Origin: an uncultured delta proteobacterium
GTDB lineage: Bacteria; Desulfobacterota; Syntrophia; Syntrophales; UBA8958
DNA length: 36,906 bases
Assembly (NCBI GenBank): GCA_903885795.1
Contig: CAISJV010000083.1
Span: 1 to 36,906 of the forward strand
Direction: 5' to 3'
Shown here: in pieces, positions 1 through 36,906 of the stretch
How positions within the stretch are numbered: the first letter of the stretch is position 1
How the letters are laid out: each line of letters opens with the position of its first letter
The notes under the pieces: generated by a model
The model's input: only the letters and a program-made list of their open reading frames with translations
Told to the model about the DNA's origin: nothing
Databases searched by the model: none
Position numbers and translations under genes: made by a program

Positions 1-72
1 AACCCTTTCCTGCTAAAAAAGGCTATGGAAAAGAAACTTAAAACGATCTTCTCCTACATCAAACCATGGTAA
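1..72 (+). CDS. Possible 3' end of a gene entering from the left
   Basis: Frame 1 is open from the first base to a TAA at 70-72 and reads as a lysine-rich tail ending FSYIKPW (23 residues). It would be the C-terminus of a plus-strand gene converging on the GT39 gene at 124. With only 23 codons, chance cannot be excluded and no family can be named. Confidence 0.28.
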   Translation, partial: NPFLLKKAMEKKLKTIFSYIKPW

Positions 73-98
73 CATTATTTATGAGGCAACGTTACCTC
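68..98. terminator. Palindromic sequence between convergent frames
   Basis: GGTAAC at 68-73 pairs with GTTACC at 91-96. Overlapping this, 83-98 (GAGGCAACGTTACCTC) is a near-perfect palindrome with one mismatched pair. It lies just past the stop of the GT39 gene and past the possible plus-strand stop at 72, so a bidirectional transcription end is plausible. There is no good T-run, so the call is weak. Confidence 0.3.
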
Positions 99-123
99 TT
101 ATCTCTCTTCCTTGGGTAAGATT

Positions 124-1956
124 TTAATATGAGTCAACGGGTGAATATTGAGGAAGAGCCAGCAGATAGAACTTCCTGTTATCCCAAACGATGCTGGCCT
201 CCGGGAATGATCGTCGCATTGTCTCAACATGGCCCTTCCCTTCCGTGACGGCAAACGAATTTGTCCGTGCCGTAGTAGCCCCCGCGCCACCTTTCACGGA
301 CCGGACAAATTCTTCTTCCGTGGGAAAACGCCGCTCCCGTTCCTGCGGGTCAATCCGATCGGCCCCGAATTTTAGCTCTCCCAGATCTTCCACAATGGAC
401 GTGCTCCGCCCTGTATAGAAATCAATCCCGTACATGTTGCTGCGATACTGATAAACTACGGCGTCCGCCGGGACGTTGACCCTGATCGCCCGTACCACAT
501 CCAGTGCTGATTTGCCCGGCGTCAGGTAATGGGACAGGGGAAAAAGGAGGCTGACAAGATAAATGGCAAAAAGGATATAAACAGAAGCAAACCAGCATGT
601 ATTTGCCCTTTTGCGCAATATTTCCGGGATAAAGAGAATCGCCACCGCCTCAATCAAAGGTATGCCAAGCCATAGCCAACTCCCGCCGGGAGGGCCGATC
701 TCCTGGTATTCCCTGACAAACAGGGGCACAAACATCAACCCTCCCAGGGCCAGCGACTGCACGACGGCAGGGGCCAGGGTCCAGAGAGCCGTTTTATCAC
801 CTTCTTCGCAGGCGACATAGCCGGGGGGACAGATGGCAAATCTATCCCCCCCTTGATCTTCATAGCTCGCAAATACCCGCCCAATGAGTACGGCAAGGGG
901 TAACATGACCGGGGCAATGTAGGAGGCCAATTTTGAGGAAGAAAGGGAGAAGAAGAGAAAGATGAAACAGATCCAGACGGCAAAAAGGCGGATTTCCTCT
1001 CTGTTGAATACTTTAATATTCCTCCGGTGCAAGCCCATAAGCGCCTGGCTAAGGTAGGCCCACCACGGGGTAATCCCGAATAGCACCACGGGCAGATAGT
1101 ACCAGAAGGGCTCGACGCGCTCATGGATCTTTGTCGTATAGCGGAGAAAATGTTCATGGATGAAAAAGAACCAGAAGAAATCGGGATTGGCCCTTTGTAC
1201 CATAAAGAGCCAGGTACCGACGGGAAAAGCAAATAATAAGATCCCCACGGGAGTGAAGATTCTCAGAATGTCTCGCAAGCGCCGTGACCAGAGGAGCCAC
1301 AGGACGATTACCGCCGGGGGAAGGACAACGCCGATCACCCCTTTCGTCAGAAAGGCAAGAGCGGAGAATCCGTAGAATCCATAGAGCCATTTTTTACCAG
1401 CCATACCGGGAGATTGGAAGAACCGGAAGCCACACCAGATGGCCAGACAAAGAAACAACGTCAGGGGCATATCGAGGATATTAATTCTGCCCAGGGCAAA
1501 AAGCAGGAGGCTCACGGACAGGACGGCGGCGCTGTAAATGCCAGTCTTCCGGTCATAAAAATAGAGCCCCATATTATAGACGAGAAGAATACAACCCCAA
1601 GCGCTAAGACCGGCAAAGAGGCGGGCGGCAAAGGCATTCTCCCCAAATGTCTTGAAGAACAAGGCCGTGGCCCAGTAGGCTAAGGGGGGTTTCTCAAGAT
1701 AGGCCACTCCCTTGAGGTGGGGAGTGATGTAATCCCCCGCTTGATTCATGTATTGGGGAATCAAGGCATAACGAGCCTCATCCGGCTCCATCAGGGGCAT
1801 AACGGGTATAACCAACACATACAACACCAGGGGAACCAGGAACAGCACAAAAAAAGGGCTCAGCAGCAACGCCATCCATTTCCCAAGCAGGACGGCCGTT
1901 GGGGTGGGAGTGCTGTGATCTTGAGCATTAGGAGCTTCGTCAATACTGTTCATCAT
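124..1956 (-). CDS. GT39 (ArnT/PMT-like) membrane glycosyltransferase
   Basis: A 610-aa polytopic inner-membrane protein of the dolichyl/undecaprenyl-phosphate sugar transferase type (GT-C fold). Such enzymes move a sugar from a polyprenyl-phosphate carrier to lipid A, a glycan or another acceptor on the periplasmic face. After the first membrane segment (about residues 30-53) comes the family hallmark EPDEARYA (57-64), whose acidic residues bind the metal/donor phosphate, then YLEKPPLAYW (about 86-95). About a dozen hydrophobic segments follow, and the C-terminal ~120 residues are soluble. It begins 3 bases after the stop of the GT9 gene, with AGGAGG inside that gene's end, so the two are probably translated together. 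Tandem ATGs at 1956 and 1953 make the exact start uncertain. The acceptor cannot be told from sequence; linkage to a GT9 gene points to LPS core or another surface glycan. Confidence 0.88.
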   Translation of the reverse strand: MMNSIDEAPNAQDHSTPTPTAVLLGKWMALLLSPFFVLFLVPLVLYVLVIPVMPLMEPDEARYALIPQYMNQAGDYITPHLKGVAYLEKPPLAYWATALFFKTFGENAFAARLFAGLSAWGCILLVYNMGLYFYDRKTGIYSAAVLSVSLLLFALGRINILDMPLTLFLCLAIWCGFRFFQSPGMAGKKWLYGFYGFSALAFLTKGVIGVVLPPAVIVLWLLWSRRLRDILRIFTPVGILLFAFPVGTWLFMVQRANPDFFWFFFIHEHFLRYTTKIHERVEPFWYYLPVVLFGITPWWAYLSQALMGLHRRNIKVFNREEIRLFAVWICFIFLFFSLSSSKLASYIAPVMLPLAVLIGRVFASYEDQGGDRFAICPPGYVACEEGDKTALWTLAPAVVQSLALGGLMFVPLFVREYQEIGPPGGSWLWLGIPLIEAVAILFIPEILRKRANTCWFASVYILFAIYLVSLLFPLSHYLTPGKSALDVVRAIRVNVPADAVVYQYRSNMYGIDFYTGRSTSIVEDLGELKFGADRIDPQERERRFPTEEEFVRSVKGGAGATTARTNSFAVTEGKGHVETMRRSFPEASIVWDNRKFYLLALPQYSPVDSY

Positions 1957-1959
1957 TAC

Positions 1960-3189
1960 TTATTTGTCCGCCTCCTGAAGACAGGCCTTTACCTTTCCGT
2001 AAACCTCCTCGACTGAGATGGACTGCATACAGAGGTTATTCCGGCAGGGGGAGAAGCGATGGTTAAAGACGTTGACGCAGGGACTACAGGCCAGTTGGGG
2101 GTGGATCGCCTGAAAACGTCCGCCGATGGCGCCGAAGAGGGCCGGGGTCTCGGGACCGTACATGACGATACTGTTAATGGCGGTTAGGGAAGCGAAATGA
2201 CCGGGACCGCTGTCGTTGGTCACGAGGATATCAGCCAGGGAATAGAGGACGAGGAGTTCCCGGAGCGTCGTCTTGCCGGCCAAAGAGGCGACCCTTGGCG
2301 AACCGATCTGACGGCTGACTTCCTCGGCCGAAACCCGCTCCGACGGCGCCCCCGTAATCACCAGCGTTACCTCGGGATGGCTCGCCAGGATCATCTTTCC
2401 CAAGGCGACAAAACGCTCGGTCGGCCACTTGCGCAGGGGGAGCATATCACTGGCGTTGGGATTCAAAAGCACAATCGGGCCGTTTTCCTGTCCCTTGAAT
2501 TCATCTTTCAACAGTTCCCGAACCCTCTTTATCTCTCGCTCCTGAGGTGTAAATACGGGTAATGTTTCGCTAAAGGCACCAATATCAAGCTTCAGTAAGG
2601 GAATATCTTCGGGATTGACCTTCAGGGCCTCCACGAGGAGATGATAGAATTTGGCAGTGTGGAGATAAGGGTTGTACTGGACACGGTGGGTCAGCAAATC
2701 ACCCCGGTAAGGGGCTTCACTCGTAAAGCGGTGAAGACCTACCCGGCGGTGCGCCCCCGTAAGAAAGGAGAGGATCGCCGAGGCCCGGGCAAAAAACTCC
2801 ATGTCTACCGTAGCGTCGATCCGCAGGCGCCAGACCTGCTCCAGCATATGCCAGACATCCCAGAGAAAAACCCCGAAGGTCTGATGGCGGATGGGAAAGA
2901 CATTCTCCGGGGGAACCAGTTCCAGGATATCAAGGATCGGGCGGTTTTCTTCAAAGACGCAGAAATAGACATTCTCCCGCCCCACCATCTTTATGGCCCG
3001 TTCCAGGGCGCTGTAGGCAAGGACCGTCGCCCCCTGCTCGATGAGCTTGAGAAAGAGTATCTTTTTAACCGGATCCGGATCTCCGGCGTCGCTATTGATG
3101 GCATCCTGTATCCTCCGCACTCCCGTCAGGATAAAGCAGGCCAGCCGTCCCATCCAGATATCAATGATCCTGATCGTTTCCGGTTTCAA
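1960..3189 (-). CDS. GT9 (heptosyltransferase-family) glycosyltransferase
   Basis: A 409-aa protein of the ADP-heptose:LPS heptosyltransferase family (GT-B fold, cytoplasmic side of the inner membrane). The C-terminal nucleotide-sugar half is clear: LLNPNASDMLPLRKWP (about 245-260), then TNDSGPGHFASL (about 325-336), the donor-binding region of GT9. A Cys-rich tail (CSPC, then FSPCRNNLC) is common in GT9 proteins from anaerobes. The first ~35 residues are a poorly conserved extension. The start is TTG at 3187-3189, supported by AGGGG seven bases upstream; the next in-frame ATG is 12 codons further in. It lies downstream of the frameshifted GNAT gene and directly upstream of the GT39 gene. The exact sugar is unknown. 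Loss of heptosyltransferase specificity is common in this family, so waaC/waaF should not be assigned. Confidence 0.85.
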   Translation of the reverse strand: MKPETIRIIDIWMGRLACFILTGVRRIQDAINSDAGDPDPVKKILFLKLIEQGATVLAYSALERAIKMVGRENVYFCVFEENRPILDILELVPPENVFPIRHQTFGVFLWDVWHMLEQVWRLRIDATVDMEFFARASAILSFLTGAHRRVGLHRFTSEAPYRGDLLTHRVQYNPYLHTAKFYHLLVEALKVNPEDIPLLKLDIGAFSETLPVFTPQEREIKRVRELLKDEFKGQENGPIVLLNPNASDMLPLRKWPTERFVALGKMILASHPEVTLVITGAPSERVSAEEVSRQIGSPRVASLAGKTTLRELLVLYSLADILVTNDSGPGHFASLTAINSIVMYGPETPALFGAIGGRFQAIHPQLACSPCVNVFNHRFSPCRNNLCMQSISVEEVYGKVKACLQEADK

Positions 3190-3224
3190 TTTCTTTCCCC
3201 TGGATGGTAAATGGATCTGGTCAT
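3186..3224 (-). CDS. Possible 12-aa leader ORF ahead of the GT9 gene
   Basis: ATG at 3224 opens a 12-codon frame (MTRSIYHPGERN) preceded by AGGAGAAAGGA. Its TGA overlaps the TTG start of the GT9 gene (ATTGA). This is the geometry of a translational-coupling leader that would feed ribosomes to a weak TTG start. It could also be coincidence, or show that the true GT9 start lies elsewhere. Confidence 0.3.
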   Translation of the reverse strand: MTRSIYHPGERN

Positions 3225-3250
3225 ATTATATGATTCCTTTCTCCTCATAA

Positions 3251-3286
3251 ATTTCTGGCAAAAGTTACACCGCACTAACCAGAAAT
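3251..3286 (-). terminator. Inter-cistronic hairpin at the GNAT stop
   Basis: ATTTCTGG (3251-3258) pairs with CCAGAAAT (3279-3286), and an inner GTTA/TAAC can also pair. The stem contains the stop codon of the frameshifted GNAT reading frame. No T-run follows on the minus strand, so it is more likely an RNA-processing or attenuating hairpin than a strong terminator. Confidence 0.35.
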
Positions 3287-3846
3287 CAGCGCTGGTGTCA
3301 AACAGGGAATAAATTTTGTACAGGTTATGATCCAGTCCTCCTTGATGAATTCCAGAAGCTGCTTCGCGAAGTCGGATACAATGACGATGCCCTCGAAATT
3401 GGGTGGGCAGAGAATTTTTTGCATGAGCAGGCCATCGCCGTCGAACCAACGTGGCATGGGTCCGCCAAAAAAGTAACCCCTGTACCGAAGGATGTCCACG
3501 GCCGCGCCGACCCAGGGCTCAGTCAAATTCAGACAGACCTGAAAGACGACGGCCTTTTTTGTAAGCCCCTCGCCCTCCAGAACGGAAAGGCGATCCTGGA
3601 AATCACTTCCGAGCTCAGGAACAACAATCCGGGCTACCCGTGCAAAATCAAAGACCGTCAAGTCGGCCCTGGTTGGCTTGGCGGCGGGTATTTCTCCCTC
3701 GGATACTACCAAGTCACGGGCATCATCGAGACGAGCGTAAATTCCCCGTAGTTTCTGTTCATAGACCGAAGGCAGGAAGATCCGGTGTGGCTTCGGTTTG
3801 TAGCAGCGGAAGGCATTCAAGGTCGCCACCCTGCCGGCAGCGCTTT
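3275..3846 (-). pseudogene. C-terminal part of the frameshifted GNAT protein
   Basis: This frame continues the acetyltransferase encoded at 3817-4341, but in the -1 register. The switch lies at the run of five A residues at 3848-3844. Joined, the two frames give a protein of about 354 residues. This part (about 190 residues, ending LISG) has no ATG or ribosome site of its own near the junction. It carries a domain after the GNAT fold that I cannot name. It resembles the last ~130 residues of the ATPase fusion at 6649-7968: here FLPSVYEQKLRGIYARL, there FTDTSLKDYLQREYSRL, each followed by a similarly spaced hydrophobic block. The break may be a real mutation, a homopolymer sequencing or assembly error, or a programmed -1 frameshift. 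The slippery site (G GAA AAA) is not a canonical one. Confidence 0.7.
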
Positions 3847-4341
3847 TTCCTGGGTGTAGGCCTCGGCAGGCATCAAGGCCACCTCGATGGCCGTCTCCAC
3901 AAAATTGAAGTTTTCGATCACCTTTTGCATGTATGGGTGATTGCATACCGCCTCACCGAATAGTTCCTCGATATGTGGATTCTGGGGGACAAACTCATTA
4001 TACAGAAAACCCAGAAGTCTCTTGTTGGCCCCCGAATTGCGATATTCTTTCCGGACCAGACCGACGCCGGTCTCATAAAGGGATTTACAGGGCGCCGAGT
4101 GATAGAGGTGGGTCACACCGATAACCTCTCCGTACGCAGTGCGGGCGCAGATGGAGTAGTACCTGCCTTCCTCGTTGGCGGCAATGATTTCCACCGGATC
4201 GTAGAACAACCTGATTGGGTAGCCTTCGCCGTAAACAGCACGGAAGAGCTGGACGATACCATCAGCATCCTCAGGTCGAAAACTACCCACAGTGAAGAGT
4301 TTTTGTTCCTGAGCTATCGGTTTATCGTCAGCGCTTTTCAT
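3817..4341 (-). CDS. GNAT-family N-acetyltransferase (N-terminal part, frameshifted)
   Basis: The 174-aa product begins MKSADDKP and contains a GNAT acetyl-CoA-dependent acyltransferase fold. It has an N-terminal FRPEDADGIVQLFRAVYG helix (about 20-37), the central strand GEVIGVTHLYHS (about 71-82), a degenerate CoA-binding loop GLVRKEYRNSGANKRLL (about 93-109), and a C-terminal ENFNFVETAIE strand. From about residue 165 the frame drifts (ending LPAGWRP) because of the frameshift at 3844-3848; the intended product continues in the frame ending at 3275. The start codon overlaps the MFS stop (ATGA) and has AAGGAGG nine bases upstream, so it is coupled to the transporter. The substrate is unknown. 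Confidence 0.72.
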   Translation of the reverse strand: MKSADDKPIAQEQKLFTVGSFRPEDADGIVQLFRAVYGEGYPIRLFYDPVEIIAANEEGRYYSICARTAYGEVIGVTHLYHSAPCKSLYETGVGLVRKEYRNSGANKRLLGFLYNEFVPQNPHIEELFGEAVCNHPYMQKVIENFNFVETAIEVALMPAEAYTQEKALPAGWRP

Positions 4342-5552
4342 AAAGCAAGTCCTCCTTGTTGCGGGTCAATTTTTAAAATAATTATGAACACAGCGGAAAG
4401 TATAACAAATCCTGATGCAACATAAAACAGGACGTCAAATCCCGCTCCGAACGCGATGATCATACCCCCGATGTAGGGCACGACAAAATATGCCACATCC
4501 ATGGTGAAGAGGGTCATGTTGGTGTTGATCCCCCTCAGCGAAGGTGGTGAGGCCGAGAAAAGCATGGCATTCAAAAGGGGCAGGATCACTCCCATACATA
4601 ATCCGTAGAGGGCTGCCAGCAGGTAGAAAGCAGCAGGGAATGCGGCAAGGGGAAGCAGAATCAGGCACGGAATCAACAGCATCAGCGCCTTTTTCAGGGT
4701 GGTAAGCTTATTAGTCCTGTCAAATAGGGCGGCTCCCAAGGCACGCACCGAAATCATCGCTGCCATGGATATGGTGAAAAAGAGGCCGACGTCGCCGGCA
4801 TGGATTTGCAGGGAAAGATCCTTCATGAAATAAAATAAAGTCGCATGAGCAAGATAGATCAAAAAGATGGCCCCAAGCAAAATGATCACGGATCGCAACC
4901 GCAGATTCTCCCCTATTTCAGAAAAAGTCGGGCGTCGCAGCAAGACGCCGTCCATGCCACGCAGAGCTTTACCAAGGCGACCCCACAAGGCAGTCAGGAG
5001 GAAAATGGCTACCACGGAAAAGACCGAAACGGCGGCATAGATATCGGCCTCATTGCGGACGTAGGGAAGCAAAGCCTCGGATAGAGGTGGGATAACGGCG
5101 TAGGGGATCATTGTCGCGATGCTGATGGCGCTGAACCCCTGGCCGCTCTTATCTCCGGGGATAAAGTTCACAACGAGAGCGATCAAAGCCGATGTGAGAA
5201 GAACAAACACCGCACCGTGGAAGATGCGCAACACAATCATCGCCGGAACTGACGTCACCAATTGGTAGGTGCAGGAAGCCACAATAAGCAGGATGAGCGA
5301 GACCATGATGACTGAAAAAGCATTTCGCACGTGCAACCAGGGAAGGACGATCAAACGTAGGATAAAGGCCGACATGGGTTCCAGTCCGACGAGAAAACCC
5401 CGCCATTCGATGGGAATCCCGATGGTTCCCAGGTAATGATAAAAGCTGTAAAAGACACTGACATTGCCGAAAGCCACGGCAATGATCAGACACAGGGCAA
5501 CGAACTCAAAAGACCATAGTTTGCGGGAGTTGGACAGGTTGTCCACGGTCAT
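4338..5552 (-). CDS. MFS-type transporter
   Basis: A 404-aa inner-membrane protein with about 12 hydrophobic helices and a basic cytoplasmic loop mid-sequence (GRLGKALRGMDGVLLRRP, about residues 191-208), the usual layout of the major facilitator superfamily. An R-rich LRLIVLPW segment follows helix 2, as in drug/metabolite exporters. No substrate-specific motif is visible. The gene begins 7 bases after the HisC stop (ATG 5552, or GTG 5555) and its TGA overlaps the next ATG by 4 bases, so it sits inside a tightly coupled operon. It probably exports, or takes up, whatever the aminotransferase/acetyltransferase pair acts on; this is inference. Confidence 0.85.
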   Translation of the reverse strand: MTVDNLSNSRKLWSFEFVALCLIIAVAFGNVSVFYSFYHYLGTIGIPIEWRGFLVGLEPMSAFILRLIVLPWLHVRNAFSVIMVSLILLIVASCTYQLVTSVPAMIVLRIFHGAVFVLLTSALIALVVNFIPGDKSGQGFSAISIATMIPYAVIPPLSEALLPYVRNEADIYAAVSVFSVVAIFLLTALWGRLGKALRGMDGVLLRRPTFSEIGENLRLRSVIILLGAIFLIYLAHATLFYFMKDLSLQIHAGDVGLFFTISMAAMISVRALGAALFDRTNKLTTLKKALMLLIPCLILLPLAAFPAAFYLLAALYGLCMGVILPLLNAMLFSASPPSLRGINTNMTLFTMDVAYFVVPYIGGMIIAFGAGFDVLFYVASGFVILSAVFIIILKIDPQQGGLAL

Positions 5553-5558
5553 CACCTT

Positions 5559-6668
5559 TCAGGCCAGGATATTTTTCAAGGCGGCTACAAAGGCCTCCAT
5601 CGCCTCCATCCGGGCCATGGTAACCCGGATGTGATTCGGATAGCGGAAGCCGGTCATGGGTCTGATCATTATTCCCTCGTGCATGAGTTTCCGATAGGCG
5701 AGGGTATCGCTCCCCGTCAGTTTCACAATCAAATAATTTCCTTCGCCGACGATGACGGGCAGACCCATGACCGCCATCTCTGCGCATAAAAAGGCCTTGC
5801 CCTCCCTTACCAGCTCCCGTGTGCGCCGGATATGGCCTGTTTCATCTCGGAGACAGGCCAGGGCGGCCTCTTGGGCTATGCCGTTGACGGAATAGACGAT
5901 ACAGGTACGGCGGATCATGTCGACGACTTTCAGATCGCCGACCAGGTAGCCGATGCGCAGCCCCGCGATTCCGTACATCTTGGAGAAGGTGCGGAAAACG
6001 ATAAGGTTTGGATAGTCGTTTATCAAGGATATCCCGTCGGGAAAATCGTCCGCCTCCACGAATTCGTAATAGGCCTCATCGATGACAACGATTTGCTTTC
6101 CTCCTACCTCTTCGAGAAAGGCTCTCAGAGTGTCTCGGGACCAGTATGTTCCCGTCGGATTGTTAGGGTTGCACAGAAATATTACTTTCGTGGCGGCATC
6201 GATGCCTTCGAGCATTGCCTCATCGTCGAATCGTTCCTCCTTCAGGGGAATCACCCGGGCTTCGATCCCGGAGAATACTGCCACCCATTCATAAACTGCG
6301 AAGGTCTTGTCTGCCGTGATGATGTTGTCGCCCTGACTACAAAAGGCCTTTATCACAAAGGCGATGACTTCATTGGCGCCATTGCCCACGAGGACCTGAT
6401 CGGGATCGATGCCATGGCAGGCGGCAATTTCCTGGCGCAGATAGTACGAGTCCCCGCTGGGGTAGACGGCGCCCCGGGGGGGAGGAAAACGTCGGATAAC
6501 CTCTTGGGCGCCGGGGGGCGGTCCAAGGGGATTTTCATTGTTGTTCAGACGGTAAAGGTGATCGCACCCGTAAAGCTTTTGCAGCTCCTGATCGGGTTTG
6601 CTGGGTATATAGGGCTCGAATTCCCGCACATAGGCGGGAACGAGGAGGTCAAGGTTCGGTTCGATCAT
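5559..6668 (-). CDS. hisC: HisC-type PLP aminotransferase
   Basis: A 369-aa fold-type I aminotransferase of the histidinol-phosphate aminotransferase subfamily, which transfers the amino group between glutamate and an imidazole- or aromatic-type 2-oxo/aldehyde substrate. Diagnostic features: LNNNENPLGPP (41-51), GNGANEVI (95-102), CNPNNPTGTY (166-175), DEAYYEF with the cofactor-contacting Asp at 197, the Schiff-base lysine K230 in FRTFSKMYGIAG, and RIGY just after. Length is normal for HisC. No other his genes are nearby; it lies between a regulatory-looking ATPase/GNAT fusion and a transporter. It may therefore be a paralog used on another substrate rather than the histidine-pathway enzyme. 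It starts 20 bases inside the preceding gene and has no strong ribosome site, indicating coupling. Confidence 0.85.
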   Translation of the reverse strand: MIEPNLDLLVPAYVREFEPYIPSKPDQELQKLYGCDHLYRLNNNENPLGPPPGAQEVIRRFPPPRGAVYPSGDSYYLRQEIAACHGIDPDQVLVGNGANEVIAFVIKAFCSQGDNIITADKTFAVYEWVAVFSGIEARVIPLKEERFDDEAMLEGIDAATKVIFLCNPNNPTGTYWSRDTLRAFLEEVGGKQIVVIDEAYYEFVEADDFPDGISLINDYPNLIVFRTFSKMYGIAGLRIGYLVGDLKVVDMIRRTCIVYSVNGIAQEAALACLRDETGHIRRTRELVREGKAFLCAEMAVMGLPVIVGEGNYLIVKLTGSDTLAYRKLMHEGIMIRPMTGFRYPNHIRVTMARMEAMEAFVAALKNILA

Positions 6669-7968
6669 ACTGAAAAATCAACAGGTCGGCTTGACCGGCA
6701 AAGGGGATGATCAAGACAGGACGGAAATGGTTGGCCAGAAGGACGGCCATCAGCGATGCGTGCCAGGAGACTCCCAGGTCGAGGTTAAAGAAGATGCTAT
6801 TGATAACTTCTTCCTCAAGAAAAAGGAGGTGTTTCTTGACGTTGGCGTCATAATCAACCCCCGGCCAGAGGGGACGCAGGATCGCCACCGATCCTTCCCG
6901 GTGCACCTCGGTTGCAAATATCGAGGCCCCGGCCTTCATCTCTCCCTGATCACGAACCTCCCTGATCTCCCGCGCAAGAAAGAGACGACTGTATTCCCGC
7001 TGCAGATAGTCTTTCAGGCTCGTATCCGTGAAGACCAGGCAACCGGGATCTTCATGGAGAAGTCGGTAAAATGCCTGTCCTGCAATGGTTTTTCCGTCAT
7101 GACGGTAATGGTTCATCAATCCCAAAAGTTCGAACTGCGATTGGACGGATGAAGGCATCCCCGTAAGGCTGACCAGACCGATGGCCTTGGATCGTACTGT
7201 CCTGGCGATGCATGCATCGAGGAGCAGGCCAGCGATCTCACCTTCCCGGTCCTGTTGAAATACATGGGGGCCAAACATCTCCACGATCCGGGTCGTCAGA
7301 AAACGAAAAAGTACTCCACCGGCTAATTCCCCTTTGGCATCGACAGCCGTCACGACCTGGCAGTTACCGGCGGCGACCATGTCTGCCACTTGACCAGGAT
7401 AATTGAAAAATATCGGCCGTATCGGATCAGGAGATCCCTGAGCTACACGGGTCACATACTGCTTCACCCCTTCCGTGTCCGGCGTTTCCACCATGAGGGC
7501 GCCCGTAACATCGATCGGCACTACATATGTCTTCGGCGCCGGAGGATAGTGCTTGTCATTTTCGATGGCCAGGCAGATGCAGTTTTGTCTTTCCGCAACG
7601 ATGTTCAGGCGATTAATCGTACGGGAGGCAATCGCCAGGCCCATTTCCGCCATATCGTCTTCGTTCTCACAGTCAACGGATGCAGCGATGTTGAGGGCCC
7701 CCATGTTGAGTGTTGATACGGAAAAGCGGAATTCTACTCGGACATAGGATAATCGGTTTATACAACGGATGTCGAGAATCCCTCCTCGACAGACGTGGCT
7801 TCCGAGGTAGGAAAATATTTCTTCCGTTGCCAGGCTGAGTTTTAGGGACTCCTCTTTGCCAAGCCCAAAGGCCTTGGCCGCTGTTTCTACACAGTGGGTA
7901 GCGATTTGCAGAAAGGACATCTGGGCCGTCAATTGAAGGGAAACTATTCGATCATGATCCTGGCTCAT
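6649..7968 (-). CDS. SpoIIAB/RsbW-like ATPase domain fused to a GNAT-like region
   Basis: A 439-aa protein. Residues about 5-130 resemble an anti-sigma-factor-type HATPase (HATPase_c_2): a helix with LATEEIFSYLGSHV where an active family member has the N-box, and a final EMGLAIASRTINRLNIVAE helix-strand like the end of RsbW/SpoIIAB. The N-box asparagine and a clear G1 glycine box are not visible, so ATP binding is doubtful. Residues about 150-320 look GNAT-like (CQVVTAVDAKGELAGGVLFRF), and the last ~130 resemble the C-terminal domain of the GNAT protein three genes downstream. ATG 7968 is chosen because TTGAGGA sits six bases upstream; longer starts reach 8052. It is first in a six-gene minus-strand operon, so it may sense state or control the downstream enzymes. 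Function unknown. Confidence 0.65.
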   Translation of the reverse strand: MSQDHDRIVSLQLTAQMSFLQIATHCVETAAKAFGLGKEESLKLSLATEEIFSYLGSHVCRGGILDIRCINRLSYVRVEFRFSVSTLNMGALNIAASVDCENEDDMAEMGLAIASRTINRLNIVAERQNCICLAIENDKHYPPAPKTYVVPIDVTGALMVETPDTEGVKQYVTRVAQGSPDPIRPIFFNYPGQVADMVAAGNCQVVTAVDAKGELAGGVLFRFLTTRIVEMFGPHVFQQDREGEIAGLLLDACIARTVRSKAIGLVSLTGMPSSVQSQFELLGLMNHYRHDGKTIAGQAFYRLLHEDPGCLVFTDTSLKDYLQREYSRLFLAREIREVRDQGEMKAGASIFATEVHREGSVAILRPLWPGVDYDANVKKHLLFLEEEVINSIFFNLDLGVSWHASLMAVLLANHFRPVLIIPFAGQADLLIFQYDRTEP

Positions 7969-8049
7969 TTCATTCCTCAAGGTTTTGCGCGCCTTGAATT
8001 GGCGTTCACTACAACTCCGCCTATATTTTGACGGACTCGCGGAAAGTAA

Positions 8050-8090
8050 CATTCCCCCTTCCCTCCGGTGGAAAAGCTGGAGTGGGGATG
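8050..8090. repeat. REP-like intergenic palindrome
   Basis: CATTCCCC (8050-8057) faces GGGGATG (8084-8090) around a core with a CTCCGG/GCTGGAG flavour. This imperfect-hairpin style is typical of short dispersed repeats. It lies between the mocA-like gene and the ATPase-fusion start, where it could also slow transcription. Confidence 0.4.
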
Positions 8091-8150
8091 TTGATGAATC
8101 TACCGTTAAGAGACCTTTCTGTCAAAGGATTTTGTTTGTTACCGGCTTTA

Positions 8151-8741
8151 CTATTTCGCTCTTTCATAATCCTCCATAGTATCCAGGTCGATAAGGATAC
8201 CGGGGTCATCGCAGGGCACGTCCAGAGATGTCGCCCTATAGCGGGAAAGAAGCGTCCGCAGTCCGCCCGGCTCTGCAAAGGCGAGAATTGAAGGAATCAG
8301 GGTCGCCGCGATAAGCGGCGGATGACCGCGCCTCTGCCCATAGCATGGATGGTAAACGTCCATCTTAGCTTCCCGATAGGCAGCGACCAGATTCTTCAGG
8401 GTAGCGGGGTTGACCAGTGGCATATCGACAGGAATAAGAAAAAAAGCCTGACAATCCTCTGTGAGGTTCCTTACCCCAACTTGAACTGAGGAAAGCATCC
8501 CCTGGTCATAATGCTCGTTGATCAGCCAGCGTACGCCTTGATTTTTCAGGAGGGGAATGATTTTCTCCGCCTGATACCCCACAACAACGAGGAGATCAAA
8601 AATGCCTGCCTCCCGTAAAAGACTGATTACCTGCTCTATCATCAATCTCCCCCTCATTGTCAACAGGGGCTTGAAAGCCCCCATGCGCGAGGAAAGACCG
8701 CCTGCAAGAATCAATGCGGCGATCTTGTCATCAGATTTCAT
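8151..8741 (-). CDS. MobA/MocA-like nucleotidyltransferase
   Basis: A 196-aa cytosolic NTP transferase (GT-A-like Rossmann fold) of the MobA/MocA family. In molybdenum-hydroxylase loci these enzymes attach CMP or GMP to molybdopterin, giving the dinucleotide cofactor. The N-terminal signature LILAGGLSSRMGAFKPLL (about residues 10-27) is the nucleotide-binding loop, IPVDMPLV (about 103-110) is the metal-binding Asp motif, and QRRGHPPLI (about 136-144) is the conserved substrate loop. Together with XdhC and the hydroxylase subunits beyond the IS remnant, a MocA-type (cytidylyl) role is the best inference. ATG 8741 (AAGGA nine bases upstream) is preferred over TTG 8744. Confidence 0.85.
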   Translation of the reverse strand: MKSDDKIAALILAGGLSSRMGAFKPLLTMRGRLMIEQVISLLREAGIFDLLVVVGYQAEKIIPLLKNQGVRWLINEHYDQGMLSSVQVGVRNLTEDCQAFFLIPVDMPLVNPATLKNLVAAYREAKMDVYHPCYGQRRGHPPLIAATLIPSILAFAEPGGLRTLLSRYRATSLDVPCDDPGILIDLDTMEDYERAK

Positions 8742-8768
8742 CAAAATATGTCCTTGTAATCTTAATAC

Positions 8769-9901
8769 CTCAACTTTCGCAGGAGCGAAAAACTTGTAAT
8801 GTAGTGTAATTATTATTGTTATAGCGTCACTATGAGTGATATATTAGTTTTGTTCCCCAACAAAAGCCAAACAACGCACGAGGTGACGCTATGAGCCAGC
8901 ATATATCAGACATCGATTACTGTGAAAACCAGATTCATCAGTTCTATCTCAATCAAAATATTGGCAGCCTGTTAAAGCGAAGCAATATCAGCAAGGAGAA
9001 AGGTATTTCTTCTGTTGCTGTGTTCCGCGTTATGTTCACACTGGTTTTTGCCGGGAAGGCATCTGCAAGGCACCCGATGTCCTGGTCGAGATGGTAGCCG
9101 AAGCCAAGGCAAGTGGGATTCAAGCCAGTCACCTTTTGTTTGGCAGCTGGTTTGCCTATCCCGTAACCATGAGGAACTTGCTTGCCAAGGGGATGCAAAC
9201 CCTCTGCATGCTCAAGGTCACGGAAAAGATCTTCTATCACTACCAAGGGGATGATCTCCATTTGGCGGCCATCTACAGGAAGATCCGTAAGCGTCGCGGC
9301 CGCGCAAAGATTCTCGCTTCGGTCATGGTCGAGATCGGTAAAAACGACAAGGGCCTCCCAGTTCCGGCAAAGATCGTGTTCGTCCAGGGCATGCGCACCA
9401 AAAAATGGCTGGCCCTGCTGTCAACCGATACAGCCTTGGGCAACGAGGAGATCGTCATGACCTATAAGCGCAGATGGGACATCGAGGTGTTCTTCAAGAT
9501 GGCCAAGTCGTTTCTCAATCTTGCCAAAGAGTACCAGGGGCAGTCCTATGACGCTCTTGTCGCACATGCCATCATGGTGTGCTGCCGGTATGTTATGCTG
9601 GCCCTCGCCAAGAGGACAAACCAGGCCCCCCGAACACTTGGAACTCTGTTTCATGCCTGTTGCGAAGAACTTCAGCAGGCAACCTTTGCTGAAGCACTGT
9701 CCCTTGTTCTGACTATTTTGAAACAGACCTTGGGCAACGCCCCGGAAATGAACAGGGAGATAATCCGATCCTTAATCGATCGGTTTCTCAGGGAATTACC
9801 ACCAATTTACGGGACACGGTGGCTACTTGCTTGGCTAAATAGTGCCGTTTTTTGTTAAAGATCGCATAGTTATAAGCTATCTAGCATGTGCGAAAGTTGA
9901 G
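8769..9901 (+). mobile_element. Decayed IS4-family insertion sequence
   Basis: The element is bounded by 13-bp inverted repeats CTCAACTTTCGCA at 8769-8781 and its reverse complement at 9889-9901. It contains a single broken IS4-type transposase. Its span of 1133 bp is shorter than expected for an intact copy because the middle of the transposase is deleted. No target-site duplication is evident beside the repeats, which fits an old insertion. It separates the mocA-like gene from xdhC. Confidence 0.85.
8891..9858 (+). pseudogene. IS4-family transposase, internally deleted
   Basis: The N-terminal piece (8891 to about 9060, MSQHISDIDY to FAGK) and the C-terminal piece (about 9073-9858, PDVLVEMVAEAKASG onward) are in different frames. 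The C-terminal part keeps YKRRWDIEVFFKMAKS, the IS4 YREK-like catalytic Glu region, and LLFGSWFAYP, the second-Asp region (here apparently G-S-W rather than the usual D-S-W). Between them, where intact relatives carry the first catalytic Asp, about 150 residues are missing. The junction shows two copies of AAGGCA (about 9062-9067 and 9073-9078), pointing to deletion between short direct repeats. The product cannot be an active transposase. Confidence 0.85.
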
Positions 9902-9934
9902 TATGTCAAATGAAAACAGGCCATATTTTAACTT

Positions 9935-9991
9935 AGAGCATGTCCGAACTAACGTTCCCTGAGATTACGCTCATATTTATGGACAAGCTCT
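9935..9991. repeat. 57-bp inverted-repeat segment overlapping the xdhC 3' end
   Basis: AGAGCATGTCC (9935-9945) and GGACAAGCTCT (9981-9991) form an 11-bp inverted repeat with one mismatch. The right arm, extended as ATTTATGGACAAGCTCTT (9975-9992), recurs with 17 of 18 identities at 21136-21153. This looks like the ends of a tiny non-autonomous element or an IS scar. The right arm supplies the last codons and stop of xdhC. Confidence 0.5.
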
Positions 9992-11197
9992 TGCCCCTGC
10001 CCGCAGGGCAATCAGCTCCGCCGCAATGCTGACGGCGATCTCTGCTGGCGTTTGTGCACCGATGGCAATCCCGATAGGACAGTGGACTCGGGACAGGTCT
10101 TCCGGGGAAAACCCATCCCCACGCAGGGATTGGTAGATGGCGTCCCGCTTTCTCCGACTGCCGATCATCCCTATGTAACCCGCGCCGGTGCACATCGCCT
10201 GTGCCAATACATTCCGGTCGTGCTCATGTCCCCTGGTAACAATGACAATGCAACAATCTCCGTCAATCTCCATACCCTGGAAACATCCCTGAAAAGATTC
10301 CCGTGAAATCACGAGCTCTTCAGCGGTGGGGAAACGATCGCAGCCGGTAAATTCACGGCGGTCGTCAATTACCGCGGTTCTGAGACCGAGGAAATGGCAT
10401 AACGTAGCCAGTTCCTGGGCTACATGGCCCGCACCGGCGATAATGACCCGACCCGGCAGGGCAACTGGCTGGAACAGATAACGGACGCCGCCGCTTGCGA
10501 TCAGCACCGCCTCAGCGCGGCGGCGTTCCTGTTTCATGATGTCCAGAGTCAGGTTGGTCATGTCCAGGGAACCGGCATCAAGGTTGTCATCATCCATCAT
10601 GCCCAGGCCGGCGTGCACCAATAATCTGTCAACCGGCAGCGCCAATTCGGGAGCACCGGAGCCGGAAGTATTAGTCTGGACACAATATATGTTAAAATCA
10701 TCATTCCCGTGAAGACAGGAAAGCGACGATTCATGTTCATCATCAAGAATTTGATTGGATGCCGGAGTAATAACTACTCCCTCTGATTGTTCGGGACGGA
10801 TTGAGCGGATCAGCCAGACACTGTGTCCCTTCTCCTGAGCAGCAACAATTTTCTCGAAGATCAACAAGACCCCGGGGTCCTTTCCCTCCAGGACATCAAC
10901 GAGCACCTCCATCCGCCCCCCGCAAAGCATCCCAGCAGCGGCGACTTCTTTTGCGGTGAGAGAGAATGTAAGGCAAACGGGACGGGCAGTGCGCAGAACC
11001 TCCTGCGCCACGGCCAGGACCTGCGCCTCAAGGAGACCTCCCCCGACAGTTCCCATACTTTCACCGCTGTCTTTAACTGCCATGGAGGCGCCCGCTTCAC
11101 GGGGCCCCGATCCCGACCGGACTACCACCGTAGCCAGGACCAACCGCTGCCTTCGCGCCAGGCAGTCCAAAATATTCCGGTAAAGTTCTTTACTCAT
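9977..11197 (-). CDS. xdhC: XdhC-family molybdenum cofactor chaperone
   Basis: A 406-aa XdhC/CoxI protein that binds and matures (sulfurates) the molybdenum cofactor before insertion into a xanthine-dehydrogenase-type enzyme. The N-terminal XdhC_CoxI domain shows GSGPREAGASM, GTVGGGLLEA and GMLCGGRMEVL with the conserved Cys (about residues 24-95). A C-terminal Rossmann domain (XdhC_C) begins VIIAGAGHVAQELA (about 250) and ends CPIGIAIGAQTPAEIAVSIAAE. ATG 11197 (MSKELYRN) fits the family; the open frame extends upstream to 11584 only because it is antisense to the large-subunit gene. The last residues (ARACP) come from the 18-bp motif also found at 21136-21153, so the natural C-terminus may be slightly altered. 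It is divergent from the hydroxylase subunits it should serve. Confidence 0.9.
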   Translation of the reverse strand: MSKELYRNILDCLARRQRLVLATVVVRSGSGPREAGASMAVKDSGESMGTVGGGLLEAQVLAVAQEVLRTARPVCLTFSLTAKEVAAAGMLCGGRMEVLVDVLEGKDPGVLLIFEKIVAAQEKGHSVWLIRSIRPEQSEGVVITPASNQILDDEHESSLSCLHGNDDFNIYCVQTNTSGSGAPELALPVDRLLVHAGLGMMDDDNLDAGSLDMTNLTLDIMKQERRRAEAVLIASGGVRYLFQPVALPGRVIIAGAGHVAQELATLCHFLGLRTAVIDDRREFTGCDRFPTAEELVISRESFQGCFQGMEIDGDCCIVIVTRGHEHDRNVLAQAMCTGAGYIGMIGSRRKRDAIYQSLRGDGFSPEDLSRVHCPIGIAIGAQTPAEIAVSIAAELIALRAGARACP

Positions 11198-11293
11198 TGA
11201 AACACCGATGCCCCTGTGATATGTTTTTCTCACTTCCCACATAACACGGAGTCGTATGAAAGTCATCATCCGGATAAAGAGGATACAAACGGG
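11198..11293. promoter_or_regulatory. Divergent xdhC / hydroxylase promoter region
   Basis: If the large subunit starts at GTG 11294, the two divergent genes are 96 bp apart, enough room for back-to-back promoters. I see no convincing -35/-10 pair or operator and make no finer call. Confidence 0.35.
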
Positions 11294-13594
11294 GTGAATG
11301 CCTACATTCCCGAAATCGGCAAGCCCGTTCCCCGGGCGGACGCAGTAGCCAAAGCCACAGGCGCGGAAAAATACGCCGTCGACCACTACGGAGACAACAT
11401 CGTCTGGGCCGGGGTCCGGCGGGCGGGCGTCGCCCACGGCCGGATTCGCCATCTCGATACATCCGTAGCGTCGCTTCTCCCCGGTGTGATCGCCGTGCTG
11501 ACGGGCCGGGACGTCCCGGGAACGAACCGCCAGGGGATCATCCACAAGGATCAACCTGTTCTTGCCGACGAGAAGGTCCGCCACTGCGGTGATGCCGTTG
11601 CCCTAGTGGTGGCGGAAGACCGGGCGACACTGCAAAAGGCCCTGTCCCTCATCCGTGTCGAAATCGACCCCCTTCCGGGAGTTTTTACGGTTGACGACGC
11701 CTTGCGACCTGACGCCCCGCTGGTCCATGAGGATCATCCACAGGGCAACGTCCTCCTGAAAGCAACGATCCACTCCGGTGATGGTCAGGTTGCCCTGGAG
11801 GGGTGTGACATCATACTGGAAGAGACCTTCCATGTCCCCGTTCAATCCCACGCCTTTATTGAGACGGAAAATGGTGTCGCCTGGCAGGAAAGGGGCGGCA
11901 AGGTTGCCCTTGTCGTCTCCACTCAGGCGCCCTTTCGCGATAAATGGGAGATCAGTCACGCCCTGGGTCTGCCCCTGGACCGGCTGCACATCATCGGCCC
12001 CTACCTTGGCGGGGCCTTCGGGGGCAAGGACGGCGCCACGGTCCAGTGTTTACTCGTTCTGGCCGCCCTCCACACCGGGGGACGACGTGTCAAAATGTGG
12101 TGGAACCGGGAGGAGAGCTTTATAGCCGGGTATAAACGTCATGCCGTCCGCATGCACTATCATCTCGGCGCCCGGACCGACGGGACGCTCCAGGCGCTCC
12201 ACTGCCGCCTCTACTATGACACCGGGGCTTACGCCCACCTGGGCGGAGAAGTCATGGCCCTGGGCATGGAGCACGCCGGCGGGCCCTACCGCATCCCCCA
12301 CACACTGATCGAAGGCTGGTGTGTTTATACTAACAATCCTATCGCCGGGGCCATGCGCGGTTTCGGCGTTGCCCAGGTCAGCTTCGCATTCGAGGGGATG
12401 ATGGACCTCCTTGCTGTCAAACTGGGCATGGACCCCCTGGAGCTGCGCCTGAAAAACGCCCTCCTGCGGGGCGACCGAAACGCATCAGGAGTCACCCTTA
12501 CCCAGTCCACGGGCATTGCAGACTGCCTGACCGCCGTTCAACATCATTCCCTCTGGCATGAACGTAAGGCCTGGAAAAAAGAGGCCCCTCCCTTCCACAA
12601 GCGGGGAGTGGGCATAGCCGCTGTGTTTAACGCCATGGGCTATGGCCGGGGGCTTCCCGATTCAGCGCTTGCCAAAGTGGAACTGACACCGGAGGGGCGC
12701 ATCCGCGTTTACAGCGGCGTCTCCGACATGGGCCAGGGAAACACCACGGCCTTCGTTCAGATCGCCGGCCAGATCCTCTGCCAGGATCATACCGCCATCG
12801 AGCTAATCCAACCGGACACCGAGCGGACCCTCCCGTCGGGATCGGCGTCAGCCGGCCGGACCACCTACACCTACGGCAACGCCCTGATTAAGGCCTGCGA
12901 AGAACTGCGCCGGCGCCTAACCGGACGTGCGGCCCTTATGCTTCTGTCCGATACATTAGACGATCTGGAACTCCTGCCGGGACGGGTCAAGAACCTGGCA
13001 ACGGGGCGGGAGATTCCCTTGACAGCCCTGGCAGCGATGATGTCGCCAGAGGACCGGGTCTGCATCAGCCAGTTTCTCATGCCTGTGGTCCGAGACAAGC
13101 TGGATACGGGCAAGGAGTTTGTCATCGGCTTTCCTCATCTCCTTTTTTCTTACGCTGCCCATCTGGTCTGCATCGAGGTAGATGAGCTTACCGGGGTCAT
13201 TGATATCAAGGCATACCTGGCGGCGACGGAGGCGGGACGGGTCCTCAACCCACAGGCCTTTGAGCAGCAGGTTCAGGGCGCCATTGCCCAGGGAATTGGT
13301 TACGCCCTGAGCGAGGAGGTCCTCCTGCAGGAAGGTCGCATCGTGAACCCCGATTTCGCCACTTACATCATCCCCGGCGCCCTGGACATCCCGGAGATAG
13401 TCTCCCTGGCCGTGGAAACTTACGAACCCTCCGGCCCCTACGGCATGAAAGGCGTCGGAGAGGTAGGGATGAACGGACCGCTGCCTTCCATTGCCGGCGC
13501 CCTGGCCGACGCCAGCGGAATCCACATGACCCGATCGCCCCTGACAGCGGAGCGGGTCCTCGCGGCGCTGCAAAATCAACAGGAGCATCCATGA
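11294..13594 (+). CDS. Molybdenum hydroxylase large (Mo-binding) subunit
   Basis: A 766-aa xanthine dehydrogenase-family molybdopterin-binding subunit. The N-terminal Ald_Xan_dh_C hammerhead domain starts around GAEKYAVDHYG and includes GDAVALVVAEDR. The Mo-binding domain shows GPYLGGAFGGKDG, GAMRGFGVAQVSFAFE (the XDH-type RGFGxxQ loop) and GSASAGRTTYTYGNAL. The C-terminal GMKGVGEVGMNG holds the catalytic Glu that deprotonates the Mo-bound hydroxyl. There is no CoxL active-loop motif, so a CO dehydrogenase is unlikely; purine, aldehyde and N-heterocycle hydroxylases are all possible. GTG 11294 is preferred because the alternative ATG 11216 would leave only 18 bp to the divergent xdhC start and add residues unlike the family. 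The stop overlaps the next start (ATGA). Confidence 0.9.
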   Translation: MNAYIPEIGKPVPRADAVAKATGAEKYAVDHYGDNIVWAGVRRAGVAHGRIRHLDTSVASLLPGVIAVLTGRDVPGTNRQGIIHKDQPVLADEKVRHCGDAVALVVAEDRATLQKALSLIRVEIDPLPGVFTVDDALRPDAPLVHEDHPQGNVLLKATIHSGDGQVALEGCDIILEETFHVPVQSHAFIETENGVAWQERGGKVALVVSTQAPFRDKWEISHALGLPLDRLHIIGPYLGGAFGGKDGATVQCLLVLAALHTGGRRVKMWWNREESFIAGYKRHAVRMHYHLGARTDGTLQALHCRLYYDTGAYAHLGGEVMALGMEHAGGPYRIPHTLIEGWCVYTNNPIAGAMRGFGVAQVSFAFEGMMDLLAVKLGMDPLELRLKNALLRGDRNASGVTLTQSTGIADCLTAVQHHSLWHERKAWKKEAPPFHKRGVGIAAVFNAMGYGRGLPDSALAKVELTPEGRIRVYSGVSDMGQGNTTAFVQIAGQILCQDHTAIELIQPDTERTLPSGSASAGRTTYTYGNALIKACEELRRRLTGRAALMLLSDTLDDLELLPGRVKNLATGREIPLTALAAMMSPEDRVCISQFLMPVVRDKLDTGKEFVIGFPHLLFSYAAHLVCIEVDELTGVIDIKAYLAATEAGRVLNPQAFEQQVQGAIAQGIGYALSEEVLLQEGRIVNPDFATYIIPGALDIPEIVSLAVETYEPSGPYGMKGVGEVGMNGPLPSIAGALADASGIHMTRSPLTAERVLAALQNQQEHP

Positions 13595-14061
13595 CCATTC
13601 ATTTCATTTTGAACGGTGAAAAGACAACACTGAATGTTACGCCGGACCGCCGGGCAGTAGACGTCCTGCGGGAAGATTGTGGACGGACGGGAACGAAGGA
13701 AGGATGCGGGGCCGGAGAATGCGGGGCCTGTACGATCCTTGTTGACGGCGAGAGCCGCTTGTCATGCCTCATGTTGGCGGCGCAACTGGAAGGCCGGAAG
13801 ATCACCACCATCGAGGGGATGGCAGTAAGGGATAGCCTGCACCCCCTTCAGAATGCCTTCATCCGACACGGTGCTGTCCAGTGCGGGTTCTGCACACCTG
13901 GGATGATCCTAGCGGCTACCTCCCTTATGAACCACAATCCCCATCCCACCCGGGCGGACATCCGTGCGGGGTTGAGCGGTAACCTCTGCCGGTGCACGGG
14001 GTATCAGAAGATTGTGGACGCCGTCGAGGCAGCGGTCCGTCTGGAGGAAGAAAAATCATGA
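13591..14061 (+). CDS. Molybdenum hydroxylase 2Fe-2S subunit
   Basis: A 156-aa small subunit carrying two [2Fe-2S] clusters that pass electrons from the Mo site to FAD. The plant-ferredoxin-type cluster uses C39, C44, C47 and C59 (GCGAGECGACTILVDG region). The second, helical-domain cluster uses C98, C101, C133 and C135 (QCGFCTPGM and NLCRCTGYQ). All eight cysteines and the normal length are present, so the protein should be functional. It has AGGAG before ATG 13591, and its start and stop overlap both neighbours, as expected for an obligate three-subunit enzyme. Confidence 0.96.
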   Translation: MTIHFILNGEKTTLNVTPDRRAVDVLREDCGRTGTKEGCGAGECGACTILVDGESRLSCLMLAAQLEGRKITTIEGMAVRDSLHPLQNAFIRHGAVQCGFCTPGMILAATSLMNHNPHPTRADIRAGLSGNLCRCTGYQKIVDAVEAAVRLEEEKS

Positions 14062-14906
14062 CGCAAGTCTATCTCCCCCGCACGTTGACGGAGCTCTGGA
14101 CGTATCTGGACGGGGAACCCGAGGCGCTTATCTACACCGGCGGCACGGACCTGCTCGTAAAAATGCCCGCCGAAAATGCTAACACCGCTCCTGCCCTTAT
14201 CTGTCTGGAGCGCCTTGGGGAACTCCGGTGCATACGGGAGACCGCTGACAGCATCCTGATCGGCAGCACCACTACCCATGCGGAACTCCTCCGTCATCCT
14301 CTGATCTTAGCCCAACTGCCCGTCCTGGCCCAGGCCCTTCAGACCCTGGGGTCGCCCCTGATCCGCAACATGGGGACGATCGGCGGTAACATCTGTACCG
14401 CCTCACCCGCCGGCGACACCCTACCGCCCCTTTATATCCTAGAGGCAGAGGTGGAACTACACAGCCGCAAAGCCGTCCGCATCCTGCCGATCAGAGAGTT
14501 CATTAGCGGCCCCGGGAAAACTCAATTGCAAAAAGGTGAGATTCTGTCAGGGGTCGCAGTAAAAAAACCGGCTGATTATAACATCCATCACTTTGAAAAA
14601 GTCGGACAACGCAAGTCCATGGCCTGCGCCGTGGCAAGCATGGCCGCCCTGCTCCGGCTTTCGCCATCAGGGTTGATCGAGGCGGCGCGGCTGGCCTTGG
14701 GCAGCGTAGGACCGACCGTCGTGACCGCAACCGCTATCGATGAGTCACTGATCGGCAAAAAACTATCGTTAACAAGTCTTGCTGCAACCGCTGAAAGAAT
14801 CAGACAGCTCGTAGCGCCCATCGACGATGTGCGGGCCTCAGCGGATTACCGCCGGACAGTTTCCGGCAACCTGCTGCTCCGTCTCCTTGACGCCCGAACG
14901 CAGTGA
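14058..14906 (+). CDS. Molybdenum hydroxylase FAD subunit
   Basis: A 282-aa medium subunit with an FAD_binding_5 (PCMH-type) domain followed by the CO_deh_flav_C domain. FAD contacts are YTGGTDLL (26-33) and IRNMGTIGGNICTASPAGD (102-120). The C-terminal domain begins near residue 170 and ends LLRLLDA. ATG 14058 overlaps the preceding TGA and has GGAGG ten bases upstream. The order large-small-medium is one of the common operon orders for this enzyme class. No 4Fe-4S insertion (as in 4-hydroxybenzoyl-CoA reductase HcrB) is seen, so NAD+ or a ferredoxin is the likely electron acceptor. Confidence 0.93.
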   Translation: MTQVYLPRTLTELWTYLDGEPEALIYTGGTDLLVKMPAENANTAPALICLERLGELRCIRETADSILIGSTTTHAELLRHPLILAQLPVLAQALQTLGSPLIRNMGTIGGNICTASPAGDTLPPLYILEAEVELHSRKAVRILPIREFISGPGKTQLQKGEILSGVAVKKPADYNIHHFEKVGQRKSMACAVASMAALLRLSPSGLIEAARLALGSVGPTVVTATAIDESLIGKKLSLTSLAATAERIRQLVAPIDDVRASADYRRTVSGNLLLRLLDARTQ

Positions 14907-14964
14907 TAGCATTCTTGCTTTCCGTAAACATTTGTGGCATGGAACTCTCAGGGAGGACATAAAA

Positions 14965-15315
14965 ATGAAGATCATTCACTATGAGGAAGTTGAGGCAAGG
15001 CATTTTGAGAGTGAAGCCGCGAAAGCCATCTCCGGACGGGTTCTTATCGGCAAGGCCGATGGCGCTGACCATTTCTGCATGCGCCTCTTTGAATTTTCAC
15101 CGGGGGGGTTTTCACCGAAACACGCCCACCCATGGGAACATGAAATATTCTTCCATGCCGGGCAGGGAGAGGTCTTCGCTCAAGGTAAATGGACGCCTGT
15201 CAAGGCCGGCTGCGCGGTTTTTGTTCCCCCCGGAACGGAGCACCAGGTAAGAAATACGGGAGAGGAGAAATTGATTATGCTCTGTCTCGTCCCGCCGGCG
15301 GCGCCGGAACTTTAA
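14965..15315 (+). CDS. Small single-domain cupin protein
   Basis: A 116-aa cupin_2 protein. Motif 1 is seen as KHAHPWEHEIFFHAGQGEV (about residues 53-71), supplying two His and one Glu ligand. Motif 2 is PGTEHQVRNTG (about 94-104), supplying the last His. A metal-dependent function (isomerase, dioxygenase or small-molecule binding) is expected, but the substrate is not readable. GGGAGGACATAAAA precedes ATG 14965. It follows the hydroxylase subunits by 58 bp and may be co-transcribed. Confidence 0.88.
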   Translation: MKIIHYEEVEARHFESEAAKAISGRVLIGKADGADHFCMRLFEFSPGGFSPKHAHPWEHEIFFHAGQGEVFAQGKWTPVKAGCAVFVPPGTEHQVRNTGEEKLIMLCLVPPAAPEL

Positions 15316-15345
15316 TTTAATAATGGATACAGAGAGGAATTTTTT

Positions 15346-15831
15346 ATGGCAGCGAAGAAATGGAATAACCCACCGGAAATGCAGATCGATCCCGGAAAAT
15401 CCTATAACGTGACGATGGAGACCAGCCAGGGCGAAATAGAACTTGAACTTTCCCCCCAGTATGCCCCGAAAACCGTCAACAACTTCGTTTTTCTGATCCG
15501 GGAAGGTTACTATGACGGCGTAACCTTCCACCGGGTCATCAGTGACTTCGTCATCCAGGGCGGGGATCCGACGGGAACAGGAAGCGGCGGCCCAGGTTAT
15601 AAGTTTGAGGATGAATTCCGGGGAAATCCCATGAAGCATGAGACTGGGTCTATTTCCATGGCCAACTCCGGACCGGGGACCAACGGCAGCCAATTTTTCA
15701 TCACTCATTCGCCGCAACCCCATCTGGACGGTCATCATACCGTGTTCGGCAAGGTGGTGAAAGGGCAGGACGTAGTAAATGCCATCGCCAAGGGAGACTG
15801 GATGGAGAAGGTCACTGTCATCGAAAGCTAA
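15346..15831 (+). CDS. Cyclophilin-type peptidyl-prolyl isomerase
   Basis: A 161-aa cyclophilin with no signal peptide, so cytosolic; it isomerises Xaa-Pro bonds during folding. Active-site segments are [15 protein letters not shown] (catalytic Arg in FHR), [16 protein letters not shown] and [11 protein letters not shown]. Length is normal for small bacterial PpiB-like enzymes. GAGAGGA stands before ATG 15346. Confidence 0.95.
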
Positions 15832-15844
15832 AAGGGTTAGGAAA

Positions 15845-16960
15845 ATGGGCACATTATTTGAAAATAGCGCCATCAACGGGCTAGAGTTAAAGAATCGCTT
15901 TGTCCGCTCGGCAACCTGGGAAGGCATGGCGGATCAGGATGGAAATGCAACACCGAAGCTGCTGGAAACCATGACTACCTTGGCTGCCGGCGGCGTCGGG
16001 CTGATCATCACAAGCCATGCTTTTGTCAGCCATGAGGGCCGGGCCACCCCCTGGCAACTTGCCATCGACAGGGACGAACGCATCGACGGGCTGCGGAAAA
16101 TGACGGATGCAGTGCATGCCGCCGGAGGCAGGATTGCCGTGCAGCTTGCCCATGCCGGGGCCTTTGCCGCGGCTGCATTGAGCGGTATGCCCCGGCTGGT
16201 TGTTTCATCAGCGGAGAGTGCAGATACCTCACCACAAAAAGAAATGGACGGCAAGGATATCAAAGCAATCATTGAGGCCTATGCGGCCGCCGCTGTTCGG
16301 GCCAAAGCGGCCGGCTTTGACGGCCTGCAGATTCACTCCGCCCATGGTTATCTCCTCAGTCAGTTCCTCTCCCCGGCCTTCAATAAACGCCGGGACAAAT
16401 ACGGGGGAGATATTAAGAATCGCGTCCGTATCCACCGGGATATCTGCCACACTATCCGGGAAAGCGTGGGTAGACACGTCCCCATTCTGATCAAAATTAA
16501 CGGCCAGGACTTCATAGAGAACGGTTTAACCACGAATGATTCCATAGCAGCGGCAAAACTGCTTGTTACAGCAGGCATTGACGCCGTGGAGCTGAGCGGC
16601 GGGACGATCGTGAGCGGCAAACTTTCTCCCAGCCGCTCACGGATCAATGCCCCGGATAAAGAGGCATATTTCCGGGAAGAGGCACAGGCCTTTAAAGAAA
16701 CCTTAAGTGTTCCAGTGATCCTGGTAGGGGGCAACCGGTCTGTTGAGGTCGCCGATCAACTTATAAAAAGCGGTACTGCCGATTACATCTCCATGAGCCG
16801 CCCCTTCATCCGGGAACCGGAGCTGATCTGTCGCTGGCAGAAAGGCGACCGCCGCCCTGCGGCGTGCATATCGGACAACCTCTGCTTCGCCCCGGCGCTT
16901 GAGGGCCGCGGCGTTTATTGCGTCACCAGGGAGCGGGAATTGCAGAAACAATCAGCATGA
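15845..16960 (+). CDS. Old-yellow-enzyme family NADH:flavin oxidoreductase
   Basis: A 371-aa FMN-binding TIM barrel of the OYE/enoate-reductase family: RFVRSATWEGMAD near the N-terminus, QLAHAGAFA, GFDGLQIHSAHGYLLSQFLSP (about residues 157-177, proton-donor and FMN region), NRVRIHRDI, and ILVGGNRS with SMSRPFI for the FMN phosphate. It is the short form: the C-terminal pyridine-nucleotide domain of 2,4-dienoyl-CoA reductase or enoate reductase is absent. The Cys-rich tail reads ACISDNLC, then VYC, where related enzymes have CISCNLC; one Cys is replaced by Asp, so a 4Fe-4S cluster is unlikely. TTAGGA precedes ATG 15845. It converges with the ABC transporter across an 18-bp gap. Confidence 0.9.
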   Translation: MGTLFENSAINGLELKNRFVRSATWEGMADQDGNATPKLLETMTTLAAGGVGLIITSHAFVSHEGRATPWQLAIDRDERIDGLRKMTDAVHAAGGRIAVQLAHAGAFAAAALSGMPRLVVSSAESADTSPQKEMDGKDIKAIIEAYAAAAVRAKAAGFDGLQIHSAHGYLLSQFLSPAFNKRRDKYGGDIKNRVRIHRDICHTIRESVGRHVPILIKINGQDFIENGLTTNDSIAAAKLLVTAGIDAVELSGGTIVSGKLSPSRSRINAPDKEAYFREEAQAFKETLSVPVILVGGNRSVEVADQLIKSGTADYISMSRPFIREPELICRWQKGDRRPAACISDNLCFAPALEGRGVYCVTRERELQKQSA

Positions 16961-16978
16961 AACCGGCAATTAAGCCGC

Positions 16979-18691
16979 TTAATGGGACAATGAGGCCCGG
17001 AATTTCTCCGTGGTCATGAGCTGCCAGTCTCCCCTTCCCCGCAATTCCAGGACCTTATCGTGATAGGCAAGAAGGCTTGGCCGGTGGCCGACGCTGACGT
17101 AAGTTGTTCCTGATCCCTGGAGCCGCCCGTAAAGCTGGGCCTCATTGTTCACGTCGAGGGCACTCGTCGCCTCGTCGAGAATAGCGTAGTGGGGACGGGT
17201 CAGGAGTAGTCGCGCAAAGGCCAGACGCTGCTGTTCCCCGAGGGACAGCAGGTGCCCCCAATCCAGCTCGGCGTCTAAACCTCCGACCCTTTCCGGCAGA
17301 TCCGCCAGATTTACCTTTTCCAAAACATCCCTGAGCTCGTCGTCCGTCGCCTCCTGTTCCAGATGGGGATAGAGGAGTTGTTCCCGCAATGAGCCCAGTA
17401 CCATATAGGGGCGCTGAGGCAGAAATAGCATCTCTTGTAACGGCGGGCGGGAAATACGCCCTTCCCCGGCGTTCCAAAGCCCGGCAATGGCACGCAGGAC
17501 GGAACTCTTTCCGGCGCCGCTGGCCCCGGCGATGAGTAGTCCCTTTCCCGAGGGAACCTCCGCCGTCGCATCCCTGAGGAGCGTCTGCTGGTAATTTGGG
17601 GTCTGGAGGGTGACACGATCCAGAGCCAGTCGGGATTCTTCCCGGGACTCTATGACGGGGGCCTCGGTGGTTGCTTTTGCCATCGGTTGATCCAGGGCTG
17701 TGTCAAACGTCTCCAGACGGGTAATTCCGGCGGCAAAGTTACTGAGCTGTTCAAATTGGGAAACGATAATTGATAGCGCCCCCAGTACTTGCACAAAGGC
17801 GCTCTCTGCCTGGGTCACGACGCCGAATTTGATCTGGCCGGAAAAGTATAGGGGGGCCATCACCACAATGGGTAGAACGAGGATGATATATTCATAGCCC
17901 TTGGTAAAGAACTCCAGGTTCCGCTCCCAGCCGATGAGCATTCTCAGATTGCCGATGGCTTCCCGCAGCCGCTCCTTGACCTGATTCTTCTCCCTGTATT
18001 CGCCCCGGTAAAAGGCGATGGATTCGACGTTATCCCGGATGTGAATCAGGCCATAACGAAAATCTGCTTCCCGCCGCAATTGCTGGAAATTCAGATTGAT
18101 CAGGCGCTTGCCGAAGAACATGGTGACAACGGTGCCAATTACAGCATAGGCCAGTAGAACAAGGACCAGGGTCATAGAAATGGACCAGAGTATGCCGACA
18201 AAGGAGATAAGCTGAACGAGGGAAAAAAAAAGGATGGAAAGAAAAGCCAGACTGGTGACTGTAAAAGACGAAATATCTTGGGAAATACGCTGATCGGGGT
18301 TATCGATGTTTTTATCATCGTTGATATGGTAGTAGGCCCGGTTTTCAAAATATTTCCCCAGGAAATAGGTGGTCAGCCATAGCCGCCAGTTGATCCCCAG
18401 TTTTTTTCTGATAAAGGAATAAAAAACACTCACCGGGGTAGCGACAATGAAGGCGCCCAGATAAAGGAGAAGGGCTTTGTTGAATTCAGGTAAGTTCTTT
18501 TCCGCCAGGGCGGTCATGAAATCCCGGCCCACAAAATTCAGCATCACGTTCAGAGCTGTAAAACCGAAAAGCAGCACCAGCAGCAGCGTAAGAACGCCCC
18601 TCGCCCTCCATTTTTCCTCTGAAAACCAGTACATTCTGGCGATTTCCCAGAACCGTTTCCATAATCGCCGGTCAAAGATATTGGTATTCAC
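16979..18691 (-). CDS. SbmA/BacA/YddA-type ABC transporter (fused permease-ATPase)
   Basis: A 570-aa half-transporter. The ABC_membrane_2 region (residues about 30-320) holds about six helices and the DFRYGLIHIRDNVESIAFY segment typical of the ABCD/YddA/BacA group. The ATPase domain follows: Walker A GASGAGKS (389-396), Q-loop in LFLPQRPYM, signature LSLGEQQ (483-489), Walker B AILDE (503-507), H-loop VSVGHR. All catalytic residues are intact. Relatives carry very-long-chain acyl groups, cobalamin or peptides across the inner membrane, so the substrate is open. It begins with GTG 18691 behind AGGAG, 44 bp after a PAP2 phosphatase on the same strand. Confidence 0.9.
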   Translation of the reverse strand: MNTNIFDRRLWKRFWEIARMYWFSEEKWRARGVLTLLLVLLFGFTALNVMLNFVGRDFMTALAEKNLPEFNKALLLYLGAFIVATPVSVFYSFIRKKLGINWRLWLTTYFLGKYFENRAYYHINDDKNIDNPDQRISQDISSFTVTSLAFLSILFFSLVQLISFVGILWSISMTLVLVLLAYAVIGTVVTMFFGKRLINLNFQQLRREADFRYGLIHIRDNVESIAFYRGEYREKNQVKERLREAIGNLRMLIGWERNLEFFTKGYEYIILVLPIVVMAPLYFSGQIKFGVVTQAESAFVQVLGALSIIVSQFEQLSNFAAGITRLETFDTALDQPMAKATTEAPVIESREESRLALDRVTLQTPNYQQTLLRDATAEVPSGKGLLIAGASGAGKSSVLRAIAGLWNAGEGRISRPPLQEMLFLPQRPYMVLGSLREQLLYPHLEQEATDDELRDVLEKVNLADLPERVGGLDAELDWGHLLSLGEQQRLAFARLLLTRPHYAILDEATSALDVNNEAQLYGRLQGSGTTYVSVGHRPSLLAYHDKVLELRGRGDWQLMTTEKFRASLSH

Positions 18692-18710
18692 TAATTTCTC
18701 CTCTATCCTA

Positions 18711-18724
18711 GATCAATTTTGATC
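18711..18724. promoter_or_regulatory. GATCAATTTTGATC palindrome
   Basis: A 14-bp perfect palindrome in the 43-bp gap between the PAP2 stop and the ABC-transporter start, about 20 bp ahead of the latter. It could be a regulator site, but a short AT-rich palindrome can arise by chance. Confidence 0.25.
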
Positions 18725-18734
18725 ACTTGCATTT

Positions 18735-19391
18735 TTATGAATTTCGTTCCGCTGCTTTCCCTTCCAGACGGAAAAAAGGAACAAGCATTAGCAGTAGCAC
18801 CGTTATCACGGCAACATAGGCCCCAGCGATAACATCGCTCAGATAATGGGCGCCCACAATGACCCGGCTGATGCTCACCAAGATTGCCAGGACGTACCAG
18901 ACAAGGCGGTAACGGGGAAACAGGACCGTCATGGCCAGACAAAAAGCCCAAATGGTCGTCGCATGGCCGGAGGGGAAAGATGTTTCTTTATAACCAAATC
19001 CGAAAAAATCAAAACCATAGAAATAATCCTCAAAATATGCCTTAGGACGCCAGCGGCCGACAAGCCATTTGAAAAGGTCAGTTACGAGACCGGAGATGGC
19101 GACAGCGGAAAAGACAAAGATACACCAGTGCGCCCATTGCTCTTTCTTCCAGGCATAATGAAACAGTAAAAAAAGGAGGACTGCCGGCACAAGATACCAG
19201 ATAGCATTCCCCATGATCGTGATAACCTGGAAGACGCTCAATATTTGCTTATCGATAGATCGACTGGCAATAGCTACGGAAAGATCGACATAAAAATAGC
19301 TGCCGACAATAGCCGCACAGATAAACAGTGAGAATATCAAGATCTTTTCGTTCGAGAAATCACTGCATTTTTTCGAATCCCTTGCAATCAT
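18735..19391 (-). CDS. PAP2-family membrane phosphatase
   Basis: A 218-aa integral-membrane phosphatase (type 2 phosphatidic acid phosphatase) with about five or six helices. The full catalytic triad of motifs is present: KWLVGRWRP (K109, R115, P116), PSGH (140-143) and SRVIVGAHYLSD (S175 to D186, with H182). These enzymes remove phosphate from undecaprenyl-pyrophosphate, phosphatidylglycerol-phosphate or lipid A on the periplasmic face. AAGGTG precedes ATG 19391. It lies between a GT39 glycosyltransferase and an ABC transporter, so a role in carrier-lipid recycling or lipid A modification is a reasonable inference. Confidence 0.92.
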   Translation of the reverse strand: MIARDSKKCSDFSNEKILIFSLFICAAIVGSYFYVDLSVAIASRSIDKQILSVFQVITIMGNAIWYLVPAVLLFLLFHYAWKKEQWAHWCIFVFSAVAISGLVTDLFKWLVGRWRPKAYFEDYFYGFDFFGFGYKETSFPSGHATTIWAFCLAMTVLFPRYRLVWYVLAILVSISRVIVGAHYLSDVIAGAYVAVITVLLLMLVPFFRLEGKAAERNS

Positions 19392-19423
19392 AAGCTACAC
19401 CTTGAATACACTCTCAGAAATAA

Positions 19424-19457
19424 CCCCTTCCCAACCTCCCCCCTTGAAGAAGGAGGG
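19424..19457. repeat. CCTCC/GGAGG intergenic repeat
   Basis: CCTCCC at 19435-19440 and GGAGGG at 19452-19457 flank CCCTTGAAGAA, preceded by CCCCTTCCC. The layout is that of the C-rich dispersed palindromes common in these genomes. It lies between the GT39 stop and the PAP2 start and might act as a processing or attenuation hairpin. Confidence 0.4.
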
Positions 19458-19461
19458 AAAT

Positions 19462-20958
19462 TCATGATCCCTGTGGCGCCGGTTGTCTCGGTCCCTGATA
19501 ATTCCGGCACCAAATAAATTCGATTGTATCGACCTTGCCTCCGTTCAAGATGATATCCATTTTTTTTGCTGGCTCCGAGGAGTCACAACGATAGGTTTGC
19601 GGAACATCCTCCCGATGAAAATGTGTGTTTATAAAGAGCAGATCGTACCCCTTCGGTGTCCCCCGCTGCCAGAAATCGAACTGATCCTTGCGGTCGTCCA
19701 TGACAAACACGTCGTGACGATAGGGAAGGTTGTAATATAGCATCCGGCTGCCCATGGTCCAGTTGGTCACGGCCAGGGCCTTGCGATCAGTTAAAGTGCC
19801 CCTCGGCGGCGTGACCTCCGCATCCCTTCCCTGGCGTAGAATGGTGTCACCTTCCCTGGCAATCTCTTCAAACCCGACAATATCCCGAAAGGGAGATTTA
19901 TAGTCGGGAAATGTGAACCACTTTGCAGGGAGGGCAGCATATAGAAATAGGGTGATTGTTAGGCTGAAACCAACCGAGAAATAAAAGATATTTCGTTTTT
20001 TACTGCTCCCGACGGAAAGGAGATAATAGCCGCCGATGGGGATGAACAGGAGATAAAAAAGACTCGGCCAATGAGGCAGGGTCCGTTCATACAGAGAGGA
20101 ATAAAAAAAGAATAACAAAATGACGACGCCGAACAGCACCGAGAGGCGGATGCGGTCATCCTTAGATTTCCAGCCCTTATACAGGCCGTAAAAGGCCATG
20201 AGAAACAGGAAGGGGCTATAGGCCCCGAACTGGGTCAGGAGGGAAACAAAAAAAGATATGATGCTCGGGCTGGTCGCGGCAAGGACATGTCCGCCCTGAT
20301 AGCGGAAACTGATGAAATCGTGCTGCATATTCCAGTACAGAACCGGGCTGACCACCAACAGGGCAATACCCGCAGCCAGGAACATCCCGGGGGAAAAGAT
20401 CAGTTTATAGCGTTTCCTCATTAGCAGGAAGATCACCAGGGGAGGAACAAACAGAATGGCTGTATACTTGGCAAGACCGGCAATCCCAAGGAGCAGGCCA
20501 AGATGGATATAATATCGCGTTTCCCCCACCTCGGCAATTTTCAGAATCGTTGTCATGAGGGGAAATACCAGCAACAGAAGGAAACAGTCCGGCAAGAGCA
20601 TAATGCTCATGGCATTGAGAATAAAAGAGCTATTGACAGCGATAACAGACAGGAATGAGATTGGCCCGGATTTGGAAAAAGAAAATGTAAAACGGTATAC
20701 AAAAAAAGAGACCCCCGCAAAAAGAAGAATCGCCGGGAGACGGACCAGAAATTCATTCGTTCCGAACATTGCGGAGAGAGGCCAGTGGCTCCAGCCAACC
20801 AGGGGCGGATGATCCACATAACTCCAGTCCAGGAAGTGGGCATAAAGGAAATAATGGGCTTCATCGACCCCTAATCCGAAGGTGGGGGCCACGGCCAGGC
20901 GCAACAGGGTTAAAACACCCACAAAGATAAGGGTCATCCGTTCCCAGTTAATTTTCAT
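19462..20958 (-). CDS. GT39-like membrane glycosyltransferase (second copy)
   Basis: A 498-aa GT-C glycosyltransferase. After the first helix comes FGLGVDEAHYFLYA (Asp32-Glu33) and DWSYVDHPPLVGW (about 44-56), the two periplasmic-loop motifs of the PMT/ArnT-like family. About ten further hydrophobic segments and a C-terminal soluble domain from about residue 365 follow. It is clearly different from the 610-aa enzyme at 124-1956. ATG 20958 (MKINWERM) is taken because the family motif then lies at the usual distance from the N-terminus; the frame runs open to 21063 through the ~97-bp repeat, and the ribosome site is weak. It belongs with PAP2 and the ABC transporter in one minus-strand group. 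Confidence 0.87.
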   Translation of the reverse strand: MKINWERMTLIFVGVLTLLRLAVAPTFGLGVDEAHYFLYAHFLDWSYVDHPPLVGWSHWPLSAMFGTNEFLVRLPAILLFAGVSFFVYRFTFSFSKSGPISFLSVIAVNSSFILNAMSIMLLPDCFLLLLVFPLMTTILKIAEVGETRYYIHLGLLLGIAGLAKYTAILFVPPLVIFLLMRKRYKLIFSPGMFLAAGIALLVVSPVLYWNMQHDFISFRYQGGHVLAATSPSIISFFVSLLTQFGAYSPFLFLMAFYGLYKGWKSKDDRIRLSVLFGVVILLFFFYSSLYERTLPHWPSLFYLLFIPIGGYYLLSVGSSKKRNIFYFSVGFSLTITLFLYAALPAKWFTFPDYKSPFRDIVGFEEIAREGDTILRQGRDAEVTPPRGTLTDRKALAVTNWTMGSRMLYYNLPYRHDVFVMDDRKDQFDFWQRGTPKGYDLLFINTHFHREDVPQTYRCDSSEPAKKMDIILNGGKVDTIEFIWCRNYQGPRQPAPQGS

Positions 20959-20969
20959 GCGATGGTTCT

Positions 20970-21067
20970 TACCTTTGGGGGTATAAATTGTCAAATGGAT
21001 TATCGTCGTCCAGATGTCTGAAATATAAGGTCTATTGTGCAGACTGACCGTAAGTGTTAACAAGGAT
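20970..21067 (-). repeat. ~97-bp dispersed repeat, copy A
   Basis: Aligns nearly end to end with 26451-26548 in the same orientation. Shared blocks in order are TAAATTGTCAAATGGATT, TGAAATAT, GTCTATTGTGC and ACTGAC. Copy A sits just upstream of a minus-strand gene (GT39, ATG 20958), as copy B does of the adenosine deaminase. On the minus strand the longest block contains TTGACA, which could serve as a -35 element, but no good -10 follows at 16-18 bp. Confidence 0.7.
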
Positions 21068-21137
21068 GCTTCTAAAACCTACACCGCAACGAAGCCAATA
21101 ATCTTGTGGAATTGATTTGCTTCAAGTGCAAAATTAT

Positions 21138-21293
21138 TTACGGACAAGCTCTTAGTCTTTTTGGCACCCGTGCAAAACACAATTCTTCTGCGGCGTCGTT
21201 AATATCCTCGATATGTCTAAATTTCATCAATTCAAAAATAATATCAATTTGAGATGAATAATATATTTTACATTTTAGAAAGCCTGTAATACG
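21138..21293 (-). pseudogene. 5'-truncated reading frame of unknown identity
   Basis: From 21293 the minus strand is open for 51 codons with protein-like composition (GFLKCKIYYSSQIDIIF, then MKFRHIEDINDAAEELCF) to TAA at 21138. An in-frame stop precedes it and the only ATG (21227) has no ribosome site, so it looks like the 3' end of a lost gene. Its final codons (RACP, stop) are the 18-bp motif that also ends xdhC. I do not recognise the family. Confidence 0.35.
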
Positions 21294-21341
21294 TTAAAGC
21301 CAAGTTAATATGACGAGCTCGCAAAAAGTCACCACCGCCGT

Positions 21342-21403
21342 CATCCCGTCAAAAGCCGGGATGCAGAACATATTGATGATACTGGACTCCGGCTTTCGCC
21401 GGA
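21342..21403. repeat. REP-like double palindrome
   Basis: Hairpin CATCCCG/CGGGATG (21342-21363) is followed by TCCGGC-tttc-GCCGGA (21388-21403). This is the common proteobacterial intergenic repeat built around CCGGCTTTCGCCGG. It lies about 90 bp ahead of the phosphate acyltransferase start and makes the frame there falsely open. Confidence 0.75.
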
Positions 21404-21495
21404 ATGGCCAAACGAGACTAAGGCTGGTTTTTTGCGAACACGCCCAGAATACATCCTTATATTCTTGCAATAATGTACCAGAAAGGGGACCTGCA

Positions 21496-22416
21496 ATGAT
21501 CAGATCGCTGACCGATATTTCAAAACTGGCGCATGAGAATGGGCCGAAAAAGATTGCCGTCCTTGCTCCCGAAGATGAAGAGTTCATGCTGGCGGTCAAG
21601 AAAAGCTGGGAGCTGGGCTACATCGAACCTGTCCTCATCGGCAACATAAAAAAGATTGAGGAGGCAGCGGAAAAGGTTGCCTTCAATATCGATCCGTTCC
21701 AAAAAATCGCCGGCGACGAACATCAGGGCATTTCCGATCTTGGGATCAGGATGCTCTTTTCCGGAGAGGCGCCCATTGCCGGCAAGGGCCAGATCCCGAC
21801 CTCATATATTTATCGTTCCATCATCCGCGAGGAGGCGAAGGCGGGTTCGGGCATGACGGTGAGCGTCGTGTCGTTCTGGGAGGTCCCCGGGATCGATCAC
21901 CTCGTTGCCTTTACCGATACGGGCGTCAATATCAAGCCTGATCTTGAGGCCAAGGGGGAAATTATCAAAAACGCCGTCTTTATTTACCATCTCCTCGGAT
22001 ACCCACGGCCGAAGATCGCCGTCCTGTCAGGCCAGCGGGAAGCGGGTGGGAAACTGGCATCATACGAGGATTACGAAGCCCTGCAAAAAGCAGCCGAAGC
22101 CGGAGATTTCGGCGCCTGCGAGATCGTGGCGGCAACTTCCTTTACGGACATCTTCCTTGGCGGCCGGGATCGCCGGGTGGATTACGGCAGCATCAACGGT
22201 GAAGAAATGCCCCACATTCTCCTCGTTCCCAGTCTCGACACTGGCAACGTCATCTGCAAGCTCGATTTCTTTCTCGACGTAACCCGGAGTTCTCTGGTCG
22301 CCACTTCCCGGGGACCGGTCTGCATTCCCGCCCGGTCGGACTTCAACGACAACATCGTGCAACAGATAGCCATGAGCGTCGTTCTTGCTGACCGCATGGA
22401 AAAGGAGGTGCAGTGA
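21496..22416 (+). CDS. Phosphate acyltransferase (Ptb-like), divergent copy
   Basis: A 306-aa PTA_PTB-family enzyme, which interconverts acyl-CoA plus phosphate with acyl-phosphate plus CoA. Recognisable parts are KKIAVLAPEDEEF near the N-terminus, IPTSYIYRSI (about 108-117), FTDTGVNIKPDLEAKGEII (about 145-163) and PHILLVPSLDTGNVICK in the last third. The stretch between PKIAVLSGQREAG and PHILLV differs from canonical Ptb, which the next gene resembles closely. AGGGG sits seven bases before ATG 21496; the frame is open upstream only through the REP-like repeat. It is followed immediately by a second copy, so the pair may form a heteromer or use acyl chains of different length. Confidence 0.82.
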   Translation: MIRSLTDISKLAHENGPKKIAVLAPEDEEFMLAVKKSWELGYIEPVLIGNIKKIEEAAEKVAFNIDPFQKIAGDEHQGISDLGIRMLFSGEAPIAGKGQIPTSYIYRSIIREEAKAGSGMTVSVVSFWEVPGIDHLVAFTDTGVNIKPDLEAKGEIIKNAVFIYHLLGYPRPKIAVLSGQREAGGKLASYEDYEALQKAAEAGDFGACEIVAATSFTDIFLGGRDRRVDYGSINGEEMPHILLVPSLDTGNVICKLDFFLDVTRSSLVATSRGPVCIPARSDFNDNIVQQIAMSVVLADRMEKEVQ

Positions 22417-22417
22417 G

Positions 22418-23335
22418 ATGCTGAACTCATTTAAGGAAATACCGGCAGCGGCAAAACAGGGCGGAGTTAAGAAACTTGTTGTCCCCTGCCCGGTCGCGGC
22501 GGATCTCCCCCTCCTGGCCGAAGCGGCCGCAGCCGGATTGATCATGCCGATCCTCGTCGGGGACGGCAGTTCACTGGAAGTCCTGGTCAACGGATCTCCG
22601 TTGGCGGCGAAAAAATACGAGATCGTGGACGAAAGCAATCCGCTGCAAGTGCTGGGTCGCGCGCTGGCCCTGGTCCGGAATGGTAAGGCGGACATCCTCA
22701 TGCAGGGAGGCGTAGCCCCACAAGAGCTTTTGGATGCCCTCCGGGACAAAGAAAAAGGGTTGCTGCCCAAGGGCGGGGTCATCAGCTTTGTTTCCGTCTT
22801 TCAGCTTTTGAAGCGGGAAAAACTGATCCTGGTGACGGATACCTTTATCAATAACAATCCGACCCTTGTCGAAAAACAGAAGATCCTCGAAAACGCCCTG
22901 CAAGTTGGCGGCATCTTGGGCATCGAGACGCCGAAAGTAGCGGTTCTTGCCGCCATCGAACAAGTTAATCCCGGCATTCCTTCGACCCTGGACGCCGCGA
23001 TCCTTTCCAAGATGGGAGAGCGTCGGCAATTCGGCAAGGCCATTGTGGAAGGACCCCTCGATATCGATTGCGCCCTGAGCCAGGTTGCCGCCGGACGGAA
23101 AGGGCTCCAGAGCGTCGTGACGGGCAATGCGGACATTTACCTCGTTCCCGAAATCGACACTGGTCACCTTCTGGCCGAAGCCCTTGTTTTCTTTGGCAAG
23201 ATGCAAACGGCGGGCATGGTTGTGGGGACTTCAAAGCCGGTGATCCTAAATCTCCCCTTCGTCACCAATGAAAACCGGCTGGTGGAAATTGCCCTGGCCT
23301 GTCTAGCTTGCCGCAAGGGAGACACCAATGGATAA
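22418..23335 (+). CDS. ptb: Phosphate butyryltransferase
   Basis: A 305-aa phosphotransbutyrylase of canonical type: ILMQGGVAPQELLDALRDKEKG-type loop (about 89-110), TDTFINNNPTLVEKQKIL (about 139-156), PKVAVLAAIEQVNPGIP (about 169-185), AIVEGPLDIDCALS and ADIYLVPEIDTGHLL. It catalyses the reversible conversion of butyryl-CoA, or a related short or branched acyl-CoA, to acyl-phosphate. AAGGAGG lies before ATG 22418, only one base after the preceding stop, and its end overlaps buk by 8 bp. The order Ptb-Buk gives ATP from acyl-CoA by substrate-level phosphorylation. Confidence 0.9.
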   Translation: MLNSFKEIPAAAKQGGVKKLVVPCPVAADLPLLAEAAAAGLIMPILVGDGSSLEVLVNGSPLAAKKYEIVDESNPLQVLGRALALVRNGKADILMQGGVAPQELLDALRDKEKGLLPKGGVISFVSVFQLLKREKLILVTDTFINNNPTLVEKQKILENALQVGGILGIETPKVAVLAAIEQVNPGIPSTLDAAILSKMGERRQFGKAIVEGPLDIDCALSQVAAGRKGLQSVVTGNADIYLVPEIDTGHLLAEALVFFGKMQTAGMVVGTSKPVILNLPFVTNENRLVEIALACLACRKGDTNG

Positions 23336-24401
23336 AAAGCATCGCCTCCTCGTCATCAATGTGGGCTCCACCTCGACAAAGGTGGCGTACTTCCGTGACA
23401 TGGAACCTGAGACCCTGGAAAACATCCGTTACCTCAGTGAAGATCTGGCAGCCTATTCTTCACTGAGTGAACAGCTTCCCTTGCGGGAAATGGACGTGAT
23501 GAAATTCATGAGGAAAAACACGATCAGCCTCGCCGAGATCGACATGGTCGTCAGCCGGGGCGGCTTGGGGAAACCGGCCCCCGCCGGGGCTTATCAAATA
23601 GACGAAACCATGTGCGCCGATCTGTTGGCGGGAAAGTACGGGAAACATCCATCGGCGCTGGGACCGGCCATGGCTTTAAATTTTTCCAAACAATTCGGCA
23701 TGCCGGCAATCGTAATCGATCCGCCCAGCACCGATGAATTCGAATCTCTGGCCAGGATCTCGGGACTTCCGGAAGTAGAGCGTAAAAGCGCTTTTCATGC
23801 CCTGAATCAGAAGATCGCGGCAAGGCGCTTTGCCTTGGCCGAAGGTAAAAAATACGAGGAAATAAACGTCGTCGTGGCCCACCTGGGAGGCGGCATCACC
23901 ATCGGCGCCCATCGGCAGGGACTGGTTATCGATTGCACCCATGGGCTCGCAGAAGGACCTCTCACCCCGGAACGGGCCGGGGCGTTGCCCACAATGGATC
24001 TCCTCGACCTCGCCTTTTCCGGGAAACTCGATAAAAAACAAATCCAGGGCCGCCTGGTTGGACAGGGCGGCCTTGCGGCTTATTTAGGCACGACGGACGC
24101 CTTGCAGGTCCAAGAGAGAATCAAGGGAGGAGACGAAAAGGCAAGAATCGTCTTTGAAGCCATGGCCTATCAGATCGCCAAGGATATCGCGGCCATGTGT
24201 GCGGTCCTGAAAGGAGAGATGGACGGTATCATCCTCACCGGGGGCTTGGCCCATTCCGAAATGCTGACGGGGCTGATCGAGACGCGGGTCCGTTTCCTGG
24301 CCCCCGTTTACGTTTATCCCGGAGAGGATGAAATGTCGGCTCTTGCGGCAGGCGGTTTACGAGTCCTGGAAGGGGAAGAAGCCACAAAAAAATACTGTTA
24401 A
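23328..24401 (+). CDS. buk: Butyrate kinase
   Basis: A 357-aa acyl kinase of the ASKHA (acetate kinase/actin-like) fold; it makes ATP from butyryl-phosphate or runs in reverse to activate the acid. Motifs: INVGSTSTKVAYF (about 10-22, phosphate-1), VSRGGLGKPAPAGAY (about 70-84), VVAHLGGGITIGAHRQG (about 185-201, phosphate-2), LAEGPLTPERAG (about 208-219) and IILTGGLAHSE (adenosine motif, about 303-313). Length matches Buk. GGGAG precedes ATG 23328. With two Ptb-like genes just upstream this forms a complete short-chain acyl-phosphate module. Confidence 0.95.
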   Translation: MDKKHRLLVINVGSTSTKVAYFRDMEPETLENIRYLSEDLAAYSSLSEQLPLREMDVMKFMRKNTISLAEIDMVVSRGGLGKPAPAGAYQIDETMCADLLAGKYGKHPSALGPAMALNFSKQFGMPAIVIDPPSTDEFESLARISGLPEVERKSAFHALNQKIAARRFALAEGKKYEEINVVVAHLGGGITIGAHRQGLVIDCTHGLAEGPLTPERAGALPTMDLLDLAFSGKLDKKQIQGRLVGQGGLAAYLGTTDALQVQERIKGGDEKARIVFEAMAYQIAKDIAAMCAVLKGEMDGIILTGGLAHSEMLTGLIETRVRFLAPVYVYPGEDEMSALAAGGLRVLEGEEATKKYC

Positions 24402-24452
24402 CAACCCTGCCCGAAATGTTTATAATTAAGCATGGAACGATGAGGTATTGCG

Positions 24453-24884
24453 ATGCTTAAAAGACGAATGATTTCTCATTTACTGGGGCTCTTATTGATC
24501 TTGACGAGCCTGGTCAGCGGCTGTGTTGCCACGTTCTTTGCAGCCGCGGGAACGGTTGTATATTTGGAAAACATGCGACAGACGATAGCGACAGTGAATC
24601 TGAATGCTAACCCGGACAAGGTCTACGCCGCAGCGCTTAATAGGATTGACAATAATCCAAGGCTGCTCATCACTGCGCATAATGATGCCGGCCGCTATAT
24701 TGAATTTTCTGAAGGAGAATACGCCGCCAGCTTGAAAATCAGTTCCCTTTCCGAAGACACCAGTCAATTGACGATCGCCTCATACACTCCCCTCGGAAAA
24801 CAGAATACAACAAACATGGTGCTGGCGACAGTAGAAAATATCTGCAAAGAATTAAATATTCCTTATCGAATCGTTAGAAATTGA
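24453..24884 (+). CDS. Small DUF3568-like lipoprotein
   Basis: A 143-aa secreted lipoprotein. An N-terminal basic segment and hydrophobic helix end in the lipobox LVSGC (Cys at about 24). The mature part starts with a small-residue hydrophobic stretch (VATFFAAAGTVVYLE) and continues as a compact alpha/beta domain (NPDKVYAAALNRI), as in DUF3568 proteins of unknown function. It lies 51 bp after buk and converges with the adenosine deaminase gene across 12 bp. The family assignment rests on overall layout. Confidence 0.7.
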   Translation: MLKRRMISHLLGLLLILTSLVSGCVATFFAAAGTVVYLENMRQTIATVNLNANPDKVYAAALNRIDNNPRLLITAHNDAGRYIEFSEGEYAASLKISSLSEDTSQLTIASYTPLGKQNTTNMVLATVENICKELNIPYRIVRN

Positions 24885-24896
24885 TATGAAAAGGCG

Positions 24897-26414
24897 CTAT
24901 TTTGTCCGCTTGGAACGGGCCAGTTTGGCAATCCTGGCTTCGAAACCGGCGAAGCGTTTATCCAGTGATTTGAGCTCGTCGAGCTTTTCACTCTCACTCA
25001 AGAAGGAGTAACGGATGCTGTTATACACCACCTTCTTTAGTTCTTCATAGGAGGGCTTGTAGCGGGTTATAAATAAAAGATATTCGTTGCTCAAATTGTT
25101 GCGTGACACGCCGGGATCGTCGGTGGAAATTACGAATGGCACGTCATGATGTCGATATATTTGCACCGGATGAGCCTCGTTTTTCACCCCAAGGATGAAA
25201 GAGTCGCTGGTCAGATTCACCTCGATCGCGACCTTGCGCTCCTTTAGTACTTCCAGCAGTTCGTGTGGATCCGTCTCATGCGCAATATCCACACCATGCC
25301 CGATCCGGTCCGCCATAGCGATCTCCACGGCTTCACGGACATGGTTCTTCAAACCCTCGGGGGGAACCATCCCCAATACCAGCTCGCCGGCATGGAGGGA
25401 GAGTTTCACCCCTGGAAAGCGCTGATTCAAAAAGCGAAACATCTGCATGTGGAGGGAGTAGTCACGCATGGAGACATAGCCGTTCTCCGGGCCAACAATG
25501 TTGACGCCGACGATAAGATTACTCCCCTTAGCGGCGGCAAAGGCGGCATACAAACCAGAAAATACCTTTGCGGGAGAGTTATTGCGCGACACATAGGCCT
25601 GAAAGCGGATCTTGAAAGCGGCGTCATCGATGCCCGTGGCAATCTCTTCCAAACTTTTGACATAGTCGTCGATCTTCGCCTTGGCAGCGGCATCCCCATC
25701 CATAAAGTCGGCACATTCATTCAAGACTGCCTCTGTCTCGTCTTCCGTGGCTTCCGCTTTGAGATCGTTGATTAATTTAGCCAGGTGAGGGTTGACGACG
25801 TCGGGGGACTTTTCCAGCATCGTCTCTATATATTGGACATTTTCGGCCTTAGCGCGGTCTTTGAGGGACTGCAAACCCTCATGGAAGGCAGCATTCGAAA
25901 CAGGGCCGAAAAAGCCGAAAGTATCGAAAAATTGTTGATCCGGTGCTGATTGCTCGTGAAAGTGGTTTCCGTAGTCCTTGTCGGACCAGCGCATGAGTAA
26001 TTCTCGATAGAAAGAGTTGTCTTTTATCACCGCATCGGCGCTGATGCATATTTTGCCGGCTCCTTCCGCAAGCTCGGCCGCAGGTTTGATCTCGATACGA
26101 TATTTCTCGACCTTCAGTCGTACATCGCTTTCGCGGTAAATGCAGAAATTCTTCTTCCCTACCCAATCCAGATAAGTCTCGGCATAGATCGCTCCCGAGT
26201 AGTGATGATGAATATCACCGCCTTTGGGCAGCATGTTCGCGAATAGATTGAGCTCTGCGACTTGGGGGGTCCCTCCTGAGATCAGATTTGAGTAATACTG
26301 CTTCGTTGAAAGGTAGTCGCTCTGGGAGATTGCTTTTTTTGACTTGATTTCGCGCGCATCGGCGACTCCGAATGACAATAAACAAATCAACATCACAAGG
26401 ATTCTAATCTTCAT
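24897..26414 (-). CDS. Secreted adenosine-deaminase-like hydrolase
   Basis: A 505-aa protein with an N-terminal signal peptide (MKIRILVMLICLLSFGVADA, cleavage near 20). The rest is an amidohydrolase of the adenosine deaminase/ADGF type, which converts adenosine or a related purine to the inosine form, here in the periplasm or outside the cell. Zinc and catalytic residues are readable in order: HxH within GGDIHHHYSG (H69, H71), LSLHAGEL (His and the proton-shuttling Glu), DRIGHGVDIAH, and ISTDDPGVS (metal Asp pair). Between the first motif and the barrel is an insertion of about 150 residues, larger than in cytosolic ADA and reminiscent of the extracellular ADGF family. AAGGA lies before ATG 26414. 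It is a lone minus-strand gene with the ~97-bp repeat upstream. Confidence 0.88.
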   Translation of the reverse strand: MKIRILVMLICLLSFGVADAREIKSKKAISQSDYLSTKQYYSNLISGGTPQVAELNLFANMLPKGGDIHHHYSGAIYAETYLDWVGKKNFCIYRESDVRLKVEKYRIEIKPAAELAEGAGKICISADAVIKDNSFYRELLMRWSDKDYGNHFHEQSAPDQQFFDTFGFFGPVSNAAFHEGLQSLKDRAKAENVQYIETMLEKSPDVVNPHLAKLINDLKAEATEDETEAVLNECADFMDGDAAAKAKIDDYVKSLEEIATGIDDAAFKIRFQAYVSRNNSPAKVFSGLYAAFAAAKGSNLIVGVNIVGPENGYVSMRDYSLHMQMFRFLNQRFPGVKLSLHAGELVLGMVPPEGLKNHVREAVEIAMADRIGHGVDIAHETDPHELLEVLKERKVAIEVNLTSDSFILGVKNEAHPVQIYRHHDVPFVISTDDPGVSRNNLSNEYLLFITRYKPSYEELKKVVYNSIRYSFLSESEKLDELKSLDKRFAGFEARIAKLARSKRTK

Positions 26415-26450
26415 GGGATATTCCTTTCACAGAACTTTCAGGCCACGCTT

Positions 26451-26548
26451 TTACCCTTTGAGGCTGTAAATTGTCAAATGGATTGTCACCATTAAGCTGA
26501 TTGAAATATCAAGTCTATTGTGCTAACTGACGGTCAGCCTCAGGAATG
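26451..26548 (-). repeat. ~97-bp dispersed repeat, copy B
   Basis: Partner of 20970-21067, same orientation, with the same four conserved blocks and only small gaps. It sits about 37 bp ahead of the adenosine deaminase start, and also in the gap before the divergent enoyl-CoA isomerase-like gene. Position and orientation relative to the minus-strand gene match copy A, so a promoter, leader or operator role is possible; a small mobile repeat is the alternative. Confidence 0.7.
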
Positions 26549-26592
26549 AACAATGGCCGGCTACCAAAAACTACCGCACGGAGGAATATGCT

Positions 26593-27309
26593 ATGGCGAT
26601 ACTAGGATGGACAAAAGACGAAAACGTCGCAATCATTACCATGACTAACGGCGAAAACAGACACAACCCGATGTTTATCGAAGCTATTTTGAAAGCTTTC
26701 GACGAAATTGAGGCAGATGCAGACATCTCGGCGATTGTTATTGCCTCCAACGACCCCAAAAACTGGTCCCAGGGGATCGACCTGCCCTGGTTGCTGGATG
26801 TTTTCAACAAAAAGGATTTTCAGGCCATCAAGGACTTTATGTACGGACTGAATAAAATCTTCAAGAGAATCATCCTCTACCCCATGCCGGTCGTCGCCGC
26901 CCTCAATGGTCATGCCTTCGGCGACGGCAGCATCATGGCCTGCGCCTGCGATTTCCGCTTCATGAGATCGGACCGGGGATTCTTCTGCTTTCCCGAAGTG
27001 GACATCAGCATCCCCTTCCTGCCGGGCATGCTTGCCCTCCTGAAAAAGGCCCTGCCCTATTACAAGTTTGAAGAAGCCGTATTCAGCGGTAAGCGTATGG
27101 GAGCCAAGGAGTTGGAAGAGAACCATATCATCATCAAGGCCTGCGCCGATCAGGACGAACTGATGAATGAATCCTTGGCTTTCGCCAAGACATTCAAGAA
27201 AAAACGCGCCATTTTCGGAGAGATGAAAAGACGCATTAACAAACACATCGTCGAGATCATGGACAAGGAAGATCCTGAATACATCGAACCTTTGAAGCTC
27301 ATGATGTAA
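26593..27309 (+). CDS. Enoyl-CoA hydratase/isomerase-family protein (isomerase-like)
   Basis: A 238-aa crotonase-fold protein. The CoA-binding/oxyanion segments are SNDPKNWSQGIDLPWL (about 55-70) and ALNGHAFGDGSIMACACDFR (about 97-116). In enoyl-CoA hydratase the two catalytic Glu lie in GGGCE and PE; here the first is lost (GDGSIM) while the second is kept in CFPEVDISIPF (about 125-135). A single acidic residue with FPEVD is the pattern of delta3,delta2-enoyl-CoA isomerases, so isomerase activity is more likely than hydration. It is slightly shorter than usual and lacks the long C-terminal helices. GGAGG precedes ATG 26593. It lies 12 bp before lptF and may share its transcript. Confidence 0.85.
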   Translation: MAILGWTKDENVAIITMTNGENRHNPMFIEAILKAFDEIEADADISAIVIASNDPKNWSQGIDLPWLLDVFNKKDFQAIKDFMYGLNKIFKRIILYPMPVVAALNGHAFGDGSIMACACDFRFMRSDRGFFCFPEVDISIPFLPGMLALLKKALPYYKFEEAVFSGKRMGAKELEENHIIIKACADQDELMNESLAFAKTFKKKRAIFGEMKRRINKHIVEIMDKEDPEYIEPLKLMM

Positions 27310-27321
27310 ACAGCGAGGATC

Positions 27322-28464
27322 ATGAAAAAGATTATTCACCGCTACATCCTGAAAGAGATCGCTTTCCCCTTTTTCATGATCCTCTTCATTCTGACCTTCG
27401 TCCTCCTTATGGGAAAGATCCTCCAGCTCATGGATCTCATGGTCAACAAGGGCATCCGCGTGTTCGACATCGGGCTGATGATCATTTACCTGATGCCTTC
27501 CTTTCTCCTGTTCACCATTCCCATCTCCCTTTTTGTGGCCATCATGATGGGCCTGGGACGCCTTTCCAGCGACAATGAACTTATCGTCATGAAGGCATCG
27601 GGAATGAGTCTCTACGAGATTTCCAAACCCATTATCCTTGCCACTGTTGTGACCTTTTTTCTAACGGCGGTAACCAGTTATTTTCTTGTCCCTGAGGGTA
27701 ACTATGCCACCAAGCTCCTCCTTTTCAGCGTCGCCCGGCAAAAAGCCAGCGCCGGTATCAAAGAAAAGGTCTTCAACGATGACTTCAAGGGAATCCTTCT
27801 GTACGCCGACAAGATACCCGTCAGTGCGGATTATATGGAAGGGGTACTCATCTCCGATACCCGTGACAAAGAAGAGCCGTCCACTATCATCGCCTCCAGG
27901 GCCTATCTTGTGGCCAACCCCAATGAAATGACTGTCACACTACGACTTGAAGACGGGGCCACCCACGGTGTGGATCGAGATTTGAAAAATTATCGTAAGA
28001 TGGACTTTGCCCGGTATGATATCAAATTGGACCTGGGGGCGGCGATGACAGAAGATAAGGCCAAGACCAAGGCAAGTACGGAAATGAGCGTTGTAGAAAT
28101 CTTGAAGCGTATGCAGGATAAAAAAATAAAAGATACGGATCTGCGTGAATTGGCGATCGAGATCCAAAAGAAACTTGCCATTCCAGTCTCCACACTGGTT
28201 TTCTGCGTTCTGGGCATTCCCTTGGGCATCAGGAAGCACCGTACAGCGAAGTTCTGGGGATTTTCCATCGGCCTTGTGGTGGTCCTCGCCTATTACCTCA
28301 TCCGCCTCGGCGGGGAGGCCCTTGCGGAAACGGGACAGTTGACTCCTTTTATCGGTACTTGGACCCCGAATATCCTGCTCGGAATTGTGGGAATTTATCT
28401 TTTCTACCGGACGGCGGAGGAGAAACCCCTCTGGCCGAACCTTTTCAAGAACATTAAATCATAA
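27322..28464 (+). CDS. lptF: LPS export permease LptF
   Basis: A 380-aa YjgP/YjgQ-family permease. With LptG and the LptB ATPase it lifts lipopolysaccharide out of the inner membrane to LptC. It has three N-terminal helices (about residues 10-120), a periplasmic beta-jellyroll-like domain (about 130-270) and three C-terminal helices ending at FYRTAEEKP. The opening KIIHRYILKEIAFPFF and the coupling-helix segment (SSDNELIVMKASGMS) are standard. GAGGATC before ATG 27322; lptG follows after 7 bp. Presence of the pair shows an LPS-bearing outer membrane. Confidence 0.95.
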   Translation: MKKIIHRYILKEIAFPFFMILFILTFVLLMGKILQLMDLMVNKGIRVFDIGLMIIYLMPSFLLFTIPISLFVAIMMGLGRLSSDNELIVMKASGMSLYEISKPIILATVVTFFLTAVTSYFLVPEGNYATKLLLFSVARQKASAGIKEKVFNDDFKGILLYADKIPVSADYMEGVLISDTRDKEEPSTIIASRAYLVANPNEMTVTLRLEDGATHGVDRDLKNYRKMDFARYDIKLDLGAAMTEDKAKTKASTEMSVVEILKRMQDKKIKDTDLRELAIEIQKKLAIPVSTLVFCVLGIPLGIRKHRTAKFWGFSIGLVVVLAYYLIRLGGEALAETGQLTPFIGTWTPNILLGIVGIYLFYRTAEEKPLWPNLFKNIKS

Positions 28465-28471
28465 TGGAACT

Positions 28472-29554
28472 ATGAAGATCCTCGATCGATACATCATCAG
28501 GGAATACCTTAAATTGTTCTTTCTCATTCTCCTGTCCATAATATCGATCTATCTGATCATCGATTTTTTCGGTAAAATACGCATGTTTATCAGCAACAAC
28601 GCCACTATTGTCCAGATGGCGTCGCATTTTTTTTTCATGATCCCCACAATCGTTTCTCAGACAACCCCAGCCATCATTCTCCTGGCAACGCTCATGACCT
28701 TCGGCACAATGTCTAAAAACAACGAGATTGTGGCCGTCAAGGCCAACGGGGTAAGTCTTTACCGCCTCGCTTTCCCGCTTTTCATCATTTGTGTCATCGT
28801 CAGCATCGCTCTTTTTCTGTTCAGTGAGTTCGTTACCCCCCGGGCCTTCCAGAAGGCCGAACACATCCGCCTGGTAGAAGTCCAGAAGCAGGAATCCATG
28901 GGGATATTCAAGCAGAATGAGATCTGGTACCGGGGAAATCATGCCATATATAATTTCCGCATGTTTGATGCACAAAACAATGCTCTCCATGGAATCACGA
29001 TTTATTATCTGGATCCTAAATTCCGTCTGCTCCAAAGAATTGACGCGGAAAAAGCACAGTGGCAAGATGGGAAATGGATCTTCCAGAATGTGCTGATCGC
29101 CTCGATGGCAGATGGGGGCGGCTTCCCCAAACTGGAAAAATTATCTTCCCAAACAATGAATCTTCCGGAAAAACCGGCAGACTTCAAGAAGGTTCAAAAG
29201 GAAGCTGACAAAATGGGCTTTTTTGAACTGTATCCGTATATTCGCAAGCTGCAATCCGAAGGGTATGACATGACACGCTACCTGGTGGACATGCATGGGA
29301 AACTGGCCTTCAGTTTTGTCAGCATCATTCTGTTGGTGATCGGGATCTGCTTCTCTCTGCGATCGGAGCGTAGCGGCGGGGTGGCGCAAAGCATCGGCGC
29401 CGGGGTCATCATCGGTTTTTCCTATTGGCTGGTGTTTGCCTTTTCTCTCTCCCTGGGCCGGTCGGGAACTCTTTATCCCCTGCTGGCGGCATGGATTCCC
29501 AACCTTATTTTCAGTGCTGCGGCGTACTATCTGATCCGGCGAGTCAACACCTAA
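28472..29554 (+). CDS. lptG: LPS export permease LptG
   Basis: A 360-aa partner of LptF with the same layout: ILDRYIIREYLKLFF at the N-terminus, coupling segment SKNNEIVAVKANGVSLYRL (about 88-106), a periplasmic domain (about 130-265) and three C-terminal helices ending YYLIRRVNT. ATG 28472 follows the lptF stop by 7 bp with a weak GGA, so translation is probably coupled. The two are distinct paralogs, as usual. Confidence 0.95.
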   Translation: MKILDRYIIREYLKLFFLILLSIISIYLIIDFFGKIRMFISNNATIVQMASHFFFMIPTIVSQTTPAIILLATLMTFGTMSKNNEIVAVKANGVSLYRLAFPLFIICVIVSIALFLFSEFVTPRAFQKAEHIRLVEVQKQESMGIFKQNEIWYRGNHAIYNFRMFDAQNNALHGITIYYLDPKFRLLQRIDAEKAQWQDGKWIFQNVLIASMADGGGFPKLEKLSSQTMNLPEKPADFKKVQKEADKMGFFELYPYIRKLQSEGYDMTRYLVDMHGKLAFSFVSIILLVIGICFSLRSERSGGVAQSIGAGVIIGFSYWLVFAFSLSLGRSGTLYPLLAAWIPNLIFSAAAYYLIRRVNT

Positions 29555-29778
29555 TTAGCTCCCTAAATCATTGCGAAATATTGGCTTCTTATTGAAAGCG
29601 TGAAAATGGGGGAAGGTCTTCGTGTAGCAGCTTTCGATCGGAAATGCTTAACCAAAAAAACCTAGCTGGTTATTTTGTGCACCTACAACTACTTGGTGGC
29701 AAGCATGTAAATCCTCCAAGAAACCTGTGTACTCGACTCAAGCGGCCGTAAATTTTATTAGCGCAAGGGGGGATATTC
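29555..29778. other. Intergenic stretch after lptG
   Basis: No gene is supported in this 224-bp gap. The only structure I see is a weak hairpin around AACCTAGCTGGTT (about 29660-29672), followed by ATTTTG. It could help end lptFG transcription, but the stem is only four pairs. Confidence 0.3.
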
Positions 29779-29913
29779 ATGGAATGGCCAAGGAGAATAA
29801 ATGGCGAGTTTGAAAGTGGCTTGATGCGTCGTTACGAGGCAAACCGGGTTGTGGAGTTATACCGGACTGTATATGGTGATCGCTATCGTTGTCATAAAAA
29901 TCCCACCCAATGA
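29779..29913 (+). CDS. Small 44-aa ORF of unknown function
   Basis: ATG 29779 is preceded by AAGGGGGGA at good spacing. It encodes a basic 44-residue product starting MEWPRRINGEFESGLMRRYE and ending CHKNPTQ. There is no hydrophobic helix and no motif I recognise. It stands alone between lptG and a minus-strand oxidoreductase, at the left edge of the AT-richer region. It may be a genuine small protein or the start of a lost gene. Confidence 0.45.
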   Translation: MEWPRRINGEFESGLMRRYEANRVVELYRTVYGDRYRCHKNPTQ

Positions 29914-29942
29914 TACGTCGTTTGAGACGAGCCAAACCGCAA

Positions 29943-31193
29943 TTACACTATTACATCTTTCATTAATTTATCTGCGGCTCGCTTACCGGTAATAAGTGCT
30001 GTTTCCATAGATGGGCAGCCCATAAAATCTCCGGCATAATAAAAGTTGTTCAGTCCTTGCTTGCTTCGTGTGGATTTAACAAAATCCTCCCCTGCAATAG
30101 GCATAGCCGTTTCCCAATCTACCCGGTTCACTAATTCTGAAATCGTTACATCCTTAAAATGCGCCTGCATTTCGGTCTTAATTATCTCTAGCAAATCGGG
30201 AGAACTGATAGCAGTGGGCTTCGGGTCTCTCACTTTGATATTCAGGTTGAGATATTGGGCCGTTTTTTCAGTATAAAGTTTTTTGAGATTAACGATGGAA
30301 AGAATGGGAAACAATTGCTGAGTATCTTCTTTATAAAAACAGGAACCCCATTCGGCATCATCTTCTACCACTGCTGTTCCGCTATAAGAAACAGTAGCCG
30401 TAATAAACTTCGAATAGCGCACCTCTGAAGGAGTGTGACAAAAAATAAAATAATCTGCGACCATTTCTCCGAGGCTGGTTATGAGTTGTTTGTTGTCAAT
30501 TTCTTCGAGCATGCAGTTGTAGTGAATTTGTACACCACGCTTTTTCAACTCATCTTTCATAGCATCAATAAAAACTTTACTTCCTTTTCGGAGGTAAGAG
30601 GACGCATGCACATCACCGTGGTAAATATTTTGAAAAAGAATTGCCGCCAAAAATGCCATTTTGTATTCAGTAACCGGGCCGTAGCAATATCCCTGAAGAT
30701 AAGTATCAAAAACACGTAAGTAGTAGTTTGTTTTCTCGGTCTCCATATTCAGGCTCTTCAGATAATCCTGAATAGTTAAGTCATCGTAGGCATCGAGTTC
30801 CGGCTCTGTGGGGTCTAAATCGATAAATTGATTTGGGAAAATATGTAGGAAAATTTTCACGATATCCTTAAAGGAAAAATTAATCCCTTCATCGTAATTG
30901 TCGTGTGATTTTACATGACCGGCATAGTAATCCAGTGCCGGGGGAATCTTTATCAGTTCTTCCGTAAGGCCGAGCGCGTTGATTAGTTCGTGATAACGTT
31001 TATACCAAGGATATACAATAAATCCTCCCACATCTATCATCTGTCCGTTAATGGTGCAACTACGCACCCGACCACCCAAACAGTTGTCCTTTTCAATCAG
31101 ATGAATATCAAAACCTTCTGCTTCGGACAACTCATAAGCCGCTGATAAGCCGGCCAATCCTCCTCCAACTATAATAACTTTCCTTTTCTTCAT
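29943..31193 (-). CDS. FAD-dependent amine oxidase/phytoene desaturase-like oxidoreductase
   Basis: A 416-aa flavoprotein. The N-terminal Rossmann dinucleotide loop KVIIVGGGLAGLSAAYELS (about residues 5-23) is followed by LIEKDNCLGGRVRS (about 33-46), the amine-oxidase/carotenoid-desaturase GGR motif. The C-terminal FAD-closing segment is FYYAGDFMGCPSMETALITG (about 385-404). Substrates in this family include polyamines, carotenoid precursors, protoporphyrinogen and hydroxysqualene-type isoprenoids; the sequence does not decide. ATG 31193 with AGGTGAG upstream is preferred over the GTG at 31202. Codon use is clearly more AT-rich than in lptFG, consistent with a separate origin for this part of the window. 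Confidence 0.85.
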   Translation of the reverse strand: MKKRKVIIVGGGLAGLSAAYELSEAEGFDIHLIEKDNCLGGRVRSCTINGQMIDVGGFIVYPWYKRYHELINALGLTEELIKIPPALDYYAGHVKSHDNYDEGINFSFKDIVKIFLHIFPNQFIDLDPTEPELDAYDDLTIQDYLKSLNMETEKTNYYLRVFDTYLQGYCYGPVTEYKMAFLAAILFQNIYHGDVHASSYLRKGSKVFIDAMKDELKKRGVQIHYNCMLEEIDNKQLITSLGEMVADYFIFCHTPSEVRYSKFITATVSYSGTAVVEDDAEWGSCFYKEDTQQLFPILSIVNLKKLYTEKTAQYLNLNIKVRDPKPTAISSPDLLEIIKTEMQAHFKDVTISELVNRVDWETAMPIAGEDFVKSTRSKQGLNNFYYAGDFMGCPSMETALITGKRAADKLMKDVIV

Positions 31194-31202
31194 AATTCTC
31201 AC

Positions 31203-31549
31203 CTATTGAGTATTTGTTTGAGTCGAGTAAACCGGTTTCTTCCGATATTTAGAGTGAGGTTTGTTTTCTCTGTTTGCCGCCTGGATTCCCGGCGGTGCCA
31301 AAAGATTTCAACCATGTATCCGTCGGCCCGAGCCCTTCAAGACACAAACCTGCATATCATAACTATGGACTAAAAAATCATTGATAACGGTTTGTAATCA
31401 AAAATTTACATCTACTATAACATTCTACTGATTTCAGGAAGGCTTCTATCAAAATCATCTCATTCAGAAGCCTAATATTTTTTATCGACTTATGGGTCTT
31501 TCTTCCATCAATTCGTATCCGCTCTTCTACCAATATCTGCTTATGTTGG
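31203..31549. other. 347-bp gap with two hairpins
   Basis: No convincing gene. A CCGCC/GGCGG hairpin lies at about 31278-31294. A second, AGGCTTCT/AGAAGCCT (31440-31473), is followed on the plus strand by AATATTTTTT, so it looks like a rho-independent terminator for plus-strand transcription, although no plus-strand gene is evident here. Confidence 0.4.
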
Positions 31550-32200
31550 TTATTCCTTCTCCATTTCCTTTGTTTCTCTTTCAAAACAGGCAGGACAGAT
31601 GCCGTGGCTAAATTGAGCTTCAGAATGCTCGGAGATGTATTTTTCCAACCCATGCCAGTCATCTTGGTCATCCCTGATTTTCTTACAGTAAGCACAAATC
31701 GGGATAATCCCTTCCAACTGCCTCACTCGGGACAAAGTGGCCTCAATCTCTGTAATGCGCTCATTCAGCTCCCGCCTAAGTTTTTCCAGGAGCAAGTTTT
31801 TTTTCACCGTTTCGCGTTGCAAATTGATGAGTTCATTATTTAGTGTCCCGATCTGTTCGATGGCCCGGCTTTCTGTCAGGAATAGCCGTTCACAGAAGAT
31901 CAGGTATCCGCTTTCCGTTTCAACGGCACGGCAGTAAAGGAGGCCGTTCACAACCGATTGATGGTTGCTGGAGAGTTTAATCTCTTCTGTCTGGTTGAGG
32001 TCGTTGTCACCCAGTGTTAGGAAATCCGTAATAGGAGATCCAACGGGTTTCTGTTGCAGTTGAAACATCCTTGTGAAACCCTGATTGCAGTCCTGGATGT
32101 TCAGTGCCGAGTCGATGAGAATAATCCCAATGCTACTCACTGCATCGAGATACGATTCAATTTCTTCTCGTCGACTTACCAGTTCTTTAAGCATGGTCAT
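31550..32200 (-). CDS. PAS-domain protein with C-terminal Cys motif
   Basis: A 216-aa cytosolic sensory protein. It has an N-terminal PAS-like domain (IGIILIDSALNIQDCNQGFTR, about residues 22-42) and a coiled coil with a heptad-like run (LNNELINLQRETVKKNLLLEKLRRELNERI, within about 118-155). The tail ends IPICAYCKKIRDDQ and FSHGICPACF, that is two CxxC-type pairs about 35 residues apart. This tail is familiar from PAS proteins and hybrid regulators of Desulfobacterota and probably binds zinc. There is no histidine-kinase catalytic domain, so it is a stand-alone sensor or scaffold. ATG 32200 is the start used; GTG/ATG alternatives between 32224 and 32194 are not resolved by a clear ribosome site. 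Confidence 0.8.
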   Translation of the reverse strand: MTMLKELVSRREEIESYLDAVSSIGIILIDSALNIQDCNQGFTRMFQLQQKPVGSPITDFLTLGDNDLNQTEEIKLSSNHQSVVNGLLYCRAVETESGYLIFCERLFLTESRAIEQIGTLNNELINLQRETVKKNLLLEKLRRELNERITEIEATLSRVRQLEGIIPICAYCKKIRDDQDDWHGLEKYISEHSEAQFSHGICPACFERETKEMEKE

Positions 32201-32267
32201 GCCGCGATTCTTCACTCCCACCACGCATTGGCAGAGAGTGCACCATTGTTGGCGTTGTCAGCATATC

Positions 32268-32681
32268 CTACAGCTTCCAGTAGGTGGTGTAGCCGTAGTA
32301 GTTGTAAATGCTGTTTCCCCAAGTCCTGTCCGCGAAATCTGGCCACTTGGCGTCCTGGTCAAACCCGGGAGCTGCCTTCAGTTTCTCCTTATCCACATTG
32401 AGCATGAGCTTGTCCCCAGGCTCGGCGATCTCTAAGAGTGTGTGCTCAGGTTTGGCAAACTCGAATGCCTTCCAAGGTATGGCGAACAGCTTGTTCCCCA
32501 TACCCATGAAGCCACCGAAAGAGAGAACCGCGTAGGCTATGCAACCTTCCTTGGCGTCGAGCACCAGTTCGTGGATCTTGCCCAGATCTTCGTACTGGCG
32601 GTTGTATACAGTCTCGCCGATGATTTTGGATGCCAAGATGACACCGTACATTTCCTCTGTAATCTTATTCTCTTCTGTCAT
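32268..32681 (-). CDS. PRC-barrel domain protein
   Basis: A 137-aa protein with a single PRC-barrel: LASKIIGETVYNRQYEDLGKIHELVLDAKEGCIAYAVLSFGG corresponds to its first half (about residues 16-57, beta-rich with the conserved G-x-I core). A hydrophobic strand set including FAIPWKAFEF follows. The extended C-terminus (NSIYNYYGYTTYWKL) is aromatic-rich. PRC-barrel proteins of this size are often stress-linked and lie near BON and CsbD genes, as here. GGAGA precedes ATG 32681. Confidence 0.87.
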   Translation of the reverse strand: MTEENKITEEMYGVILASKIIGETVYNRQYEDLGKIHELVLDAKEGCIAYAVLSFGGFMGMGNKLFAIPWKAFEFAKPEHTLLEIAEPGDKLMLNVDKEKLKAAPGFDQDAKWPDFADRTWGNSIYNYYGYTTYWKL

Positions 32682-32766
32682 ATCTTCTCCTCTAGTCTCT
32701 CGTTTATAGTTGTTGAGTTAAGTTGAGACCTTTGACCGCTCTTTTACCTTGCTGATCTTCATTTTA

Positions 32767-32872
32767 TCATCCGGTTTATGCCTATATTTCTCATAACTTC
32801 CCCCAAAACCTTCTTGACCTGACGGATCTTTTCCTGAGCTTTGCCAGCTACCTTTTCACGGCGGCGCCAGCG
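32767..32872 (-). pseudogene. CsbD C-terminal remnant
   Basis: In the frame ending at TGA 32767, the residues EKVAGKAQEKIRQVKKVLG match the end of the intact CsbD at 35576-35755 (EKLAGQVQEKIGQIKKVWG). DNA identity is obvious over about 60 bases. No start or N-terminal half is present. The frame instead runs back into the 3' end of the phasin-like gene in another register, so this is the scar of a recombination or deletion. Confidence 0.65.
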
Positions 32873-33101
32873 CTTGATTAGTACGAAAGGCTTGCATGGT
32901 CATAGCGTTACAATACTCAATGAACGCAGCCGTCTTTTCAGCACCCATGCGTTGGAATTCCTTGCGATCACGTTCTGAAACGGAGGGACCTGAGATGGCC
33001 ATGCGCGTTACTCGATGAGCGACGACTTGCGGGACGGCGAAGACGAGTTCTGCCGCCTTGGCAAGTAAAGATTTTGTCTTGCGTTTATGGCGAGAGGGCA
33101 T
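32856..33101 (-). CDS. Phasin-like small protein, probably 3'-truncated
   Basis: An 81-aa product beginning MPSRHKRKTKSLLAKAAEL with VPQVVAHRVTRMAISGP and RDRKEFQRMGAEKTAAFIEYCNAM. This is the pattern of polyhydroxyalkanoate-granule-associated phasins, amphipathic helical proteins that coat PHA inclusions. Family members usually run on past the last helix; here the frame stops right after ALAPP, exactly where the csbD remnant begins, suggesting loss of the C-terminus. AAGGA sits six bases ahead of ATG 33101; an ATG at 33122 is an alternative. No PHA synthase is in the window. Confidence 0.62.
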   Translation of the reverse strand: MPSRHKRKTKSLLAKAAELVFAVPQVVAHRVTRMAISGPSVSERDRKEFQRMGAEKTAAFIEYCNAMTMQAFRTNQALAPP

Positions 33102-33245
33102 GGGTGTTCCTTGGCGATTCATAATCCCTAGAATTTTTTTCACTACCAAAAGTTGACGAACCCGTAAAAATTCGAAGTTACCCGGCCGGGATTGACGTCA
33201 TACATATTATTTCCAACCTTGTGACGATAACTGTCTTGGTATGCT

Positions 33246-33629
33246 CTAAGCACGAAAGTAGTCTCGAACCTTTGCCGTAATCTGGCGATCAATCATCTTG
33301 TCAACTGTTTCAATTTCAACGATGCGTTCCTTGAGTTCTTTTCTCTCAATGCGTTTTTTGAGCTCGCCCTTTGCCTCGCCAGGACCAAAAATCAGGATGG
33401 ATTTTGCATCACCAATAAACGCGATCACGTCATCATAGTAAATGTTCAGATGGTTATTAAATTGCCGGTCCCTCACGTCCTCAGCCTGACCATGTTCTGA
33501 TGAACCGCCCGAAAACCGTACATGTTTCTCCATGTTCGATTCTATGATTTTTGTTTCTTCTCCCTTATCTGTGACAATCACAATCACAGCCTTCCTGTGG
33601 TCAATCCACAAACCAATTTCTCTTTTCAT
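33246..33629 (-). CDS. Small eRF1-domain-like protein
   Basis: A 127-aa cytosolic protein. GLWIDHRKAVIVIVTDKGEE (about residues 5-24) followed by a charged loop, IYYDDVIAFIGDAKSILIFGPGEAK (about 66-90) and a C-terminal helix with KVRDYF resemble the bacterial/archaeal eRF1-like (baeRF) domain proteins of unknown role. This is a resemblance in layout, not a firm call. ATG 33629 is preferred over longer frames because MKREIGLWIDHRKA is the usual N-terminus and AGAGAG precedes it. It sits inside the small-protein stress cassette. Confidence 0.55.
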   Translation of the reverse strand: MKREIGLWIDHRKAVIVIVTDKGEETKIIESNMEKHVRFSGGSSEHGQAEDVRDRQFNNHLNIYYDDVIAFIGDAKSILIFGPGEAKGELKKRIERKELKERIVEIETVDKMIDRQITAKVRDYFRA

Positions 33630-33743
33630 AAGGCTCTCTTTCTCCATATTTGGATGAATGGTCTCAACACCTCGTTTGACGTCGCCGAGGATTGCGCAAA
33701 GCTGAAGCAAAAGTTATTCTGGCCTATCTATTTGCCAAGGCTA

Positions 33744-33884
33744 TTACTTCTTGATGTCTTCTACTGCCTTATCGACTTTCTTGCCGGCTCGTTCCATCGG
33801 ACCCTCTTTGTTGCAGCCCCATAGCCCCACCATCATAACGATAATCATTAATGCAGTGGTGATACCTTGTCCAAATTTCTTCAT
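33744..33884 (-). CDS. 46-aa lipoprotein, entericidin-like layout
   Basis: A short gene missed by usual length cut-offs. AAGGA precedes ATG 33884, and the product has a basic start (MKKFGQG), a hydrophobic segment (ALMIIVMMVGLWGC) with a lipobox-like LWGC, then a charged tail ending VDKAVEDIKK. This resembles entericidin-type tiny lipoproteins linked to envelope stress. Same strand as its neighbours, 27 bp after the HhH gene. Confidence 0.75.
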   Translation of the reverse strand: MKKFGQGITTALMIIVMMVGLWGCNKEGPMERAGKKVDKAVEDIKK

Positions 33885-33911
33885 TGGAATCCTTCTTTAC
33901 AATCTGAGGTC

Positions 33912-34139
33912 TTACCTCGACCATGTGTGCCGACTTTTTTCAGTGTCTCCCGTCATCTTCCTGGCTTGGGTTACGATAGATCGTAACTTTTGCGGGTTCA
34001 TTCCCGCTATTCTCTCTAACCCTTTTATTTCTGCAGCAGCAACCTTGGCAATTGTGTCATAGCTAGATTCGACTAAGCGCCGTGATAGGACTTCCCCTAT
34101 CCCTTTGAGTTCTTGCAGCTCTTTCATTTGTTTCTTCAT
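33912..34139 (-). CDS. Small helix-hairpin-helix protein
   Basis: A 75-aa protein built around two HhH-type motifs: LQELKGIGEVLSRRLVESSY (about 8-27) and IKGLERIAGMNPQKLRSIV (about 38-56). They resemble the DNA-binding HhH pairs of RuvA/DUF4332 proteins. It has no enzymatic domain; it may bind DNA non-specifically. GGAGG lies before ATG 34139. Confidence 0.8.
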   Translation of the reverse strand: MKKQMKELQELKGIGEVLSRRLVESSYDTIAKVAAAEIKGLERIAGMNPQKLRSIVTQARKMTGDTEKSRHTWSR

Positions 34140-34330
34140 AGTATCCTCCCCAAAATTTTCATTAGTGCGCTACCCCTTCATACCACCTCTTGGCAACGCA
34201 TGCGCAATCTAAGCCTCTCATTGACGCTGAGGGCGGGGAGGATCTTAATCTGGGGCTGCTTTTGAAGACTCCCTCCCATTTTACACCTCCGAAGCTCCAA
34301 AAAATATTTTTCGGCAAAAGATTCTCTCTT
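34140..34330. other. 191-bp gap without a clear gene
   Basis: I see no supported gene, hairpin or repeat here beyond the ribosome site of the HhH gene at its left edge. Confidence 0.4.
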
Positions 34331-34480
34331 CTAAACAGGCCTTCGCCCCTGAATGACGTTGACCAGCACCATGATAATGGCAACAACCAGCAAGATGTGA
34401 ATAAAATAACCCATCGTATAGCCAGTCACTAGTCCCAGCGCCCATAGAATCATCAATACTACAGCAATCGTCCACAACAT
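34331..34480 (-). CDS. 49-aa lmo0937-type membrane protein
   Basis: A very short gene with GGAGG before ATG 34480. The product has two hydrophobic helices (MLWTIAVVLMILWALGLV and IHILLVVAIIMVLVNVI) separated by TGYTMGYF and ending QGRRPV. This is the layout of the widely distributed lmo0937-family small membrane proteins of unknown function, often near BON/CsbD stress genes. Confidence 0.85.
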   Translation of the reverse strand: MLWTIAVVLMILWALGLVTGYTMGYFIHILLVVAIIMVLVNVIQGRRPV

Positions 34481-34505
34481 GTTATCCTCCTGTTTTGTTA
34501 CTTGA

Positions 34506-34551
34506 TTCCCACTGCCGGCTATCGCATCACTATGCTATCCGGCAGCGGGAA
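34506..34551 (-). terminator. Strong hairpin downstream of the BON gene
   Basis: TTCCCACTGCCGG (34506-34518) pairs with CCGGCAGCGGGAA (34539-34551): 13 positions, one mismatch, 20-base loop. It lies 27 bp past the BON-protein stop and just ahead of the lmo0937-type gene. There is no T-run, so it may be a factor-dependent terminator or an RNA-stabilising structure. Confidence 0.6.
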
Positions 34552-34577
34552 TACAGTCTCTTGCTTTCGATCTCGGA

Positions 34578-35333
34578 CTACTCGATGGCCATCTTGTTCT
34601 TTACACTCTTCACGCCATTTACGTCGTTGGCGAATTTGGTGGCCAGGTTCTTTTCCGCTGCGTTGCTAGCCTTGCCGCTCAATGTAACAACACCATTTTT
34701 CGTGGTGACCGAAGTATTGATGGCACTAGTCGAGCGGTGATAAAGCAAAGTCATCTTGACGAGTGAAGTGATGGAAGCGTCATCAATCTTTTCGCCTGTT
34801 GTTTGCTTCTTCTTCAAGGTCTTGACCACGGTTATCTCATTATTTACGTCTTTAACCCCCTCGACATCTTTGGCGTATTCGGTCGTCAGATCCTTTTGTG
34901 CCTGGCTGTTTGCTTCGCCTCGCAGGGTGACGATTCCGTCCGTAGTGTTAACCTCTGTCAGGCCACTCACGTTTCGATGATACAGGAGCATGCTTTTTAC
35001 TTTCGTGCTGAGCCATGCATCCGAGCTTGCCGTAGGGGCATCCCCTTTGACTTCCAGTTTGTTTTCCACACTCTTAACCCCTGGCAAACTCGCCACGGTC
35101 TCCTGCGCCAATGCTTTGTGTGATTCTTCGGAGACGGTTCCCATTAAGGTAACAACACCCTCCTTGGACTGGATTTTAATATCATCACTCTTGAGGTAGG
35201 TCTTGAACACGTAAGTCTGCTTGGCAGATGATTCGATGCGGCTGTCTATTTTCGACGCGTGCACAGGCACGCTGAGGACCAGAAGAGCAACCGCTGCAAC
35301 CATCATTACGACTAATCTATACGTCTTTTTCAT
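34578..35333 (-). CDS. Periplasmic protein with three BON domains
   Basis: A 251-aa exported protein. A signal peptide (MKKTYRLVVMMVAAVALLVL, cleavage after VHA near residue 27) is followed by three BON modules at about 30-97, 103-170 and 185-250. Each shows the family pattern of a helix, then a strand like GVVTLMGTV, GIVTLRGEA or GVVTLSGKA, then a helix and GV(K/S)xVxN. BON domains bind phospholipid membranes, as in OsmY and BamE-like proteins, and are induced by osmotic and envelope stress. ATG 35333 has GGAGA upstream; the frame is open further upstream without a signal-peptide-like start. Confidence 0.92.
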   Translation of the reverse strand: MKKTYRLVVMMVAAVALLVLSVPVHASKIDSRIESSAKQTYVFKTYLKSDDIKIQSKEGVVTLMGTVSEESHKALAQETVASLPGVKSVENKLEVKGDAPTASSDAWLSTKVKSMLLYHRNVSGLTEVNTTDGIVTLRGEANSQAQKDLTTEYAKDVEGVKDVNNEITVVKTLKKKQTTGEKIDDASITSLVKMTLLYHRSTSAINTSVTTKNGVVTLSGKASNAAEKNLATKFANDVNGVKSVKNKMAIE

Positions 35334-35358
35334 TTTGTTCTTTCTCCCATTATTGTTG

Positions 35359-35445
35359 TTATCTTCGTCTAGTCCAATAGTAACCGCCGCCACCGCCGAA
35401 CAATAGGAACAATACGACGATGAGAATGATCGTTTCCGTACTCAT
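35359..35445 (-). CDS. 28-aa glycine-rich membrane peptide
   Basis: An extremely short but well-supported gene: GGGAGGAAATTACC precedes ATG 35445. The product is one hydrophobic helix (ETIILIVVLFLLF), five glycines, then YYWTRRR. This layout is shared with small YdgA/DUF3309-like peptides in proteobacterial stress clusters; assignment to a named family is not certain. It lies 25 bp ahead of the BON gene on the same strand. Confidence 0.7.
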   Translation of the reverse strand: MSTETIILIVVLFLLFGGGGGYYWTRRR

Positions 35446-35575
35446 GGTAATTTCCTCCCTTTACTTTGTCGAACATCTGTATCAGTTACGAACTCTTCCG
35501 TTGATTGTGCCGTTCGTCTTGTCGATGATCTCACCCGTTGCTTGCTTTCCTAAGGTACTTGATAAACCGCTCTCA

Positions 35576-35755
35576 CTACTTTCCCCAAACCTTCTTGATC
35601 TGACCGATCTTTTCCTGTACTTGACCAGCGAGCTTTTCACCAATGCCTTCAGCTTCCAACTCAGGATTATCGACGAGTATACCTGCGACCTCCTTGACCT
35701 TCCCCTTTACTTCGTGATACGTTCCTTCCGCCTTGTCTCTAATGCCTGATTTCAT
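35576..35755 (-). CDS. csbD: CsbD-family stress protein
   Basis: A 59-aa hydrophilic helical protein (MKSGIRDKAEGTYHEVKGK start, EKIGQIKKVWGK end) of the CsbD family, classically induced by general stress. Function beyond stress association is unknown. AAGGAGGAATACC gives an ideal ribosome site before ATG 35755. A broken second copy of its 3' end lies at 32767-32872, showing that csbD sequence has been duplicated or rearranged in this cassette. Confidence 0.92.
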   Translation of the reverse strand: MKSGIRDKAEGTYHEVKGKVKEVAGILVDNPELEAEGIGEKLAGQVQEKIGQIKKVWGK

Positions 35756-35767
35756 GGTATTCCTCCT

Positions 35768-35899
35768 TTAGGATTTCGATTTGACTGCTGGGTGGTATCC
35801 CTTCTGCATTCTTATGGAACCGGACAGCGAAGCAATCGTCTGTGACAACTTCATTAGCTTCTCAGAAAGGACCCTCATTCGTATGATGACCAAGATCAT
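35768..35899 (-). CDS. Possible 43-aa ORF upstream of csbD
   Basis: ATG 35899 opens 43 codons (MILVIIRMRVLSEKLMKLS start, ending HPAVKSKS). The TAA overlaps the csbD ribosome site, an arrangement that would allow coupling. No ribosome site is visible for ATG 35899 itself or the internal ATG at 35878. It could be a leader peptide or chance. Confidence 0.3.
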   Translation of the reverse strand: MILVIIRMRVLSEKLMKLSQTIASLSGSIRMQKGYHPAVKSKS

Positions 35900-36084
35900 A
35901 TAGCCAGCACTGCAAGTGGCTTGCCAATAGCCTAAGGAAAGTCAGAAGTATGTATTCATCCTTTAATAACAATAGATTACATTAATGAAAGGAAACAGCA
36001 GAAAAGTAAGAAATGCTTCGTTTGACCTCAATATTTGGTGGAACCTCAACATATCGAGGGATAAGTTGATCCCGCCTTTCACCC
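35900..36084. other. 185-bp gap before the PAP2 gene
   Basis: AT-rich sequence with no supported gene. A promoter for the csbD-BON group is expected here or in 35768-35899, but I cannot point to a convincing -35/-10 pair. Confidence 0.3.
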
Positions 36085-36906
36085 CTATCCTGAGTGATCG
36101 CGGTAACGGCGTAGCGTGTCAACGGCGGTAATGCAGAGCACCAGCCAAGCAAGGCCGGCTGCAGTGGCCCCCAGCACATCACTCAGATAATGAGCACTCA
36201 AGTACATGCGGCTGAAGCCTACCAACAGTATCATCACCATTACGCTAATAACCGTCAGTACCCGCCAACGCCAACTCTTAAGAGCTATGACTGCAAAAAC
36301 GGCAAGCACACCGTACAGAAGCGTGGCAGCCATTGTGTGCCCGCTCGGAAAACTGTAACCTTGAAAGATCATCATGGAATCATTGAAGCTGGGACGGCTG
36401 CGATGAAAGGCAATTTTCAATATAATGGCCATAACCATTCCTCCAGGAACGACAAGCACCAAGGCCAGTAAACGATACCAGCATCGCTTCCACCACAAGA
36501 TGATAGCAGTGAGCACCGACACGCCTGCGACCCAGTAGCCGGAACCGAGATCAGTTATGAGTTGCATCAAAGTGGACATTCCGGGAGTTGTGCGCTCATG
36601 GAGCCATTCCACAATATTCTTGTCTATGAAGATGATCGGGTCTCCATTCACTACATCTTCCGCAATACCGCCAAAAAGCCAGGATATTGCAATGAGGAAC
36701 AAAAGACCAGTCGTCAAATGAATTCCCAGATAGCCTTGGGGAGAGAGACGATCCATGAGAAATTCCACTGGGGGAGCAAATCGTCGGCAAATGGCCAACA
36801 CACGTGGGTGATATGCTACAGCCCGGAAGTACCTCTTGACATCTGCTTCATGCCGCACCAGCCAGCGCCAAAGCCAGCTCAATGCGATTATGAGCAGAAA
36901 CGCGGA
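36085..36906 (-). CDS. PAP2 phosphatase, N-terminus cut by the window end
   Basis: The frame stays open to the window edge (reading SAFLLIIAL before SWLWRWL), so the true start lies outside. The visible part of about 273 residues is an integral-membrane PAP2 phosphatase with all motifs: KIAFHRSRP, FPSGH and SRMYLSAHYLSD. The residues entering from outside are a hydrophobic helix followed by a basic linker, the pattern of proteins in which a DedA-like domain precedes the PAP2 domain. If so it is a DedA-PAP2 fusion, possibly linking lipid-carrier flipping with dephosphorylation. A start at TTG 36882 would make it a stand-alone PAP2 protein, which seems less likely. Confidence 0.82.
   Translation of the reverse strand, partial: SAFLLIIALSWLWRWLVRHEADVKRYFRAVAYHPRVLAICRRFAPPVEFLMDRLSPQGYLGIHLTTGLLFLIAISWLFGGIAEDVVNGDPIIFIDKNIVEWLHERTTPGMSTLMQLITDLGSGYWVAGVSVLTAIILWWKRCWYRLLALVLVVPGGMVMAIILKIAFHRSRPSFNDSMMIFQGYSFPSGHTMAATLLYGVLAVFAVIALKSWRWRVLTVISVMVMILLVGFSRMYLSAHYLSDVLGATAAGLAWLVLCITAVDTLRRYRDHSG

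Follow-up and report, generated by a model that had tools for sequence, protein, structure and literature searches.

Gene organisation of the locus

The window, i.e. the whole stretch of 36,906 nucleotides analysed here, comes from an uncultured delta proteobacterium and encodes, on the reverse strand, a run of genes extending from a 439-aa fusion protein (hereafter FUS) to a GT39 gene, next to genes for a molybdenum (Mo) hydroxylase and its maturation:

124-1956, reverse strand: GT39 (PMT_2)
1960-3189, reverse strand: GT9 (Glyco_transf_9)
3275-4341, reverse strand: double-GNAT acyltransferase (GNAT2), frameshifted in the assembly (two open parts, one at 3817-4341, the other from 3275 to ~3850)
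4338-5555, reverse strand: MFS transporter (MFS_1 match), probably an exporter; a MATE gene occupies the slot in loci L082 and L086
5559-6668, reverse strand: HisC-clade aminotransferase of a cluster-specific clade
6649-7968, reverse strand: FUS, 439 aa, a degenerate RsbW-like (HATPase_c_2) domain (residues ~1-150) joined to a double-GNAT-like domain (~150-439)
8151-8744, reverse strand: MocA/MobA-like nucleotidyltransferase of Mo cofactor maturation (NF045665 and TIGR03310, both below cut-off)
9977-11100, reverse strand: XdhC-type maturation factor (NF045664, above cut-off; listed ORF 9977-11584, true start uncertain)
11216-13594, forward strand: large, Mo-binding subunit of a hydroxylase of the xanthine-dehydrogenase family (the start is probably downstream of 11216)
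13591-14061, forward strand: [2Fe-2S] subunit of the Mo hydroxylase
13992-14906, forward strand: FAD subunit of the Mo hydroxylase (start probably near 14055)

An earlier sequence-only reading had tied the FUS, HisC-like, MFS and GNAT genes together by their overlaps and small gaps, and its coordinates and strand were verified: the FUS and HisC-like genes overlap by 20 bp, the HisC-like and MFS genes are 3 bp apart, the MFS and GNAT genes overlap by 4 bp, and GT9 and GT39 are separated by 3 bp. Its family labels were upheld as well, by TIGR01141 (hisC; 297.6 bits for a cut-off of 276.55), MFS_1, Glyco_transf_9, and PMT_2. The operon is genuine, but its boundaries are unlike those first drawn: the conserved unit continues rightward through MocA, XdhC, and the Mo hydroxylase (8151-14906).

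The Mo hydroxylase had been overlooked in that reading, as had a frameshift in the GNAT gene. The 627-bp gap between the GNAT and GT9 genes harbours, in a different frame, the rest of that GNAT gene, and the 174-aa GNAT initially taken for a whole gene corresponds to the front half of a gene for a double-GNAT protein. Relatives have it intact, as a single open gene of ~340-350 aa (L032 and L033 were left out of the GNAT2 alignment).

Conservation across Desulfobacterota

We compared the window with 57 related loci carrying 26 family labels, many of them cut by contig ends; the window itself is not counted, nor are the partial FUS matches in G444, G111, G144, and G210. The HisC-like gene directly follows FUS in 56 of the 57 loci, an MFS gene is found in 36 (with MATE in its place in the two loci listed above), GNAT2 in 33, and the Mo subunit in 37, one of which (L068) shows only a 26-42% match and another (L097) is a contig-end fragment. 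MocA/MobA-like and XdhC genes are found in nine and eight loci, respectively. Where the Mo genes are separated from FUS, they are still accompanied by STAS and MFS genes (L200) or by GNAT2 (L199). The neighbourhood comparison proposed in the sequence-only reading thus reveals recurring partners of FUS, and the core of the suggested six-gene unit (FUS-HisC-MFS-GNAT) stands; its GT9 and GT39 genes recur in a single locus, and the unit extends instead to the Mo genes. A scan of genome contigs for FUS gave one confirmed locus, in a Syntrophus MAG, and none of 64 pattern matches in viral contigs was confirmed. Term searches of the literature gave no paper on this gene set.

The association of a regulatory protein with an aminotransferase, and often with a Mo enzyme, a transporter, and an acetyltransferase, suggests that the cluster may make and export a small molecule under sensor control. 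The small-molecule pathway with a built-in regulator envisaged earlier fits the presence of MATE in the MFS slot and of STAS (15 loci), RsbW (13), and SpoIIE (12) genes near FUS, to which NMT1-like genes (9) can be added.

The molybdenum hydroxylase and the purine alternative

The hydroxylase resembles xanthine dehydrogenase and related Mo enzymes in its three-subunit architecture, the XdhC and MocA genes nearby, and a KGxGE-type Glu. Its best solved matches are 4-hydroxybenzoyl-CoA reductase (1rm6) and nicotinate dehydrogenase (3hrd). The beta subunit of 4-hydroxybenzoyl-CoA reductase bears an extra 4Fe-4S insert; the FAD subunit of the cluster is shorter and matches that subunit (1rm6_B) over residues 6-115 only. 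Four FUS genomes (G473, G134, G013, and G003, the latter 82% complete) have no ortholog of the Mo subunit at E 1e-60, and in G323 and G475 the best matches reach only 34%.

The strongest competitor of a biosynthetic function, which we regard as a real but clearly lesser possibility, is the salvage or catabolism of purines or other N-heterocycles: the MFS protein would import a purine, the Mo hydroxylase or an adenine deaminase would convert it, and FUS would sense the purine or nitrogen state. Two observations suggest this link, and do no more than suggest it. First, in 11 of 395 genomes, xanthine-permease-like (NCS2) proteins (one of them a fragment) end in an FUS-like pseudo-RsbW domain, and eight of these 11 genomes also have FUS (Fisher p 3e-6, uncorrected for genome relatedness). 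Second, three loci (L073, L098, and L100) have a deaminase gene in genomes without the Mo ortholog; that of L100 scores above the TIGR01430 cut-off, and its best PDB match is 3ou8, labelled adenosine deaminase, which we take to be an adenine deaminase. Yet the NCS2 fusion was not seen adjoining FUS, and three of the 11 fusion genomes lack FUS. At the positions that we equate with Glu232 and Arg310 of the Rhodobacter capsulatus enzyme, presumably those involved in purine oxidation, the Mo subunits have Asp in 36/36 cases and Leu in 35/36 (Met in the remaining one), unlike purine-oxidising xanthine dehydrogenase. The MATE genes that take the place of MFS point to export, and we know of no part of HisC or GNAT2 in purine breakdown.

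The sensors encoded near FUS also speak against purines. The dCache_1PU purine motif is Y-x7-R-x10-W ... F-x-D, with a spacing that we derived from the McpH residue numbers in PMC11245519. In this form, the motif is absent from the 15 sensor rows, which include two proteins other than Cache-SpoIIE (L078, L081) and one without Cache (L090). A loose pattern occurs in three of them (L065, L069, and L081) with the spacing Y-x8-R-x9-W, and in the ten long rows C, V, T, or A stands two residues ahead of the presumed Asp, never the F of the motif so reconstructed.

FUS, an RsbW-GNAT protein with a degenerate kinase half

The sequence-only reading had described FUS as a degenerate SpoIIAB-like ATPase/GNAT fusion, and several results agree with it. 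The window's own protein has no Pfam family match; 10 of 15 scanned members match HATPase_c_2 (PF13581) with E values no higher than 1 (lowest, 1.8e-5), and the N-terminus aligns with the RsbW of the cluster in hhalign (97.9%, E 5e-13). The C-terminal part matches GNAT2 in a profile comparison (E 4e-6). FUS is homologous over 432 columns (E 2e-22) to RsbW-GNAT fusions of ~500 aa from an unnamed family (L119-L122, L124, L127, L128, and L130), which in turn align with GNAT2 over 340 columns (E 3e-38). Unlike FUS, these fusions were not observed as partners of the cluster HisC, and they keep the N-box Asn in seven of eight cases. This residue serves Mg-ATP in RsbW/SpoIIAB kinases. It is kept in 12 of 13 cluster RsbW and, at aligned position 54, in none of 57 FUS rows (the window and 56 of the 57 loci, the frameshifted FUS of L018/L020 having been dropped), five related rows carrying an Asn one position earlier. 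The kinase half of FUS is thus degenerate and probably inactive.

The GNAT half is possibly degenerate too. The relaxed acetyl-CoA motif [YFHL][RQ]xxG is found in 0/57 FUS rows, against 13/32 GNAT2 rows, and a Pfam GNAT match up to E 1 in none of 15 FUS members, against two of six for GNAT2 (Acetyltransf_1). The strict motif [RQ]xxGx[GA] does not discriminate (4/57 FUS rows in the aligned region, 11/32 GNAT2 rows anywhere), which weakens the label "doubly degenerate": since most GNAT2 rows lack it, its absence from FUS says little. FUS might then be an active acyltransferase, or modify HisC by acylation, instead of being a pseudo-enzyme. Of 37 columns at least 93% identical over the 57 rows, 27 lie beyond residue 150, and FUS retains many near-invariant charged residues (D196, R302, E306, D307, R333, D372, D397, and D428), so the GNAT-like half may be catalytically active; the strict pairing with HisC is in line with this. 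Given the relaxed motif and the Pfam result, we nevertheless find activity unlikely and prefer to see FUS as a regulator. A profile search of FUS against PDB sequences gave no match up to E 5, and an AlphaFold2 model built from two rows (pLDDT 37) was set aside.

Aminotransferase and glycosyltransferases

The cluster aminotransferase resembles histidinol-phosphate aminotransferase in its TIGR01141 score and in its core residues, including the PLP Lys and both C-terminal Arg (lower-scoring HK_L184 and HK_L185 omitted from this comparison). In a tree of ORFs of 340-420 aa, from which CL_L099 was omitted, it differs from HisC by forming one clade (50 rows, SH-aLRT 100, branch 2.23) apart from the 20 other rows, and it carries signatures of its own, GEGNF and IRRTcvVYSVN. 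It passes the hisC annotation cut-off although 13 of the 14 FUS genomes examined encode a further HisC above cut-off away from the cluster. The exception is the genome of the window, which has HisD and no other HisC above cut-off. Taken with the score, this would suit a housekeeping hisC of histidine biosynthesis in an operon formed by chance; the second HisC elsewhere, the separate clade, and the adjacency to FUS make this very improbable.

FUS-HisC adjacency in 56 loci, against GT9 and GT39 in only one (L019, of the same genus; the contig of L020 ends before that site), places the glycosyltransferase pair outside the conserved unit, and the surface-glycan modification operon once suggested to include it is the least credible reading of all, even though the two genes are close and co-oriented in both the window and L019.

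Partner switching and the proposed function

Phosphatase, kinase, and STAS genes are encoded together in relatives. The STAS motif YI[ST]SAG is intact in 15/15 proteins. Of 13 tblastn matches to SpoIIE near FUS, eight were checked with Pfam; seven are SpoIIE, and that of L081, an HD-domain protein, was removed, leaving the 12 loci counted above. Sensor genes were detected in no more than about a quarter of the loci, many on short contigs, and some are on the opposite strand (L077, L090, and L102). In the window's genome, only STAS and RsbW homologs were seen, at G000:C82. Encoded within the cluster or next to it in 12-15 loci, the STAS proteins, RsbW with its N-box, and Cache-HAMP-SpoIIE recall partner-switching modules (RsbU/SpoIIE, RsbW/SpoIIAB, and RsbV/SpoIIAA). 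Unlike such modules, the cluster couples the switch to metabolic genes and to FUS, with its lost N-box Asn.

We tentatively favour, at somewhat less than even chances, a biosynthesis-and-export cluster of Desulfobacterota whose product is a small metabolite, N-acylated and oxidised at a ring or an aldehyde, with FUS gating the system by partner switching. The HisC-clade enzyme would provide an amine by PLP transamination, the Mo hydroxylase would oxidise the compound (a deaminase perhaps substituting for it in a few genomes), GNAT2 would N-acylate it with acyl-CoA as donor, and MFS or MATE would carry the product out. FUS would be an adaptor descended from RsbW-GNAT fusion proteins, with a pseudo-RsbW half docking the STAS protein, whose phosphorylation would be set by RsbW, as kinase, and by Cache-SpoIIE, as phosphatase acting with the NMT1-like periplasmic protein; the GNAT-like half would gate HisC or GNAT2. 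The adjacencies, the homologies, the missing N-box Asn of FUS, and the preserved STAS and RsbW motifs and SpoIIE domains are observed; we infer the order of the reactions, the direction of export, the docking and gating by FUS, and the product. In a bolder and rather improbable version, the exported product is a signal, built by the HisC-clade synthase, the hydroxylase, and GNAT2 and read back by the NMT1-like protein and Cache-SpoIIE; the cluster would then be a self-contained chemical signalling system where the partner switch targets biosynthetic enzymes via FUS, not a sigma factor.

If the favoured reading of an exported metabolite is true, the cluster encodes a widely conserved metabolic system, so far undescribed, of a phylum that is central to the anaerobic cycling of carbon and sulfur, and partner switching is linked in it to metabolic enzymes via a degenerate RsbW-GNAT protein. 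FUS and HisC, with the Mo hydroxylase, the transporter, and GNAT2, form a tight, testable gene set for the discovery of new metabolites. In G210, at a contig end, a SpoIIE-type ORF continues in frame into the start of FUS.

Genes that accompany FUS

Sixteen of 100 relatives, with the window's own genome (G000) among them, carry the 439-aa fusion of an RsbW-like and a double-GNAT-like domain that lies in the window (FUS; 6649-7968, minus strand). A search with the family profile, which covered genomes of one phylum only, gave some match in 55 of 395 genomes; 45 were counted as full-length FUS, and the remainder were partial FUS matches or came from other proteins whose related domain gave a short match. 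We compared 57 loci (15 from the order and 42 from the phylum, with 26 family labels). The sequence-only reading had placed FUS in one operon with a HisC-like aminotransferase (HisC), an MFS transporter, a GNAT gene and two glycosyltransferases, and the first three do recur: HisC in 56/57 loci and, on any strand, MFS in 36/57 and the double-GNAT gene, GNAT2, in 33/57. HisC lies directly after FUS on the same strand, with a gap of -16 to +218 (tblastn coordinates), in every locus except L093. Subunits of a molybdenum (Mo) hydroxylase occur nearby on either strand: Mo in 37/57 loci (a count that takes in L068, with a 26-42% match and another gene order, and the contig-end fragment L097), FeS in 35/57 and FAD in 33/57. 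Where the sequence continues for 7 kb or more downstream of FUS (40 loci), Mo is found in 30, MFS in 29 and GNAT2 in 28. A common order is FUS-HisC-MoL-FeS-FAD-MFS-GNAT2, at times followed by STAS-RsbW-NMT1; in loci of the window's taxonomic order, the Mo genes are often upstream and divergent. Each component family is known, and the combination, with FUS, appears undescribed within the open-access literature searched, where we found no paper on this gene set; two partner-switching papers there deal with other systems.

Re-analysis of the window bore out what had been reported earlier on the order, strand and overlaps of the genes and on their family labels. The GT9 and GT39 genes fall outside the conserved unit, each being found in 1/57 loci, and the 174-aa GNAT makes up just the first half of a longer gene.

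Features of the window
3817-4341: first half of GNAT2 (174-aa open reading frame)
3275 to about 3850: second half of GNAT2, in a different frame
8151-14906: Mo hydroxylase, XdhC and MocA genes, on the other side of FUS
9091-9858: fragment of an IS4-type transposase, separating MocA from XdhC

GNAT2 in L019 and other relatives is a single open gene of ~340-350 aa that spans both halves, and a length difference inside the window's gene changes the frame. Other homologs are intact, among them paralogs on contigs C82 and C32 of G000; the latter (C32:2733-3728, L195) sits, by eye, amid CoA-transferase-, enoyl-CoA-hydratase- and methylmalonyl-CoA-mutase-like genes.

Ancestry and state of FUS

FUS shares homology over its N-terminal 150 residues with the cluster's RsbW-like kinases (hhalign 97.9%, E 5e-13), and over its C-terminal 290 columns it matches GNAT2 (86.7%, E 4e-6, collinear across 273 columns); two unrelated pairings, run as controls, gave 0.1% and 0.3%. 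Because full-length FUS matches ~500-aa RsbW-GNAT fusions (432 columns, E 2e-22; eight sequences), which in turn match GNAT2 across 340 columns (E 3e-38), FUS is a diverged RsbW-GNAT fusion. It differs from these homologs in its N-box: the Asn is kept in 7/8 of them, as in 12/13 cluster RsbW rows, versus 0/57 FUS rows at the aligned position (Y 43, H 8, S 2, F 2, A 1, V 1); in five related rows the preceding position is Asn. Motif content does not show the GNAT half to be dead, since the strict acetyl-CoA motif, found in the aligned region of 4/57 FUS rows, is also lacking from most GNAT2 rows (present in just 11/32) and the test does not discriminate. This slightly raised the chances that FUS is an active acyltransferase rather than a pseudo-enzyme, and slightly lowered those of our best explanation; we still regard an active FUS as unlikely. 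Many nearly invariant charged residues are kept in FUS. At three loci of FUS-bearing genomes (L125, L129, L131), RsbW-like domains (AEEIF) precede a PqqD-like stretch recognised by eye, and one of these proteins (L131) has the N-box Asn.

The sensor module

Sensor-module genes accompany FUS on any strand: STAS in 15/57 loci, RsbW in 13/57, NMT1-like in 9/57 and SpoIIE in 12/57 (13 matches minus L081; of eight checked by Pfam, seven were SpoIIE and L081 an HD-domain protein). STAS-RsbW-NMT1-SpoIIE is immediately upstream of FUS in L075, L082, L088 and L097. By domain content, the proteins of 650 aa that were scanned are dCache-HAMP-SpoIIE phosphatases, the one of 330 aa is NMT1/THI5-like, and the small ones belong to STAS and HATPase_c_2. 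YI[ST]SAG is kept in 15/15 STAS rows. At a contig end of genome G210, a SpoIIE-type reading frame continues into the start of FUS, possibly a fusion or an artefact. Contig C82 of G000 carries STAS and RsbW homologs ~5 kb from an intact GNAT2 paralog. The purine motif published for dCache_1PU, with spacing derived from the McpH residue numbers in PMC11245519, is not matched by the cluster Cache sensors.

Enzymes and possible substrates

The Mo hydroxylase is a three-subunit enzyme of the xanthine-dehydrogenase family, with MocA (9/57 loci) and XdhC (8/57) nearby on any strand. At the positions aligned with Glu232 and Arg310 of R. capsulatus XDH, its Mo subunits have Asp in 36/36, and Leu in 35 and Met in one of 36. 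The beta subunit of 4-hydroxybenzoyl-CoA reductase is matched by the cluster FAD subunit over residues 6-115 only. Among 20 genomes searched for Mo orthologs (E 1e-60), five gave matches of at least 56% identity (G008, G418, G345, G138, G104) and three of only 34-38% (G475, G323, G363); none was found at this threshold in the FUS genomes G473, G134, G013 and G003 (82% complete), nor in the FUS-less G044, G033, G009, G023, G001, G007, G010 and G386. G104 (79% complete), with a Mo ortholog and a permease fusion and no detected FUS, counts against strict linkage, unless its FUS escaped detection. Two genomes that lack Mo genes beside FUS have them at other places, again in the company of cluster partners (STAS, MFS and XdhC at L200; GNAT2 and a gene of the benzoate-CoA-ligase family at L199). 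As that family also occurs in the L078 cluster, GNAT2 might take its acyl group from an aryl-CoA.

Benzoate-CoA-ligase-family genes (over the TIGR02262 cut-off)
L199:14068-15585: beside Mo/GNAT2 genes
L078:5256-6797: inside the cluster, beside Mo/GNAT2 genes

Cluster HisC scores above the hisC cut-off and retains the core catalytic and Arg residues, with several cluster-specific sequence blocks. In a quick tree with some long branches flagged, a branch of length 2.23 (SH-aLRT 100) sets the 50 cluster rows apart from 20 others, of which two scored lower. HisC over the cut-off is found outside the cluster in 13/14 FUS genomes examined. The exception is G000, in which cluster HisC may serve two roles or a contig may be missing; there HisD is present and the cluster gene is the sole HisC over the TIGR01141 cut-off.

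Permease fusions and deaminase-like genes hint, indirectly, at a purine link. An NCS2 permease is fused at its C-terminal end to a pseudo-RsbW domain resembling that of FUS (LACEEIF, without the Asn) in 11/395 genomes, one a fragment (three scored PbuX-like, below cut-off; the others were recognised by eye), including G000:

G000:C52 (L104:4225-5955), minus strand: xanthine-permease-like NCS2 with C-terminal pseudo-RsbW

FUS, full or partial, occurs in 8/11 of these genomes (the others being G363, G386 and G104) versus 48/395 overall (Fisher p 3e-6, genomes treated as independent despite shared ancestry). Adenine-deaminase-like genes occur on any strand in 3/57 loci (L073, L098, L100), all in genomes without a Mo ortholog; that of L100 has 3ou8 as best PDB match and is over the TIGR01430 cut-off.

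A tentative pathway

Gene adjacency and domain content are observations, from which we infer the rest of the mechanism. In the simplest reading, the aminotransferase, hydroxylase and acyltransferase would yield an N-acylated, oxidised small molecule that is then exported, and a partner switch would set cluster output through FUS, which may be a docking adaptor since it has lost a kinase hallmark. As a whole, this synthesis and export under partner-switch control is our best explanation, held with somewhat less than even confidence. Export is the favoured direction of transport because MATE proteins (3/57 loci, any strand) occupy the MFS slot in L082 and L086 and lie nearby in L075. By eye, a membrane-anchored SGNH/GDSL-like hydrolase gene (3/57 loci, any strand) lies between MFS and GNAT2 in L065, L066 and L092, that of L066 giving no NCBIfam match at E 1e-20. 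ABC-transporter genes, also read by eye, adjoin MocA in the close relatives L019 and L020.
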